A stretch of 58,173 nucleotides of DNA from a virus: positions 1 to 58,173 of IMG/VR virus record IMGVR_UViG_3300027741_000073; one strand, 5' to 3'. Shown piece after piece: positions 1 through 58,173 of this stretch. Made by a program: the position numbers and the translations under genes. The notes under the pieces were generated by a model that worked only from the letters and a program-made list of their open reading frames with translations, did no database searches and was not told where the DNA came from. The first letter of the stretch is position 1. The number at the start of each line of letters is the position of its first letter.

Positions 1-142
1 TGTGTATTATGAAAATCTCCGTGAATCCATGCTCGATAAACTCTATCTTGCTGGTGATGCACAAGATGCCCTTGACTTAATCGAAAGCCTCTAATATGAA
101 ACAGTATACATTTGAACTAATTGAAAACTTCCCAGAACCCAC
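1..142. repeat. Terminal overlap, left copy
   Basis: Bases 17-142 are identical to 58048-58173, and bases 1-16 match 58032-58047 with four differences (positions 3, 7, 10 and 16). This closes the contig into a circle of about 58,031 bp. It says the assembly is complete, but does not show whether the packaged DNA is circularly permuted or has fixed terminal repeats. Confidence 0.95.
2..94 (+). CDS. 3' end of hypothetical protein (second copy of 57748-58125)
   Basis: This is an open frame without a start, ending at the TAA at 92-94. It encodes the last 31 residues of the protein that is complete at 57748-58125. Relative to that copy it has two synonymous Tyr codon changes, one Glu to Val and one Lys to Asn. 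It is the redundant end of a circular contig, not a separate gene. Confidence 0.9.
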   Translation: MYYENLRESMLDKLYLAGDAQDALDLIESL

Positions 143-365
143 TGAGGATAAATACAATCATAAAGCCTACCCTGTCTCAGGTGTATACAAGTTTCCTGAT
201 TCAGGAACTCTATACTTCATAGACAAAGAGTATGGCACTGTAAACACAGTGTATGGTAACTATAACAGTTTCCTAACTGTCTCTGATAAATCAGCAGAAG
301 AACCTTCCGTTGCCTTATCTCTCTTCCTCTCAACTGTAGCAGCCTCACACGGACATAAACTATGA
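96..365 (+). CDS. Hypothetical protein, 89 aa
   Basis: The gene starts one base after the stop of the preceding gene and overlaps the next by 4 bases (ATGA), so it belongs to a tightly coupled rightward operon. The product is soluble and rich in aromatic residues, with YFIDKEYGTVN in the middle. No domain is recognised. Confidence 0.8.
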   Translation: MKQYTFELIENFPEPTEDKYNHKAYPVSGVYKFPDSGTLYFIDKEYGTVNTVYGNYNSFLTVSDKSAEEPSVALSLFLSTVAASHGHKL

Positions 366-550
366 AGAAAAAATACCTCTGCATCTATGATCATGACCAT
401 TACACTCAAGGTGATTCTGTAGAAGATGCCTTTGATGAAATGCAAAGTCAATACAGTCAAGTCGAAATTGATGACTGTGAATTCTTCGAACTCTTCCCTC
501 TCCACGTTGAACGTGAAGTTGTTTGGAATATCCAAGGAGTACAACAATAA
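362..550 (+). CDS. Hypothetical acidic protein, 62 aa
   Basis: Small acidic product beginning MKKKYLCIYDHDHYTQGDS, overlapping both neighbours (ATGA upstream, TAATG downstream). The N-terminal beta-strand followed by an acidic helix looks like a small alpha/beta domain. Function unknown. Confidence 0.75.
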   Translation: MKKKYLCIYDHDHYTQGDSVEDAFDEMQSQYSQVEIDDCEFFELFPLHVEREVVWNIQGVQQ

Positions 551-837
551 TGGGTGCAACAACATTCGTAGTGCATAGCTCGGGGGCAACCCCTGCTAAA
601 GCATTCTCTACTGCTATCCAAGATGCCTTCTGGACTTATGGTCATCAAGGTTATACAGGTAGTATCTGTGAGAAAACTGACTTTGTTATGATTGATCCAC
701 CTAAAGAAGTTAAACTCTATGAATGGATTGATGAACAACTCGAGGACAATGATCTAATAGATGATAAATGGGGTCCAGCAGGATGCGTACAAGTCTCTGA
801 GACTAACTATGTATTCTTCGGCTGGGCATCATGTTAG
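550..837 (+). CDS. Hypothetical protein, 95 aa
   Basis: The start at 550 is preferred over the in-frame ATG at 523 because it forms a TAATG junction with the previous stop. The protein begins MGATTFVVHSSGATPAKAF and contains a GxxGYTGSICEK segment. It resembles conserved small phage proteins of unknown function; no catalytic motif is seen. Confidence 0.75.
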   Translation: MGATTFVVHSSGATPAKAFSTAIQDAFWTYGHQGYTGSICEKTDFVMIDPPKEVKLYEWIDEQLEDNDLIDDKWGPAGCVQVSETNYVFFGWASC

Positions 838-1340
838 TATTATCAAAAACAGAAAAGTCAATGTATCAAATACAAAGACTTAATGACGGAATACAACCAA
901 AAGAACCTAAAATGAAACAACATATCAAAGAAATGTGGCTTAATGCCCTTAGATCAGGTGAGTACCTTCAAGGTAAAGACTCTCTTCAACCTGCACCTAA
1001 CACCTTCTGTTGTTTAGGTGTGTTATGTGACATTGCTATTAAAGAAAATGCTGTAAACAACGGACATTGGATTGAGGCTGATGAAGGTAATGGACTTAAA
1101 TTCGCTAGCGGTATGCTTAGTAATGAACCAGACTTCTATCGCCAGTCCTATGAAGAAGAAGAAGATGGTGAATTACCTAGAACTGTCCGTAGATGGGCTG
1201 AAATTGACTCCTGTAATCCACAAGTCCTCGTAACTATAAACGAAGAAGGTCATCAAAAACAACTCAGCCTAGCTGAACTAAACGATACATGGAACTACGA
1301 CTTTAAAAAGATAGCTGACCTTATCGAACATCAACTATGA
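831..1340 (+). CDS. Conserved phage protein with FCCLGVLCD motif
   Basis: The 169-residue product has a conserved core from about residue 28: a W-x2-ALRSGEY-x-QG segment, then NTFCCLGVLCD, and a C-terminal helix near ADLIEHQL. I recall this arrangement in many phage hypothetical proteins, without a known function. The region before MKQHIKEMW looks non-conserved, so an internal start at 912 is possible. Three cysteines in the core could bind a metal; this is inference. Confidence 0.75.
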   Translation: MLVLSKTEKSMYQIQRLNDGIQPKEPKMKQHIKEMWLNALRSGEYLQGKDSLQPAPNTFCCLGVLCDIAIKENAVNNGHWIEADEGNGLKFASGMLSNEPDFYRQSYEEEEDGELPRTVRRWAEIDSCNPQVLVTINEEGHQKQLSLAELNDTWNYDFKKIADLIEHQL

Positions 1341-1507
1341 AATACAAAGACATCAAAGATTTCCTACAAAGATGCGAAGAACATCCAGACCACCAAACAG
1401 GCATGATTAGCGAAGGCATGATTCAAGCCCGTTTGTCTGAGGAAATCGATGAACTTCGTGCATACATTGAAACCAAACTAAAAGAAAAAGCAAATGACAC
1501 GCTCTGA
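1337..1507 (+). CDS. Hypothetical protein, 56 aa
   Basis: Short ORF starting MKYKDIKDFLQRCEEHPDH, with an ATGA junction to the upstream gene and a 14-base overlap with the next start. The C-terminal half (RLSEEIDELRAYIETKLKEK) is a predicted charged helix or coiled coil. The coupled junctions support a real gene. Function unknown. Confidence 0.65.
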   Translation: MKYKDIKDFLQRCEEHPDHQTGMISEGMIQARLSEEIDELRAYIETKLKEKANDTL

Positions 1508-1661
1508 AGTAATAGCTGACCTTTGTAATGAAGGTCCCTACTGCTGCTACTGTTGTGACCCTCAAGGTAGTAAAATATCTTGTTGCCAAGAAAACCATTT
1601 TGTACCATTCGAAGATCTCTACTACGATGATCAAGAACATTTAATAGAAAGCTATCAATGA
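1494..1661 (+). CDS. Cysteine-rich mini-protein, 55 aa
   Basis: Seven of its 55 residues are cysteine: C11, then PYCCYCC at 15-21, and SCC at 29-31. The spacing suggests a small metal-binding (probably zinc) fold followed by an acidic tail. It overlaps both neighbours (14 bases upstream, ATGA downstream). No family is recognised. Confidence 0.6.
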   Translation: MTRSEVIADLCNEGPYCCYCCDPQGSKISCCQENHFVPFEDLYYDDQEHLIESYQ

Positions 1662-1963
1662 GACATCCACACTATGACCTTATCCTCCAATGGGCTGAAG
1701 GTGAAGCTATCGAATACTTTAACAAAGATGAAGATTGCTGGGAAGAAATAACTATCGGTGCGCCAGGATGGATTGAAGATATAAAGTACCGTGTTAAACC
1801 TAAACAAACAGAACAGTTCTTCAACAAAGCCTTTGTTATCGACCATATCAAGTCCCATGGTTCCTACAAACGCAGAAGCGGTGACTCCCTAAAGCTAGTA
1901 TGGGAAGGTCAAGAGCTTATCGCTGCAATAGCAATTAACCCAAATGCAATTATCGGAGTTTAA
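1658..1963 (+). CDS. Conserved phage protein (HPHYDLIxxWAEG...YRVKP type)
   Basis: The 101-residue product begins with HPHYDLILQWAEGEAIEYF and continues W-x-EI-x-GAPGW-x-DIKYRVKP. This signature recurs in small hypothetical proteins of many phages, from memory. The second half is variable. Function unknown; the family call rests on the pattern only. Confidence 0.75.
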   Translation: MRHPHYDLILQWAEGEAIEYFNKDEDCWEEITIGAPGWIEDIKYRVKPKQTEQFFNKAFVIDHIKSHGSYKRRSGDSLKLVWEGQELIAAIAINPNAIIGV

Positions 1964-1964
1964 A

Positions 1965-2144
1965 ATGAAATTTACATTTAAATGTTATAATGAATACGAT
2001 AACTCAAGCGTAACTATCGAGTTTGATGCAATAGCCCTACATGAAGTGCTTGAACAATTCAAAAACTTCCTGTCAGGCGCATCATTTGTCATTGATCCTT
2101 TCTCTCACTTGGAGCTTGTAAACGATGAAACCAATAACAACTAA
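1965..2144 (+). CDS. Hypothetical protein, 59 aa
   Basis: The start at 1965 (MKFTFKCYNEYD) is chosen over the in-frame ATG at 1944 because GGAG lies about nine bases upstream and the gene then begins just after the previous stop. The product is beta-strand rich at the N-terminus with a central helix. No domain seen. Confidence 0.7.
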   Translation: MKFTFKCYNEYDNSSVTIEFDAIALHEVLEQFKNFLSGASFVIDPFSHLELVNDETNNN

Positions 2145-2337
2145 AAACTACGAAATATTCTTTAACAAAGCTTACTTCGAACATAACGCTTATGGTGAAG
2201 ATGAAGCTGGTAGTATGTGGTTTAACAGTAATGGTGTACTAACAGACTATGATGGTGTATTTGAACTACCCAAAGAAATCATTGCAGCCTTTGAACAACT
2301 AGGCTACAATATGGATTGGGCTAAAGACGATGTATAA
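2125..2337 (+). CDS. Hypothetical acidic protein, 70 aa
   Basis: Overlaps the preceding gene by 20 bases and the next by 8. The acidic, aromatic-rich product contains GSMWFNSNGVLTDYDGVFEL and ends MDWAKDDV. The GVLTDYDGVFELP segment looks like a short beta-hairpin. Function unknown. Confidence 0.75.
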   Translation: MKPITTKNYEIFFNKAYFEHNAYGEDEAGSMWFNSNGVLTDYDGVFELPKEIIAAFEQLGYNMDWAKDDV

Positions 2338-2656
2338 ACCAGACCTGTGGATGATAGTAAAGTTCAATGAAGGAACTGACAATAAAGTATACTACAGAGT
2401 CCTAGCATCATGGCAAGGAGGATACCTTGATGGTGACTCATGGCGTATGAACTCAGGTATCACTAAAGCTGAACAAGAAGGTGACTATACCCTCTTCCAC
2501 GGTAGTAGTGGTTCTATATACCGCTGTCATAAAAAGAGCTATGGTGGTTCAGCTTATGCCTGTAGTATACTGCAACTAATGAGAGACAAACAACCCTCTC
2601 TTAACATGACAGTAATGTCCTCTGAAACAAACTTCTTGGAGCTAGAGTATGAGTGA
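2330..2656 (+). CDS. Hypothetical protein, 108 aa
   Basis: Product of 108 residues with WMIVKFN, YYRVLASWQGGYLDGDSWRMNSGI and SGSIYRCHKKSYG. Glycine and aromatic content and the strand-like pattern suggest an all-beta or SH3-like small domain. This is a fold-level guess. It overlaps both neighbours. Confidence 0.75.
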   Translation: MYKPDLWMIVKFNEGTDNKVYYRVLASWQGGYLDGDSWRMNSGITKAEQEGDYTLFHGSSGSIYRCHKKSYGGSAYACSILQLMRDKQPSLNMTVMSSETNFLELEYE

Positions 2657-2786
2657 TGTAGAAAAGTACTATGCAAAAATGCAAGAGTACTTCCCTCAAA
2701 GCCGTCCTTGGACAGCATTAAATCCTATGGAACAAATGCAGATTGTCCAAGCTATCAACATGACTATACAGGTACTATCACAATGA
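2649..2786 (+). CDS. Small helical protein, 45 aa
   Basis: Starts MSDVEKYYAKMQEYFPQSR and ends MTIQVLSQ. It overlaps the upstream gene by 8 bases and the next start by ATGA, which supports translation. It has six methionines and looks fully helical. Function unknown. Confidence 0.6.
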   Translation: MSDVEKYYAKMQEYFPQSRPWTALNPMEQMQIVQAINMTIQVLSQ

Positions 2787-3025
2787 GTACATTTACATTT
2801 GAATACGAAGCAAGCAGCACTATCTTTAATGTTGAAGTTGAATATGAGCCTGCTGAAATAGGTTCTACTGACTCTTACGGTTTAAAGAATGAGCCTGACT
2901 ATCCTGAACTCTATATCGTAACAAAAGTTACTTTACCAAACTCTGACGTAGACCTCTCACCCTACCTTGCTGAAGACATTCTCTTCGACATGGAAGACCA
3001 AGCTAAGCTAGGTGAATGCGTATGA
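2783..3025 (+). CDS. Hypothetical acidic protein, 80 aa
   Basis: The start at 2783 (MSTFTFEYEASS) is preferred to the upstream in-frame ATG at 2708 because it gives the ATGA junction used throughout this operon. The strongly acidic product has alternating strand-like segments (FTFEYEAS, FNVEVEYEP, YIVTKVTLP). Function unknown. Confidence 0.7.
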   Translation: MSTFTFEYEASSTIFNVEVEYEPAEIGSTDSYGLKNEPDYPELYIVTKVTLPNSDVDLSPYLAEDILFDMEDQAKLGECV

Positions 3026-3324
3026 CTATAATAAAGAAACGAATGGGCGCTCCAGCTGAAGTCCTTCAAATAGGACAAGATGCTTTAGCCCTGTGGCGTA
3101 AAAAACGTGACCATGCTAAACGTAAAGGAGGTAAAGTACTTGAAGCATGGAATAAAGCACAAGAAGAAAAGAAACGAATCGTCAACTCACCTACACGAGC
3201 AATCCGTGACTTCTGTACACAGTGTGTTGGTTCAAGATATGCTGTAAATGACTGTAAAGGCTATACATGTCCTCTATACAAGTACAGACCTTATCAAAAA
3301 GGAACTGAAAATGAAACTGTATGA
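3022..3324 (+). CDS. Zinc-finger-like phage protein
   Basis: The N-terminal two thirds are basic (KKRDHAKRKGGK). The C-terminus has a four-cysteine motif: RDFCTQCVG, then DCKGYTCPLYKYR. The C-x2-C ... C-x4-CPLYxYR pattern is known from many short phage proteins and is probably a zinc knuckle; a nucleic-acid-binding role is inference. The start at 3022 makes an ATGA junction; ATG codons at 3016 and 3019-3022 are in the same frame region. Confidence 0.75.
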   Translation: MTIIKKRMGAPAEVLQIGQDALALWRKKRDHAKRKGGKVLEAWNKAQEEKKRIVNSPTRAIRDFCTQCVGSRYAVNDCKGYTCPLYKYRPYQKGTENETV

Positions 3325-3505
3325 TCTTAAAAGACGTAGTTATTTTAAACTAAACAACCATGATGGAGGTGAAACATTCTTCTTTGACCATATTGACGGA
3401 ATGTACTCATTCTGTACTGACAAAGATAATAATGTTGTACACTTTTGTGCATGGGAAGAAGTAACTGAAGTACCCGCACCATATGATAGCGTACAAACTG
3501 TTTAA
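3311..3505 (+). CDS. Hypothetical protein, 64 aa
   Basis: The start at 3311 (MKLYDLKRRSYF) is preferred to an upstream ATG at 3248 because an AGGA site lies just ahead and the upstream extension would lie inside the previous gene. It contains GETFFFDHIDGMYSFC. A small beta-type protein of unknown function. Confidence 0.7.
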   Translation: MKLYDLKRRSYFKLNNHDGGETFFFDHIDGMYSFCTDKDNNVVHFCAWEEVTEVPAPYDSVQTV

Positions 3506-3782
3506 TAAACGAAAAGATGGTACATATGGACCACTCTTTATTAATCGTAAACAAAGACTCATAACTGATGAATGGTATGCTGCTGAAGAACATCCAACCA
3601 AAGGTTATGCTTATAGACCAGGATGGCATTGCTGTCATTCTAAGTCTGCTCCACATCTATCTGAAAAGAATAGAGTATGGTGTGAAGTTGATATCAACGA
3701 CTTCACTGAACATGTAAGACCTGCTAGCCAAGGCGGTGTATGGTATACCGCTAACTGGCTACGTATCGTAAAGGAAATGTAA
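3483..3782 (+). CDS. Conserved phage protein (GPLFINRKQR type)
   Basis: The 99-residue product carries the recurring phage signature FNKRKDGTYGPLFINRKQR, then GYAYRPGWHC, SEKNRVWCEVDI and HVRPASQGGVW. The histidine and cysteine of GWHC and the C in VWCEV may bind metal. I recall this family as common in phage accessory modules, function undetermined. Confidence 0.8.
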   Translation: MIAYKLFNKRKDGTYGPLFINRKQRLITDEWYAAEEHPTKGYAYRPGWHCCHSKSAPHLSEKNRVWCEVDINDFTEHVRPASQGGVWYTANWLRIVKEM

Positions 3783-4225
3783 TGAAACACTTCCCTCACT
3801 CACAGCATGTATACTTAGCTGGAGGTATCGAAGGACTCACTTATGAAGAAGCTACAACATGGCGTAACTACGTAAAGTCTTCTCTTATCCCATGTAACAT
3901 AGACTGTCTAGACCCTACACGTAGAACCTCTTTCATAGAAAATAAATCTACGTTTACCCTGACAAACAACTCAGGTAGAATCTTCAAGAGTGATCTACAA
4001 GACATCCACTACTCCTCCGTTATCCTTGCCGACCTACGTGATAGTATGGCAGGTAAAAAATGGGGTACAGTATGCGAAATCGCTCATGCTCATACAAAAA
4101 ACAAGATCATCATCTGTATTATGGATGCTGATCAGTTTGAGCATCCCTTCATTGTTCAGTATGCTACTGAAATCCACCACAACATTAACTCTGCTATTGA
4201 AGCAGTTAAAGAGTACTATATATGA
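3782..4225 (+). CDS. Nucleoside 2-deoxyribosyltransferase-like protein
   Basis: Matches the nucleoside 2-deoxyribosyltransferase-like fold: YLAGGIEG at 11-18, ILADLRDS at 81-88 and the signature WGTVCEIAHAH at 94-104, with E99 in the position of the family's catalytic glutamate. The family swaps bases on deoxyribonucleosides or hydrolyses the glycosidic bond. Here it fits a nucleotide-pool role beside dCMP deaminase, MazG-like protein and ribonucleotide reductase. TAATG start junction. Substrate cannot be assigned. Confidence 0.75.
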   Translation: MKHFPHSQHVYLAGGIEGLTYEEATTWRNYVKSSLIPCNIDCLDPTRRTSFIENKSTFTLTNNSGRIFKSDLQDIHYSSVILADLRDSMAGKKWGTVCEIAHAHTKNKIIICIMDADQFEHPFIVQYATEIHHNINSAIEAVKEYYI

Positions 4226-4314
4226 TTCTAAACATATTCACTTGCATTATACTCTTGGCAACAGTTGCTGTACTCGCAGTAATACTATTCACACAAACTA
4301 AAGTAAATATCTAA
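4222..4314 (+). CDS. Single-pass membrane peptide, 30 aa
   Basis: Very short ORF (MILNIFTCIILLATVAVLAV start) that is almost entirely one hydrophobic helix, ending FTQTKVNI. It joins both neighbours by ATGA and TAATG overlaps, which argues that it is translated. A role in the inner membrane is likely but unknown. Confidence 0.55.
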   Translation: MILNIFTCIILLATVAVLAVILFTQTKVNI

Positions 4315-4556
4315 TGCCATATATTAAAGAAAAAGATCGTGAATCAGCTCACATGCTTCAGTATGAACCTCACACAGCAGGTGAACTAAACTTTCTTATC
4401 ACAACATTCATCCGAGACTACTACCTCAGAAAGCCTTGTTATCAAACAATCAATGACGTAGTCGGTGCCTTAGAGGGAGCTAAACTCGAATTCTATCGTA
4501 GAATAGCTGCCCCTTATGAAGATATCAAAATCAAAGAAAATGGAGATGTATACTAA
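4314..4556 (+). CDS. Conserved small phage protein (IAAPYEDIKIKENGDVY)
   Basis: The 80-residue protein begins MPYIKEKDRESAH, carries AGELNFLIT, and ends RRIAAPYEDIKIKENGDVY. This pattern is a widespread small phage family; I recall a DUF assignment near DUF6899 but am not sure of the number. Helical, cytosolic, function unknown. Confidence 0.8.
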   Translation: MPYIKEKDRESAHMLQYEPHTAGELNFLITTFIRDYYLRKPCYQTINDVVGALEGAKLEFYRRIAAPYEDIKIKENGDVY

Positions 4557-4951
4557 TGAACATAGATAATGACAAAGAGTTATGGCGTCACCAACCACCT
4601 ATCGGTCGTGATGGAAGATACATATCAGACTTCTATGATGAATACGCTCATAAACAACTATGGCCTGACACATTTGCTAAAGCCTATAACCAAGAAATTG
4701 ATGACAACATGACAACTGAAAATGATGCTATCAACCCCAAACACTACAAAGATGTAGCCTACGGTTATCAGTACATGGAACTGATGGTACCTATGCTAGC
4801 ACGCTTTGATGGTGTAGAAGCCCACTTAATGGGTCAAGTATATAAATACTTAATGCGATCTAAACTCAAAGATCCCTTTGTACAAGACTTAACTAAAGCC
4901 AAATGGTACTTAGACAAACTAATTGAGGTCGCTCAATGTCCCAAATCCTAA
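4556..4951 (+). CDS. DUF3310 protein (domain also found in T7 gp1.7)
   Basis: The C-terminal half has the DUF3310 pattern: INPKHYKD at about 60-67, VEAHLMGQVYKYLMRSKLKD, then DLTKAKWYLDKLI. The same domain occurs in T7 gp1.7, a nucleotide kinase, so a nucleotide-related role is possible by family. The N-terminal 50 residues are variable and acidic. It overlaps its neighbours (TAATG upstream, 16 bases downstream). Confidence 0.8.
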   Translation: MNIDNDKELWRHQPPIGRDGRYISDFYDEYAHKQLWPDTFAKAYNQEIDDNMTTENDAINPKHYKDVAYGYQYMELMVPMLARFDGVEAHLMGQVYKYLMRSKLKDPFVQDLTKAKWYLDKLIEVAQCPKS

Positions 4952-5079
4952 TAGCTATCATAGGATTAGTGTACCTAGCTATCTGTATCGAGCAAGTATT
5001 CAAAGGTAACACTGCAATGTCTATAACATACTTCGGATATGCCGTTGGTAACATCGGCTTATACAAACTAGCATCATGA
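4936..5079 (+). CDS. Small two-helix membrane protein, 47 aa
   Basis: Hydrophobic product beginning MSQILIAIIGLVYLAICIEQ with a second hydrophobic stretch ITYFGYAVGNIGLYKL. The E-Q-x-x-KGN turn between two membrane helices resembles small conserved phage membrane proteins. It overlaps both neighbours. Function unknown. Confidence 0.7.
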   Translation: MSQILIAIIGLVYLAICIEQVFKGNTAMSITYFGYAVGNIGLYKLAS

Positions 5080-5249
5080 AACTTCAAAAAGTAAACCTAT
5101 TCGCAACAATGGATTCTATACAAGAAGCCCTTGATTATGGAGTACAAGTAGGTATGGGTACAGCAAATCCTGCTGCTGTAACTACTGCTCTCTATGTACT
5201 CTTTAACACAATGGTTGAAGAATTCAATAAGCAAAATGAATCTAATTAA
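5076..5249 (+). CDS. Hypothetical protein, 57 aa
   Basis: ATGA-coupled ORF beginning MKLQKVNLFATMDSIQEALD, with alanine and threonine-rich middle (GTANPAAVTTALYVLF) and ending KQNESN. Probably a small helical soluble protein. The coupling supports translation; no family is known to me. Confidence 0.65.
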   Translation: MKLQKVNLFATMDSIQEALDYGVQVGMGTANPAAVTTALYVLFNTMVEEFNKQNESN

Positions 5250-5844
5250 AACCGTTAAACGCTGGGTCGCTGGTAGTGATAAATACTTTGATATCTATGA
5301 ATGCACTGTAGATGAAGTAGAAGCATATACCTCTGACACAGGTAAGTCTATGACTAAGGTTAAAGTTAATGACGTAGAGTATACAGGACTTCATAACAAA
5401 TGGGTCTATGATTATCTCTGCGCTAACGAAGGTACTCCCTCATTCGTAGTAATGTGGCGAGCACCTAAAGGTAAACCTATGGTTGCATACGTTAAAGAAA
5501 TATGGCAAGATCATATCAATGGCGTATATAATACAGAAGTTCCTCAAGAAACAGAAGCATATCCTTCTATAGGAGGAGAATCTTTTGTATATATGTGGAT
5601 AAATAAAGATACTGATAAAAAGTATATTGGTAAACATAAAGGTTTACCTGATGACGGCTACATCTGTTCTTCAGAAACTATGCTTGCTGAATATGAAGAA
5701 GCCCCATCAAGGTTTATACGTACTATCTTAGCATATGGTGCTGATCAAGAGATGCATGAGCTAGAAACTATACTACTGCTTCAACTTAAATCTACTCGTT
5801 CACATATGTTCTATAACATGAGTAACAACTTAAGGAAAGACTAA
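5236..5844 (+). CDS. GIY-YIG nuclease-like protein with an extra N-terminal domain
   Basis: The C-terminal half has a GIY-YIG-like core: FVYMWINK at 117-124 in place of the GIY strand, then KKYIGKHKG at 128-136 and a candidate metal-site glutamate at about 177 in HELE. The N-terminal 110 residues form a separate beta-rich domain (YECTVDEVEAY, MTKVKVNDVEYTGLHN). The family includes homing and repair nucleases; whether this one is active is open, because the conserved Arg after YIG is K133. The start at 5236 overlaps the preceding gene by 14 bases. Confidence 0.65.
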   Translation: MNLIKTVKRWVAGSDKYFDIYECTVDEVEAYTSDTGKSMTKVKVNDVEYTGLHNKWVYDYLCANEGTPSFVVMWRAPKGKPMVAYVKEIWQDHINGVYNTEVPQETEAYPSIGGESFVYMWINKDTDKKYIGKHKGLPDDGYICSSETMLAEYEEAPSRFIRTILAYGADQEMHELETILLLQLKSTRSHMFYNMSNNLRKD

Positions 5845-6080
5845 TGGCTCAAGTATTATTTAATCATAAATACTTTATTGGTGATGATGTATATGTAAAA
5901 AATGCTGATGGCTCAGTAAAGAAAACTAAAATAATCAACATTCAGTACATTATACATGATAAAGAAAATTCTGCTGTAAGATACTATGTAGATACACTGT
6001 ACTCTAGTAACTCTACACTAGTAGAATCCCTTATATACTCAACTGCGGAGGAAGCTTTCAATGGTAACAGTGCAACTTAA
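5844..6080 (+). CDS. Hypothetical protein, 78 aa
   Basis: TAATG junction upstream. The beta-rich product has HKYFIGDDVYVKNADGSVKKT and ends STAEEAFNGNSAT. The pattern (short strands around a GDDVYV turn) suggests a small barrel such as an SH3-like fold. That is a guess from secondary structure. Confidence 0.75.
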   Translation: MAQVLFNHKYFIGDDVYVKNADGSVKKTKIINIQYIIHDKENSAVRYYVDTLYSSNSTLVESLIYSTAEEAFNGNSAT

Positions 6081-6270
6081 CAGCGAACAAACTGATGCTA
6101 TAACAGCATCAACTATTCGTAATTTATACTTTGATATCATTAACAATCTAGACTGTGGTATTCTATTGTTTGCTGATAATAGAGAAGAAGATATAATTCT
6201 TACACAAACCTTTATGAAAAACCTATCTGAAGTGCATAATTACTTTGTAACTGAGGAACATTACATATGA
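6061..6270 (+). CDS. Hypothetical acidic protein, 69 aa
   Basis: Overlaps the previous gene by 20 bases; a GGAGGAAG site precedes the ATG. Helical, with NLDCGILLFADNREED in the centre. No known domain. Confidence 0.75.
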   Translation: MVTVQLNSEQTDAITASTIRNLYFDIINNLDCGILLFADNREEDIILTQTFMKNLSEVHNYFVTEEHYI

Positions 6271-6611
6271 CAGTAACTGAGATTGAAGAACACACAGATG
6301 GTAGTGCTACAATAGTGTTCGATATTAATGCAGAAGAACGCTCTACGTTTATAGAAGCAGCTATTGTACGTGCTATTAAGCTGGGTCTTGAACAAGATCA
6401 AGACGAACCTACTATGTATGACTATGTAAGGCGTCTAATCAAACTTCTTGACATGAAAGAAGAAAGTAATGGTGGACACATGTTTCACCCTACATACATT
6501 ACATCATGCAGAGTGATGCATGTCAAAGAACTCGATACTATCCTTGACGGGATGAAAGAGTTACTAAGCAAACCAACCGTTCCCGAGACGGTACCTTATG
6601 AGAACACATAA
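6267..6611 (+). CDS. Hypothetical protein, 114 aa
   Basis: ATGA-coupled gene. The N-terminal strands (VTEIEEHTDGSATIVFDIN) are followed by helical segments; the C-terminus ends VPETVPYENT. A candidate phage promoter (6586-6605) lies in its last codons. The fold looks like a small alpha/beta protein of unknown function. Confidence 0.75.
   Translation: MTVTEIEEHTDGSATIVFDINAEERSTFIEAAIVRAIKLGLEQDQDEPTMYDYVRRLIKLLDMKEESNGGHMFHPTYITSCRVMHVKELDTILDGMKELLSKPTVPETVPYENT
6586..6605 (+). promoter_or_regulatory. Weak candidate phage RNA polymerase promoter
   Basis: AGACGGTACCTTATGAGAAC matches the proposed consensus AGTCGGTACCTAATAGGGAG in the GGTACCT core but differs in the initiation region. It lies inside a coding gene, so chance is a real alternative. 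It would drive the MazG-like, dCMP deaminase and polymerase genes. Confidence 0.35.
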
Positions 6612-6763
6612 TGAAAACAGCTGTAACTGTAGTAGTATACATGAACGACTCATTCAGGAAAGATGACATAGAAACTATTCTATGGCACTCATTCGATAAA
6701 GTTCTACACGAAGATGAATCATACCAGATAGTCTCAGTAGAGGAGCTTGAAGAGTGCAGTTAA
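6611..6763 (+). CDS. Hypothetical acidic protein, 50 aa
   Basis: TAATG junction with the preceding gene. The product begins MKTAVTVVVYMNDSFRKDD and ends VEELEECS, consistent with a ferredoxin-like beta-alpha-beta mini-domain. Its end carries the ribosome-binding site and GTG start of the next gene. Function unknown. Confidence 0.65.
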   Translation: MKTAVTVVVYMNDSFRKDDIETILWHSFDKVLHEDESYQIVSVEELEECS

Positions 6764-7023
6764 TTCCCGTAGCAACTCAAGAAGAATGTGCTGAAGTAAT
6801 TCAGGCTATCAGTAAAGTGTTTAGGTTCTCACTAACAACACCTCACCCTGAGACTGGTGTTACTAACAAGGAACATTTAGAGACAGAGATAGGGCAACTT
6901 AAGTGTATGCTCGATCTGTTGTCTCATAAATGGGACTTAAGCAATGCTGCTATTAACCGTTCATATGACTTAAAGTTAATAAACTATAATCGTTGGGATA
7001 AAGAACATGGAGTATTATCATGA
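6754..7023 (+). CDS. MazG-like nucleotide pyrophosphohydrolase
   Basis: The 89-residue all-alpha protein shows the MazG pattern: QEECAEVIQAISKVFRF followed by HLETEIGQLKCMLDLL, giving the ExxE pair and the EIG-x-L metal-site helix. MazG proteins hydrolyse (d)NTPs or alarmones. The usual EIGDL aspartate is Gln here, so activity may be altered. It uses a GTG start at 6754, preceded by GAGGAG. The neighbours include dCMP deaminase. Confidence 0.7.
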   Translation: MQLIPVATQEECAEVIQAISKVFRFSLTTPHPETGVTNKEHLETEIGQLKCMLDLLSHKWDLSNAAINRSYDLKLINYNRWDKEHGVLS

Positions 7024-7181
7024 TAGTGGATACAACTATTGAAGACGAAGTACTTATAACAATGGTGCTTAAGAAACCATTTACTATGGAACAGCGAGCT
7101 GAGTTTGATCAAATCTTAGATCACTGTTTTGGTTTTGAAGAAGACTATAATAGAAAGGTAACTAATGAAATCTCAACGTGA
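7020..7181 (+). CDS. Hypothetical protein, 53 aa
   Basis: Acidic ORF beginning MIVDTTIEDEVLITMVLKK, overlapping the previous gene by 4 bases and the dCMP deaminase gene by 17. The C-terminal codons contain the next ribosome-binding site (GAAAGG). Function unknown. Confidence 0.6.
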   Translation: MIVDTTIEDEVLITMVLKKPFTMEQRAEFDQILDHCFGFEEDYNRKVTNEIST

Positions 7182-7623
7182 CTGGGATGAATTCTATTTA
7201 AGCATATGCGACTTGATCTCCAATCAAAGCTATGCTGAAGACCGTAAAGTAGGTGCTATCATTGTTAAAGATGATAACATTATTTCATTTTCTTATAATG
7301 GAACACCAAGGAAAACTGACAATGATACCCAAAGTAATATTGTATTACATGCAGAAGCTCAAGCAATTGCTAAGGTGGCACGAACAAACAGCAGTACTAT
7401 TGATGCTACTCTTTACTGTACCCTTAGTCCTTGCATTGACTGTTCTAAACTTATATATTCAGTAGGTATTAAACGAATAGTCTATAAGTGGCTCTACAAA
7501 GATACTACTGGTTTAGACTTTCTACGTAAGAATAACGTAGCAATAAACCAGAATGATGGTCATAATAATCTTGCTGATTCAGCTTGGCTAGCCAATACAG
7601 GGTTACTCAAAGATGACTTCTGA
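7165..7623 (+). CDS. dCMP deaminase
   Basis: Zinc-dependent deoxycytidylate deaminase, converting dCMP to dUMP for dTTP synthesis. The motifs are HAEAQAI at 62-68 (zinc ligand H62, catalytic E64) and CTLSPCIDC at 85-93 (zinc ligands C90 and C93). The length of 152 residues is normal for the family. No thymidylate synthase is encoded here, so the dUMP must be methylated by the host enzyme. It acts with the MazG-like and ribonucleotide reductase genes on the deoxynucleotide pool. Confidence 0.93.
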   Translation: MKSQRDWDEFYLSICDLISNQSYAEDRKVGAIIVKDDNIISFSYNGTPRKTDNDTQSNIVLHAEAQAIAKVARTNSSTIDATLYCTLSPCIDCSKLIYSVGIKRIVYKWLYKDTTGLDFLRKNNVAINQNDGHNNLADSAWLANTGLLKDDF

Positions 7624-7795
7624 GTGGTCTTATATTTTATTACTTGTATTTTTATTTTACAACTTATACTTACAACATAAGCTCAATGAGTTTAAAGAAA
7701 CTATAGAAGACCAAGCTGAAACAATGACAATGATGGCTAAAGAACTTAATGCTCTTGGCTCTCCTAACGTATCGTTTCAATATGTCTCTGAGTAG
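7613..7795 (+). CDS. Membrane-anchored small coiled-coil protein
   Basis: N-terminal hydrophobic helix (WSYILLLVFLFYNLYLQ, about 5-21) followed by a charged helix (KLNEFKETIEDQAETMTMM), so a single-pass anchor with a cytoplasmic or periplasmic coiled coil. The topology resembles small Rz-type spanins, but it is far from the lysis genes. Overlaps both neighbours. Confidence 0.65.
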   Translation: MTSEWSYILLLVFLFYNLYLQHKLNEFKETIEDQAETMTMMAKELNALGSPNVSFQYVSE

Positions 7796-8270
7796 TAAGT
7801 ACAATATTATAAAGGTACAAGTATCCTGCGTACCTAACTATGAAAAAGAAATTAAATTATTATTCTTTAGAATACTAGATGACTACATAAATAGATTTAA
7901 TGTAGAAATAGTAGTTGATAAAGCAAATATACAAATATGTTTTATTGAGTATGATGACCCTAAAGGTGAGACTTGTGGGCTACATATATTCAGTGAAGAT
8001 AATAAAAAGATCTTAATACAAATAAGAGATCCTCTTTTACATGGTTGGGAAGGTAACCCTTACACAATGGATAAAATGGCTAACATAGTATGCCATGAAT
8101 TCGTTCATGCTTGCCAAGCTCTAACTGGCAGAAATGGTTTTAGTATTCCTAAATTAAACTACAATAAAAATGATGAACAAGAACAATACTTCTTTGACCC
8201 CTGTGAAGTGGAAGCAAGAGCACTTGAAGCTCCCTACACAACGATGTATGCTCAGGCACTACTGCTATGA
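7782..8270 (+). CDS. Putative HExxH zinc metallopeptidase
   Basis: The start at 7782 (MSLSSKYNIIK) is preferred to 7749 because the upstream extension lies inside the previous gene. The 162-residue protein has a zinc-peptidase signature HEFVH at 105-109, in a helix preceded by MANIVC, and a downstream EVEARALE with E144 as possible third ligand. It resembles small gluzincin-type or SprT/IrrE-like domains. No signal peptide is seen, so it likely acts in the cytoplasm. Substrate unknown. Confidence 0.65.
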   Translation: MSLSSKYNIIKVQVSCVPNYEKEIKLLFFRILDDYINRFNVEIVVDKANIQICFIEYDDPKGETCGLHIFSEDNKKILIQIRDPLLHGWEGNPYTMDKMANIVCHEFVHACQALTGRNGFSIPKLNYNKNDEQEQYFFDPCEVEARALEAPYTTMYAQALLL

Positions 8271-10114
8271 GTAAATTACGCTTATGTGTAGACATTGAAA
8301 CAAACGGGTTTATGCCTACTGTAGACACCATCTGGTGCATGGTAGCTGTAGATGCTGACAACGGAAATGTCTACTCATTCTCTGACTATAATACTGAGTT
8401 ACCTTCTCTAAAGGAAGGCTTAGAGTTCATTAGTAAGGCAGACATTATCTTCGGTCATAACATTATTGGCTATGACTTGGTAGTGCTGGATCACCTTACT
8501 GGATGGTACCCGCCTGACAGTGTAAGGGTAATAGACACTTGGGTTATGTCTCAAACAAACCAATACAAACGAGATCACAAACATGGTCTCGAAGGTTGGG
8601 GTTCTAAATTAGGCTTTCCTAAGATAGAGTTTGAAGACTTCTCTAAGTACTCTAATGAGATGCTTACATACTGTATACGAGACGTTGAACTTAACGTTAA
8701 AGTATACAAGATACTTACAGCAGAGGCAACAAAGATCATTGGTAAGTTTCCAATGTATGCTAAGGGTTTAGAGGTAGAGAATCGCTTTGCAGCTATCGAA
8801 GCAGCCATACGTAATAAAGGCTGGAAGTTTGATATGGCAGGCGCACAAACACTTCTAATGAAAATTAACAATAAGATGGATCATATCGAGGCGATTCTCG
8901 AACCACGTATCGGTATGAGATGTATTAAGGTAGATAAGCCAGATGAGTTTAAAGAACCAGCATGGCGTAAAGATGGATGCTATACAGTAGCAACTGTTAA
9001 ACACTTTAGTATTGAACAAGAACGTGGTCGTACAGATCGCCCTATTGAGGGACCATATTGCCGTATCGCTTTTGAACAAGGCAAAGTAGGCAGCACAGAG
9101 GTCGTCAAAGACTATCTTTATTCTATAGGATGGGTTCCAGATGAATGGAACGTAGAAAAAATAAACGGAAAGTTTGTTAACAAGAGTCCTAAGATTACTG
9201 AATCTTCTCTGGAACTCTTAGGTACAGAGGCTATGCTCATCAGTGAGTACTATACTCTGCGAGCAAGAAAAGGTATATTAGAAGGATGGATAGATGCTGT
9301 TAAACAATCAAAAGATAACCGTCTTCATGGCAGGATGTGGACTATTGGCACTCCTACCTTTCGCTGTCGTCACGAGCTTGTTGCTAATTTGCCTAGTGTT
9401 GATTCAGCATACGGCAGAGAGATGCGTGCGCTTCTTATCTGCGAAGATGGAACAAGTATTGTGGGGGCAGACTCATCTGGCAACCAAATGCGTGGTCTAT
9501 GTCATTACATTAATAACGATGATTTTACTAATGAGGTAATCAATGGAGACGTGCATCAACGAAACGCTAACGCACTCGGTACTAGTAGGAAACTTGCTAA
9601 GCCTTTTCTTTATGCTTTCTTGTTTGGTGGTGGGGCGGGTAAACTTGGTCTCATACTATCGGGAAAAAGAGATGCTAAACTGGGACAAGAAGCTATCGGA
9701 AAGTTTGAGAACTCAATTCCAGGACTCAAGGAACTTAAAGACAGACTCATAGGACAGTATGAAAGAACATCTGCTGCCTTTGGATCTGACAATGCTTGGG
9801 TTAGAGGTCTTGATGGTCGTATAGTGTTTGTGAGTTCATCACATCAAGTGCTTAACTACATACTACAGACTACTGAGGGTATCACCTGTAAAGCAGCTGC
9901 TGTATACCTACAAGATAAGCTATGGGAAAGAAAGATACCACACTACTTTGCTCTACATTATCATGATGAAGTAGCTGTTGTAGTGCCTGAGAGCTATGAC
10001 CAAGAAGTAAAAGAACTAGCTATTGAAGCCTTTACAGAGGCTCCTAAATGGTTTGGTATTACATGCATGAGTGGTGGTGCTCATGTAGGAATTAATTATG
10101 CTGAGGTGCATTAA
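8267..10114 (+). CDS. Family A DNA polymerase with 3'-5' exonuclease domain
   Basis: Replicative polymerase of the T7 gp5 type, 615 residues (T7 gp5 is 704). The N-terminal exonuclease motif is VDIETNG (D9, E11). Polymerase motif A is VGADSSGNQMRGL with D402, the O-helix is KPFLYAFLFGGGAGK with K445 and Y449, and motif C is HYHDEV with D567. Y449 occupies the T7 Tyr526 position that selects against chain terminators by family knowledge. It is ATGA-coupled to the metallopeptidase gene and TAATG-coupled to the exonuclease gene. Confidence 0.97.
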   Translation: MSKLRLCVDIETNGFMPTVDTIWCMVAVDADNGNVYSFSDYNTELPSLKEGLEFISKADIIFGHNIIGYDLVVLDHLTGWYPPDSVRVIDTWVMSQTNQYKRDHKHGLEGWGSKLGFPKIEFEDFSKYSNEMLTYCIRDVELNVKVYKILTAEATKIIGKFPMYAKGLEVENRFAAIEAAIRNKGWKFDMAGAQTLLMKINNKMDHIEAILEPRIGMRCIKVDKPDEFKEPAWRKDGCYTVATVKHFSIEQERGRTDRPIEGPYCRIAFEQGKVGSTEVVKDYLYSIGWVPDEWNVEKINGKFVNKSPKITESSLELLGTEAMLISEYYTLRARKGILEGWIDAVKQSKDNRLHGRMWTIGTPTFRCRHELVANLPSVDSAYGREMRALLICEDGTSIVGADSSGNQMRGLCHYINNDDFTNEVINGDVHQRNANALGTSRKLAKPFLYAFLFGGGAGKLGLILSGKRDAKLGQEAIGKFENSIPGLKELKDRLIGQYERTSAAFGSDNAWVRGLDGRIVFVSSSHQVLNYILQTTEGITCKAAAVYLQDKLWERKIPHYFALHYHDEVAVVVPESYDQEVKELAIEAFTEAPKWFGITCMSGGAHVGINYAEVH

Positions 10115-10968
10115 TGATTGAACAAGAAGATTGCTTTGACTTAGCGATCATTGATGTAGACAGTATTCTATATCAAATCGCTTATACTACCCCTTCACCA
10201 GCTCTCTGTAAAAAACATCTAGACGAAGCTCTAGATAATATTATGGAGAAGACTGGTGCAGCGGATGGACTAGTGTTTATGAAGGGTAAAAATAACTTTA
10301 GATATCAGGTAGACCCTGAATATAAAGGTACTCGTAAAGACACTATTGAACCTGAAGTTAAAGAACGTATTGAGATGCTCTATGAGTATGCCAAAGACTT
10401 TTGTATAGCGTCACATGGTGCTGAAGCAGATGATCTATGTGGTGTATATGCTCGTACTGCTCTTGACAATGGAGAGACATACATCATATGTCATATCGAT
10501 AAAGACTTAAATGGTCTTACTGGTTGGCACTATAACTTTAGAAATCACAAGCTATATTATGTTAGTGACTCCGAAGCATATAGGTTCTTGATGATGCAAG
10601 TTCTTACTGGAGACTCAACAGATAACATTCAAGGTCTACGTGGTATAGGTGAAAAGACAGCCATTAAGCTGACTAAAGATACACCTAATACCCGACTGTG
10701 GGATAGGGTTATTGAGATCTGGAAAGACAAACAACCAGAAACATGGTACAATAACTTCGTTAAATGCGCTAACTGTATTTACATTCGAGAGTTCAATGAT
10801 GATCTCCGACCCTTAAGCTTTGAAGAACTAAAAGAAAGACTTACATGGACAGAGACTACGGACACTGGTACCCTCTCTCAGACAGACCAGCTGACGCCTT
10901 CGGATTCATCTACGCCATTATCAACCTCCAAACAGGAAGAAGATACATCGGCAGAAAGCAGCTCATAA
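10114..10968 (+). CDS. 5'-3' exonuclease / flap endonuclease (T7 gp6-like)
   Basis: Matches the phage FEN family: IIDVDSILYQIAY at 12-24 (metal aspartates), EYKGTRK, GAEADDLCG, HIDKDLNGL, and the helix-hairpin-helix LTGDSTDNIQGLRGIGEKTA. It removes RNA primers and degrades DNA. The family core ends near residue 243. The last 40 residues are low-complexity Ser/Thr/Glu-rich and overlap the following GIY-YIG gene by 124 bases in another frame, so this tail is probably an overprinted extension. Confidence 0.92.
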   Translation: MIEQEDCFDLAIIDVDSILYQIAYTTPSPALCKKHLDEALDNIMEKTGAADGLVFMKGKNNFRYQVDPEYKGTRKDTIEPEVKERIEMLYEYAKDFCIASHGAEADDLCGVYARTALDNGETYIICHIDKDLNGLTGWHYNFRNHKLYYVSDSEAYRFLMMQVLTGDSTDNIQGLRGIGEKTAIKLTKDTPNTRLWDRVIEIWKDKQPETWYNNFVKCANCIYIREFNDDLRPLSFEELKERLTWTETTDTGTLSQTDQLTPSDSSTPLSTSKQEEDTSAESSS

Positions 10969-11273
10969 GTGTATCAAGAAAACTATTATCTGGAAACAAA
11001 AGAAGAACTGTTATCCGCAAGGAATCTGATTGGAAACATTACAAGTCCTCCTGCCGAGAGTTGCTTGATGATATTGAAGTCTACGGACTTGAAAGCTTTA
11101 CATTCGTTATCTACCGCTGGTGCATTGGTCCAGGAGATCTTACATACAGCGAAGTTAATGAGCAGTGGCAATGTGAGGTTCTGTCAAGAGATGAAACACC
11201 TGATGGAGAGCGTCTCTGGTACAACGGTAACATCGGAGCTGTCAAGTTTTTAAAACCTAAGTCTTATGATTAA
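10845..11273 (+). CDS. GIY-YIG endonuclease-like protein
   Basis: The 142-residue product has a GIY-YIG core near the N-terminus: FGFIYAIINL at 19-28, GRRYIGRKQ at 31-39 (Y34-I-G, R37), then GLESFTFVIY. Such proteins occur in phages as homing or free-standing endonucleases. Its first 41 codons overlap the exonuclease tail in a different frame. The tight placement between two replication genes suggests a mobile insertion that has been retained. Confidence 0.7.
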   Translation: MDRDYGHWYPLSDRPADAFGFIYAIINLQTGRRYIGRKQLISVSRKLLSGNKRRTVIRKESDWKHYKSSCRELLDDIEVYGLESFTFVIYRWCIGPGDLTYSEVNEQWQCEVLSRDETPDGERLWYNGNIGAVKFLKPKSYD

Positions 11274-11418
11274 GAAACCAAAACCATTAACCAATGATGA
11301 ACCATCTTTAAAGGATGAGTTTAAAGATCAATTCAAAAAGAAAAAGGAAACACAGAAGCAAGCAAAAGAACGTAGAAAATTCATTCGTGAGCTAAGAGAA
11401 GATAGAGACTGGAGCTAA
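11266..11418 (+). CDS. Basic coiled-coil peptide, 50 aa
   Basis: Overlaps the GIY-YIG gene by 8 bases and ends two bases before the primase-helicase start. Extremely charged: FKDQFKKKKETQKQAKERR then FIRELREDRDWS. Predicted to be a single helix, perhaps binding nucleic acid or the neighbouring helicase; that is inference. Confidence 0.6.
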   Translation: MIKKPKPLTNDEPSLKDEFKDQFKKKKETQKQAKERRKFIRELREDRDWS

Positions 11419-11419
11419 C

Positions 11420-13024
11420 ATGTCTAGATGGATACATGCACCATGCCCTAAATGTTCGTCATCAGACGCATTTAGCTATAAAGAAGATGATGAATTTGGT
11501 TTCTGTTTTAGTTGCCAAAAATCCTCACCTATTAACCCTAACCACAAACCAACTGAATATCACAAAGAGAACTACTCAATGCACACACTAGAGGAAATTA
11601 AAGAATATGACACTCGTGGATTTAAAGAACGTGGTATTACAAAAGCTACAGCAGCTCACTATGGAGTTAAAGTATCGTACGCAGAGGACGGTACTATTGC
11701 TAGCCATTTTTATCCTTACACTAAGGATGGAGTGGTCGTGGCATACAAAGAGAGAAAGTTACCTAAAACATTTGTCATCCATGGCAACTTTAAAGACATC
11801 CAGTTCTTTGGTCAAGCAACGGTTACTGGAGGAAAGAGGATTATTATCTGTGAAGGCGAACTCGATGCCCTCGCTGTGGCGCAAGCGCAGTATGACAAGT
11901 ATCAACGATACTACCCCTCCGTGGCCATTCCCTCGGCATCAGCAACCGCGTTAATCCTTGAACAACGTGAGTGGTTAAGAAACTTTGATGAAGTAGTTCT
12001 TATGTTTGACTCCGATGAAGCAGGACAAAAGGCTACTCAACAAGCGGCTAAGATAATTGGCTACGATAAAGTAAAGGTAGCTAGTCTACCCGAAAAAGAT
12101 CCTTGTGATGTACTAATCAAACAAGGTAGTGCTACACTAATGAGCTGTATCTTTGATGCAAGATCATATAGCCCTTCTGACGTTGTTAAAGGTGAAGCTG
12201 TATGGGAACAATTCAAACTTAAACAGAACACTGTATCATTAGCTTATCCTGAATGTCTCAAGACACTCAATGAGAAGCTCTATGGTATGCGTCTGGGTGA
12301 GATTGTTTTGTTCACATCAGGTACTGGCTCAGGTAAGTCAACTGTTATTAAAGAAATCGTAATGGAAATTCTTGACAAGACTACTGACATGGTTGGTATG
12401 GTCTCTCTTGAAGAGTCTGTTGGTGATACAGCAGAAAAGTTTATTGGTATGCAACTTAAGAAAAATCTTAAGACAGATAATGTTACCGAAGAAGAACAGT
12501 ATACAGCCTTTAAAACTATCTTTGGTGATGAACGCTTAGTGCTGTTAGATCACCAAGGTTCTGTTAGTGATGAATCACTCATAGATAAGTTAGAACACTT
12601 AGCCTTGATGGGCTGTAAGTATATCATCTTAGATCACATTACTATCGCTGTATCCGAAGGTGCTAAAGGTAAAACAGGTAATGAAGCAGTTGACTCCTTC
12701 ATGTCTGACTTACTTAAGATCACTAAGAAACACAACATCTGGCTTGGTGTTGTGTCTCACTTGCGTAAAGGTGAGAAGCCCTTTGAAGAAGGTCATATGC
12801 CTTCTATAGATGACATCAAAGGCTCAGGCTCTATTAAGCAGATTAGCTTTGACATCATTGCTTTTTGTCGCAACATGGTAGCTGACTCGGAAACTCTCCG
12901 TAACACTATCAGACTTCGAGTTTTAAAGTCTCGATTTACTGGTCGCACTGGTGACTGCGGTAATACATCGTATGACACAAACACTGGACGTCTTAAACAA
13001 ACTTCATTTGTAGACTTCGAATAA
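11420..13024 (+). CDS. DNA primase-helicase (T7 gp4-like)
   Basis: Bifunctional replisome enzyme, 534 residues (T7 gp4 is 566). The N-terminal zinc finger uses C9, C12, C29 and C32. A TOPRIM primase domain follows (IIICEGELDAL; LMFDSDEAGQKA). The helicase domain has Walker A SGTGSGKST with K306 and Walker B YIILDHITIAV, then a VVSHLRKG segment. It unwinds DNA and makes primers with the polymerase and single-strand-binding protein. TAATG junction with the RNA polymerase gene. Confidence 0.96.
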   Translation: MSRWIHAPCPKCSSSDAFSYKEDDEFGFCFSCQKSSPINPNHKPTEYHKENYSMHTLEEIKEYDTRGFKERGITKATAAHYGVKVSYAEDGTIASHFYPYTKDGVVVAYKERKLPKTFVIHGNFKDIQFFGQATVTGGKRIIICEGELDALAVAQAQYDKYQRYYPSVAIPSASATALILEQREWLRNFDEVVLMFDSDEAGQKATQQAAKIIGYDKVKVASLPEKDPCDVLIKQGSATLMSCIFDARSYSPSDVVKGEAVWEQFKLKQNTVSLAYPECLKTLNEKLYGMRLGEIVLFTSGTGSGKSTVIKEIVMEILDKTTDMVGMVSLEESVGDTAEKFIGMQLKKNLKTDNVTEEEQYTAFKTIFGDERLVLLDHQGSVSDESLIDKLEHLALMGCKYIILDHITIAVSEGAKGKTGNEAVDSFMSDLLKITKKHNIWLGVVSHLRKGEKPFEEGHMPSIDDIKGSGSIKQISFDIIAFCRNMVADSETLRNTIRLRVLKSRFTGRTGDCGNTSYDTNTGRLKQTSFVDFE

Positions 13025-15225
13025 TGAATCCACTCCAATATCTTTCTGAACGTGTATCCAAGGTAGTAATTAATTCAGACAAGATCTTTAATGAGGGTGC
13101 GCGTCTCCTTGCACATCACCCTACATGGGAATATGATCTTGAAAGATTTATTAATGAATCATGGGACACACTACTGCGATACTGCATACGTAACAAGAAT
13201 GCTACGCACAGTGCTTCAGTTAAACTCACCTTCGCATCTGATCTTATTGGGAAAAGAATTGCAAGGGCTATTGGCATTGATGAACACAACATCAAATCCA
13301 CCCTCTCTCTGGGAGATATTTTCCTTGAAACGTTCTTACAAGACGGTCTAATAGATATCTTTAGAGAGTATGAAGGTCGTAAAGCCCCTTACATGGTGCG
13401 TATTGTTAATCAAACAGATGACGTTAAGCCTACGCTTATCGGTACTTCATTTGAACCTCTGCTGCCTATTGCTGGGCTATACAGCAACCTTACTAAAGAA
13501 CCATTCATTAAAGGATGGACTAACAGCAAACTATTTCATGAGTATTTAAGTAAACCTTTTATTAAAAGTATGGAAACATTACGCCAACAACCTTGGTCGT
13601 TAAACCTACCTCTGTTAAAGGCTATGGAAGAGAATCATCCTACCGAAATACTTGAACTAGTAGATGCTGATGGTGAGATATACAAATATAATATCCACCA
13701 TGAAAACCTACACTTACCTAAGAAACTTAATCATATAGATGGTACAAAGTTCTTTGGTAAGAAAGACCCTAAGCTACAAAGACTTATAAGTAAATACTTT
13801 GAGTACAGTCAAGTAATAAAGAAAGCACAGCTAGTTGGTAATAGAACTTTCTATCAAGAAGTATCTTGCGACTATCGTGGACGAGTCTACTATGCAGAAT
13901 CATTCCTTGAGTTTCAAGGTAGTGACTTAGCACGTAGTCTCTTTTTATTCGCTAACAAAAAAGAAATGACTGATAAAGGTTTCTTTTGGCTTAAGGTTCA
14001 TACAGCAGCTTGCTATAATAAGTCATTCAACATTAATGATATGCCATCCTATTTCAGTACAGACTACAAGACGTACTTACAAGAAGAAGGTCTTGATACC
14101 ATATCATTAGACAAAATGACTCTTGAAGATAGAGCTGCATGGGTAGATAATAATATGGATAAGATTAGTAACATAGCTAGTCATGATGCTATAGATATGT
14201 CTGCTGAAAAGCCTTTTAGTTTGTTAGCATGTTGCTATGAAATCAAGAACTATATTAGAGCTAAGTCTGAAGGTAACTCCTACATGTCTGGCTTTCCTAT
14301 ACCTATTGATGGTAGTAATAATGGTTGGCAACATCTGGCTGCTATGTCTAAAGATAAACAAGCAGGTACCTTAGTGTCCTTGGTACCTACTCTTATTCAG
14401 AAAGACTTTTACGTAGCTGTTGCTAAAGAACTTATCAAGACTATGCCTGAGTGGTTTGAAGAAAAACAAATGCCTATGAAGCATATCCGTAAGGGTATTG
14501 CTAAACGAGGTTCAATGACTCGAGCATATAGTGCTGGTAAGAAGCGTATAGCTAAAAACATGTACGATGACTGTCATGTAGAAGGTTATACTGTTAAGTA
14601 CAACATAGACCAGGATCAATGTGACGTTCTAGCTGGTAACCTTATTAAGGCTATCAATGAAGTATGTGCTGGTCCACTTAAGACAACTAAATATCTTCAA
14701 AAGATTGCAGAACATGAACTCAACTCAAATAGAAATCACCTTGCTTGGCATACTCCTTCTGGTTTCCCTGTTATTTATAAAGCTTACCTTCAGCACGAAC
14801 GTAAACAAAGAGGTACAATACGGGGTATTCAAGGAAATAAAGATGGTCGTGTCATGCACGTTATTAAAGTGGATGTCCTCAATAAAGAGACTGGCGAACG
14901 AGTACCATGCCGTAGGAGTTATGCTTCGGGTATCAGTCCTAATGTTGTACATTCCTATGATGCTGCTCACATGGCTAATACTGTTGTTGGCTTCAACGGT
15001 AGCTTTGGTGCTGTCCATGATTCGTTTAGTACCCATGCTGATGAGGTGGATTTTCTACAAGAAATAACTAAGATAACCTTTGTTGCTCAATATGATATTG
15101 AAAACTTCTTTAACCTACTACAAGACACTCTTATGGAGAATAAAGAATTATTCACTTTCCCTCAGCCAGTAACAGGAAGCTTAAACCTACAAGAGGTTTA
15201 TAATTCAAAGTATTTCTTTTGCTAA
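13024..15225 (+). CDS. Single-subunit DNA-directed RNA polymerase (T7-like)
   Basis: The catalytic motifs of the T7 family are all present: IDGSNNGWQHLAAM with D429 (T7 Asp537), AKRGSMTRAYSAGKK with K494 and Y502 (T7 Lys631 and Tyr639), and GAVHDSFSTH with D666 (T7 Asp812), preceded by SPNVVHSYDAAH. At 733 residues it is shorter than T7 RNAP (883), mainly before the DYRGRVY motif, so promoter recognition probably differs. The C-terminus YFFC mirrors T7's aromatic foot. It likely reads the GGTACCTAATAGG sites found here. Confidence 0.96.
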   Translation: MNPLQYLSERVSKVVINSDKIFNEGARLLAHHPTWEYDLERFINESWDTLLRYCIRNKNATHSASVKLTFASDLIGKRIARAIGIDEHNIKSTLSLGDIFLETFLQDGLIDIFREYEGRKAPYMVRIVNQTDDVKPTLIGTSFEPLLPIAGLYSNLTKEPFIKGWTNSKLFHEYLSKPFIKSMETLRQQPWSLNLPLLKAMEENHPTEILELVDADGEIYKYNIHHENLHLPKKLNHIDGTKFFGKKDPKLQRLISKYFEYSQVIKKAQLVGNRTFYQEVSCDYRGRVYYAESFLEFQGSDLARSLFLFANKKEMTDKGFFWLKVHTAACYNKSFNINDMPSYFSTDYKTYLQEEGLDTISLDKMTLEDRAAWVDNNMDKISNIASHDAIDMSAEKPFSLLACCYEIKNYIRAKSEGNSYMSGFPIPIDGSNNGWQHLAAMSKDKQAGTLVSLVPTLIQKDFYVAVAKELIKTMPEWFEEKQMPMKHIRKGIAKRGSMTRAYSAGKKRIAKNMYDDCHVEGYTVKYNIDQDQCDVLAGNLIKAINEVCAGPLKTTKYLQKIAEHELNSNRNHLAWHTPSGFPVIYKAYLQHERKQRGTIRGIQGNKDGRVMHVIKVDVLNKETGERVPCRRSYASGISPNVVHSYDAAHMANTVVGFNGSFGAVHDSFSTHADEVDFLQEITKITFVAQYDIENFFNLLQDTLMENKELFTFPQPVTGSLNLQEVYNSKYFFC

Positions 15226-15227
15226 AG

Positions 15228-15247
15228 AGTCGGTACCTAATACCGAA
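15228..15247 (+). promoter_or_regulatory. Candidate phage RNA polymerase promoter upstream of RNR
   Basis: AGTCGGTACCTAATACCGAA lies in the 46-base gap between the RNA polymerase and ribonucleotide reductase genes, one of few gaps in this arm. It shares AGTCGGTACCTAATA with the site at 56511-56530. It probably starts a middle transcript for the reductase, thioredoxin and following genes. Confidence 0.7.
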
Positions 15248-15271
15248 CAACAATAATTAACAAGGACATTA

Positions 15272-17146
15272 ATGAACTCATATCAAGAACTAATCGCTAA
15301 ATCCCGCTATGCTCGATACCTACCTGAAAAGAATCGTAGAGAGAACTGGGGTGAAACAGCTGATCGATGGATCTCTTTCTTTAAAGAACAACTTAAAGAC
15401 ACAATACCTGTACATGACTCTGTATGGCCTTGCTTAGAGAATGAGATAAAAAGTTTAAACTCTCTTCCTTCTATGCGTTCTATTATGACTGCTGGGGAAG
15501 CCCTTACCCGAACTAACGTTGCAGCATACAATTGTAGCTATCTTCCTATAGATCATCCGCGTTGTTTTGATGAGGCCATGTACATCCTATTATGTGGTAC
15601 TGGCGTGGGCTTCTCGTGTGAAAACCAATATACTTCTTTATTACCTGATGTTCCTATTTTAATTAACAGTGATAAAATTATTACTGTAGAAGATAGTAAA
15701 GAAGGCTGGTGTGAAGCGTATAAATTATTAATAGCTCGTCTATATGCTGGTCAGATCTCTCAGTGGGATGTATCCTTAGTACGTCCAGCAGGAGCGCCAC
15801 TAAAGACTTTTGGTGGTAGAGCTTCTGGTCCAGGACCTTTGATTGATTTGTTTAACTACACTGTAAACAAGTTTAAACAAGCTTCTGGTCGTAAACTATC
15901 TGCTATTGAATGTCACGATATCATGTGTAAGATTGGTGAAGTAGTTGTTGTAGGTGGTGTACGTAGGTCAGCAATGATTTCATTAGGTGACTTAGGTAAC
16001 TATGACCATGCTACTGCTAAGACAGGTACTTGGTGGGAAAAATATGGTGAACGTGCATTAGCTAATAACTCAGCCGTATACCAAACAAAACCTTCTATTG
16101 GTGAGTTTATGAAGGAATGGTTAGATATATACAACAGTCACTCAGGTGAACGTGGTATCTTTAACCGTGAAGCCTCTCAAAAGCAAGCAGCTAAGTGGGG
16201 TCGTAGAGAGTTCAATGTACAGTATGGTACTAACCCTTGTTCAGAGATTATTCTTAAGCCATATCAGTTCTGTAACCTTTCAACTGTAGTTGTTACTGCT
16301 GATGATACTTTAGATACTCTCCGAACTAAGGTACGCTATGCTACTATTATGGGTACTATGCAGTCTACCCTTACTCACTTCCCTTATCTCCGTGATGTAT
16401 GGAAACAGAACACTGAACAAGAACGCTTGTTAGGTGTATCTATGACTGGTATCCTAGACAATCCTATCTTACGTGGTGAGGGTAAGCTTACCTTACAAAC
16501 AGTGCTTGAAATACTTCAAAAAGAAGCTCGTGATACTAATGAGCAATGGGCTGCAATGCTAGGTATCTCTGCTTCAGCAGCTATTACATGCGTTAAGCCT
16601 GAAGGTACTGTATCTCAATTAACCCTTACCTCAAGTGGTATCCATGCTGGACATGCACCACACTATATCCGTCGTATCCGTCAAGATAAGAAAGATCCAT
16701 TAACACAGTTCTTAATTGAACAAGGTGTTAACCATGAAGACTGTGTAATGAAGCCTGACCAAACAACTGTGTTCAGCTTCCCTATGAAGTCTACTGGATA
16801 TACTCGTAATGATTTAACTGCTCTTCAGCATTTAAAGATTTGGTTAGCTTACCAACGCCACTGGTGTGAACACAAACCTTCTGTTACTATCTCTGTTAAA
16901 GAACATGAATGGATGGAGGTAGGTGCATGGGTATACGAACACTTTGATGAGTGTACTGGTATTTCTTTCTTACCTGATGATGGTGGAACTTATCGTCAAG
17001 CTCCATATGAAACAATTGATTCATCTGTTTACAAACGTCTTTTAGATACACAACCAGAAGTTAACTGGGAACTGTTTACTGAAGACCGTGATAACGTAGA
17101 GGGTGCTCAAACATTAGCATGTACTGCTGGAGGATGTGAAATATGA
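15272..17146 (+). CDS. Class II (adenosylcobalamin-dependent) ribonucleotide reductase
   Basis: Monomeric B12-dependent reductase that makes deoxyribonucleotides anaerobically or aerobically. Seen: AAYNCSYL with redox C88, GTGVGFS, GGVRRSAMISLGD, NPCSEI at 321-326 (radical C323, E325), GTVSQL, and the C-terminal redox pair C617 and C622 in ACTAGGCEI. No small radical-generating subunit is encoded, consistent with class II. The thioredoxin gene overlaps its stop (ATGA) and probably reduces it. The enzyme needs host cobalamin. Confidence 0.95.
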   Translation: MNSYQELIAKSRYARYLPEKNRRENWGETADRWISFFKEQLKDTIPVHDSVWPCLENEIKSLNSLPSMRSIMTAGEALTRTNVAAYNCSYLPIDHPRCFDEAMYILLCGTGVGFSCENQYTSLLPDVPILINSDKIITVEDSKEGWCEAYKLLIARLYAGQISQWDVSLVRPAGAPLKTFGGRASGPGPLIDLFNYTVNKFKQASGRKLSAIECHDIMCKIGEVVVVGGVRRSAMISLGDLGNYDHATAKTGTWWEKYGERALANNSAVYQTKPSIGEFMKEWLDIYNSHSGERGIFNREASQKQAAKWGRREFNVQYGTNPCSEIILKPYQFCNLSTVVVTADDTLDTLRTKVRYATIMGTMQSTLTHFPYLRDVWKQNTEQERLLGVSMTGILDNPILRGEGKLTLQTVLEILQKEARDTNEQWAAMLGISASAAITCVKPEGTVSQLTLTSSGIHAGHAPHYIRRIRQDKKDPLTQFLIEQGVNHEDCVMKPDQTTVFSFPMKSTGYTRNDLTALQHLKIWLAYQRHWCEHKPSVTISVKEHEWMEVGAWVYEHFDECTGISFLPDDGGTYRQAPYETIDSSVYKRLLDTQPEVNWELFTEDRDNVEGAQTLACTAGGCEI

Positions 17147-17403
17147 ATAAACTAATTAAGATATATGCTGACTGGTGTGGTCCATGTAAGATTATGGATA
17201 GTATTCTTAAAGACATTAATCTTAAAGAGTTTAACACAACACTTGAGCCAGTTAATATAGACAATAGTAAAGAAATAGCTGTTAAATACAACGTAAAAAG
17301 TATACCCTTCTTTGCTCTTGAAGACTCTGAGGGTAACCTTTTACGCACCGCTATAGGTGCTATGACTCTTAAAGAAACAAGAGACTTTCTAGTAGGTACC
17401 TAA
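17143..17403 (+). CDS. Thioredoxin
   Basis: Small thioredoxin (86 residues, shorter than the usual 105-110) with the canonical active site YADWCGPCKIM; W11, C12 and C15 are present, as is the cis-proline region SIPFFAL. It is translationally coupled to the ribonucleotide reductase gene and is the likely electron donor for its C-terminal cysteine pair. A candidate phage promoter overlaps its stop codon. Confidence 0.93.
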   Translation: MNKLIKIYADWCGPCKIMDSILKDINLKEFNTTLEPVNIDNSKEIAVKYNVKSIPFFALEDSEGNLLRTAIGAMTLKETRDFLVGT

Positions 17404-17410
17404 TAGTAAA
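17391..17410 (+). promoter_or_regulatory. Candidate phage RNA polymerase promoter at thioredoxin stop
   Basis: AGTAGGTACCTAATAGTAAA shares GGTACCTAATAG with the other sites and straddles the thioredoxin stop codon. It would start a separate transcript for the last five genes of the arm, including the Dps-like gene, ending at the terminator at 18779-18814. Confidence 0.65.
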
Positions 17411-17426
17411 CAACCAAGGATGAATG

Positions 17427-17567
17427 ATGAGATACGAGATACGATGGGCTAACGGATACTGGAGGGTGTTTGATACATTTACTTACTCTACAGTACGTCT
17501 AGTAGGAACATACAACGAGTGTAATGAACATGTTAAGTTCTCTAACTCTAACAGGATTAAGGGATGA
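17427..17567 (+). CDS. Hypothetical basic protein, 46 aa
   Basis: First gene after the 17391 promoter. AAGGA precedes the start at suitable spacing; an ATG three bases upstream is an alternative start. The product MRYEIRWANGYWRVFDTFTY is aromatic and basic and looks all-beta. The next gene begins one base after its stop. Function unknown. Confidence 0.6.
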   Translation: MRYEIRWANGYWRVFDTFTYSTVRLVGTYNECNEHVKFSNSNRIKG

Positions 17568-17568
17568 T

Positions 17569-17916
17569 ATGGAAGCAAAGATTAAAAAGCCTAGAGATTA
17601 CTACTCTAGAACATTCCTCAACAGAGACAAAGGAAGTGCTCACACTATTGCTCAAGGATCTTTTGATAGCTGGTCTTTTGATGGGTCATTTCTTGTTGCT
17701 GACTGTAACCGCCACGCTACTATTGAGTTCTTTTCTTTCAACTTAAAAGAGTATAAAACTAATTACATTAAAGTACTTAAAATGCTTAACGAGTTAGAAG
17801 CTCTTCGTGACTACATGGAGAAGAACGAAGCATATGCTGCACAAGTATTTACAGCAAAGAAAAAGAAAATTGATAGTAAAACATTTAACTTAGCCGAGGT
17901 ACTAGATGATAAGTGA
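17569..17916 (+). CDS. Hypothetical protein, 115 aa
   Basis: The start at 17569 (MEAKIKKPRDYY) is chosen because AAGG lies just upstream; the longer frame from 17524 would overlap the previous gene. It has a beta-rich centre (HTIAQGSFDSWSFDGSFLVADC) and a helical lysine-rich C-terminus. Overlaps the next gene by 11 bases. Unknown function. Confidence 0.7.
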   Translation: MEAKIKKPRDYYSRTFLNRDKGSAHTIAQGSFDSWSFDGSFLVADCNRHATIEFFSFNLKEYKTNYIKVLKMLNELEALRDYMEKNEAYAAQVFTAKKKKIDSKTFNLAEVLDDK

Positions 17917-18052
17917 AATTGATATTGAACATCTCTGGGAAGAACCTATAACAGATGAAGTTGAAGAGTATGAAACTAATAAACCTATTGACATTAGATT
18001 CCCTTTAGGCTTATACGATTTAGCATTAACTATGAGATGGAATTATGAATAA
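17906..18052 (+). CDS. Hypothetical acidic protein, 48 aa
   Basis: Short, very acidic ORF (ISEIDIEHLWEEPITDEVEE) that overlaps both neighbours (11 and 8 bases). The C-terminus is more ordered (FPLGLYDLALTMRWNYE). Translational coupling to the Dps-like gene is the main support. Confidence 0.6.
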   Translation: MISEIDIEHLWEEPITDEVEEYETNKPIDIRFPLGLYDLALTMRWNYE

Positions 18053-18518
18053 TAAAAAAGAGTATAACAACGATGTTATTGTATCAGCACTAAGGTGTTT
18101 GTTTGCGGATAATTTTGTAGTGTATTACAAGTCACATGGCTTTCACTTTAATGTGCAAGGACCAACATTTCCTCAAGATCATAAATTGTTAAATAAAATA
18201 TATGATTTTTTATGGGACAACCATGATAGTTTAGGTGAACAATTACGACAGTTAGATAAGCCAGCATTAACTTCTCTTAAAGCTATTCTTAGTGTAACAG
18301 AAATCAAAGAAGAGTCTGCTGTGCTAGATGATAGCCGCAAACAATTTGAGATTCTTCAAGAAGATTTTGAAATGTTACTTCGTAATGCTCAATGGATTTA
18401 TGAAGAAGCAGGTAAGCAATGTATTGGTGGTTTAGAAACTTTTATTGGTGACTATCTTAAAGACTTATCTAAGTTTAACTGGGAGTTAAAAGCTATATTA
18501 AAACGGAGTCTTAAATGA
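18045..18518 (+). CDS. Dps-like ferritin-family protein
   Basis: The four-helix ferritin-like protein (157 residues, usual Dps length) has an intact Dps ferroxidase pattern: H34 and H46 twelve apart (GFHFNVQGPTFPQDH), then D61 and E65 (NHDSLGEQL), the same spacing as in Listeria Dps. Dps proteins form a dodecamer, oxidise iron with peroxide, and may bind DNA. No long basic tail is seen, so direct DNA binding is doubtful. Likely roles are protection from iron-driven oxidation or iron storage during infection. It follows the reductase operon. Confidence 0.85.
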   Translation: MNNKKEYNNDVIVSALRCLFADNFVVYYKSHGFHFNVQGPTFPQDHKLLNKIYDFLWDNHDSLGEQLRQLDKPALTSLKAILSVTEIKEESAVLDDSRKQFEILQEDFEMLLRNAQWIYEEAGKQCIGGLETFIGDYLKDLSKFNWELKAILKRSLK

Positions 18519-18769
18519 ATAAATACCGTAACTACAATCTCTTTGCCTTAAGAGGTGATGAAAATACATCTGATATGGATGTATGCGAAACACTTGGTCT
18601 TGACTATAGTTTAGCTGGGACACCTGCTATTAACGATGCAGCTATTAAAGCAATGCACAAAAAAAATGTAGATGGATACCTTAAAAAAGGCTATCCAGAA
18701 GAAGCAGCCTTTGCAATGGCAAATGAAAAAGCTGATACAATCAGAAATGAAATTAAAGATTTAATTTAA
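18515..18769 (+). CDS. Hypothetical protein, 84 aa
   Basis: ATGA-coupled to the Dps-like gene and the last gene of the arm before the terminator. Acidic N-terminus (ALRGDENTSDMDVCETLGLD) and helical C-terminus (YPEEAAFAMANEKADTIRN). No domain recognised. Confidence 0.75.
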   Translation: MNKYRNYNLFALRGDENTSDMDVCETLGLDYSLAGTPAINDAAIKAMHKKNVDGYLKKGYPEEAAFAMANEKADTIRNEIKDLI

Positions 18770-18778
18770 AAAAAAAAT

Positions 18779-18814
18779 AACCCCTATTAGGAATAATCCT
18801 AGTAGGGGTTTTTT
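18779..18814. terminator. Bidirectional intrinsic terminator between the two arms
   Basis: Stem 18779-18792 pairs with 18797-18810 (14 pairs, one G-T) around an ATAA loop. A T-run follows on the plus strand and an A-run precedes it, so it can stop transcripts from both directions. It separates the convergent rightward operon and the leftward 1302-residue gene, whose stop lies at 18817-18819. Confidence 0.93.
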
Positions 18815-18816
18815 AT

Positions 18817-21800
18817 TTATTTAGCTTTAAGTAATACTTCGGCTAATACTTTAGCCTTCTCAGAGAACTTTCTTTCAAATCCATCATTAATAATTTTAGA
18901 AAGAACATCAGGACTATTTTCAAATCCAAGAACATAGTTACGTTCCCAATTCCAACCTTTATTACCAGAGTCTTCAGAAGATTTATTCTCTTCAATAGCT
19001 CTATCTAACATATTCTTTTCTTTAGTACTCTCAGATTCAACTTTAGGTTCAGGTTTAACCCATTCAACAAAGTTTCTAATAGCAGAACCACCAGCGCCTG
19101 TTGTAGTCATTTGAGCTATACCATGCTTCTTAATAAACTTATTATCAATCATAGCCTTGTATGCTCTATCTACTCCAGCACTGAATCCACTAACAAAAGT
19201 CTTACGGATATTTTCAGCTCCACCCATCTTTTCGTTGTTTTCAGCTAACGTAAACAAAGCTTTAAAAGCATTACGATTAACTGCTAGGTATTTGCTGTTA
19301 GGTTCCCATCCAAGAAGTTTAGCTTCTTTAAGCACTTGCTTAGTGTTAGCTACATACTTCTCCCAACCCTGATTAGCTTTACTTTTGCTGGTACGTTTAT
19401 CAAAGATCTTCTTATAAGAATCACTATTAAGTTTATCTTGTAAGTCATTAAAGTAACCACCAAGAACTTTATATCTACCTGTACTACCTATGTCAATGAA
19501 TTGACGTCCAGCTAAGATGTTATTAAATACATTGTTTTTAGCATTTTCATATGCTTCGTCTATGCGTTTACCAAACTGTTTTATCTCAGGTATAGCTTGT
19601 GGTATAGCAATATTATTATAAGCATTACGATATATATGCAATGATTCAGGACTAGTAATTAACGCATCATGAACTGTCATAATAGGCATTGGTATCTTTA
19701 AGTCTTTGTTAACATAGTTAAGCATTAATTTAAGTAAGTCAGCATCAGTAGATTGAACAGATAATACACCAATTTGTCGAGCTAAACGAGAACCATAAGG
19801 GTTGTTATAAGACTCATGTTTATTCTCTACAGCATTATAATATGATTGAACACCAGCAGTTGCTGAAGGAGTTAACCCACGTCTGCCTTCTCTGACAGCT
19901 AGGTTATTACCACCAACACTATAAATAGTTTCTTTATATCCTGGCATCATCTCTTGCGACTGACCTGAAGAAGAAGGTTGAATCCTATCTTTAGCTTCAT
20001 CTCTAGTAAATCCCATTTCAACAGTGCTGTATTGCATATCGTCTCCACCAACACCCTTATGGGTAGGTACTGTATCTAACATAGCAAACATACGACCATA
20101 TCGAGCAAGGTTCTTTGTGTATGTTGAATCAACTACTTTGCGTAAAGCACCTTCAAGACCTAAGTTTAAATCACGAGCAGCTTGAATAAGTACTGTTCCA
20201 TTCTTAACATCATTCTTATATACACCAGTCTTTTCTAAATGTTTCATAGCAAGTCTATTGTACTTACCATTGTTTAAAAACTCATACATATTTTCAAAGA
20301 ACATACCAGCATCTTTTGAATAAGAGTTTTCCATTAAAGGTTTTTTAATCAAGTCAGATACTACTGAATTACTTTCTTTTCTGACAGCTTCAAAAAAGTT
20401 CTTCCATGCAGTCATTACTTCAGGACGATCTGACAAAATATCATCCATCTGATCTAGCATAGTTGCATAAGTGTAATCACGCATATTACCTAAACTAGGG
20501 TCATATGTACTTAAGCGAAGAGCTGTGTTAGGATTACCAGCAAACAATGATTGAATGAAAATACCATTTTGGTTTCCATCATCAAAGTTCATTGCTGTAA
20601 CTTGTATTGGCATACGTTTCTTTGCTGGATCAATAAATGATTTTTGCGCTTGGAACATATCATCCCACAAGTTTTGGTTAGCAGAAGCTTCACCTCGCTC
20701 CATACCTGCTAATAGATTAACAATCTCAGGACTAGCCTTAGTTGGATCTTCTAACCATTCATTATACATCTTACCTATATTAGCTAAGTAAGCACCAATC
20801 TCAGGTGTGTATGCCATGATATTATCTGCTGGAGCTTTACCAGCAACCTTAGTTTTAATACCTTCAGGTGCAGTATAGTTATAGTAGTTATTAACCGCCA
20901 TTTCCATTAAGCCTAATGCTGATCTTTGATATGGTGTTAGCGCCATTAATGCTTGGTGTTGTTCAACTCCTGGCTTAGTCTTATTAAAAACTCTATTAGC
21001 TAATGCTTTTAGGTTATCAATTTCTTTTGTGTCAAACAAGTCAGACACTTGTATAATAGATTTAACACCAAAGTTAAGCATCTCTCTTATAGCGCTCTTA
21101 GAACTAATAATATCGGTATCAGGATTACGTCTATCAAAACGGTGATTAGCAGTTGCATGAGCATAAGATGTATACAACAAATGACCTAGATCTTTTTGTG
21201 CTAAACCTAAATCATACTTCAACCTAGCTAATCTGTTCTGCATCTCTTCACGAGCATGTTCATCTTGTTTAGCTTCATATTGAAGTTGTTTGTTGCTATC
21301 ATTAGCATTATAATCTTCGTCTTTACCTACAGCGTTCTTTAATGAATTAAAAGCAGTCTCACCCATCTTATGACGATCAGCAAAGATACTTTTGCTAAAG
21401 CCTGACTCATCATCAAACTTAGCAGTTACATCTTCAAGCTGTTTCATAAGTGAGTTAACCGACTTAGGATTAAACATCTCAGCTATACGACCTAAAATAT
21501 TCTTAGCGTAAAATGCACCGTTATGTTTAGTTCCTGGAGCCATCTTAGAGTTCTTAGTAATCTGGTTACCCTGATTAATGAACTCACCTAATGGAACACG
21601 AGAAGCCATATGCCTACGTTCAGAGCCAGTAACAGCTGCAGCTAAATCTTCAAGAGCTTTACTTTGATCCTTTAGAGCTTTTGAAGGGGCAAACATAGGC
21701 ATACCATCTTTATTCTGATACTCTAATAGATGCCCATTACCATACTTACCAGCAAAAGCTGCTTGAGCTAATTTGTATGATGTTCCATCTGGAAGATTCA

Positions 21801-22725
21801 AACCACGATTAGCTAAGGCAGTATCAAATGCAGCAGCAGTTGCGTTAATAATATTTATCTCATTAGCTTCATCATTGTTCTCTACATTAGACCCGTCAGG
21901 ATTAATGCCAGTACTAGGCGAAGACATTTGAGTTACAGCACGAGCAAAACTAAGAGCTATATACGAAGGAACAATCTTAAGGGCGTTAGATAAACTTTCA
22001 CCCTCAAGACCAGCATCTTGTAGTATCTCTGTACCAGCCGCAATACCTGTATTGTATAATTCACCTGTATCAGGATTTATTTTAGGTACTTTAACTGACT
22101 CAGAGTTGTTAGAGAATAGTTCATTCCTAATACTTTGAGTGGCATACTCAAGAGGAGTAGCCGCTGTTATAGACTTTTGTTCTATCTTCTCAGGAGACAG
22201 GTTAGTAAACCCAGCTTCATTAGATTTTTCAAACAAAGACCTAGCAGTATCAGCAGCACTATCTCCAAACTCATCTAAGTTTGCATTAGAAAAATCCCTT
22301 AGACCACTCAATTGACGTTGTTGTTCTTTTTGATAATCATCTAAAGGAACTTCTCTAGATAATGGATTGCCACTTTCATCTCTAGCTACATTACCTTGTT
22401 CATCTAATACAGGCTCATAAGGTCTGTTAAGAAGGTATGGATTACCTGTAGCGCCTACTAATGAACTGTTGTCAGTTACATCAGGTTGCACGTGTACCCC
22501 TGCCATACCAGCAAATTTAGGCTTAGGGATTTCCATTGTAGCTGCAACAATAGGAGGGACATTAGCAATGTTTTGTAAAGGATTAGCTCCTGACTCAGGA
22601 GAGACAGGCAAAGTTGGTTCTGGATTTATTTGCCGTTGAATTTCTTCAGCTGAATTTACACCATTAGGTGCTAATGTTCTAAGTCCAGATCCAGGACCTT
22701 GGGGGTTTTGTATAAAACGTGCCAT
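18817..22725 (-). CDS. Candidate virion RNA polymerase (N4-like single-subunit RNAP)
   Basis: The 1302-residue protein is the last of the ejection-protein genes. Motifs of the T7/N4 polymerase fold appear in order: TANHR at 525-529 (the TxxGR position), NFDDGNQNG with D716 (motif A), IKKPLMENSYS with K794 and Y802 eight apart (motif B), and MTVHDALI with D1020 (motif C), preceded by VQSTDADLL as in T7 VHSQDGSHL. Spacing between A, B and C is 78 and 226, near T7's 94 and 181. The Arg four before K794 is Ser, a weak point. The first 500 residues may be a packaging or ejection domain. The inferred role is early transcription after injection. Confidence 0.7.
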   Translation of the reverse strand: MARFIQNPQGPGSGLRTLAPNGVNSAEEIQRQINPEPTLPVSPESGANPLQNIANVPPIVAATMEIPKPKFAGMAGVHVQPDVTDNSSLVGATGNPYLLNRPYEPVLDEQGNVARDESGNPLSREVPLDDYQKEQQRQLSGLRDFSNANLDEFGDSAADTARSLFEKSNEAGFTNLSPEKIEQKSITAATPLEYATQSIRNELFSNNSESVKVPKINPDTGELYNTGIAAGTEILQDAGLEGESLSNALKIVPSYIALSFARAVTQMSSPSTGINPDGSNVENNDEANEINIINATAAAFDTALANRGLNLPDGTSYKLAQAAFAGKYGNGHLLEYQNKDGMPMFAPSKALKDQSKALEDLAAAVTGSERRHMASRVPLGEFINQGNQITKNSKMAPGTKHNGAFYAKNILGRIAEMFNPKSVNSLMKQLEDVTAKFDDESGFSKSIFADRHKMGETAFNSLKNAVGKDEDYNANDSNKQLQYEAKQDEHAREEMQNRLARLKYDLGLAQKDLGHLLYTSYAHATANHRFDRRNPDTDIISSKSAIREMLNFGVKSIIQVSDLFDTKEIDNLKALANRVFNKTKPGVEQHQALMALTPYQRSALGLMEMAVNNYYNYTAPEGIKTKVAGKAPADNIMAYTPEIGAYLANIGKMYNEWLEDPTKASPEIVNLLAGMERGEASANQNLWDDMFQAQKSFIDPAKKRMPIQVTAMNFDDGNQNGIFIQSLFAGNPNTALRLSTYDPSLGNMRDYTYATMLDQMDDILSDRPEVMTAWKNFFEAVRKESNSVVSDLIKKPLMENSYSKDAGMFFENMYEFLNNGKYNRLAMKHLEKTGVYKNDVKNGTVLIQAARDLNLGLEGALRKVVDSTYTKNLARYGRMFAMLDTVPTHKGVGGDDMQYSTVEMGFTRDEAKDRIQPSSSGQSQEMMPGYKETIYSVGGNNLAVREGRRGLTPSATAGVQSYYNAVENKHESYNNPYGSRLARQIGVLSVQSTDADLLKLMLNYVNKDLKIPMPIMTVHDALITSPESLHIYRNAYNNIAIPQAIPEIKQFGKRIDEAYENAKNNVFNNILAGRQFIDIGSTGRYKVLGGYFNDLQDKLNSDSYKKIFDKRTSKSKANQGWEKYVANTKQVLKEAKLLGWEPNSKYLAVNRNAFKALFTLAENNEKMGGAENIRKTFVSGFSAGVDRAYKAMIDNKFIKKHGIAQMTTTGAGGSAIRNFVEWVKPEPKVESESTKEKNMLDRAIEENKSSEDSGNKGWNWERNYVLGFENSPDVLSKIINDGFERKFSEKAKVLAEVLLKAK

Positions 22726-22727
22726 GC

Positions 22728-25700
22728 TTAATTACCTTTCATATCATTTAAAATGTCTACTGTTTTTCTAGATACAATAGGAAATGAACCTACTACTGGA
22801 AGACTACGCATAAGTTTTTGCGCACCCTTCTCAGGTCTACCTTCTAGAACATCAGCAACACCTTCACCAGTACGAGCTACATAGTTAAAGGTTGGGGACT
22901 TATCCTTAGCTTGTTCATAAGCCCATTTTCCAGGTTGTTCAGTAATTTTTGTTTTAGACTGTGGATATACTGGAGATACAAAGTCAGATAGTCTTTCAAA
23001 CTGACCTAACAAACCTGAAGAATGTATATTACGTTGTGCTCTCTTAGCTTTACCTTTTACATAAGGACTTTCTTCCCCATAAGATAATTGATCTTTAAGA
23101 GCATTACCTACGCTAGCCATTAACAATGCACTAGCCATAGTAACAAACGCGGAGTAACCCATACCTGCATTATTGCTTAACAAATATTGCTTGTACAGTC
23201 TTGGAAGGATAACAGCGTGAGCTGCGGCCATAAAACGAGTCATAACAGTAAACACCCTTAAATAAGGATTGTAATAATACTTAGGAATATTATATGGTTG
23301 AGGATTAACAACACGAGAATCAACAAAGTTACCTAATGCTGTTTGTATATTGTCATATACAGCTTTAGTGCTGTCATTCATTTCATCACGATTTCTTTCA
23401 GAAAAAGCATTATTAAAAAAATGAATATTATTTTGATCAGACTCTGCATCTACAGCATTCATTAATGCTTGTACATTAAGACCATACTGTTGTAGCTCCG
23501 CTAACGCAGCTGCTTGTGCTTTATTAAGACCTTGACCTGTAGCTAAGGCTACTTCTCTAATATTAGGGTCTACTTGAGCAAGAGTCATTACTTGGTTCAT
23601 CATAATATCGCCAGCAACAGTTAACACGGCTATACGCATAGCATCTGTTTGTGCTCTTAAACCAATCATAGATGCAAAGAAAGCCATAGCATTTTGTTGT
23701 CGTGAATCATTAAATTCAAACTTAGATTGTACGTTAGATATCTCATGTCTAAAGCCAAGGTTTTGCATCATCTCTCTAACAAAGAACCTATCTTTAAGAG
23801 CTAATAACTCTACATCTTTATCTATAGCGTCTAATTGTTCTTTTAATTCAATCTTACGATCTAAATCTTTAAGACTATTAGAACTTGATTGCTCTAGCTT
23901 TTTGTATTCATTATCTAACAATGTTCTTTGATCTTCATATTTTTGTATCTTAGCACTAAGAGTGCTATCAGTACTAGAGAATGCCCAGCTTGAGTACAAT
24001 CTACCTATTCCAAAGTTAGCTGCTTTCTTTATATCATCGCCTAGCTCTGATTTAAATTCTTTTGCAAATGTTTCTAATTGCTTTAAGAACAATTCATGAG
24101 GAGTACCTAACATAGTATATGGTACTTCAGCCATAGAAGATATAGTAGCTTTACCTAAAGCTGCAGTCATAGCAGCAGTATTAAGCCAACCAACAACTTT
24201 AGATAAATAAGGATGATCATCCATTGAATGGTAATTACCCTTTACAATTTCAAAGAAAGCTTGTGACTCACCAACAGCTGATTTAAAAGCTAATAATGCT
24301 TTATCACCTGTTCCAAACTCACCATTGTTCCATGCTTTAGATAAACCTTTGGCAAGTACTTCTCCATTTTTACCAAAATATTTTGCAACACCAATATCTC
24401 GAGCCAAACGACTTTTAACTGATTGAACATTATCTAATATATTTGATTCAAAGAATTGACTTAAGCTAGGGTTATTAAACATACCTAGTCCAGCTAAATA
24501 GTCTTTAGCTAACTCTGCCTTCTCTCTGTTACCAGAAACAAGGTTGTTAACTGCTTTACTTATTTCATGAAGATGTTCAGATGGATTTGCTTTAGATAAC
24601 TCATCTAATATAAAAGCTTTATTTTTATTCCATTGTTTAAGATCAACTAAATTAGAATCTAACAAGCTAGTTGGATCAAGAAGAACCCTAGATGCTACCC
24701 CACCAACACTATCAGCTTGACTTCTTAAGGTATTAACAGCTTCTTGTTGTTCTACCCACCATTTGTTTAACTCTTTGTTAATTAAATTTTGTTTATCATC
24801 ACCAGTATTTTGATTAAGATATGCACCTTGCTTCCAAGTTGTTACTGCATCTTTAATATAGGTATCTAACAAATTTTTATTAATATTTAATTTACCAGCC
24901 AATGTAGTACCATCAGTTTTTACTGTATCACCTATTAAGTTTTGAACAAATCTATGGAATGATGCTCCAGGAAGTATACCGTCTCCAGCATACATAGCTT
25001 TTAAAGCACCTAAGTAATATTTAGAATTTCCATTTTCATCTGTTATAGATGGAAACATTTTATCAATTTGTCTACCCATAAATGTAGTAAATGGGGACAA
25101 CAAAGATCTACCTACACTTGCAAGACCTCTTGATGCAGGTAACTTGTACAAATCATCAGTAGCATGTTCATCATTTAAATTAAAGTTACTATTTCTTATT
25201 TGTGATGCAGCCTGTTCAGCACTTACAAAACCACCATTATTTGTTTTAAGACGTTGATTGTTATCTGATTGATATTGTTGAGCATCAGAGATATTACCTT
25301 CATAATTCTTAAGACCACTATCAATGGCATGCCACTGAGCTGTATTGGTTATCATACGTGGAGCCATGAATGAAGCAGAAAAACCTAATCCACCTAATCC
25401 TGCATTAAGCATTGTACGAGAAAAGCCTGCTTCATTTTCTGGAGTAAAATTTCTTTTACCAGCTGAACCAAGTAATTCCATATACTCTTGAGTCATCTCT
25501 TGACTAGATTGTATAGCAGAATTTTCTACTGCATACAGTGAGCCACGTAATAAAGCTTCTTTAGATAGATATTGTTTTTTAGCAAAGTCATGAGAGTAGT
25601 CAGCAAGAGCTAACAATTCTTTTTTAGTTCTTTGTTCTATATCTATTAACGCTGCCTCTTTAGTTGCAGCTCTGCCTGTTTGAACCATAGCTTCCGCTAA

Positions 25701-27152
25701 TTTAGCTCTAGAACCTGAAGCAAAGATATTATTAAGCGCAGAAGTACCTCCGAACATACCTTTTAATTCTAGTTGTTCAGCTAACTGTTCGAAAGTACCT
25801 GTGCCAATAGCTAATGCCATATCTTTTTTACCTTCTGGTTGAGCACCATAATTCTTACCAGCAAATAAAAGTGTTCCAGGAATTATAGTAGATGCCCCAG
25901 CAAATGGCCCACCCATACCTGCTACTGCAACCATTGTTGGTAAAGAACCTACAATAGAGCTTGCTACAGTGTTTGTAACAGCAGATAATTTACCCCATGT
26001 GCTTTTACCACTGTTAAATGTTTCCATAATAGTGTCATTACCACCAACACTACCTTCTGCATCTAACATTATTTGGGCATTGCTCCATGCTCTACGACCA
26101 GCTTTACTTAAATAATTTAATTTAGCTTCAGGGTCAGCTTTAGTAAAGGCATCTTGATTTGGCTTACTACCAAAATATTTTTCATAAGCATCACCAGTCA
26201 TAGCTGCTACACCAGCACCCCATTGAGCTGTCTTTAAACCACCTTGGTATAAAGAATCCAAATAATAATTGTCATGCATTTGATTATCAATATTACGATC
26301 ATTTTTATTAAATTTAATAAAACTAGTATTATAAAAGTTTTGCATGTTAGTTACTTGTTGTAATCTAATTTGAGCTTCAAGAAGTTCTTTACGTTTTTCA
26401 GCAATAGCATTATCAGTTAAAGCGTAATCAGTAAATCCTTTTTGTGTAGGGTCTTTAGCCCTCTCATGCATGGCAATTGTATCTTGAAGATCTTTAATGT
26501 TATCAGTAAGGTTAGCAATACCTTTATTAGAATACATTGCTTTAAAGCCAGCTAATTCTTCTGGATTAGCCGCAGTAACTTTAGGTAATACTGGAGGATA
26601 GTTACCCGCTTTAGCAGCAGCTAATTCTTCTTCTTTTACTTTTAAACCAGCTCTTAAATAAGGATTACGTTCAAGAACAGAAGGAAATACTTCGGCATTA
26701 GCTGCATTAGAAAGACGTTGATTACTAGCTTCTGGGGTAGTTTCTTTGCTGACAGGAGCTAAGAAATTACGTACTAAAAAGTCTTGTGCTTTATCGCCTA
26801 CTTGATTTTGACGTTCTAAAAGAACGCGACGGCTAGGAGTCGAATCACGACCTTTAGTTATACCCGTATTGTATCCCATCTCGGATAACGCTTGTGGGGC
26901 TAAAACAGAAGCACCTTGATTTTCACCAAATTTAATAGTACCAGTAACTGGATCAAATCGAGTTACCTCGGGTTGGTTAATTCCATAGTCACGATATTTT
27001 ACGTTATCCTTAATAAAGGTGTCTGCATCTATAAACCTATCTTGGCTAAACACAACAGATTTAAGGCTTGATTTTTTACCATCAATAGAGACATCTTTTA
27101 ATGTGGATGCATCTTTGTCCATTGCTGCAAGGGTGTCTTCTATTGTAATCAT
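22728..27152 (-). CDS. Large internal/ejection virion protein with SNase-like N-terminus
   Basis: The 1474-residue product is typical of large podovirus ejection proteins: long helical stretches, coiled coils (KYEDQRTLLDNEYKKLEQS), and hydrophobic segments near 400-440 (TMVAVAGMGGPFAG) and close to the C-terminus (SAFVTMASALLMASVGNAL). Residues about 38-65 resemble staphylococcal nuclease: RFIDADTF, then VKYRDYGINQPEV, with D44, R54 and E62 in nuclease positions but Asn59 in place of Asp. Probable role: forms the DNA-ejection conduit. Nuclease activity is doubtful. Confidence 0.75.
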   Translation of the reverse strand: MITIEDTLAAMDKDASTLKDVSIDGKKSSLKSVVFSQDRFIDADTFIKDNVKYRDYGINQPEVTRFDPVTGTIKFGENQGASVLAPQALSEMGYNTGITKGRDSTPSRRVLLERQNQVGDKAQDFLVRNFLAPVSKETTPEASNQRLSNAANAEVFPSVLERNPYLRAGLKVKEEELAAAKAGNYPPVLPKVTAANPEELAGFKAMYSNKGIANLTDNIKDLQDTIAMHERAKDPTQKGFTDYALTDNAIAEKRKELLEAQIRLQQVTNMQNFYNTSFIKFNKNDRNIDNQMHDNYYLDSLYQGGLKTAQWGAGVAAMTGDAYEKYFGSKPNQDAFTKADPEAKLNYLSKAGRRAWSNAQIMLDAEGSVGGNDTIMETFNSGKSTWGKLSAVTNTVASSIVGSLPTMVAVAGMGGPFAGASTIIPGTLLFAGKNYGAQPEGKKDMALAIGTGTFEQLAEQLELKGMFGGTSALNNIFASGSRAKLAEAMVQTGRAATKEAALIDIEQRTKKELLALADYSHDFAKKQYLSKEALLRGSLYAVENSAIQSSQEMTQEYMELLGSAGKRNFTPENEAGFSRTMLNAGLGGLGFSASFMAPRMITNTAQWHAIDSGLKNYEGNISDAQQYQSDNNQRLKTNNGGFVSAEQAASQIRNSNFNLNDEHATDDLYKLPASRGLASVGRSLLSPFTTFMGRQIDKMFPSITDENGNSKYYLGALKAMYAGDGILPGASFHRFVQNLIGDTVKTDGTTLAGKLNINKNLLDTYIKDAVTTWKQGAYLNQNTGDDKQNLINKELNKWWVEQQEAVNTLRSQADSVGGVASRVLLDPTSLLDSNLVDLKQWNKNKAFILDELSKANPSEHLHEISKAVNNLVSGNREKAELAKDYLAGLGMFNNPSLSQFFESNILDNVQSVKSRLARDIGVAKYFGKNGEVLAKGLSKAWNNGEFGTGDKALLAFKSAVGESQAFFEIVKGNYHSMDDHPYLSKVVGWLNTAAMTAALGKATISSMAEVPYTMLGTPHELFLKQLETFAKEFKSELGDDIKKAANFGIGRLYSSWAFSSTDSTLSAKIQKYEDQRTLLDNEYKKLEQSSSNSLKDLDRKIELKEQLDAIDKDVELLALKDRFFVREMMQNLGFRHEISNVQSKFEFNDSRQQNAMAFFASMIGLRAQTDAMRIAVLTVAGDIMMNQVMTLAQVDPNIREVALATGQGLNKAQAAALAELQQYGLNVQALMNAVDAESDQNNIHFFNNAFSERNRDEMNDSTKAVYDNIQTALGNFVDSRVVNPQPYNIPKYYYNPYLRVFTVMTRFMAAAHAVILPRLYKQYLLSNNAGMGYSAFVTMASALLMASVGNALKDQLSYGEESPYVKGKAKRAQRNIHSSGLLGQFERLSDFVSPVYPQSKTKITEQPGKWAYEQAKDKSPTFNYVARTGEGVADVLEGRPEKGAQKLMRSLPVVGSFPIVSRKTVDILNDMKGN

Positions 27153-27155
27153 GTA

Positions 27156-29945
27156 TTAGTCTTTCTTATTTTGTTTTGCTATTAAAGATTTATAATACTC
27201 TAACGCAGGTGACTTACCAAGAGGAGCGTCATCTAAGAATTTATTATAAGCTTTTGGATTGTTCTTTTTAAGATCAGCCCAATTGTCTTCAATATTTTTA
27301 GCCATAACAGCGGGAGTTATATCTAAAGTTTTATTAGCAGCCTGAGCCTGTTTAGCTAACCTACCTACTTCATGACCAGCTTCTAATTGTTGTTGAGTAT
27401 TTCCTTTTGAAAGGAAATTCTTATTATTAGTAGTATCTGATTTAACTTCCATTAAAGGACTATTAGCACCTGTTTTAATAACATTAGTTTGAATAGCTAG
27501 TTCTAAATTCTCTTGGTTAATAGGCATTTTAGAATTAACTAAATGTTGATAAGCATCGTTAACAATACGAGCAACCTGAGTATCATTAGCTTTAGTCATT
27601 CCCATATTGTAAAGTACGTTATGAGTTGCTTCAACTAATTGAGGTTTATTATAATTCTTAACGTCTTCACCTTTTTCATTCTTAATTGTTTCAGGTATGC
27701 TACTTGATATTGCACTTTTTAACTTACTAGTATTAAGCTCTTCAGTACCCTTAAATGAGTATTTACTCATATCAAGAGGAGAACCGTCTAATGTAGTATA
27801 TCTTTGATTAACTGGTGCTCTAGGGTCAAATATAGCATTAACAGCTACACCATTAGAATCAGTAACTAAAGTAACTTGTTGAACAGGAGAAGGCATGTTA
27901 ACAGTATTGCCTTTGTCTTTGTGTTGAACATTCATAGACATCAACACAGTAGCTTTACGTAGATTATTACGTTGTTCTTCAATACGGTCTTCAGGTTCTT
28001 TGCTTTTAAGCGGTGCATAAGCAAGGCTAAAAGCTTGATTGCGCACATTCATTGGAACATCTTTGCTGGCAAAGTCTTCAAAACGATCTCTATCCTTTTC
28101 ATATTCTTTACGCAATTCTTTTCTATCAGCAGTTAGCTTAGTCATTTCATCTTTACGTTCTTTAGCTATTACACGTTGATCTTCAATTTGATAGCGTTTT
28201 TCTTGACCAGCCATTTGAACAGCGGCAGTACGAACAGCACGATCATCTGACTTTTCTGCACGACGATCTGCTGCTATCTCAGCGGATTCTCTTCCTTGAC
28301 GTTGTAATGAAGTCTCAAAAGCATTTTTACCAGCAAATGAGAATGACCTAGCACTATTATATCCACGAGCACGACTACCTAAATACATTACAGCCATACG
28401 AGCTACTTCTTGATTGTTTAAACCAAGAGTGTCTTTAAGACCTTTGTATGAAAAGATATTTTTAAACGATTCAATGAATCCTTTGTCATCATTCTTGTAC
28501 CTATCAGCTGCTTTTTCTACATCACTATTAGCACCTTTAAATTGTTTAATCCAATAGTCAGGATTAGTACGGTCTTCTTCAGAGCCTTTAGGTGGGAACT
28601 TAGGTGGAGGAGTTAGACTTCTGCTTGCACTTGCAGCAGGTGCAGCTTCAGGGTTCTTATTCCTATCCATGTTGTTTACTTCAGAAACTGTATCAATAGA
28701 TAAATCTGGTGGTACAGCTGTAGGAGTTGGTACAACAGCAACAGTAGCTTTAGGTACAGGAGATACTTCAGCAATATTTACTGGCTTAGGTTGACCTTCT
28801 TGTCCTGCTTTATATTTATCAGCAACATTACGCATAGTGGTTTCATCTAAACCATCTTCTGTGTCAGGGTTACGACCAGTAGCCCTCATATAATATTCTT
28901 TCCATGCTGTAGGGTGGTTTTCTGATTTAAGCATTGAACCGTTTGGTGTAGAAGAAGGCCAATGGTATTTATTATTATCTTCAGGTGAGCGTTCAGGCAT
29001 TATACCTGCATCCCATGCTTTACGATAATCGTAGTTAGCATTTTTACTTAAATCAGGTGGCTCACCATATTCTTTATTAAATTCGCTATACCATTCAGTA
29101 CCTTTCATAGCACGTTGAAATCGATCTTCAGGATTATCTTGAATACCAGCTGGGTTAAACCCACCACCAACATCATATCCAGAAACGTTTTCTACACCAT
29201 TTTCATAATGAGGTACATAACCACCATGCATCATTGGTATACCATTATATATAGAACCATCTGCATTAACATTAGGAGCCATTTCTAATTCATGCGCACT
29301 AGTAGTGCCATCCGCATAACAGGCTTTACCATCCTTATAAACCACATTCATTGAGCCTTCAGCATATTTATCTGGGTTGTACATTTGCTCATATTGAGCA
29401 TTTAATGTACCATCTTCATAACCCATACGTTTCTTTACGGGTTTAACAGTAGGTAACATAGCTAATTGATGAGGAATGTCAACAACACCAGTTGTACCGC
29501 GAGCATGATGTTGTGCCTGACGACCTTGTTGAACCATCTTAGCTATCATAGGTTTATTACGTGGGTCTTGAGCAGCAGCTCTTGGTATGACTGCCTCTCC
29601 AGGAGTTAACATAGCAGGAACTGTATCAGTACCTTGAGCCAACATGTGTTGACCTTGTTTAAACATACCTGTACCAGACATAGGGTTAGAAGAAGGTAAG
29701 CCTAATTTTTCACGATTCATACGTGGTTTATTACCTAATGGTCCACCTAATTCATTTACTTTTAAGCCATGAAGTTCTTCTTTATGACCAATACCTTGGT
29801 GTGCTTTTGCAGCAGCTTCCATAAGTTTAACTTCATGTAATTGATCTTTACGACTCTCTTCTTTTTCCATCTTAGCGGATTCACGAGACTCTTTTGCAGA
29901 GAACTTTAACCATTCTCTATGTTGTTTACCTGATAGTGGCCCCAT
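27156..29945 (-). CDS. Large internal virion protein, 929 aa
   Basis: Adjacent to the other large ejection proteins and close to their size class. The N-terminus is highly charged and helical. A conserved segment GTDTVPAMLTPGEAVIPRAA near residue 111 is common in phage internal or tape-measure proteins. A proline-rich linker (TPPPKFPPKGSEED) and a long charged helix (about 560-650) follow. Probably packaged and ejected; no enzyme motif seen. Confidence 0.7.
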   Translation of the reverse strand: MGPLSGKQHREWLKFSAKESRESAKMEKEESRKDQLHEVKLMEAAAKAHQGIGHKEELHGLKVNELGGPLGNKPRMNREKLGLPSSNPMSGTGMFKQGQHMLAQGTDTVPAMLTPGEAVIPRAAAQDPRNKPMIAKMVQQGRQAQHHARGTTGVVDIPHQLAMLPTVKPVKKRMGYEDGTLNAQYEQMYNPDKYAEGSMNVVYKDGKACYADGTTSAHELEMAPNVNADGSIYNGIPMMHGGYVPHYENGVENVSGYDVGGGFNPAGIQDNPEDRFQRAMKGTEWYSEFNKEYGEPPDLSKNANYDYRKAWDAGIMPERSPEDNNKYHWPSSTPNGSMLKSENHPTAWKEYYMRATGRNPDTEDGLDETTMRNVADKYKAGQEGQPKPVNIAEVSPVPKATVAVVPTPTAVPPDLSIDTVSEVNNMDRNKNPEAAPAASASRSLTPPPKFPPKGSEEDRTNPDYWIKQFKGANSDVEKAADRYKNDDKGFIESFKNIFSYKGLKDTLGLNNQEVARMAVMYLGSRARGYNSARSFSFAGKNAFETSLQRQGRESAEIAADRRAEKSDDRAVRTAAVQMAGQEKRYQIEDQRVIAKERKDEMTKLTADRKELRKEYEKDRDRFEDFASKDVPMNVRNQAFSLAYAPLKSKEPEDRIEEQRNNLRKATVLMSMNVQHKDKGNTVNMPSPVQQVTLVTDSNGVAVNAIFDPRAPVNQRYTTLDGSPLDMSKYSFKGTEELNTSKLKSAISSSIPETIKNEKGEDVKNYNKPQLVEATHNVLYNMGMTKANDTQVARIVNDAYQHLVNSKMPINQENLELAIQTNVIKTGANSPLMEVKSDTTNNKNFLSKGNTQQQLEAGHEVGRLAKQAQAANKTLDITPAVMAKNIEDNWADLKKNNPKAYNKFLDDAPLGKSPALEYYKSLIAKQNKKD

Positions 29946-29946
29946 A

Positions 29947-30453
29947 TTAAATCCATTTCATTTGTTTAGCAAGTAATAAACCACCTATTAGCCCTAATGG
30001 ACCACCCACAGCAGCTAGCATACCAGTACTTGCTAAGCCAGCACCCATAGTTGCTAACGAAGTACCTTCAGCTGCAGCCGCCGCTGGGCCAATAAGAGCA
30101 GCACCTTCACCTAAAGTAGCAGCAGTAGCAGCACCTTCACCTAGAGTAGCAGCAGTAGAAGCATTTCCTACAATACTTGGAAGAGGTTCCACAACATTAG
30201 AAGTTTCTACAACAGGAGCTAAAGGAGCAGCAACTTTTGCAGGTGTCATTGTTTTAAAACCAGCATCAATACCCGCATTAATACCTCTGTTAACAATTAT
30301 TTGTTGAGCCATTTGGCCTAATCCAGGTGGTCCCTGCGTAATTTGTGGTTGTTGAGGGTTATTTTGAGGTACTTGTAAAGTATTGTTTGTTTGAGGTACA
30401 TTAGGATAACGCATTGGTTCATTAGCCCAATCCCAAGGATCTTGATAACTCAT
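29947..30453 (-). CDS. Ala/Gly-rich virion protein with C-terminal membrane segment
   Basis: The 168-residue protein has a Pro/Gln-rich N-terminus and an Ala/Gly/Thr repeat (AATLGEGAATAATLGEGAAL). The C-terminus is hydrophobic (MLAAVGGPLGLIGGLLLAKQ), so likely membrane-interacting. Its placement suggests a small ejection protein like T7 gp14. Preceded by GGAGG and a TAATG junction. Confidence 0.65.
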   Translation of the reverse strand: MSYQDPWDWANEPMRYPNVPQTNNTLQVPQNNPQQPQITQGPPGLGQMAQQIIVNRGINAGIDAGFKTMTPAKVAAPLAPVVETSNVVEPLPSIVGNASTAATLGEGAATAATLGEGAALIGPAAAAAEGTSLATMGAGLASTGMLAAVGGPLGLIGGLLLAKQMKWI

Positions 30454-30611
30454 TATTTTCCTCCAAAACTATTTGTTTGAACTAAAGGTTGTGGTGTTGG
30501 GTCTGGTTTAGTTACTGTACTTTGATCTTGAAAAGGTGGAATATTTAAGTTATTCTTTACAATATTACTTGTAGGTTGGTTAACAATATTATCTGCATTA
30601 ATTCCAGCCAT
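30453..30611 (-). CDS. Small proline-rich protein, 52 aa
   Basis: Fills the gap between two virion genes. The product begins MAGINADNIVNQPTSNIV and ends VQTNSFGGK; the middle is PDPTPQPL. It overlaps the next gene by one base (TAATG) and its last codons form the next GGAGG site. Probably a minor virion component; inference from position only. Confidence 0.65.
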   Translation of the reverse strand: MAGINADNIVNQPTSNIVKNNLNIPPFQDQSTVTKPDPTPQPLVQTNSFGGK

Positions 30612-30613
30612 AA

Positions 30614-31300
30614 TTATTTACCTGTACTTATTGCTGATTGTCTTGCTGGATTACCAAACACAGTAGAAGCATAACGTTGTAAACCTTGCCAAGGAGCATC
30701 CACTTGAGCTTGATTAATACTTCGTTCTTGATTACCTAAATCAGCTAATGTTTTAGCTGTTCCAGAAGCAGCTGCACCGGAAGCACCTACAGAATTACCT
30801 AAAATCTTTTCAGCTTCTAATCTGTTTTGAAACATTTTATTTTCATAGTCAGCATCTATCTTAGCTAACTCGCCTGTAGTAGCTGCATTTTGAGCACCTT
30901 GCATAACAGCTTGTCGAGCAGAACCTAATGTTCCTGCTTGACCAAACTGTGTATCCATGCCAGCTACTCTCTTTTGAGCATCAAGAATAATACCTTGTTT
31001 TTGAGCCGCTAAAATATCTGCACTAGGAGCAGTAGCCATTGTGTTTAAACGATTTTGTTGATCTTTTAAAGTATCTAAACTACTTGCACCAGTATTAGCT
31101 ACTGCATCAGCAGCATTACCAAAAGCTTTTTGTTGTAAATTAGATTTACCAACTACATTATCTAAAGCACCCTTATTATATAATCTACCTGCCTCATTAG
31201 TAACGCTTTCAATAGAAGGCCTCATCCATTCAGGAATAGAGTCTACTTTTGTAACGTTGGTATCACCGCCTTTATAGCGTTTAATTAACTTTAATTTCAT
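30614..31300 (-). CDS. Internal virion protein, 228 aa
   Basis: Helical, Ala/Gln/Gly-rich protein with an N-terminal basic segment (KLKLIKRYKGGDTNVTK) and repeated AxxAxxxG patterns (TGASSLDTLKDQQNRLNTM). It overlaps the GNAT-like gene by 4 bases. Composition and location between the nozzle/fibre genes and large ejection proteins fit a pilot or internal core protein. Confidence 0.65.
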   Translation of the reverse strand: MKLKLIKRYKGGDTNVTKVDSIPEWMRPSIESVTNEAGRLYNKGALDNVVGKSNLQQKAFGNAADAVANTGASSLDTLKDQQNRLNTMATAPSADILAAQKQGIILDAQKRVAGMDTQFGQAGTLGSARQAVMQGAQNAATTGELAKIDADYENKMFQNRLEAEKILGNSVGASGAAASGTAKTLADLGNQERSINQAQVDAPWQGLQRYASTVFGNPARQSAISTGK

Positions 31301-31710
31301 AATTTCTTTCTCATAACAACATATGCCTGTTCAAATCCAGGTACATACTTAGGTAATACTTTAGCCCATCCGGGACGGCCCCATTGCTCAATAGCAATAC
31401 AACCACATTCTTTTGCAAATACTTCTACAGTAGGAAATACTTTAGATTGTTCTTCAAAATTATTACCTGAAAAAAGAATAATATGAAGTGTTTTATGTTG
31501 TGCATAAGATAAAACTTGAGTTAAACCTACACCAACAATTTCAGAACCATCTATAACAGCCCAACATTGAGCATCATTGTTAAGGATTTTCCTTAAATAA
31601 TCTGTAATAGATGATTCACCTTGACCATGCTGTTTAGCTTTTTCTAAATGCTTAGAAACAATATCCCAATATTTTAAAACATCTTCATGGGACATAATAA
31701 TTATTTTCAT
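31297..31710 (-). CDS. GNAT-fold-like protein (T7 gp13 position)
   Basis: The 137-residue product shows a GNAT-like layout: CWAVIDGSEIVGVGLTQVL (strands 3-4) and EVFAKECGCIAIEQWGRPGW. It sits immediately before the internal virion proteins, where T7 has gp13, a similar-sized protein needed for core assembly. The acetyl-CoA P-loop R/Q-x-x-G-x-G/A is not evident, so enzyme activity is doubtful. Confidence 0.6.
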   Translation of the reverse strand: MKIIIMSHEDVLKYWDIVSKHLEKAKQHGQGESSITDYLRKILNNDAQCWAVIDGSEIVGVGLTQVLSYAQHKTLHIILFSGNNFEEQSKVFPTVEVFAKECGCIAIEQWGRPGWAKVLPKYVPGFEQAYVVMRKKL

Positions 31711-33753
31711 TTAATCTCCTAAAGCAATCCAGTTAAGTGTACCAGTAGCTAATACTTGTGATGATGTTAAACTATAATTATAATAGTTTAATTGAAAATT
31801 ATTTACCGCTGTTGTTGATGTTGGAACAGGTCGCCTACGAGTGACAGTTCCTGACATACTATAAACTTGCAATTCAGCATAAGCTTGCCCATTTGAAATA
31901 CCCCCAACAACTGTTGCATACAAAGAAAATGTAAGAGCAGAAGTTGTACCTACGTAAGTTTTAGAAGCAGTAGTTGTATAACCACCTGTGTTTGCTGATA
32001 AGTCTAATCCACTACCAGTAATAGTTGTAATTCCGCTACCTGTTTTAAACAAATTATAAGCGTAATTGTAAGTATAATTTGAACTAGTAACTTCCCAACC
32101 AGTTGGAACTGTATATGTAGGTGAATAATTTAAAGTTGCAGTACTAGGATTAGGAGAACCAGTATAAATTTGAGCAATAGCACTAACAGTACCTGTACGA
32201 GACACGTTATCATCAAGATATTCATAAACAGTACCTGCACTGAATGTACCGCCAGTGTCAACAGCTTCAGCAAACATCCTAAATGTCCAAGTACCTGCTG
32301 AAGGAAAAGTAATAGTAATACTTGTTGTTGAAGACCCTGAAGCATTAGCCCCTAAATTAGTAGCTGTTGTTGCTGTATCAACCCACACACCACCACTAAA
32401 ATATTGGCCTTTCCATCGAACAGTTCTATAGTAAAAATTACCTCCAGCACCAGTACTTCTGTAAGATTGCAAGGTAGCATTAAGAGTTACAGAGGTAGCG
32501 TTAGCAGGAGTTGTCCTACTAATACTTGTAAATGATCCTGAAATACTACCAGAAGATTCGTTAGTTACCACTTGACCTGTATTAGCAGCTAAGCTTAAAG
32601 TAGCTACTGGTGTAAATCTCCATACCATAGACCCCGAAGAAGTTTCAGTAATGCTATTAGCTGAACATTGAATAGACTGACTTTGACTAGAATAAGTATT
32701 GTCATACAATTTTAAATCAGCGGGTGATACAAGTACTTTAGGTTGAGTTTTAAAGTAACCCGGAATAGTTACTATAGTGTTATTTGTTGCAGAACCAAAT
32801 TCAGCACGAGAAAGAGCTTTATAAAGAACAGAACCTACAGAAGGTACATTTTTATAAATCTCTACGTTACCATAAAACAATCTAGCTTTATCACCAGTAG
32901 AACTATTATTAGAAATAATTTCACCATTGCTGTTAATAACTACAGGAGCTAAAGTGCCTGTTCCACCAACAGTAATAGTAGTTCCTGCTTGAATTTCTCC
33001 ACTACTAATTAAGTTAGCAGTAACAGCACCAGCAGCAAGTTTAACAGTTGTAATAGCGCTAGCAGCAATCTGCCCTGCACCAATAGTTAATGCTGCAATG
33101 TTGTTACCAGTAATAGTTTCTGCTGCAATTTTAGTTCCTGTAACAGCACCAGTAGCAAGCTTTAATTCAGTAACTGCATTGGCTGCAATTGTTTCAGCTG
33201 ATACCGCATTAGTTACAAGCGCACCTGTAGATTGATCTAATGCTGCAACATTTAATTTGTTTGCACTTAGTGTAGCATTTAAAATTTCTGAACCAGTAAT
33301 ACTCTGAGGGGGTACTATAATATCTAAATCAATAGCTGTAGTAGGGGCAGGTAACCAATGATAATCAATAGGATTATTGTTTACATCAAATTTAATTTGT
33401 CTACCGCCTAATATTCGATAATACAAAGTTTTAAGAGTACCAAAACCAGAAGTTACAAAGTACCAAGTGTAGTCTGCTGGATTAGTTGATTCCGTAGAGG
33501 ATGTACTGTTATTAATACCGTAATAATACTTTCCAGTTTGAGTATCAGATAACCCAGTACCTATATTATCATCAGCATATTTAACATGAATAAACTCATA
33601 GAGGTATCCTACTACATTACCTTTTGAATCTTTGATTTGACCAGTAGCAATATCAGAAGAATAACCTGAATTTGTATTATCATAACCATTAACATGAAGA
33701 TTATATAAGTACGCATCTAATTCAGAAATACCTGTAATAGGTGGGTTCATCAT
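31711..33753 (-). CDS. Tail fibre or tail-tip protein, 680 aa
   Basis: The N-terminal domain (residues 1-140) is followed by a repeated TGSEI/TGTKI/TGNNI/AAGAVTANLI shaft around 150-260, typical of trimeric fibre proteins. The C-terminal half is a beta-rich, Ser/Thr-rich domain that may bind receptor. Next to the nozzle gene, it may be the central tail tip. Host target cannot be inferred. Confidence 0.7.
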   Translation of the reverse strand: MMNPPITGISELDAYLYNLHVNGYDNTNSGYSSDIATGQIKDSKGNVVGYLYEFIHVKYADDNIGTGLSDTQTGKYYYGINNSTSSTESTNPADYTWYFVTSGFGTLKTLYYRILGGRQIKFDVNNNPIDYHWLPAPTTAIDLDIIVPPQSITGSEILNATLSANKLNVAALDQSTGALVTNAVSAETIAANAVTELKLATGAVTGTKIAAETITGNNIAALTIGAGQIAASAITTVKLAAGAVTANLISSGEIQAGTTITVGGTGTLAPVVINSNGEIISNNSSTGDKARLFYGNVEIYKNVPSVGSVLYKALSRAEFGSATNNTIVTIPGYFKTQPKVLVSPADLKLYDNTYSSQSQSIQCSANSITETSSGSMVWRFTPVATLSLAANTGQVVTNESSGSISGSFTSISRTTPANATSVTLNATLQSYRSTGAGGNFYYRTVRWKGQYFSGGVWVDTATTATNLGANASGSSTTSITITFPSAGTWTFRMFAEAVDTGGTFSAGTVYEYLDDNVSRTGTVSAIAQIYTGSPNPSTATLNYSPTYTVPTGWEVTSSNYTYNYAYNLFKTGSGITTITGSGLDLSANTGGYTTTASKTYVGTTSALTFSLYATVVGGISNGQAYAELQVYSMSGTVTRRRPVPTSTTAVNNFQLNYYNYSLTSSQVLATGTLNWIALGD

Positions 33754-33756
33754 AAT

Positions 33757-35298
33757 TTATCTCCTGTCTGCAGCTTTAGCATCAAGTGACATCATACCCA
33801 TACGCCAAGGGCCTGTTGAAGAAATTCTATAATTAATAATACGACCATTAACTCGTGGGTCTACTTTGTAGCCTTGTGATTTTTGGTTGTTAGGTAAAAA
33901 AGTAAATGTATCTTTTAAATCAGGATCATCTGTTGACAAATCAACATCATCGATATAATTGTTCTGGCCTACTACACGAATAGTAATAGATGCATCATTA
34001 GGCACTTTATCAAAAATAGGATATATAGAATTAATAAAAGAACTACCAGTAACATCACCAGTATTAAGTTTCTTTTTCTCAATATAAGAAGTATATGAGG
34101 CTAATGCAGAACCATCCCACATTAGATAATTACTATCAGTAACTAGTGTTTGTGTAGAATTAGTTGTCATATAAACCACTTCATTAGCATACTGAAAAGC
34201 ATTAGATATATTTGAAGGGCCAGTAAATGTGTAAGTTATTGAGGGTAATACTCTTTTAGACCATGTATTATTTTTATAATTATATACTAAAGCTTCATTA
34301 CAAACAGTAGAAGAACCTTTAGGATAATTAATCCAAATTTCTTTATAAAAAGAATTTTTAACTAAATGTACTTTATTAACAACATTTTTATTAAGATTAT
34401 TAAAGAAATATTTTTTAACCCTAAAGTCAGCTAATGATTCAATAGCACCAGAACCGTTGTGAACATAAATATCATTACGATCAACTACAAAATGTTTACC
34501 ATCAAATTCGATAACACAATCTGTACTTAAAATACCATATGATTTGCTATAAGGAGATACACGAGTTACAGTACCAATAGTTAAAATACTAATTGAATCA
34601 GAAGAATATACAAACATATTACCTCTTAACTCAGCCATATCCAAGATAGGAGAAGTAGAATTTAATTCAAATTCATCAGCAGTATCTGTTGTTACTCCGG
34701 GTTGCCATATAGTTGGGATACTACCTGTGTTTGCTTGCACTGACACTCTAATAGTAGAAGGTGCATAAGTAGTTGTACCACTTTGAGTTAATGTTAAGTT
34801 AGCTGCTACTAAAGAATAGTTAAGTGATCTAACTACTTTGGCTGTGACCGTAAGCCCTGAAACATAATTCCATCCGGGTAAAGGTTGAAAAGAAGAACCA
34901 GCGGTAGTGCTTCCATATAAACAATATAAAGGGGTAGAAGTACCGTTATTAAGAACAATTGCATAACCTCCGTTAAATAAAGTACCTTGCCAATCACTGT
35001 TTGTGTATACTGAATCAGCACTAGAAAACATTGATGAGCTACTACCTGCCGCATCTACACGAACAATATTGCCATTCTTAGCAAAAATATTGTATCCTTG
35101 ATCTGGCCTTCTCCAATGAATGCCATAATCAGGAGTAATACTTACTACCCTATGAGTGGTTTCACCAGTAGTAGTTTGTACGCTATCATCATCAAATCGC
35201 ACGTTTAATAAATCCGTAAACGTATTCGGAGGTACAATCATAGGTGGAAGATCAGCGTTTAAACCGCCTTTACCTAATTGTTCTACTGGTATTGCCAT
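33757..35298 (-). CDS. Tail nozzle (tail tubular protein B-like)
   Basis: The 513-residue all-beta protein begins MAIPVEQLGKGGLNADLPP, and has LLNVRFDDDSVQTTTGE, FVVDRNDIYVHNGSGAIESL and YNYKNNTWSKR blades, the pattern of podovirus nozzle or packaged-DNA stabilisation proteins with a beta-propeller. It probably closes the tail tube and carries fibres. It stands directly before the fibre/tail-tip and ejection genes, as T7 gp12 does. Confidence 0.75.
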   Translation of the reverse strand: MAIPVEQLGKGGLNADLPPMIVPPNTFTDLLNVRFDDDSVQTTTGETTHRVVSITPDYGIHWRRPDQGYNIFAKNGNIVRVDAAGSSSSMFSSADSVYTNSDWQGTLFNGGYAIVLNNGTSTPLYCLYGSTTAGSSFQPLPGWNYVSGLTVTAKVVRSLNYSLVAANLTLTQSGTTTYAPSTIRVSVQANTGSIPTIWQPGVTTDTADEFELNSTSPILDMAELRGNMFVYSSDSISILTIGTVTRVSPYSKSYGILSTDCVIEFDGKHFVVDRNDIYVHNGSGAIESLADFRVKKYFFNNLNKNVVNKVHLVKNSFYKEIWINYPKGSSTVCNEALVYNYKNNTWSKRVLPSITYTFTGPSNISNAFQYANEVVYMTTNSTQTLVTDSNYLMWDGSALASYTSYIEKKKLNTGDVTGSSFINSIYPIFDKVPNDASITIRVVGQNNYIDDVDLSTDDPDLKDTFTFLPNNQKSQGYKVDPRVNGRIINYRISSTGPWRMGMMSLDAKAADRR

Positions 35299-35307
35299 AA
35301 TATTCCT

Positions 35308-35991
35308 TTAGATCTTTTCTTTAATAAACATTCTAACTAAGTCACCTACAATATCTGACCTTACGATATCATCTACTGTAAACCTTACAATAGGTATCTC
35401 GATACCTGCGTTCTCACACATCTTGCAAAACTTAAGAATATCTTTACCGTTATTAATGTCTGACTGAGATGCATCACCCATAAGAACCATCTTACTGTTC
35501 TCACCTAGGCGAGTAGTAATAGCTTTAAGTTCTTCAATAGTAATGTTTTGTACCTCATCAACTAAGATAAGGGAATTCTCAAATGATCGTCCTCTGATAG
35601 TTTCAATAGGTTGATACTGGATAGCATCTTTATTAAGTAAGTATTCGTACTTAGTCTGGGTTAATTGTTTTTGTAACACTGTAATCATCGGTAATAACCA
35701 CGGTGATAATTTATCTTTAATATCACCAGGAAAAAATCCTAGTGATCGTCCTGTAGGGACATTACTTCTTGTAAGAATAATATAATCATAGTTACCTGAT
35801 TGGAATAACTGTGCAATCTTTGAGGCTGCACAGTATGTCTTGCCTACTCCAGCAGCGCCTAGCGTAACTGTTATAGGAAAGAATTCAATAGCATCTAACA
35901 AAAGTCCTTGATTCTTTGTTTTAGGTTGGATATGGCAAACACGAGGAGATTTTGTCAACTCGTTTGTTTTCTTACGTTGGTTTCTTTTCAA
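35308..35991 (-). CDS. PhoH-family ATPase
   Basis: PhoH-like P-loop protein of 227 residues: Walker A GAAGVGKT at 45-52, then LTRSNVPTGRSLGFFPGD, FENSLILVDEVQN (Walker B) and KMVLMGDASQSD, the four hallmarks of the family. Its role in phages is uncertain, thought to be RNA metabolism or stress. It is the first gene after the leftward promoter at 35996-36015. Confidence 0.93.
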   Translation of the reverse strand: MKRNQRKKTNELTKSPRVCHIQPKTKNQGLLLDAIEFFPITVTLGAAGVGKTYCAASKIAQLFQSGNYDYIILTRSNVPTGRSLGFFPGDIKDKLSPWLLPMITVLQKQLTQTKYEYLLNKDAIQYQPIETIRGRSFENSLILVDEVQNITIEELKAITTRLGENSKMVLMGDASQSDINNGKDILKFCKMCENAGIEIPIVRFTVDDIVRSDIVGDLVRMFIKEKI

Positions 35992-35995
35992 AGTG

Positions 35996-36015
35996 TTTCC
36001 TATTAGGTACCGATT
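35996..36015 (-). promoter_or_regulatory. Candidate leftward phage promoter before PhoH
   Basis: The minus strand reads AATCGGTACCTAATAGGAAA, matching AGTCGGTACCTAATAGG nearly fully. It lies in the 27-base gap between the endolysin and PhoH genes. It would boost PhoH, nozzle and ejection-protein transcripts. Confidence 0.75.
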
Positions 36016-36018
36016 AAG

Positions 36019-36387
36019 TTATATTAACTCAAAGTGAGGACCATCAAAGAACGATTTAAAGTCCCCACCCCATCTGATGTTAACATTGAGTTCATTGGCG
36101 GCTTGTTTAACAACTACTGCCAGTTTAATATAGTCTTCTTTATCCCAAGATATCTTACCATCTTTCAAAACACCTAAGTCTACAGCACAACCAACTAAGT
36201 GCTTAGAGTTTAGTGTTTGACTTTTACCAGCATCATACAATTCTTGTTGACGTTCCTTTGAACGGAGTCCTTCAAGAACTGTAAAGTCTGCTGTAGTAAG
36301 TTTAATAGCTCGTTTAACGACTCTAATTAGTTTGTCATCAACACCTTTAAGCTTATCTAAAGATTTTTGTGACAGAGTATAGGTCAT
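36019..36387 (-). CDS. Endolysin, M15-family peptidase
   Basis: The 122-residue zinc peptidase of the VanY/L-alanyl-D-glutamate endopeptidase group has zinc-site residues H63 and D70 (SKHLVGCAVDLG) and H118 (DGPHFEL). The length is normal for single-domain phage endolysins. It cleaves peptidoglycan peptide bonds at lysis. No signal peptide, so export depends on the overlapping holin gene. Confidence 0.92.
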   Translation of the reverse strand: MTYTLSQKSLDKLKGVDDKLIRVVKRAIKLTTADFTVLEGLRSKERQQELYDAGKSQTLNSKHLVGCAVDLGVLKDGKISWDKEDYIKLAVVVKQAANELNVNIRWGGDFKSFFDGPHFELI

Positions 36388-36776
36388 TTAGTTACGCCTT
36401 TAAACTTTTCAAAGCTACGTAAACCACCTAAGCCTAACATACCCATCATAAGTTCCCAAAGGTTATTGTCTAATCCGGGGAATGTATACTCAGGTAAAAA
36501 AGCAGTTACAAAGGGGCGTACAAGGTACTGATATGCTAGTGCCAAGCCACATACCCATCCAATAAAGGGTCGCCAACCAGAAACAAAGATTGAAGCGTTT
36601 GCAGCCTCAACTTTATTAATATCTGTCTGAGCAGTCATGTTAGCTAATTCACCAGACTGTTGTAGCTTAATTAATTCAAGCTGTGCCTGAGCCTTTTGAA
36701 CAGGATCAGGTATAATGCGGTCAAGGAGCTTTGTTCCAAGCTCTACCACGCTACCAATTAAAACACTACTTACCAT
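36384..36776 (-). CDS. Holin, 3TM (GTA-holin) family
   Basis: The 130-residue protein has an amphipathic N-terminus (LLDRIIPDPVQKAQAQLELI), hydrophobic segments starting with SGWRPFIGWVCGLALAYQYL at about 66-85, and a C-terminal helix LGLGGLRSFEKF. This is the typical GTA_holin_3TM pattern. It overlaps the endolysin gene by 4 bases and forms the lysis cassette. Confidence 0.88.
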   Translation of the reverse strand: MVSSVLIGSVVELGTKLLDRIIPDPVQKAQAQLELIKLQQSGELANMTAQTDINKVEAANASIFVSGWRPFIGWVCGLALAYQYLVRPFVTAFLPEYTFPGLDNNLWELMMGMLGLGGLRSFEKFKGVTK

Positions 36777-36948
36777 GGCTTAAAAAAGTAAAGATAATTC
36801 CACCCATGCTAGTTAATAGTACGCCACATACCGTAACTAGAATACTCTCTAAGCGTTTAAGCCGAGCATTAATCATCTCATAGCGTAAAGCACAAACTTC
36901 TTCGTGAGAAGAAATACGTGCTTCCGTTGCATCAATTATTGTTGTCAT
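36766..36948 (-). CDS. Small membrane protein, lysis-associated
   Basis: The 60-residue protein has an N-terminal charged helix (SSHEEVCALRYEMINARLKR) followed by one membrane helix (VTVCGVLLTSMGGIIFTFL). The arrangement resembles XhlA/holin-accessory proteins. It overlaps the holin gene by 11 bases. Role: second holin or antiholin, by context. Confidence 0.75.
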   Translation of the reverse strand: MTTIIDATEARISSHEEVCALRYEMINARLKRLESILVTVCGVLLTSMGGIIFTFLSHGK

Positions 36949-36962
36949 TTAATATATCCTGT

Positions 36963-37025
36963 TTAATAAGCCTCAACCGTGAAGCTCATGTTCAAAAATG
37001 GTGTGCGTAGTGGTGTATAGCTCAT
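36963..37025 (-). CDS. Very short ORF, possible tail-protein remnant, 20 aa
   Basis: The 20-codon frame encodes MSYTPLRTPFLNMSFTVEAY in the 111-base gap between the lysis cassette and the long tail gene. I recall near-identical N-termini in tail proteins of uncultured aquatic phages. It may be a truncated leftover or leader peptide. No strong ribosome-binding site. Confidence 0.3.
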   Translation of the reverse strand: MSYTPLRTPFLNMSFTVEAY

Positions 37026-37059
37026 GGTGTGTTCTTTCTATAGTCATGTGTAATCAATG

Positions 37060-39411
37060 TTAGAAAAACACCAAGAAGTTGCCTGTTGCCGTTGCGCTAG
37101 ACGGCGCAGTAAGTATCCATCCTGAGGTAGCGCTATCTTTTATTGAGTGAGTTCCTGCGTACCATGTAGCACCTCCAATAGCATCTGAACGATAAATATT
37201 TAAGTAATCTGAACTTACAATTCCGCTTGCTTTTGAAAGAGAAAAACTAGCGGATCCGTCGGATGAGTCCAGAGTTACTGAGTTTCCAGCAGTTCCGTTT
37301 ACGTTCCAGTTTAGAAATGTATTGGTTGTATTGTACTCAAAATAAAGACTACAAGGAGTTACACTATTGGTAATATTTGTAAACGTGTTTGAGCCATTTA
37401 TCGACGTGGGACCTGTATAAGCAATTTCCAATGTGCAGTTATATGTAGCTCCTCCACCAGTAAAAGTTGGATAACCAAGAAGATTGCCTATTACAATTTT
37501 TCCTGCGGCAGATCCTTGAGTTGTAGTAAAACTAGTACCAGAACCATTTTCAAAAATTGAATTAAACAGTAATGTGCCTCCATTGAAAGTTAAATTTGGT
37601 GTCGTTCCGTTGGCATAAAATTCATTAGATTCCCAAATATAACCATTTAAATCTAACGTGCCTTGATATAAATACGTCTTACTTGTCGACCCCGTCGCCC
37701 CCGTGTTACCAACAATACGCAAAATATTGTTTGGTTTGTTTACCTCAACACTGCCGCGAAAACGTATTCCAAGGGTTGTCAAAGTTTGGGTTTTTCGACC
37801 GGCAAAAATTATTCCGTTTGAAAAACCACTAAAGGTTGTGCCAGTACCGTTAGTCCAATCACCATAAACTGTCGGCGTAGTATTTTCAGTGTTTAAAACA
37901 ATAGTGTCTGTTGTTCTGGCAGACATATCTACTGTACCAATGTTGTAGTTGTAATTCATGGCTATTGCTGTACCAGATGCGGGGTATGTTGCGGGGAATA
38001 CAGCGGTATCTTGCGCAAGAGGAAAATAAATGTAACTTGGTGTACCACCAATTGAACTAGCCCATGCATCAAAGCCACCCCAACCTTGTGAGTAATCAGT
38101 GCCAGCATAATAAACAGTTTTTGGACTATCAAAAGTAATGCCGCTATTTCCCCCACAGTCTCCTAATCTTAGTCCAGATGCTGTAATTCCCGTTATGGCA
38201 ATATCCCTAAAATCAACACTGCTTAAAGTTGAAATGCTTGTTACTGCTATTGACCGCTGAGTTCCAATGGAATTAGAAGCAAACATTATGCGAGCGCCAC
38301 CATTATTATTAAAATCGCCGTTAACATTTAATGTATTGATGGTTGCGTTTCCATAAAAAGTAAATATTTCAACACCATTATAAAACTTATTTGCTGTTAA
38401 AGTATTTATTACTGTATTTGCGCCAAAATATATATTGTTTAAATAATAGGCATTATTAAGATATAATGTGTTAAATGTATTATTTGACGCACCAAAATTT
38501 ATAGAAGTTATACCTGTGCCATTTAAAGTTAAATTGTAATACGTATAAGCATATGCCGGGTTAAAACTACCAATAATGTTTTGCAAATTTATTGTGGAAG
38601 TTCCCGCATTTAATGTGGGTTTAGGGCCGTTACGTAAATCAAGTGGGGAACTAGAATTGGTTAATGTAACAGTTGAACTATTTAAATTTAGTGTTCGTCC
38701 ACTAGCATTATTATCAGAAACCAAAGCGCCAGCGGTTACAGCATAACCTCCAGTGTCAAATGTTCCGTTATTCAATGTAATTGTGCTTGTTGTGCAATCT
38801 AAAGCACTGCCTAATGTCCAAGCACCACCAACGCCATCAAATGTAACGCCGTTAGCAAATGTTTTTCCGTTAGGAGTTATGGTTTTTCCAGTTGATGTGG
38901 CGTTAAATGTGGTTAAACCTGTGTAAGTTTTAGTAAAGCTCGTAGCTGGAAATGAAAGACTACCTGATACTGTTAAGCCAATGCTTGTGCCAGCAAGCGT
39001 CATAGTTCCGTCAAGGCCACTAATTGTTAAATTATTGCAGACCCTTGGCGTGTTTGCCATAGTAATGGTAAACGATGTTGTTCCCAAGTTTGAATTGGCA
39101 TCAAAAAATACGTTATCTGAAGCGGTTGGTACAGATGCGCCAATGGTGGCGGCGCTCATGTTTTGAGATGAAAGTGTAGTGTTTGTGCTTGTGGTAAACA
39201 AATTAGCACCATTGACGGCAGTAATTGTTCCACTAGCAGTGCCTCCGCTGTTAAATAAAGTCATGCCCACAGCAAGTGCAGGACTACCAGTGGTAGTTAA
39301 ACTAAAACCAGTGCGGCTACCAGTAAAAGATACGCCAGAAGCAGCAGACCATTTGGTTGTTTGTGTTGAACCCCAAGTACCTGATCCACCAACCCAATAT
39401 CTATCAGCCAT
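37060..39411 (-). CDS. Beta-helix-like tail fibre/spike protein, 783 aa
   Basis: Begins with RYWVGGSGTWGSTQTTKWS, followed by ASVPTASDNVFFDANSN, a signature of large phage adhesins. The rest consists of repeated short strands rich in Thr, Asn and Ser (LTLNGTGITSINFGASNNTF), consistent with a right-handed beta-helix. Likely a receptor-binding tail protein. Its GC-richer composition than nearby virion genes suggests exchange. Confidence 0.7.
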   Translation of the reverse strand: MADRYWVGGSGTWGSTQTTKWSAASGVSFTGSRTGFSLTTTGSPALAVGMTLFNSGGTASGTITAVNGANLFTTSTNTTLSSQNMSAATIGASVPTASDNVFFDANSNLGTTSFTITMANTPRVCNNLTISGLDGTMTLAGTSIGLTVSGSLSFPATSFTKTYTGLTTFNATSTGKTITPNGKTFANGVTFDGVGGAWTLGSALDCTTSTITLNNGTFDTGGYAVTAGALVSDNNASGRTLNLNSSTVTLTNSSSPLDLRNGPKPTLNAGTSTINLQNIIGSFNPAYAYTYYNLTLNGTGITSINFGASNNTFNTLYLNNAYYLNNIYFGANTVINTLTANKFYNGVEIFTFYGNATINTLNVNGDFNNNGGARIMFASNSIGTQRSIAVTSISTLSSVDFRDIAITGITASGLRLGDCGGNSGITFDSPKTVYYAGTDYSQGWGGFDAWASSIGGTPSYIYFPLAQDTAVFPATYPASGTAIAMNYNYNIGTVDMSARTTDTIVLNTENTTPTVYGDWTNGTGTTFSGFSNGIIFAGRKTQTLTTLGIRFRGSVEVNKPNNILRIVGNTGATGSTSKTYLYQGTLDLNGYIWESNEFYANGTTPNLTFNGGTLLFNSIFENGSGTSFTTTQGSAAGKIVIGNLLGYPTFTGGGATYNCTLEIAYTGPTSINGSNTFTNITNSVTPCSLYFEYNTTNTFLNWNVNGTAGNSVTLDSSDGSASFSLSKASGIVSSDYLNIYRSDAIGGATWYAGTHSIKDSATSGWILTAPSSATATGNFLVFF

Positions 39412-39413
39412 AT

Positions 39414-39617
39414 TTATTCCTTAATTGGAGTAACGTCAGTTACTTCAACATCAATGATATCAGACGGAAGCGCAGTTACTGCGACAATCCAATTATTTAA
39501 ACGCTCTTGTTTTATTGTTTCAATTTCAGTATCCGTGAATGTGTGGTCATTTGGCAAAACAATAGCGTCTGCAAAAGTGCCGTGTTCAGATTCAAAAGAA
39601 AAATCAATTTTTACCAT
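39414..39617 (-). CDS. Conserved small tail-region protein, 67 aa
   Basis: Product MVKIDFSFESEHGTFADAIV, then NDHTFTDTEIETIKQERLNNW. This pattern accompanies fibre genes in several phages as I recall, perhaps as a fibre chaperone or linker. Only two bases separate it from each neighbour. Confidence 0.7.
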   Translation of the reverse strand: MVKIDFSFESEHGTFADAIVLPNDHTFTDTEIETIKQERLNNWIVAVTALPSDIIDVEVTDVTPIKE

Positions 39618-39618
39618 A

Positions 39619-40953
39619 TTAAGCCTGTGTAGTTACAGCAATTGCATCCCAACGACCAGTGCCACTAGCGCCATAAGCGTTATAAACGACACCAACATAA
39701 GTTGTTTTGTTTGCTGTAGTTGTTGTGGGAAGTGTTACGCCAACAGCCGTGTAAGCAGTTAAATCTAAAGCTCTCGCTGTTCCGTTATCAAGAATTCTAA
39801 AAATTAGTTTATTACCGTCTACAGGAGTTCCTGTTGGCGCACTAATGGTCAAAGCCGCCGCTTGTGCAGTCCAGTTGTATTGGTCGTACGCACTAATGTC
39901 TGGCGTTACTGCTGTTGCAGAAGATGTAGTTGTACTGACTCTTGGGTTGACACGTTTGTTTGTTAAGGTTTGTGTGCCTGATAACGTAGCAATTGTGCTA
40001 TCTATTGCAATAGTTACTGCGGAAGAACCGTTAAAACTTGTTCCAGATAAACCAGTGCCAATGGTCAAAGCGTTTGTAGTTGTACCACTACCACCACCGC
40101 TACCACCAGCCGCCCAAGTAGCAGTAGTTCCATTAGAGGTTAGCACATAGCCGTTTGTGCCAATTCCTAATCTTGTTGCGGTATTAGTTCCATTACCAAT
40201 TATCAAATCACCAGTTGATGTAATTGGAGATATGGCATTAAATGCTGCTGACGCTGTTGTTTGTCCCGTACCGCCGTTAGCAACAGGAAGAGCTGTACCA
40301 GAATAACTTAGGGCAAGTGTCCCAGATGTAGTGACAGGACTTCCGCTAACGGATAAAAAACTAGGAGCTGATAACGCAACAGAAGTAACAGTACCGCTAC
40401 CTCCAGTACCATTTGATGCTAATGTAATGCGGCCTTGCTGGTCAACAGTTACGTTTGCGTTTGTGTACGAACCTGGGGTAACAGCAGTATTTGCTAATGC
40501 AAGTGTTGTTGCTGTAGAGCCGTTAAAAGGACCGCCAGATAAGCCAGTACCAGCAGACAATGCCGCAGTAGTTATCCCAGATGTCCCAACAACATATTTA
40601 ACTTGTCCTGTTGAATCAAATGTTCCTTCAGTTGTCCATGTGTCATTGGGACTTAAAGTAACTTTTGCAATAGTTCTTGTAGAGGTTCCGTTAAAAAATC
40701 CAATAGTTATTGTTACAGTTGCTGTATCTGTGTTTTGAATGTAAATAGATTTAATTGTTCTACGAGTAGAAGCTGCTGGCGAAGACACTATTGTTGCAGC
40801 CGTTATTCCGTTTAATAGACCATCAGATGAGCCTTCGGTAAAAGTTGTACCGTTGTTATCAGCCCAAGCTACTACATAGTTTGGTTGAGTAGTTGCTGGC
40901 GCAGCAGACATTACTGCTGTAATTGTTTTGTTTGTTGTATCAAGAATTAACAT
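39619..40953 (-). CDS. Tail fibre protein with GGTG repeats, 444 aa
   Basis: Fibre protein rich in Gly, Ser and Thr with modules LSVSGSPVTTSGTLALSYSG and VANGGTGQTTASAAFNAI, plus GNGTNTATRLGIGTNGYVL. These are shared with the neighbouring 712-residue fibre. The C-terminal 90 residues (DKYNWTAQAA-like through GRWDAIAV) are a common fibre head. AAGGAAA precedes the start. Confidence 0.75.
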   Translation of the reverse strand: MLILDTTNKTITAVMSAAPATTQPNYVVAWADNNGTTFTEGSSDGLLNGITAATIVSSPAASTRRTIKSIYIQNTDTATVTITIGFFNGTSTRTIAKVTLSPNDTWTTEGTFDSTGQVKYVVGTSGITTAALSAGTGLSGGPFNGSTATTLALANTAVTPGSYTNANVTVDQQGRITLASNGTGGSGTVTSVALSAPSFLSVSGSPVTTSGTLALSYSGTALPVANGGTGQTTASAAFNAISPITSTGDLIIGNGTNTATRLGIGTNGYVLTSNGTTATWAAGGSGGGSGTTTNALTIGTGLSGTSFNGSSAVTIAIDSTIATLSGTQTLTNKRVNPRVSTTTSSATAVTPDISAYDQYNWTAQAAALTISAPTGTPVDGNKLIFRILDNGTARALDLTAYTAVGVTLPTTTTANKTTYVGVVYNAYGASGTGRWDAIAVTTQA

Positions 40954-40965
40954 GTATTTTCCTTA

Positions 40966-43104
40966 TTAACTGATAAACCAGCCGTAAGCATTTCCTGCGC
41001 CGCTAGAACCACCTCCACCAGAACCATTTGACGCCGCAGTAATTCTTCCCTGTTGGTCAACAATAATGTTTGCGCTAGTATAAGAACCTGCGGTTACTGC
41101 CGTGTTATTTAGTGCAATTGTAACTGCCGAAGAGCCATTAAAACTGCTTCCAGATAAGCCAGTTCCTATGGTTAGTGAGTTTGTGGTTGTGCCACCACCA
41201 CCTGAACTAGCGGCCCAAGTTGGAACACCAGATGCAAGCGTTAAAACATATCCGTTTGTACCAGCATTTAACTTAGATAATGTGTTAGCAGCAGAAGCGT
41301 AAAGAATATCTCCTGTTGCGTAAGTTGTTAAATTTGTGCCGCCATTGGCAATCGCAACAGTTCCTGTTACGTTAGCTGCTGTACCTGTTGTGTTTTGATT
41401 AAACGTAGGGAAACTTGTAAGGGATGCTGCGCTGCCATTAGGAGCAAGTACATCAGTGCCAATTACCAAGCCAAGGTTTGTTCTAGCACCTGACGCAGTA
41501 GATGCTCCTGTACCGCCTCGACTAAGCGCAACAGCTACACCATTCCATGTGGCATTTGTAATAGAACCAGAATAATCAAACGTGTTGGTTGACCAAGATA
41601 CGTTTGCAGGGGTTTGGTCGTGTCTATCCCATGAGCCAGCGGCAGTTGAGTTTAACAACAAAACAACCGTTACATAAGCGCCTGATGGCACAGAAACAAT
41701 CAAAGTTCCTGAGTTGTTGTTAACCGTGATTGCGCCACTAGACTGATTGTTGTTAAACGAAAAAATGGTTCCGTTTGACAAAGTGGTAGCGTTAGGCAAT
41801 TGAATGACCTGACCGCCTGACCCTGTAACGTAATAAACAGGGGTTGACGCAACAGTTAGCGTGATTGTGGACCCTGATGCCGCAACATTTGTAAATCCAT
41901 TGAGGTAAGCGTTTGCGGTAATGTTGTTGTTGGCATCACGCAAAACAACCGAATTAGCACCGTTTGATGCAGTTACGCCTGTGCCTCCGTTTGCTACCGC
42001 TACTGTGCCTGTCACGTTAGCAGCAGTACCCGTAGTATTTTGATTGAACGTAGGAAAGCTTGTAAGACTAGCGGCACTACCGTTAGGGGCTAGCACATCA
42101 GTACCAATTACTAGACCTAAGTTACTACGAGCACCTGAAGCAGTAGTAGCTCCTGTCCCCCCGTTAGCTACAGGAAGCGGAGTACCAGAATAACTTAAAG
42201 CAAGTGTTCCAGAATAATTAACAGGACTACCGCTGACCGTCAAAAAACTAGGTGCTGACAAGCCAACAGAAGTAACTGTGCCACCACCGCCGCTGGTAAT
42301 ATCCATCCAAGTAGTACCTGTGTAAACTCGCATTAAATTAAAAATACTGTTAAAATAAAGAGCACCTGTAATTATAGGATCACCATCATTGTTTACTGTA
42401 GGATTAGATGTCTTTTCACCTAAATAACGATCATCAAAATTATCGTAAGTTGCATATGTAGCGTCACGAGCAGCTTCAGCACCTGCTCTAGCTATACCAG
42501 CAGCTGTATTAGCAGTTTGTGCAGCAGTAGCTGAAGTAGCAGCGTTAGATGCTTGAGTAGTTGCTGTTGAGGCAGATGTACCCGCAGATGTTGCGCTATT
42601 AGTTGCACTAGTTGCTTGTGTAGTTGCAATTGAAGCAGAGTTACTTGCAGACGTTGCTGAAGTAGAAGCTGAAGAAGAACTATTAGAAGCGTTAGTTGCA
42701 GATGTTGATGCCGATGATGCGCTTGATGCTGCATTAGTTGCAGAAGTTGAGGCACTTGAAGCATTAGTGGTTGCATTAGACGCTTGTGTAGTGGCTATAC
42801 CAGCTTGAGTAGTTGCTGTTGAAGCAGATGCTGTAGCTGATGTTGCACTATTTGAAGCAGATGTTGCTGATGCAGAAGCACTAGTAGCTCTAGTTGAAGC
42901 ATTTGAAGCACTAGTAGAAGCATTTGTAGCACTTGTAGCAGCAGCGGTTTGAGATGTTAAAGCAGCCGCAGCACTAACAGCAGCAGCCGCAGCAGATTCA
43001 GCAGAAAGATTAGAGTAACTTATCGAATCAACAGTATCTAAGTTATCGTATTCACCCCCAGCCGCAAGACTCCCAGTCATTCCTGGGGTTTGTGTATATG
43101 CCAT
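40966..43104 (-). CDS. Tail fibre protein with alanine-rich coiled-coil shaft, 712 aa
   Basis: Residues about 35-200 are Ala/Ser/Thr repeats (SATSASNSATSA style), a trimeric shaft. A conserved fibre segment follows (FDDRYLGEKTSNPTVNNDGD ... GALYFN ... MRVYTGTTW). Two near-identical modules of about 60 residues (near 313-373 and 528-588) carry NLGLVIGTDVLAPNGSAASL and FNQNTTGTAANVTGTVA. The C-terminus is Gly-rich. Probably a side fibre; receptor unknown. Confidence 0.78.
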   Translation of the reverse strand: MAYTQTPGMTGSLAAGGEYDNLDTVDSISYSNLSAESAAAAAVSAAAALTSQTAAATSATNASTSASNASTRATSASASATSASNSATSATASASTATTQAGIATTQASNATTNASSASTSATNAASSASSASTSATNASNSSSSASTSATSASNSASIATTQATSATNSATSAGTSASTATTQASNAATSATAAQTANTAAGIARAGAEAARDATYATYDNFDDRYLGEKTSNPTVNNDGDPIITGALYFNSIFNLMRVYTGTTWMDITSGGGGTVTSVGLSAPSFLTVSGSPVNYSGTLALSYSGTPLPVANGGTGATTASGARSNLGLVIGTDVLAPNGSAASLTSFPTFNQNTTGTAANVTGTVAVANGGTGVTASNGANSVVLRDANNNITANAYLNGFTNVAASGSTITLTVASTPVYYVTGSGGQVIQLPNATTLSNGTIFSFNNNQSSGAITVNNNSGTLIVSVPSGAYVTVVLLLNSTAAGSWDRHDQTPANVSWSTNTFDYSGSITNATWNGVAVALSRGGTGASTASGARTNLGLVIGTDVLAPNGSAASLTSFPTFNQNTTGTAANVTGTVAIANGGTNLTTYATGDILYASAANTLSKLNAGTNGYVLTLASGVPTWAASSGGGGTTTNSLTIGTGLSGSSFNGSSAVTIALNNTAVTAGSYTSANIIVDQQGRITAASNGSGGGGSSGAGNAYGWFIS
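41340..41520 (-). repeat. Fibre module repeat, copy 2
   Basis: Encodes ARTNLGLVIGTDVLAPNG and following residues of the 712-residue fibre. The protein sequence is almost identical to that of 41986-42167, while the DNA differs at many third positions. Confidence 0.8.
41986..42167 (-). repeat. Fibre module repeat, copy 1
   Basis: Encodes ARSNLGLVIGTDVLAPNG and following residues, the partner of 41340-41520. Both end in a VANGGTG-type joint that also occurs in the 444-residue fibre. Confidence 0.8.
42440..43000 (-). repeat. Alanine/serine/threonine codon repeat tract of the fibre shaft
   Basis: Imperfect repeats of Ala/Ser/Thr codons (GCA, GCT, ACT, TCA) that encode the coiled-coil shaft. Units of about seven residues recur with small variations, so the tract is prone to length change by recombination. 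Confidence 0.75.
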
Positions 43105-43113
43105 TATATCCCC

Positions 43114-44025
43114 TTAAATAGTACCAGCAGTATTAAAATTAATTTGTGTATTACCACCAAGTGCGCGACGCATTTTCTCTTCTTTATTTAAAGAGAATAT
43201 TGTTTCAGCAAAACGTTTTTCGTAGCGTTGTTCCATTGATTGATCAAAGAGGTATGCACCTAATTCTTTAAGCGCACCCCATAGTACTAAACGTTCATTG
43301 TTGTCTCTTAACCAGTTAGATACTTCATTACCAGTGTACATTTTAGTTGTTACTGTTGCGTTATATGCTGCTGCCTCTGTAGACGTAGCAAAACATTTTG
43401 TTACACCTGCTGAAGTAGAAAAGTACAAATTAGTTCCAGCAGACGTTACTAATGTAAGGTAAGGCTGGTTAGCATCAGAAAGACCAATAACATAGTTAAC
43501 AGGTATTACGCTATAAAGAGCGTTTAATGCTGGTAACCTACGATAGTAATGAATCTGCAGTTGAGCACCTACAGCTAATTGAGGATGAACATATATTTTA
43601 TTGTCCATCCACATCCAGTTATATACTGAGTACTTCTCACCATAAAGGTCAAAGAAGGTACGCTTGTCAGTGATTTCATTAAACACTTTACTTACGTTAG
43701 ACGGGTATGTTGAGTATGATGTGCCTGTATTTGCTTGAGCAATAGTTCTTAAAAAAATAAATTGAGTTAAGTCTTCAGGCATATCAAAAGAAGTATAAGC
43801 ATTACCATAAGGCAAACCTAAACTATTTTCTCCTATATTATCAGCTGAAGTAACTGTATACTCTATTACTGATTCTAGCGGAGGTATTCTTAATTGACGA
43901 TAACATTCATCAGCAGAGTAAGATAGGCAATCTTGAATAACGCTGTCGGGAATAGTTTGTACTTCTGGTTTATTAGACCAGTCTCTTACTTTAGCGACGA
44001 TAGCGTCGAATCGAGGTGTTGCCAT
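43114..44025 (-). CDS. Head-tail adaptor (SU10 adaptor / tail tubular A-like)
   Basis: The 303-residue protein begins MATPRFDAIVAKVRDWSNKP and has helices PDSVIQDCLSYSADECYRQL, then strand-rich FLRTIAQANTGTS and RTFFDLYGEKYSVYNWMWMD. The pattern matches podovirus adaptors that dock below the portal and recruit the nozzle. Gene position downstream of the capsid gene agrees. Confidence 0.72.
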   Translation of the reverse strand: MATPRFDAIVAKVRDWSNKPEVQTIPDSVIQDCLSYSADECYRQLRIPPLESVIEYTVTSADNIGENSLGLPYGNAYTSFDMPEDLTQFIFLRTIAQANTGTSYSTYPSNVSKVFNEITDKRTFFDLYGEKYSVYNWMWMDNKIYVHPQLAVGAQLQIHYYRRLPALNALYSVIPVNYVIGLSDANQPYLTLVTSAGTNLYFSTSAGVTKCFATSTEAAAYNATVTTKMYTGNEVSNWLRDNNERLVLWGALKELGAYLFDQSMEQRYEKRFAETIFSLNKEEKMRRALGGNTQINFNTAGTI

Positions 44026-44037
44026 ATGTAGTTCTCC

Positions 44038-44361
44038 TTATAAGGCTCGAATATTACTTGTCTTTAGCAATGGGTAATCCAAATCAATAACTTGTTTTAA
44101 TTTTCTTAGATTGAGTGGATCGCCCATAAAGTCGGGTGAATGTACATCTAACCCGTGTTTTGTCAAGATATCGATAGCAACGATATCAGGTATAATAGCG
44201 AATGAGCGATATGTTCTGCCATTAGCAGAAATTGAATCAAGCTCTCGTTGTTGTGCTGCATAATCTTTGTATGCCGCTACGTTTTGTTCTAGTTGGAAAT
44301 CTTTGTCGTCAGTCTTAACTACAAAACTATTTTTATTTCCATCTTGTGATAAAAACCCCAT
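44038..44361 (-). CDS. Hypothetical structural-region protein, 107 aa
   Basis: Between the capsid/head genes and the adaptor. Contains FQLEQNVAAYKDYAAQQREL and a C-terminal TKHGLDVHSPDFMGDPLNLR segment seen in small head-completion or virion-associated proteins. No firm family. Confidence 0.65.
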   Translation of the reverse strand: MGFLSQDGNKNSFVVKTDDKDFQLEQNVAAYKDYAAQQRELDSISANGRTYRSFAIIPDIVAIDILTKHGLDVHSPDFMGDPLNLRKLKQVIDLDYPLLKTSNIRAL

Positions 44362-44376
44362 TGTGTCCCTTTAAAT

Positions 44377-44664
44377 TTAGTTCTTTAGAGCTACGAGGAA
44401 AGCCCCGTCAACTGTAAAACAACCATATTCATATAATATACCACCAGCCGCATATGCGCTGACGGATGTTACTACTAACGCACCAGCAGTAGTGTTTGCA
44501 CCATCATAATATTTAACCTGACTAATACGACCACGAGTTACGTTTGGCGCACGATAGTCTGAACCAGCGTCCGCACTATCTGCTGTGGTAGCAATGTTAA
44601 CAACATAATTGTCAGGGATATATTGGCGAGTACCGTCTGTTGCAGTAATTCTTAAAAATTCCAT
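44377..44664 (-). CDS. Hypothetical virion-region protein, 95 aa
   Basis: Beta-rich 95-residue product: MEFLRITATDGTRQYIPDNY then RGRISQVKYYDGANTTAGAL. It follows the capsid terminator and could be a capsid decoration or head-stabilising protein. Preceded by AAGGAATATAC before the ATG. Function inferred from place only. Confidence 0.65.
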   Translation of the reverse strand: MEFLRITATDGTRQYIPDNYVVNIATTADSADAGSDYRAPNVTRGRISQVKYYDGANTTAGALVVTSVSAYAAGGILYEYGCFTVDGAFLVALKN

Positions 44665-44683
44665 GTATATTCCTTGTGAAATA

Positions 44684-44713
44684 AAAAGGGAAAGGATTTC
44701 TCCTCTCCCTTTT
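44684..44713 (-). terminator. Terminator behind the major capsid gene
   Basis: Minus-strand hairpin: AAAAGGGA (44706-44713 arm) pairs with TCCCTTTT around an inner AGGA/TCCT helix and a 4-base loop, then TTTTTATTTC. It lies nine bases beyond the capsid stop. It probably raises capsid relative to downstream expression by partial termination. Confidence 0.85.
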
Positions 44714-44721
44714 ACTGGTTA

Positions 44722-45837
44722 TTAAGCGCCAGACAAACCGAAAATTAAGCCAGCACCTTTGGGGTTGCGACACTCCAAAGTACCTTCTTCAACGATTTGA
44801 CCGATGATTGAGTCACCTAATTGACCAAGGTCAACTTCTTGCAAGGGACGCAAAGAAGCGTAACTAAACCACATTGGGTCATACAAGAAAGCAGAGAAGT
44901 TAGCTGTCTCATTCAAGCCAGAAACTGCTGTATTAGAAATGCCCATAACATAGTTAGGAACAACCATGATGTCACCGAAGTCACTCATGTAGATCTCAAC
45001 TGACTGACGGAGTTTTCCATCAGCATCAATGTTACGACGGACGTTACCATCACCAGCATTGCTTGAGCTAGAGCCAGCAGACTGAGCCTTAGCAGAGAAC
45101 ACACGACGGTTAGCAGGAGACAACATGAGTTTAGTGGCTTTACCACCGTTCTCATAAATAGCTTGCATAACAGTGTCAACGTGTGACAACTGCAAACTGT
45201 TTTTGTCAGAAGCTGTAACAGTAGTAAATGTACCAGCAACACCACCACCTGGATTAGTAGGTGCAGTGTACTCAGCAGCAGTAGTCAGTACGTTCAGTGC
45301 AGTAGCTGGAGTAGTTGTAGCAGCAGTGTAGTTTACCCATGCTTGATAACCACCAAAGGTACGTGTACCAGAACCGTTAGAGCTGTTCCAACTGTTAACC
45401 AAGTCAAACTCAACGTCACGACGTAGTTCAGTACCACGCTTCTTAAGTTGATAAGCGTATTCGTCAGCGACGCCAGCTTGATCAACAGCACGTTTAGTAC
45501 CAGTCACAGTAACAGACTTGCTGTTAATCTGTGTGTAGTTACCCAAACGAGTACGGAAAGGTTCTGTAGCCTGAGCTGCAGCTTGAGTAGCGTAAGAGAT
45601 GCCTTCAGCTACTGGTGTAGATGCTGGAGGAGCCAACTCGTCAGTTTGCCACTCATGGAAAACTGCTGTTGCTTTTGTTTTGCCGATAGACGACATAAAA
45701 GGTGTTTCATCACGAGAGATCATCGAGATGAAGTTTGCTAAGTCTTCGCGTTCACCCGCGTTAGTAGCATTACCAGTAGCAGATGAGCTACGGGCTGCGG
45801 CTTTAGGACCGCCTGTTGCAAATGTTTGAATTGCCAT
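44722..45837 (-). CDS. Major capsid protein (SU10-type)
   Basis: Matches the SU10/DUF5309 capsid family: GEREDLANFISMISRDETPF at about 28-47, MSSIGKTKATAVFHEWQTD, then VTGTKRAVDQAGVADEYAYQ. The length of 371 residues is typical. The protein has the HK97 fold by family knowledge and forms the shell with the scaffold encoded just upstream. Followed by a strong terminator, fitting high expression. Confidence 0.9.
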   Translation of the reverse strand: MAIQTFATGGPKAAARSSSATGNATNAGEREDLANFISMISRDETPFMSSIGKTKATAVFHEWQTDELAPPASTPVAEGISYATQAAAQATEPFRTRLGNYTQINSKSVTVTGTKRAVDQAGVADEYAYQLKKRGTELRRDVEFDLVNSWNSSNGSGTRTFGGYQAWVNYTAATTTPATALNVLTTAAEYTAPTNPGGGVAGTFTTVTASDKNSLQLSHVDTVMQAIYENGGKATKLMLSPANRRVFSAKAQSAGSSSSNAGDGNVRRNIDADGKLRQSVEIYMSDFGDIMVVPNYVMGISNTAVSGLNETANFSAFLYDPMWFSYASLRPLQEVDLGQLGDSIIGQIVEEGTLECRNPKGAGLIFGLSGA

Positions 45838-45867
45838 TTTAAAAATCCTTAATAGTGAGATTTGAAA

Positions 45868-47010
45868 TTATAGTTTCTTGCTCACTGAGGAAATTCGTTT
45901 TAGGAAATCTAGTTGATCCTGTGTGGATCCTTGACCAGATAATACTTTAGTACGGTTGTTATTTACGTCTTGACGTTCCTTCTGTGATTGAGGTACACCC
46001 TTCTTAGAGGGGACTGACTTCACTTTGGGAGCTGCCTTACGTTTTACTTCACCAGTATCTTTAGCATTCTTGAGTCTACGATAGTCATCGATAAACTTAA
46101 CAATATTAGTGTCATAAATAACGTCTAATATGTCTTCAGGTAAACCTTCTTTAATAGCAAAATCACGGATTGATTTAGCAACTTTCTCTGAATAGTCAGG
46201 AATAACATTTGTGATGTTATCCTCATATGCTTTCAGTAACGCTTGTTGCTGTTCCACTTGTTGTGCTTTTAATTGTTCATAAACTTTAGATACATTAGCT
46301 TCACGTTTATTACGTGCTGCCCAGTATTTCTCTTGAGTCTCTTCCAGTTTTTCTTTTAGTTCTCGAGCTGTATAAGTATCACCTTCTTCTCGGGCGGTAT
46401 CAATATCGCCTTTAATTTTATGATACTCAGCAGATAGTCTAGATTCAGCGTCAGTTAACTCTTGGTTAATGACTGTACCTAATGTGACTATCTCTTGTAG
46501 TTTCTCAGTGCGTTCCTGTTCGATTTGTTTCTTCAGTTCGCCTAATTCACGCCCTTTTTGAGATAGATGTTTATCAGTAGAATAACCCTTACGGATTTCT
46601 TCTAGGGACACGTACTCTGTTTTACCGTCAACGGTTACAGGTATTTGATATTCCCAATCAATATCTTCTTCAGTTGGTAGCTCTGAATTTTGGGTAGACG
46701 TATCATCCTCATCAGCATTTCCTTCTTCAGATTCATTTGAATCTTTTTCTTCATCTAGGTCAGTTTCAGACTCATCATCGTTCTCTGGGGCTTGTTCTTC
46801 TTCTGCCGACGATTCATCTGGATTTGGGACGCTGTTGTCTTCTGTTGGTAGAGATTCTTCTTTTAATCCAAGCAGTTTAGCTGCTGGACTATTTTTTAGA
46901 ATGTCATCAAGACTCTTAACTTCCAAATCTGCACTTACACTTCCGTCATCAAAACCCTGACTGCTCACTTGTGAGGCAGGGGTGTTGGTAGAGAGATGTG
47001 GTAAATCCAT
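45868..47010 (-). CDS. Capsid scaffolding protein
   Basis: The 380-residue protein directly upstream of the capsid gene has a very acidic first third (ENDDESETDLDEEKDSNESE), a central domain around WEYQIPVTVDGKTEYVSLEE, long coiled coils (AREEGDTYTARELKEKLEET), and a basic C-terminus (KRKAAPKVKSVPSKK). This is the usual layout of phage scaffolds; the basic tail binds capsid protein. Confidence 0.88.
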   Translation of the reverse strand: MDLPHLSTNTPASQVSSQGFDDGSVSADLEVKSLDDILKNSPAAKLLGLKEESLPTEDNSVPNPDESSAEEEQAPENDDESETDLDEEKDSNESEEGNADEDDTSTQNSELPTEEDIDWEYQIPVTVDGKTEYVSLEEIRKGYSTDKHLSQKGRELGELKKQIEQERTEKLQEIVTLGTVINQELTDAESRLSAEYHKIKGDIDTAREEGDTYTARELKEKLEETQEKYWAARNKREANVSKVYEQLKAQQVEQQQALLKAYEDNITNVIPDYSEKVAKSIRDFAIKEGLPEDILDVIYDTNIVKFIDDYRRLKNAKDTGEVKRKAAPKVKSVPSKKGVPQSQKERQDVNNNRTKVLSGQGSTQDQLDFLKRISSVSKKL

Positions 47011-47032
47011 ATATTATTTCCTTTGTGTCCGT

Positions 47033-47290
47033 TTAAGCTGCTACTAGAGCGGCTTTCTTTGCTGCTTTAGCAGCTTTCATCTTTTCAGCAAAAGGTATTT
47101 CATTAGTTGTTTTCCCTTTACTGGTCTTTATACGATCAATTGCTTCAATAGCATTTTGTAGATTAGCAAAGATAGGTGCATAGCGTTGTGCCAGACCTGT
47201 TCCTCCACTCTCTCCTGCTCGTACAAGTTCTCTTAATACTTCTTCTCGTGATCGAATTAGTACTTCCTGTGCTTTATCGTAATTACTCAT
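47033..47290 (-). CDS. Hypothetical head-region protein, 85 aa
   Basis: The start at 47290 (MSNYDKAQEVL) is chosen over an upstream ATG because it overlaps the prior stop by 8 bases. Helical (SREEVLRELVRAGESGGTG) with a basic alanine-rich C-terminus (KMKAAKAAKKAALVAA). Between portal and scaffold genes, function unknown. Confidence 0.65.
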   Translation of the reverse strand: MSNYDKAQEVLIRSREEVLRELVRAGESGGTGLAQRYAPIFANLQNAIEAIDRIKTSKGKTTNEIPFAEKMKAAKAAKKAALVAA

Positions 47291-47645
47291 TTGTTTCATT
47301 GCCCTCTTCTTGGGACTGCTTTTGTTGATTGATAAATTGCATGTTAGCACCGTATTGCTCGATACCTACTAGCTTCTCTTTTACGCTTCCTAATGCCATA
47401 GCTGTATGATATAGGAACTCACGTTCTTTAGAACAGTGAGGTTCTGTCTTTAACCAAGCTGTAAAGAGATCAGCAAGGATCTCGGCATACGCTTCGTTAA
47501 AGAATTGTTCGCGTTCACGTACTGTGAATTGGCTTTTCACTAGGGCTACCTGAGCATCCCTAAATGGTTCTACCTTATATTCTCCAGTATCATGGTTCAT
47601 TGTTGGCTTTACTCTCTTCTGAAAGCCTTCTTTGTATTTTTCCAT
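47283..47645 (-). CDS. Hypothetical head-region protein, 120 aa
   Basis: Downstream of the portal gene. Contains VKSQFTVREREQFFNEAYAE and a helical centre with TEPHCSKEREFLYHTAMALG, ending in a Gln/Glu-rich tail. Might be a portal-associated or head assembly protein. Confidence 0.7.
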   Translation of the reverse strand: MEKYKEGFQKRVKPTMNHDTGEYKVEPFRDAQVALVKSQFTVREREQFFNEAYAEILADLFTAWLKTEPHCSKEREFLYHTAMALGSVKEKLVGIEQYGANMQFINQQKQSQEEGNETNE

Positions 47646-47666
47646 ATTCTTTGTGTATTAAGAGAA

Positions 47667-47684
47667 CTTACTCCTAAGAGTAAG
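47667..47684 (-). promoter_or_regulatory. Small hairpin between portal and next gene
   Basis: CTTACTC and GAGTAAG form a 7-pair stem with a CTAA loop (47667-47684). There is no T-run after it on the minus strand, so it may be an RNA-processing or stability element rather than a terminator. Confidence 0.45.
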
Positions 47685-47694
47685 ACTCTGTTTG

Positions 47695-49959
47695 TTAAGC
47701 TAATTGTTTAGCTGTTTCACTCATTTCAGCAGCTGGGCCGTTTACTTGCGGCATTAGCGCTCCACCTTGTGGGCGAGAAGCGTCTGCATGAATGTCACCA
47801 TCGATAAATCCTTTAGCGAGTGACAAGAGTTGTTTAATGTCTGGTTGTGGAGGAGGTTGTACACCTTCTTTAGCGGCTTGAATATAAATCTTGCCCCACT
47901 CTTGATATGATTTATCAAGAGCAACCATAAGTTGTTTTGTGTTGTCTTGCATTGCATTCTTAGTCTGTACGTTAGTAAGATCTAAGGTTGCTTGGCGCTG
48001 GCCTAGATCAAGCATTTTAGCTTGTTCTTCCATTTGTTTCTGTTTCTCTTGAGCTTGAATTTGTGCATTGCGATCAGCCAATGCCTTCTCTTTAAACTTA
48101 GGATCAGTGTAATCAACAAGGAAGTCTAATGGGTCTAAGTCTAGAGCCTCAAGAGTCTTACATGCGATATGTACTGCGGCTTCAGGATTAACTGCGCCAC
48201 CCGCTCCAGCAGACTGTAGAGCAGGGATTAACTGTTGACCAACCAGAGCCATCTTCTTAACAATGTTCTGATTTGAGTTCTCACCCACATCAACATCAAT
48301 GTATAACAAAAGGTTTGAAGGTAAAGTTCCTGGGTCAATAGACTTAAAGATATCGTTCTGATCGTAGTAGTGCATGGTTTTACCACGCATTTTGTCACGA
48401 AGAGTTTTATAGATACCCTCAATTAAACGTTTAAAGCCTGTTTCAGCAAACCTACGTGCCATGTATTGAATACGCACTTGAGCTGCAGACATAGCTCTGC
48501 TCATCTTCTCTTCACTGTTACCTGATACATAAAGAGTATCGTTAAGACCTTGAGCCGCTTTAGACATACCTGTTGCTTGCTCTTTATGAGTCTGCAATAT
48601 CTCAAGTAAAGGCACTGTACCTGTACTGATAGTGTCAGGAGCTAAAGGAGACACCGCATTCATTGGTGAACCGTTAGTAGCAATAATCTGTTTAGGCTTC
48701 ATGTTTTGAAGCGCACTAAAGTCTACTACATTAGGGTCAGCTAGTTTAGGAGAATAGTTCGTGAGATATACGTTCTCAACAAAGCCACGTAGAATAGCTG
48801 TAGTAGCTAATGTAGATGGACGAATCATGTCAGCAACTGATAAACCAAAGAATTCGTGAGGTACTTCAAAAGGACAAAGAGTCGCTAAGGGTACACAGTC
48901 ACAGTCTTCTTCTAAGAGAATAGTTGAGCCAGCAATAATGAAGTGTTTCATTTCAGCCAAACCATCTCCGTCTCTATCTACACGTAACCAACACTCGATA
49001 ACTGTTATCTGTCTGTTAGCTTCTGACGGGAATAACTCTCGTGAATTCCCCCCTAGCCAGTACTCTTCACCGACAAGACGCTTACGAGCAGCTTGTTCTT
49101 CTGTATACTTGGTTGCCCAATCATACGAACCATCGCCAATCGTATCCCAGTCAATGTTCTCTGCTATATCAGGGAAAAACTTTCTGATTTCAGATCGAGT
49201 CATATCAATCTGGATACCCACAAATGAAGCGTCATCTAGAGTATGTGCATCTCTAGTTATACGAAAACATTCTGGGTGTACATTCTTAATGTTAATACGG
49301 GTCTTATTATGCTTTCTACGTAGACGTACATTCTCATAGATTGTCTTGTAAAAGGAGTTACCCTGTTCATCTGTGTCTAACTCTTGTTTATATTTGAGTT
49401 CACCTAACACTTCAATGTCTTCTTCAGACAAAAGAATATCTAAGTTAGCTTGTTCAATCTCATCATACTCTTCAAAAGTATAGTCAAAGTCTTCAATAAA
49501 CTCCCACCGAATAATACTATTCTTCCATAGGAGAGCTGACTTAACCCAAGTATTTAAGATTTCCCACCCGTTATTCTGTTTAAATATAGAGTAGTTAACT
49601 AGGTCTGAGGCTACTTTTGCCTCATGAAAATTTTTAGGGGAGGATCCAGCGGGGATAAATCGGGCTAGCCTGTTGTTGTTAAACATCAATTCAGCTAAGA
49701 TAGCTGTGTAACCCTCAATAGCTTCTACAGTGTCTGAGGAAACAATCTGAGAAACACCCTGTGGAACTAAGTGGAACATAGGCATCATACCATACTCATA
49801 AGTAGCCTTCTGACGTTCACGAGCTAAGTCGCTACTATTCAAAAAGTCACCTACAGAGTTAGTAATACCTTGTTCAATCATTGCCAGTAGTTCATTATCG
49901 CCTACTGGCTCTTTATATCTATCAGGCTGGAAGTGCGGGATAGGTTGTTTATCGCTCAT
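47695..49959 (-). CDS. Portal protein
   Basis: Start at 49959 (MSDKQPIPHFQPDR) has AAAGG upstream; the frame extends 11 codons further without support. At 754 residues it is a long portal. It has QIVSSDTVEAIEGYTAILAE, then FVENVYLTNYSPKLADPNVV and AAQGLNDTLYVSGNSEEKMS with a helical, Gln-rich C-terminus. It forms the dodecameric DNA channel with the terminase. The barrel-like C-terminal region (690-754) is low complexity. Confidence 0.88.
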   Translation of the reverse strand: MSDKQPIPHFQPDRYKEPVGDNELLAMIEQGITNSVGDFLNSSDLARERQKATYEYGMMPMFHLVPQGVSQIVSSDTVEAIEGYTAILAELMFNNNRLARFIPAGSSPKNFHEAKVASDLVNYSIFKQNNGWEILNTWVKSALLWKNSIIRWEFIEDFDYTFEEYDEIEQANLDILLSEEDIEVLGELKYKQELDTDEQGNSFYKTIYENVRLRRKHNKTRINIKNVHPECFRITRDAHTLDDASFVGIQIDMTRSEIRKFFPDIAENIDWDTIGDGSYDWATKYTEEQAARKRLVGEEYWLGGNSRELFPSEANRQITVIECWLRVDRDGDGLAEMKHFIIAGSTILLEEDCDCVPLATLCPFEVPHEFFGLSVADMIRPSTLATTAILRGFVENVYLTNYSPKLADPNVVDFSALQNMKPKQIIATNGSPMNAVSPLAPDTISTGTVPLLEILQTHKEQATGMSKAAQGLNDTLYVSGNSEEKMSRAMSAAQVRIQYMARRFAETGFKRLIEGIYKTLRDKMRGKTMHYYDQNDIFKSIDPGTLPSNLLLYIDVDVGENSNQNIVKKMALVGQQLIPALQSAGAGGAVNPEAAVHIACKTLEALDLDPLDFLVDYTDPKFKEKALADRNAQIQAQEKQKQMEEQAKMLDLGQRQATLDLTNVQTKNAMQDNTKQLMVALDKSYQEWGKIYIQAAKEGVQPPPQPDIKQLLSLAKGFIDGDIHADASRPQGGALMPQVNGPAAEMSETAKQLA

Positions 49960-49984
49960 TGTAAACCTTTCTTGGGTTGTACAT

Positions 49985-50044
49985 TCAATCAATCAAAGGT
50001 CTACAATGACCTGTTATTAGTGCTACTACTATCATCCCTGCCAT
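49985..50044 (-). CDS. Possible membrane micropeptide, 19 aa
   Basis: ATG-started frame MAGMIVVALITGHCRPLID; extension from a TTG would give 27 residues beginning at CPIRWLL. It occupies the 119-base gap before the portal gene and is hydrophobic. No clear ribosome-binding site. Reported with low confidence. Confidence 0.25.
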   Translation of the reverse strand: MAGMIVVALITGHCRPLID

Positions 50045-50078
50045 GAGTAGCCAACGGATAGGACACAAGGGATATTCT

Positions 50079-50234
50079 TTACTTTTGTGGTTGACTACGA
50101 ATAGCCAAGTTCACGTTATCCTGAAACTCTTTAACCTTTTCTTTTTGGTTAATGAGTTTACCTTGTGGTGTTGGTTTAACAAAAGAACCCATTTGTTTCT
50201 TTTCTTTTTCCGTTAATCTTAAATCTATTGCCAT
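50079..50234 (-). CDS. Small basic protein, 51 aa
   Basis: Product MAIDLRLTEKEKKQMGSFVK continues to an NVNLAIRSQPQK end. Charged and helical, lying in a row of three tiny genes between the terminase and portal genes. Only six bases separate it from the preceding gene's stop. Function unknown. Confidence 0.6.
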   Translation of the reverse strand: MAIDLRLTEKEKKQMGSFVKPTPQGKLINQKEKVKEFQDNVNLAIRSQPQK

Positions 50235-50240
50235 ATATGT

Positions 50241-50501
50241 TTACCATTTAACCTTATTAGCCCAGTATGCCGCAGACAAAGGTCCCTTAGCTATATTGGC
50301 TGCATGTCTTGCTTTAAAGGCTTCATTCCGCTTTGACCCATCAGGGCTACCTACAACACCTTGAGCACCAAAGCGAATAGTCTTAATGGTGTCTCCACTC
50401 TTAGCCACAACAATGTGACTCTTAGTAGGATGGTTGGGAGTTCTTTTTGGCTTATTAAAACCAGACACCCCAGCTCTTTTTAGTCTAGGATCTTTTTCCA
50501 T
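50241..50501 (-). CDS. Conserved DUF5872-type phage protein
   Basis: Product of 86 residues: MEKDPRLKRAGVSGFNKPKR, SHIVVAKSGDTIKTIRFGAQ, then FKARHAANIAKGPLSAAYWA. This is a widespread small family in phages and large viruses (DUF5872 as I recall). Its C-terminal histidine-lysine helix might bind nucleic acid. TAATG junction upstream. Confidence 0.8.
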   Translation of the reverse strand: MEKDPRLKRAGVSGFNKPKRTPNHPTKSHIVVAKSGDTIKTIRFGAQGVVGSPDGSKRNEAFKARHAANIAKGPLSAAYWANKVKW

Positions 50502-50653
50502 TACTTACCCTTCTTAACTGTCTTAGCAGAGTCTTTAAATGCTTTGCTGGAGGGCGCACCCTTGGTTCCTGGCTTTCTCATTTTCTCACCAGAACCTTTC
50601 TTGATGCGCTCTTTCTTAGCATGGATGTTATCGTACAATCCTTGCTTAGCCAT
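50501..50653 (-). CDS. Conserved lysine-rich phage protein, 50 aa
   Basis: Begins MAKQGLYDNIHAKKERIKKG, then SGEKMRKPGTKGAPSSKAFK. This sequence pattern is highly recurrent in podoviruses next to DUF5872-type genes. Very basic, possibly DNA-binding in the virion. TAATG junction to the next gene. Confidence 0.8.
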   Translation of the reverse strand: MAKQGLYDNIHAKKERIKKGSGEKMRKPGTKGAPSSKAFKDSAKTVKKGK

Positions 50654-50655
50654 GT

Positions 50656-51402
50656 TTATCCTTCAATAGCAATAATGTTTGCAGACTCTAAGACAACAAA
50701 GTCAGTAGCAGTACCTAAATTGTTAGTAACAACAATATCAAAGTCACTGTTAGTATCAACAGTTGGATACAAAGATGCAGTAGCAGATGAACCATGACCT
50801 AAAGCAGCTAAAGGATTAGCTACTTGGCGTGCAGTTGAACCACGGTTAACAATTTGTTTATCAATAACAGTTGAAGTGTTACTAGACAAACTAGCAGAGT
50901 GAATATCTGTTCCACCAAAAGTAACTTTAACTGTTTTAGTATTAGCAGTAGCATTAGTAGTAAAGAGCAAATGATAATTTACTTCACCTGATGGACCCAT
51001 TAGTCCACCTGGAACTGTAGTACGTAACATAACTAAGTCAGAAGAAGTAGTTTGAGTATAACCTGAATTGCTACCTACTACTGCAACTAATGTCTCAGTA
51101 GGAACAAAGGCTTCAAAGGGTGAAGCAGGAACAACACTAGTCTGATACACAGTACCAGCTGTAGTTGAACTCATTACTACCCAAAATAAACCAGCAGCAA
51201 CAGTTCCAGCAAAAGCAGTAGCAGGGAAGTACATCCAAGCACCGCCAGAATAAGTTGTAGGAAGAGCTGTAGTTAAAGTAACAGTACCTGCTGTGGCAAT
51301 AGTACCGCTTGAAGGGATAACAACAGGAACGCCTGTTGAAGCTAATGCTGATAGTGTGTAAGGGTCACTCTTATAAGTTGAACCGAGTCTAATTTGTGCC
51401 AT
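50656..51402 (-). CDS. Beta-rich structural protein, 248 aa
   Basis: Ser/Thr/Gly-rich protein beginning MAQIRLGSTYKSDPYTLSAL, with regular beta-strand patterns and two immunoglobulin-like halves. Located after the terminase gene. May be a head decoration or head fibre. No specific family is recognised. Confidence 0.6.
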   Translation of the reverse strand: MAQIRLGSTYKSDPYTLSALASTGVPVVIPSSGTIATAGTVTLTTALPTTYSGGAWMYFPATAFAGTVAAGLFWVVMSSTTAGTVYQTSVVPASPFEAFVPTETLVAVVGSNSGYTQTTSSDLVMLRTTVPGGLMGPSGEVNYHLLFTTNATANTKTVKVTFGGTDIHSASLSSNTSTVIDKQIVNRGSTARQVANPLAALGHGSSATASLYPTVDTNSDFDIVVTNNLGTATDFVVLESANIIAIEG

Positions 51403-51417
51403 GTTAATTCCTTTTAT

Positions 51418-53061
51418 TTAAATCCATGTGGTTTCTGATTGTTGAAAGTTCCCTATCTTTTGTGTAAAAGGAACATTATTTGTTGTTAGCCTATCTCCGT
51501 GTGTCCTTATTACTTCTAGGGCTATAGCTAAAGCAATAACTGTATCATCATTATGACCTACAATAGCATTAGTACGACCTGAGTCATCCGCTATATAATT
51601 CATTAATTCCCCTATGACTATCCTTGAGGGGATCCATATTTCTTCTTGTTCAATGGCATTCTTTAAAAATCCAATAATGGCTGGCTTAGAGGACGTTGTT
51701 GTTCTCCAACCTATACGGCTACCTTCTTCTTTAGAGACGTTAGCCATCTTAGTCTGATAGTACATATTAACATAACCCATTTGGATTAGTCTATTTAATG
51801 TAGCTATACCCATCGAGTTTGACTCTACAGCTAGGAGAGCATTGTTGTAATAGCGACCGAGATAAAACAAAAGATCACCAAACTTAGAGGGATCAATATG
51901 ATTGTTTCTGTATACTGCACAAATTTCTCTATTTTTATTTATAACAATAGCTGCAGAGTGGTCTTTACCTACACCCAGACTTACGTCAGCACCTATCGCA
52001 AAGGCATCCTCAAAGGTAGGATACTTAAAGATCTCTATAGAACCATTCCTCACATCCTCCATCATTTGACTCTCAAAGTTAAATTCTCTTTGAGCTAGGA
52101 TGGGTTGAGGAATTAAAGCTGAGAGCTTCTCTATGTTAAATACATTAGACCCTGAAACAATAAATGCTTCTTCAGGAGTCGCGGGGTACTCTTGTTTAAA
52201 CTTATCTAGACCACCCTCGGCAATCTTAAGCCTTCTCCAATACAGTTGATCATCATCCAACTTAAATCGGGTAACAAGAACTTCTTCTTCATCCGTTCTT
52301 TCAAAACTAGGAGGAGCCTTACGCCTATACTCAGACATAAGAAACCAAGGAACAAAGATAGGGATATATTCATTAGAACCATCTACTGCTCCCTTCCAAA
52401 GTCTGTGAAAACTATTTCCTACACCGTTAGCTGTACTCTCGAGAATAACCTCGGTGCCATCTGCCTGAGAGATTCCTTGAAAGAGTCCAGCAAGAATCTT
52501 TTCATCATGTAACCAAAAAGCTACTTCTGACAAATGAGCTATTGTTGGAGTAATACCCCTACCCGCTTCTGGAGAACCAGCCGTATACAGCCTGTATCCT
52601 GAGTCGTTATGCTCAAACATAATCTCTTTTGCGTTAGACTTCTTAAGTTCAGGTCTGAACTGCTCAGGCATATTCGCAATAATATTTCTTGACATTGTGA
52701 AGAGAGCGTCTGAGGTAGCACTATCATGCGCCATAACTACAGACTTATTGTACTTGTTAAAGTAACTCTTCCAGAATACCCTTGAAGCAGAATACGTAGA
52801 TAAACCCATTTGACGGGCTTTAAGAATGATAACCCGGACTTTACCAGTCTCTTTTAACTGAGCCTCAATAGCATCATTCACAATATGTTGGGCTTCATTG
52901 AAAACAAAAGGTTTAAACCCCTCTCGGGAGTCTTTGGGAAGAATTAAGATCTGTTCTCGAGCAAATGTCTCAAAGTCACTTGAGTATTCTTTTTCTTTTT
53001 CTCTACGCTTAAGTTCTCTTAACGCTTCCAGCCTCTGTGCGTTACTAATTTTTGTGTCCAT
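51418..53061 (-). CDS. Terminase large subunit
   Basis: DNA-packaging motor, 547 residues. ATPase: ILKARQMGLSTYSASRV (80-97, Walker A-like), AHLSEVAFW (Walker B), VILESTANGVGN (motif III region). Nuclease: IGADVSLGVGKDHSA (metal Asp) and NAIVGHNDDTVIALAIAL near the C-terminus. Leader from the 53081-53100 promoter; the first gene of the late operon. The small subunit is unusually far away, at 56637-57077. Confidence 0.95.
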   Translation of the reverse strand: MDTKISNAQRLEALRELKRREKEKEYSSDFETFAREQILILPKDSREGFKPFVFNEAQHIVNDAIEAQLKETGKVRVIILKARQMGLSTYSASRVFWKSYFNKYNKSVVMAHDSATSDALFTMSRNIIANMPEQFRPELKKSNAKEIMFEHNDSGYRLYTAGSPEAGRGITPTIAHLSEVAFWLHDEKILAGLFQGISQADGTEVILESTANGVGNSFHRLWKGAVDGSNEYIPIFVPWFLMSEYRRKAPPSFERTDEEEVLVTRFKLDDDQLYWRRLKIAEGGLDKFKQEYPATPEEAFIVSGSNVFNIEKLSALIPQPILAQREFNFESQMMEDVRNGSIEIFKYPTFEDAFAIGADVSLGVGKDHSAAIVINKNREICAVYRNNHIDPSKFGDLLFYLGRYYNNALLAVESNSMGIATLNRLIQMGYVNMYYQTKMANVSKEEGSRIGWRTTTSSKPAIIGFLKNAIEQEEIWIPSRIVIGELMNYIADDSGRTNAIVGHNDDTVIALAIALEVIRTHGDRLTTNNVPFTQKIGNFQQSETTWI

Positions 53062-53080
53062 TATTTTCTCTTAAATGTTT

Positions 53081-53100
53081 TTTCCTAATAGGAACCGACT
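53081..53100 (-). promoter_or_regulatory. Candidate late promoter upstream of large terminase
   Basis: The minus strand reads AGTCGGTTCCTATTAGGAAA, two changes in the core from AGTCGGTACCTAATAGG. Located 20 bases before the terminase start, it is the only such site at the head of the 34-kb leftward operon. The RNA start is likely at the AGG. Confidence 0.75.
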
Positions 53101-53175
53101 AGTAATACTATGTTTAATATTTTAAAATGTAATATTTTGGATTATGTCTGGGGGAAAGTCTGGTAGGAAAAGTCT

Positions 53176-53373
53176 ATGGGTAAGGTTTCTTTGTGTGTGA
53201 AAAAGAATCATAGGTTTGCTGATTACCCCCTGTTGTCGTTCGTGACCCCCCTGTGTCGTGTTCGTTGCCTGTGTGGTGTCGCTCCTGTCAGCTGCGCTGT
53301 GGCGCTGGTGCTGCTGGCTTCCTTTGTTTGCGCTTTTGGAGTCTGCTATGTCTGTTCCTTCTTCTCTTGCTAA
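53176..53373 (+). CDS. Cysteine-rich small membrane protein, 65 aa
   Basis: The frame begins MGKVSLCVKKNHRFADYPLL, and its C-terminal half is hydrophobic (APVSCAVALVLLASFVCAFG), ending YVCSFFSC. Eight cysteines. AGGAAA precedes the ATG at proper spacing. It overlaps the next gene by 26 bases. GC-richer than the phage average. Function unknown; competing frames exist. Confidence 0.5.
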   Translation: MGKVSLCVKKNHRFADYPLLSFVTPLCRVRCLCGVAPVSCAVALVLLASFVCAFGVCYVCSFFSC

Positions 53374-53572
53374 CTCTGTTGGTTACGAGGTCTTTGCTGT
53401 CTCTGCCTCTGGTGCTGAGGTGTTTGTTGCTGCCTTTGTTGATTCGTCTCTTGCTGAGGCGTATGCTGTCTGGCGCAATGCCTCTGATCCTGCTAACGAC
53501 TACCGTGTTTGGGCTGACTATTGCCCTGTGTCTGACCCCTACTCTGAGTATGTTGCACTCATTACTGGTTAA
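53348..53572 (+). CDS. Small acidic early-region protein, 74 aa
   Basis: The start at 53348 (MSVPSSLANSVGYEVFAVSA) has GGAG seven bases upstream. Codon usage is unlike the rest of the phage, dominated by GCT, TCT, GTT and CCT with high GC. The product is Ala/Ser/Val-rich with a Trp/Tyr-rich C-terminus (DYRVWADYCPVSDPYSEYVA). Function unknown; likely highly expressed early. Confidence 0.65.
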   Translation: MSVPSSLANSVGYEVFAVSASGAEVFVAAFVDSSLAEAYAVWRNASDPANDYRVWADYCPVSDPYSEYVALITG

Positions 53573-53641
53573 GAACCTTGCCTGAAGGCTTTGGCCTTTG
53601 GACAGCGCTCTTGCTGTGTTGCATGTACTAAGGAGATTATC
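53573..53641 (+). promoter_or_regulatory. Structured leader of the 53642 gene
   Basis: Two hairpins: AAGGC/GCCTT with a TTTG loop (53585-53598) and ACAGC/GCTGT with a 6-base loop (53602-53617), then AAGGAG and ATG. The second hairpin lies in a 23-base repeat also found at 53840-53862. Confidence 0.6.
53599..53621 (+). repeat. 23-base leader repeat, copy 1
   Basis: Identical to 53840-53862. It spans the ACAGC/GCTGT hairpin and sits 21-22 bases upstream of a start codon. Confidence 0.9.
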
Positions 53642-53806
53642 ATGCGTTCTGTTCTCTTGTTTGTTTGTTTACGTCGTGGTTACATGTTGTCTCACTCACC
53701 TGTGTGTGGGTTCTGGATGACTACGTTTCACGGTTGTACTGCTTACGCTAATGACTTGTCATTACGTGACCTGTTCTTAGTAGCTACTCAACCTAAAAAT
53801 TATTAA
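53642..53806 (+). CDS. Small early-region protein, 54 aa
   Basis: Product MRSVLLFVCLRRGYMLSHSP with FWMTTFHGCTAYANDLSLRD. AAGGAG precedes the start. It has its own structured leader. Function unknown. Confidence 0.65.
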   Translation: MRSVLLFVCLRRGYMLSHSPVCGFWMTTFHGCTAYANDLSLRDLFLVATQPKNY

Positions 53807-53883
53807 GTTTTTTGTCTGTTGGGGTCTATTAGACCTCAATGGACAGCGCTCTTGCTGTGTTGTTCATATCTAAAGGGAATCAA
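53807..53883 (+). promoter_or_regulatory. Structured leader of the 53884 gene
   Basis: A 9-pair stem with a 3-base ATT loop (53819-53839, one G-T) is followed by the 23-base repeat with hairpin ACAGC/GCTGT and then AAAGGG. A short stem with a 3-base loop is the shape of N4 early promoters recognised by its virion RNA polymerase, so this is a candidate of that type. Confidence 0.55.
53840..53862 (+). repeat. 23-base leader repeat, copy 2
   Basis: Identical to 53599-53621, again 21 bases before a start codon. The flanking sequences differ, so the repeat is a conserved element rather than a duplicated gene. Confidence 0.9.
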
Positions 53884-54078
53884 ATGAACATAATCAAACA
53901 CTTGATCTTCGGATCAATATGGTCATTCTCACTAGTGTACACACTTGGTGAGATTGAGGGTGGCAACTGTGACTTGATACTAGGAGTAGCAATATTCCTA
54001 TGTGGAGTCATGGCTTGTTCACAGTTAGCAATAGCATTATTTGAAGCAGAGGAAATCATATGCAACAAGTTAGGCTAG
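53884..54078 (+). CDS. Two-helix membrane protein, 64 aa
   Basis: Begins MNIIKHLIFGSIWSFSLVYT, with a second hydrophobic helix (DLILGVAIFLCGVMACSQLA). AAAGGG precedes the ATG. Early-region, possibly acting on the host membrane or superinfection. No homologue recognised. Confidence 0.7.
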   Translation: MNIIKHLIFGSIWSFSLVYTLGEIEGGNCDLILGVAIFLCGVMACSQLAIALFEAEEIICNKLG

Positions 54079-54212
54079 AAGACTTCAATGAAGTCCAAAG
54101 AGAGTTTTTCGAGGAACGTGCTGGTATCAAAGAGTACGAAGCTAATATGCCGAGAGTATTAGCCGAAGAACAAGCGTTTGAAGAGACCTTAGCGTTCTTC
54201 AATCTAAAGTAA
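54060..54212 (+). CDS. Strongly acidic protein, 50 aa
   Basis: Overlaps the membrane protein gene by 19 bases. It has at least a dozen acidic residues in 50 (LEDFNEVQREFFEERAGIKE) and is predicted helical. Acidic mini-proteins in early phage regions often mimic DNA or bind host enzymes; that is only a possibility here. Confidence 0.6.
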   Translation: MQQVRLEDFNEVQREFFEERAGIKEYEANMPRVLAEEQAFEETLAFFNLK

Positions 54213-54298
54213 TCATTGCTCTTCTCGGGTAGATAACGGAGAGACCACTTGGGGTATGTACCAAGACATTCATCAACGCCATTTCTAAGGAGATACAC
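54213..54298 (+). promoter_or_regulatory. Leader of the 54299 gene
   Basis: An 86-base gap with a CTTGG/CCAAG hairpin (54248-54265) and TCTC/GAGA complementary parts further upstream, then AAGGAG before ATG. No phage-promoter consensus or clear host promoter. Confidence 0.4.
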
Positions 54299-54625
54299 AT
54301 GGCTAAATTCGTTCCTTCCTTTAAAGTTGAGCCACGTGCTCAAGTCTCATTCTCTACGAACAATCCATTTGGTCGTGATCGTGAGTCTGTTCCTGTTATC
54401 ATTGAGGTGCTTGCATACAATGCTGACATTCGTACTATTGAAGCCACTGGTTCTGATGGTCGTAAGCGTCAATGTCGTATTGATCGTTTCAGTGATGACA
54501 AACTCTTGAAGCAGTTAACATCTGACCTCCAAGCTGCCTATAACACAGGTACTGAGGTAGTCTTTGTTGCTGCTGGTGGTAACGATCCTAACGTATGGTT
54601 CTATAATGTTATCATTGTAGGCTAA
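54299..54625 (+). CDS. Hypothetical early-region protein, 108 aa
   Basis: Basic N-terminus (MAKFVPSFKVEPRAQVSFST), then a possible small barrel: VPVIIEVLAYNADIRTIEAT, GRKRQCRIDRFSDDKLLKQL and FVAAGGNDPNVWFYNVII. The alternating strand pattern may be an OB- or Tudor-like fold. AAGGAG before the ATG. Function unknown. Confidence 0.75.
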   Translation: MAKFVPSFKVEPRAQVSFSTNNPFGRDRESVPVIIEVLAYNADIRTIEATGSDGRKRQCRIDRFSDDKLLKQLTSDLQAAYNTGTEVVFVAAGGNDPNVWFYNVIIVG

Positions 54626-54712
54626 GTTAACCTTACCTGTAGACCTTTTTAACGAGAGGTCTATGGGTATGGCAATCCCGCTATACACAACAGTCATATT
54701 CAAGGAGAAACA
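54626..54712 (+). promoter_or_regulatory. Structured leader of the 54713 gene
   Basis: A 7-pair stem TAGACCT/AGGTCTA (54640-54646 with 54657-54663) with a 10-base loop, followed by CAAGGAG and ATG. It shares the AGACC/GGTCT core with the leader at 53807-53883, inverted in order. Confidence 0.5.
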
Positions 54713-54964
54713 ATGACTAGATACCTGCTATTAAACCCTCTGACACCAGAGTCCTTTAGCTTATCTACCTTTGACGAGATAGAAGAAGCACTAGAGGAAT
54801 TCGGGTGTAAAATGATTCTATCATTAAACACAGAAACACAAGTCATAGGCTTTGCATATGCCACAAGCAAGCAAGCCTTAGAGAACCTCTGCACAACAGT
54901 CTCTCTAGACGGTGTAATGGTAGAATACACAGCCACATACGACCAAGTAGTGAGGCTAGGATGA
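54713..54964 (+). CDS. Hypothetical early-region protein, 83 aa
   Basis: Acidic helical product MTRYLLLNPLTPESFSLSTF with TFDEIEEALEEFGCKM and VIGFAYATSKQALENLC. An alpha/beta layout. ATGA-coupled to the next gene. Unknown function. Confidence 0.75.
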   Translation: MTRYLLLNPLTPESFSLSTFDEIEEALEEFGCKMILSLNTETQVIGFAYATSKQALENLCTTVSLDGVMVEYTATYDQVVRLG

Positions 54965-55209
54965 TACTAAACAAACACAGAACACAGTTTAACTTAGAGA
55001 TGACACAAGATGAGCTTAAAAGACTCATATCTACCATAGAAGGCTATCAAGAGATAGTCCTAAACTCGGATATTGTAGACGAATTAACAGAAACAGTAAC
55101 ATTCTTAAGGAATTCTCTTTATGAACTCACCCGATTTAAACGCTATGCAGAAGCAGAACACAAGTATCTGGCAGAAGAGGAAGCAAAGGCAGATGCAAGG
55201 ATCACTTAA
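54961..55209 (+). CDS. Coiled-coil protein, 82 aa
   Basis: Helical product with ISTIEGYQEIVLNSDIVDEL and TVTFLRNSLYELTRFKRYAE, a heptad-like pattern, and a Glu/Ala-rich C-terminus. ATGA-coupled to the preceding gene. A second frame overlaps its end (55121-55291). Confidence 0.7.
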   Translation: MILNKHRTQFNLEMTQDELKRLISTIEGYQEIVLNSDIVDELTETVTFLRNSLYELTRFKRYAEAEHKYLAEEEAKADARIT

Positions 55210-55291
55210 GGTGACAAAAAGGTACCATCACATGGGTACCCCTATCACTACCTACCAACGACGCCTACTAGATGACAAACTAATGGGCTGA
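55121..55291 (+). CDS. Basic overlapping ORF, 56 aa
   Basis: An AAGGAA site sits before an ATG at 55121, in a different frame from the 54961 gene. The frame stays open for 56 codons, 82 bases past the other gene's stop. Product MNSPDLNAMQKQNTSIWQKR is rich in Lys, Arg and Gln. Either an overlapping gene or chance; the start site is the main support. Confidence 0.45.
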   Translation: MNSPDLNAMQKQNTSIWQKRKQRQMQGSLKVTKRYHHMGTPITTYQRRLLDDKLMG

Positions 55292-55346
55292 TATGTTACC
55301 TGAAGACTAATCTTAGGAGAGGTTAGCTCAGGAACAAGCGAGAGAT

Positions 55347-55423
55347 AGGGTCGTAAAGAGTGTTTTGAGGGGGGTCTGTAAGCCAAAGGTTACATTCCCA
55401 CCAGACACTCTCTTACGACACTC
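55347..55423 (+). ncRNA. Candidate structured RNA element
   Basis: In a 183-base gap, 55350-55363 pairs with 55405-55419 (14 pairs, one bulged C). Inside is a second hairpin, TGTAA (55377-55381) with TTACA (55390-55394) and a GCCAAAGG loop, flanked by a G6 run at 55369-55374 that faces CCC. This nested fold, with no plausible ORF across it, could be an RNA gene, an RNase III site or a 5' control element for the 55475 gene. Confidence 0.55.
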
Positions 55424-55474
55424 TTTCGTGACAAACTCACGACAAACTCATGACACTTTAACAAAGGAAATCAT
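55424..55474 (+). repeat. Short direct repeats GACAAACTCA before the 55475 gene
   Basis: GACAAACTCA occurs twice in tandem (about 55430-55439 and 55441-55450), followed by GACACTTT; TCGTGA/TCACGA can form a 6-pair hairpin with a CAAAC loop across the first copy. The repeats lie just upstream of an AAAGGAAA site and may be operator sites. Confidence 0.5.
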
Positions 55475-55657
55475 ATGTCAGAATCAAATAGTCTAATCGC
55501 AGTAAACATGATACTCCAAGCAGTAAGAAAAATCTACGATGAACTCCCAGAAGACAGCCCACTCAAGAATCACATAGCACTGTACCACAACAAAATTGTC
55601 TATGATGATGAACTTGAAGAGCTTATCTTTTTCTTACCACGCAACAAAAACATATAA
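55475..55657 (+). CDS. Acidic small protein, 60 aa
   Basis: Begins MSESNSLIAVNMILQAVRKI and ends FFLPRNKNI. AAAGGAAA lies upstream. Helical and acidic (YDDELEELIFFL). Follows the structured element at 55347-55423. Function unknown. Confidence 0.7.
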   Translation: MSESNSLIAVNMILQAVRKIYDELPEDSPLKNHIALYHNKIVYDDELEELIFFLPRNKNI

Positions 55658-55677
55658 TAATTTAACAAAGGAAATAC

Positions 55678-55998
55678 ATGGCACATCTTAAAGACTTCGG
55701 TACAAGAGGATTTGATATCAACATTGCTAAAGCATATCTCAAAGGAAGAGCTATAGAGTTCTCTAAAGCACCCTTCGTTAGTTGGTCTCCAGTGATACCC
55801 TATAGCGAGCCTGATGATATAATAAGGATCTCTAATGAAGACTACGTATTCAGACTAGGTGAAGCGTCAGTTACGTTATGTGTATCCTACGACCATTCTA
55901 CAGGATTTCCCTATGTAGATGATAGTGACTTTGCTGTACATAACATAAGAATCCTGTTCGATGAACATGGTAATCCTGACTCTATGGAGCGTATCTAA
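55678..55998 (+). CDS. Hypothetical early-region protein, 106 aa
   Basis: Product MAHLKDFGTRGFDINIAKAY with FSKAPFVSWSPVIPYSEPDD and later strand pairs (YVFRLGEASVTLCVSYDHST). AAAGGAAA precedes it. Possibly an alpha/beta protein. TAATG junction to the next gene. Confidence 0.72.
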   Translation: MAHLKDFGTRGFDINIAKAYLKGRAIEFSKAPFVSWSPVIPYSEPDDIIRISNEDYVFRLGEASVTLCVSYDHSTGFPYVDDSDFAVHNIRILFDEHGNPDSMERI

Positions 55999-56183
55999 TG
56001 GAATGGTACTATATGATTCTCATCTTCCTCGCTGTTATGATAGTATTTAAAATCTACTATATAACAGTCCAAGAAAAGCGTAGTCTAGAAATAGAAGACA
56101 GTCGTAACAAAGATAAAGATAAAGAACTAAATGACATTATCACTAAACAAGAAGCCAAACGAACCAGCAAAAGAAATCTATGA
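55998..56183 (+). CDS. Single-pass membrane protein with basic tail, 61 aa
   Basis: N-terminal membrane helix (MEWYYMILIFLAVMIVFKIY) and a very charged C-terminus (SRNKDKDKELNDIITKQEAK). Type of small inner-membrane phage protein. Overlaps the next gene by 53 bases. Confidence 0.7.
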   Translation: MEWYYMILIFLAVMIVFKIYYITVQEKRSLEIEDSRNKDKDKELNDIITKQEAKRTSKRNL

Positions 56184-56322
56184 TGCGCTCATAAAGCGTA
56201 TCAAGGTGAAGATAGGATTAGATACAAGAATTGTATTTGATCCTACTACAGGGATCCAGAAGTGTTTTCTTCACGGAAAGCTAATCTGGGTCAAACATGT
56301 AAGAGGTGTAAATAAACCATAA
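56131..56322 (+). CDS. Basic small protein, 63 aa
   Basis: Begins MTLSLNKKPNEPAKEIYDAL, then IKRIKVKIGLDTRIVFDPTT and a basic end. Extends well past the overlapping membrane-protein gene, so the frame is probably real, but the ribosome-binding site is weak. Function unknown. Confidence 0.6.
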   Translation: MTLSLNKKPNEPAKEIYDALIKRIKVKIGLDTRIVFDPTTGIQKCFLHGKLIWVKHVRGVNKP

Positions 56323-56335
56323 CTGAAAGGTTAAT

Positions 56336-56500
56336 ATGACGACTTTATACGGATTTAAATCAGACTACATCGACTACGTACAGAAACTACTACCTGACAT
56401 CGACTTTCTATACCATGACTCAGCGACCATCGCTGCATGGTTAAAGCCGTATGAGGTTAGAGACCTGTTCGTTAACGGTGTTAATACTTGGGTTTTATAA
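56336..56500 (+). CDS. Hypothetical protein, 54 aa
   Basis: Product MTTLYGFKSDYIDYVQKLLP with TIAAWLKPYEVRDLFVNGVN. AAAGG lies before the ATG. Last gene before the promoter at 56511. Probably helical. Function unknown. Confidence 0.65.
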   Translation: MTTLYGFKSDYIDYVQKLLPDIDFLYHDSATIAAWLKPYEVRDLFVNGVNTWVL

Positions 56501-56510
56501 GAACTCCAGT

Positions 56511-56530
56511 AGTCGGTACCTAATAGGGAG
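56511..56530 (+). promoter_or_regulatory. Best candidate phage RNA polymerase promoter
   Basis: AGTCGGTACCTAATAGGGAG, ending like T7 promoters (CTATAGGGAG). It points right toward the end of the small terminase gene and the ssb gene beyond. Just downstream are two strong hairpins (56537-56565, 56581-56612), so its transcript either stops early or continues antisense to the small terminase. Confidence 0.75.
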
Positions 56531-56536
56531 TTTCTG

Positions 56537-56565
56537 AAAAATAATATCTATTAAATATTATTTTT
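56537..56565 (+). repeat. A/T-only inverted repeat
   Basis: A perfect 11-base stem (56537-56547 with 56555-56565) around a 7-base loop, only A and T. Seven bases after the promoter initiation region. Possibly an RNA stability or attenuation element, or an AT-rich melting site. Confidence 0.65.
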
Positions 56566-56580
56566 AAAAGAGTAATAAAA

Positions 56581-56612
56581 AAGAGAATAGTCTAACTAAA
56601 GACTATTCTCTT
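56581..56612 (-). terminator. Terminator behind the small terminase gene
   Basis: Perfect 12-pair stem (56581-56592 with 56601-56612) with an 8-base loop. On the minus strand it is followed by TTTTATTAC, so it terminates the small terminase transcript 25 bases past its stop. It also lies in the path of the rightward promoter at 56511. Confidence 0.88.
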
Positions 56613-56636
56613 AATAAACCTCTCTCAAGACTATCT

Positions 56637-57077
56637 TTAAAGACCTTCTTTCGAGATTATCTCTTGCAGTTCCTCATCTGTTAGGTCTACTGTTCTTGTC
56701 ACATTGTTAGTCTCTACACGAGCTAACTTAGGATTCTCGTACTCTGCTAACTGAGCAGCATATCGAGCAGCATCCTCATAGTTGTTATCAGCTATAGCAG
56801 TATGAATAGCCATCCTTAACACATCCAAAGGAGATAAACGAGGTAACTCATCCATCACTTCAATAAAATTCTTAGCGTTAAGTTTAAATGCTTCTCTGGC
56901 GGCTATATTAGCCTGTCTTGAAGCTACACTCTTTAGCTGAGCTGACCTAGCCGTCTCAGAAGTTATGATTCTGAGATTAGCCAAAGAGTTAGGGTGTACT
57001 GTTTTACCTTTTGAAGGTATTGTACCCCTTCCAGCAGCGAAACCACTCTCTGGTTTAGCTGTATTTTCATTTTCCAT
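56637..57077 (-). CDS. Terminase small subunit
   Basis: The 146-residue product binds DNA and loads the large subunit. N-terminal basic linker (AGRGTIPSKGKTVHPNSLAN), helical middle (SVASRQANIAAREAFKLNAK, LPRLSPLDVLRMAIHTAIAD, NYEDAARYAAQLAEYENPKL), acidic C-terminus with the typical DLTDEELQEIISKEG. It is a lone leftward gene inside the rightward arm, with its own promoter and terminator, about 3.6 kb from the large subunit. Confidence 0.85.
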   Translation of the reverse strand: MENENTAKPESGFAAGRGTIPSKGKTVHPNSLANLRIITSETARSAQLKSVASRQANIAAREAFKLNAKNFIEVMDELPRLSPLDVLRMAIHTAIADNNYEDAARYAAQLAEYENPKLARVETNNVTRTVDLTDEELQEIISKEGL

Positions 57078-57099
57078 TATGTTCTCCTAAAAGATATTA

Positions 57100-57119
57100 T
57101 TATCTATTAGGTACCATCT
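57100..57119 (-). promoter_or_regulatory. Candidate leftward phage promoter for small terminase
   Basis: The minus strand reads AGATGGTACCTAATAGATAA, sharing GGTACCTAATAG with the other sites. It is 23 bases upstream of the small terminase start and faces away from the ssb gene. Confidence 0.7.
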
Positions 57120-57149
57120 AGCAAACTTCTTCCAAAAGGAAATCATCCC

Positions 57150-57680
57150 ATGGCGACACAAGACAACAATTCGCGTAACGAAATCATCAAAGATGTTGAG
57201 TTACACTGGTGTAAACTAGACAAACCTGTTTCACCCTTCGGTACTGAACAGTACGAGATCAGCATCCAAGTTCCTAAAAAGCGTTCTTCTGAATTAGCTG
57301 TTTATGGTAACCCAAAGCCAGTTAAAGACCGTGATGGTAAAGATACTGGTCGTGTATCTATCAATCTTAAGAAGAAAGCTCTTAAGAAAGATGGTACAGA
57401 TGCCGCTAAAGTACGTGTAGTAAATACCAAGAAAGACTCTATCGATCCAAAGTCTATAGGCAATGGTTCTAAAGGTAACGTTATGGTCTACCTTCAAGAC
57501 TACGCTATCAAAGCTCCTAACGGTAAAGTGACTAAGGAAGGTACTTCAGTAATGTTAGTGGCTGTTCAAGTTACTAACCTTATTAAGTATGAGCCTAAGT
57601 CAGATAACTTCACAGACTTTGACTATGATGGTCAACCAACAACAGCTACCAACGCTGATGATGTTGAAGCCATATTCTAA
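57150..57680 (+). CDS. Single-stranded DNA-binding protein (T7 gp2.5-like)
   Basis: The 176-residue protein has an OB-like core (DVELHWCKLDKPVSPFGTEQ, YEISIQVPKK, VMVYLQDYAIKAPNGKV) and an acidic C-terminal tail with a final Phe (NADDVEAIF), as in T7 gp2.5, where the tail binds the polymerase and helicase. It would coat ssDNA at the fork. AAAAGGAAA lies upstream. Confidence 0.85.
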   Translation: MATQDNNSRNEIIKDVELHWCKLDKPVSPFGTEQYEISIQVPKKRSSELAVYGNPKPVKDRDGKDTGRVSINLKKKALKKDGTDAAKVRVVNTKKDSIDPKSIGNGSKGNVMVYLQDYAIKAPNGKVTKEGTSVMLVAVQVTNLIKYEPKSDNFTDFDYDGQPTTATNADDVEAIF

Positions 57681-57697
57681 AACCTAGTTGTAAGTAT

Positions 57698-57721
57698 AAC
57701 CCTCTTAATTGAGGGTTTTTT
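57698..57721 (+). terminator. Intrinsic terminator after ssb
   Basis: AACCCTC/GAGGGTT, a 7-pair stem with a 6-base TTAATT loop, followed by six T's. It lies 18 bases after the ssb stop and probably separates high ssb expression from the downstream early operon. Confidence 0.88.
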
Positions 57722-57747
57722 ATTCATTTTCTTTTTTAAGGTATATC

Positions 57748-58125
57748 ATGAAACTCACTAAAACTCAATTAAACTATGCTGAATCTAAACTCAATCGTAA
57801 GATTAATGAGTTACAGAACAAAAACGCTCCAGCCTATGTAGCTGACAGTCTTGAGACTCCTAACGGTATCTATGATGCTCTCGTTGCTATGGGTGTACCA
57901 GTAATGAGTCGTGAAGAGTTCAATAAAGAAACTTGCTGGTACAACTATCGTGATATTACTAAGATCATCAAGTTCCCTGAACAATTTACTAATAAAGCAA
58001 CAGCTTATAACGATGCAGCTACAGCTAATCGTGAGTACTACGAAAAGCTCCGTGAATCCATGCTCGATAAACTCTATCTTGCTGGTGATGCACAAGATGC
58101 CCTTGACTTAATCGAAAGCCTCTAA
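57748..58125 (+). CDS. Hypothetical protein, 125 aa
   Basis: Start at 57748 (MKLTKTQLNYAESKLNRKIN) has TTAAGG upstream; an ATG at 57709 in the same frame lies in the terminator. Helical product with ETPNGIYDALVAMGVPVMSR and DAQDALDLIESL. It continues across the contig junction; its 3' end is repeated, with changes, at 2-94. Confidence 0.78.
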   Translation: MKLTKTQLNYAESKLNRKINELQNKNAPAYVADSLETPNGIYDALVAMGVPVMSREEFNKETCWYNYRDITKIIKFPEQFTNKATAYNDAATANREYYEKLRESMLDKLYLAGDAQDALDLIESL

Positions 58126-58173
58126 TATGAAACAGTATACATTTGAACTAATTGAAAACTTCCCAGAACCCAC
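58032..58173. repeat. Terminal overlap, right copy
   Basis: Matches 1-142, exact from 58048 to 58173. The four mismatches at 58034, 58038, 58041 and 58047 are two synonymous and two missense changes in the 125-residue gene. Confidence 0.95.

Follow-up and report, generated by a model that had tools for sequence, protein, structure and literature searches.

The window analysed here is a virus record of 58,173 bp, IMG/VR record IMGVR_UViG_3300027741_000073, taken at its full length. A terminal direct repeat of 142 nt at 97% identity (positions 1-142 and 58032-58173) indicates that the record is probably a complete genome. It is syntenic with Roseobacter phage CRP-7, a podovirus of 58,106 bp (PMC6918029): DNA polymerase, exonuclease, primase and T7-type RNAP run rightwards, then a leftward late block begins with three or four large proteins of unknown function. 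The features considered are the following.

18817..22725, minus strand: candidate virion single-subunit RNA polymerase, 1302 aa, with catalytic set R529, D716, K794, Y802 and H1019-D1020.
13024..15225, plus strand: canonical T7-type RNA polymerase, 733 aa, in the early/middle block (PF00940, 4.8e-58; phrog_414, 4e-97; 31.5% identity to CRP-7 gp30).
22728..27152, minus strand: 1474-aa protein directly upstream of the RNAP in the late block, without Pfam or PHROG match, syntenic with CRP-7 gp34; candidate ejection protein from position and size only.
27156..29945, minus strand: 929-aa late protein, syntenic with CRP-7 gp35; candidate ejection protein from position and size only.
29947..30453, minus strand: 168-aa late protein; possible small ejection protein from position and size only.
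18779..18810: bidirectional terminator-like hairpin between the converging early/middle and late blocks, with the same sequence in G002, G006 and G012 (G001-G012 denote genomes of relatives).
15228..15243, plus strand: promoter-like repeat AGTCGGTACCTAATAC, just after the canonical RNAP gene.
17391..17406, plus strand: promoter-like repeat AGTAGGTACCTAATAG.
36000..36015, minus strand: promoter-like repeat inside the late block.
53085..53100, minus strand: promoter-like repeat at the head of the leftward late block, upstream of terminase.
56511..56526, plus strand: promoter-like repeat AGTCGGTACCTAATAG, followed by GGGAG; first rightward copy, about 3.4 kb into the early region.
57104..57119, minus strand: promoter-like repeat upstream of the leftward gene 56637-57077.
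54218..54265, plus strand: conserved two-hairpin element of the early region, with the conserved loop core GGGTATGTAC at 54252-54261.

In addition, a B12-dependent ribonucleotide reductase-like gene lies next to the canonical RNAP gene (15272-17146), while in CRP-7 the RNR genes lie in the late block, and a family-A DNA polymerase is encoded at 8267-10114.

A preliminary description of the sequence had proposed that the product of 18817-22725 is an N4-like virion RNA polymerase and the last gene of an ejection region. The observation behind this proposal is confirmed. The ORF starts with ATG and reads 1302 aa without an internal stop, on the minus strand, which had not been specified. All motifs named are present: TANHR (525-529), DGNQNG with D716, KKPLMENSY with K794 and Y802, QSTDADLL, and VHD with D1020, and S790 stands where T7 has R627. 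The landmarks of the known enzymes were compared with the T7 (R425, D537, R627, K631, Y639, H811, D812) and N4 mini-vRNAP (R424, D559, R666, K670, Y678, D951) sequences and are correct, and the K-to-Y spacing of 8 holds in all three proteins. The canonical T7-type RNAP at 13024-15225 had been overlooked.

The single protein gave no relevant match in Pfam, PHROG, PDB-sequence or phage tblastn searches; weak Pfam hits to 2-oxoglutarate dehydrogenase and SpvD are below cut-off and were treated as chance. A profile search of PDB sequences also gave nothing, and a scan of IMG/VR with the single protein found no relative. The positional counterpart in CRP-7, gp33 (QBQ72826.1), annotated as hypothetical protein, has the same architecture and aligns with the window protein from around motif C to the C-terminus (E 3e-8), at about 15-18% identity overall; the paper on CRP-7 predicts only ORF30 as RNAP (PMC6918029). 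Starting from gp33 and a joint alignment, scans of IMG/VR gave about 45 loci. No relative was found in 84,980 bacterial and archaeal genomes, nor in the phage collection apart from CRP-7, the only isolate with a homolog. The relatives are 1196-1474 aa long and none of 32 members has a PF00940 hit. In an alignment of 32 homologs R529, K543, R547, D716, Q719, Y802, D994 and D1020 are invariant, H1019 is conserved in 31 of 32, and K794 is Lys in 26 and Arg in 6. The motifs are thus more than chance, and only T525 and N527-H528 of TANHR are not conserved. The position equivalent to T7 R627 is Ser in the window and K, S, A, T, N or G in the others. The most divergent members are 15-18% identical to the window protein.

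An AlphaFold model of residues 150-1302, built on the 32 sequences, had a pLDDT of 80.5 and a pTM of 0.77. The lack of a right-hand polymerase fold, named beforehand as an outcome that would speak against the proposal, was not observed: the 50 best PDB matches are all single-subunit RNAPs, i.e., yeast and human mitochondrial RNAP (1e-14), T7 RNAP and N4 mini-vRNAP (both about 1e-10), with E-values from 1e-14 to 2e-9. The viral library returned phage T7-type RNAPs and Schitoviridae vRNAPs, with DNA polymerases only far down. A separate model of a CRP-7-clade homolog, which has Arg in place of the motif B Lys, gave the same class. The superposition is domain-wise and not tight, as rmsd is large and TM-scores are 0.3-0.5 (Foldseek, 0.4-0.5). 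Judged from secondary-structure placement rather than from interatomic distances, D716 is at the end of a strand, H1019-D1020 is in the turn of a beta hairpin, and K794 lies in a helix that ends at Y802, as expected for palm and fingers.

Unguided hhalign of the family against a nine-sequence T7-family profile aligned D716 with D537, K794 with K631, Y802 with Y639 and H1019-D1020 with H811-D812, and a second segment aligned R529 with R425. The score is weak (probability 5.9%, E 0.0064 for one comparison; reversed control 0.48), and against N4 vRNAP it is weaker still (E 0.13, slightly better than the reversed control at 0.64), while T7 against N4 gives 6e-6. By sequence the family is thus a third, remote branch, and its assignment to the single-subunit RNAPs rests on fold plus register.

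The gene is the last of the leftward late block and faces the early/middle block in the window, in CRP-7 and in G001-G012, which is the place of N4 gp50. A canonical T7-type RNAP is also present in 17 of 20 records carrying the family; the three without are partial contigs. The window has 8 matches to the promoter-like repeat (AGTCGGTACCTAATAG), 6 of them intergenic, against 0.44 expected for all matches. Relatives have the same sites at the head of the late block, inside it, and in the early/middle block, with the variant TCCCCTAATAG in G001, G005 and G007, whereas CRP-7 has neither and instead repeats TATTAAAAGG five times. These sites are best read as promoters of the canonical RNAP. In the window, G001, G005 and G007 the first rightward copy lies 3.4-4.2 kb from the divergence point, inside the early region, and the first early genes therefore need another polymerase, either host RNAP or the candidate virion RNAP. 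N4 works in the latter way (PMC4496689; PMC12633501). Host sigma70-type promoters could serve the early genes; a scan found no excess of such promoters over shuffles, which is uninformative without a known host.

The best explanation is that the ORF encodes a DNA-dependent RNA polymerase of the single-subunit (T7/mitochondrial/N4) fold, made late with the structural proteins and probably packaged in the capsid. It would probably be injected with the ejection proteins to transcribe the first few kilobases of early genes, before the canonical T7-type RNAP takes over the repeated AGTCGGTACCTAATAG promoters. The polymerase fold is close to certain, while a virion RNAP acting first has a probability of about 0.74. 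The computations establish the fold, the catalytic residues, their conservation across a family, the coexistence with a canonical RNAP and the N4-like gene position, whereas packaging, injection, RNA synthesis, early transcription and the choice of promoters are inferred, from position and from the existence of a second, early RNAP. As the T7 R627 equivalent is not conserved and the K631 equivalent is Arg in the CRP-7 clade, reduced or altered activity cannot be excluded. The interpretation in the preliminary description is therefore partly supported: a single-subunit RNAP placed like N4 gp50 is borne out, a virion location remains an inference, and membership of the N4 group is not supported.

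The first alternative is a second phage RNAP that acts inside the cell late in infection without being packaged, as a duplicated or captured T7-type enzyme. Phages with two T7-type RNAPs are known, and Vibrio phage Peru-2 has a second putative one between DNA metabolism and structural genes (PMC13320782). This is nevertheless unlikely, as gene order in all genomes examined puts the gene last in the late block beside large proteins without family match and not among replication genes, and the canonical RNAP already has repeated putative promoters at the late block. Less likely still is a degenerate polymerase fold reused as a structural ejection protein without catalysis. The variable R627 position, the Arg in the CRP-7 clade and the Ser of the window where 28 of 32 have Gly after Y802 would agree with this, but both metal-binding Asp, the catalytic Tyr, the motif-T Arg and the HD motif are invariant or nearly so over homologs as low as 15-18% identity, which purely structural reuse would not require. 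A family-A DNA polymerase or reverse-transcriptase-like enzyme, suggested by weak Pfam DNA_pol_A matches in 7 of 32 members (best E 0.0016), is very improbable given the RNAP-like K-to-Y spacing of 8, the RNAP-only PDB matches, the low rank of DNA polymerases in the viral library and the genome's own family-A DNA polymerase.

The protein shares with N4 gp50, the Schitoviridae vRNAP, the single-subunit fold, the gene position, a second T7-type RNAP in the same genome and, in detail, motif A DGxxNG and motif B KxPL. It differs in having 1302 aa instead of about 3500 (architecture from PMC12633501), in lacking the giant N- and C-terminal domains, in having HD and not FD as motif C, and in showing no pairwise or significant profile match to N4 vRNAP; the genome is 58 kb and CRP-7 is not classed in Schitoviridae. 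With T7 and Autographiviridae RNAP (PF00940) it shares all catalytic residues in register, the HD motif C and the S/Q-x-x-D-G motif before it, but it has no Pfam hit, carries a large N-terminal extension and sits in the late rather than the early block, and the true PF00940 member of this genome is another gene. Virion RNAPs have also been proposed in the non-N4 podoviruses vB_PunP_Y3 (ORF30; Poorviridae), from PSI-BLAST to N4 (PMC11654794), and StenR_269, from size, lack of Cys and helicity (PMC10747016); the comparison with these is limited to a lack of pairwise hits in the phage collection. The giant vRNAP is described as a hallmark unique to Schitoviridae (PMC12633501). If the protein is packaged, this is an N4-like strategy outside the N4 family, and a compact family of about 1300 aa in an unrelated, widespread marine phage group would show that starting infection with an injected RNAP is a more general strategy. 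It would also give a far smaller enzyme to study how a polymerase is packed, threaded through a tail and refolded, and a cultured phage carries it. The analysis re-annotates a protein family absent from Pfam and PHROGs.

In the early region no excess of hairpins with a 3-nt loop, the form of the N4 early promoters, was found; a different conserved two-hairpin element with 8-nt loops is present. Eight of ten genomes examined carry, 0.56-1.7 kb from the divergence point and on the early strand only, one or two copies of this element, ending in a stem around the conserved loop GGTAWGTA and sometimes in tandem 38 nt apart. It was found in the window, at loci L075, L076, L080, L082, L086 and L090 and in many IMG/VR contigs, whereas CRP-7 itself lacks it. 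The stems show strong compensatory changes: in 22 distinct stem-arm pairs gathered from IMG/VR, 81 of 88 positions are Watson-Crick against a mean of 39 when arms are shuffled (maximum 59 in 2000), and no Rfam family matches in the window, so that a known RNA family was rejected. The element may be a hairpin promoter or, perhaps more likely because of its two helices and an ACC linker complementary to the GGT of the loop, a leader RNA structure. Of seven element-bearing contigs in which a canonical RNAP was found, five (G022, G024, G025, G027 and G028) also have a second large RNAP and the other two, of 34 and 46 kb, are likely fragments; eight chance-match contigs have neither. Shared ancestry of marine phages could explain this association.

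In G022 (locus L227) and G028 (L226:776-5194, plus strand) the second RNAP is a 1473-aa protein whose residues 4-453 match head-morphogenesis families (phrog_241, 1e-51; Phage_Mu_F, 7e-12) and whose residues ~916-1434 match T7-type RNAP (PF00940, 2e-6, above cut-off; hhalign E 3e-10). The RNAP domain is thus fused to the C-terminal part of a Mu gpF/SPP1 gp7-like minor head protein, and is close to T7 and not to the family of the window; in G028 the gene lies between portal and capsid genes. The Naomviridae siphophages DSS3_VP1 (MN602266, 21242-25633) and DSS3_PM1 have this protein at 47% identity over full length, annotated as minor head protein-like, and no comment on the RNAP domain was found in that annotation, a statement that does not extend to the literature. 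It is tempting to speculate, although we consider it doubtful, that packaging of a single-subunit RNAP in the virion arose more than once, as a free-standing late (ejection-block) protein in the window/CRP-7 group and fused to the minor head protein in Naomviridae, and that both start infection at a shared class of structured two-hairpin early promoters with GGTAWGTA loops. In EBPR siphovirus 1 (JF412302, 25771-31144) the homolog of the head-RNAP fusion appears split by an HNH endonuclease gene, as by an inserted mobile element.
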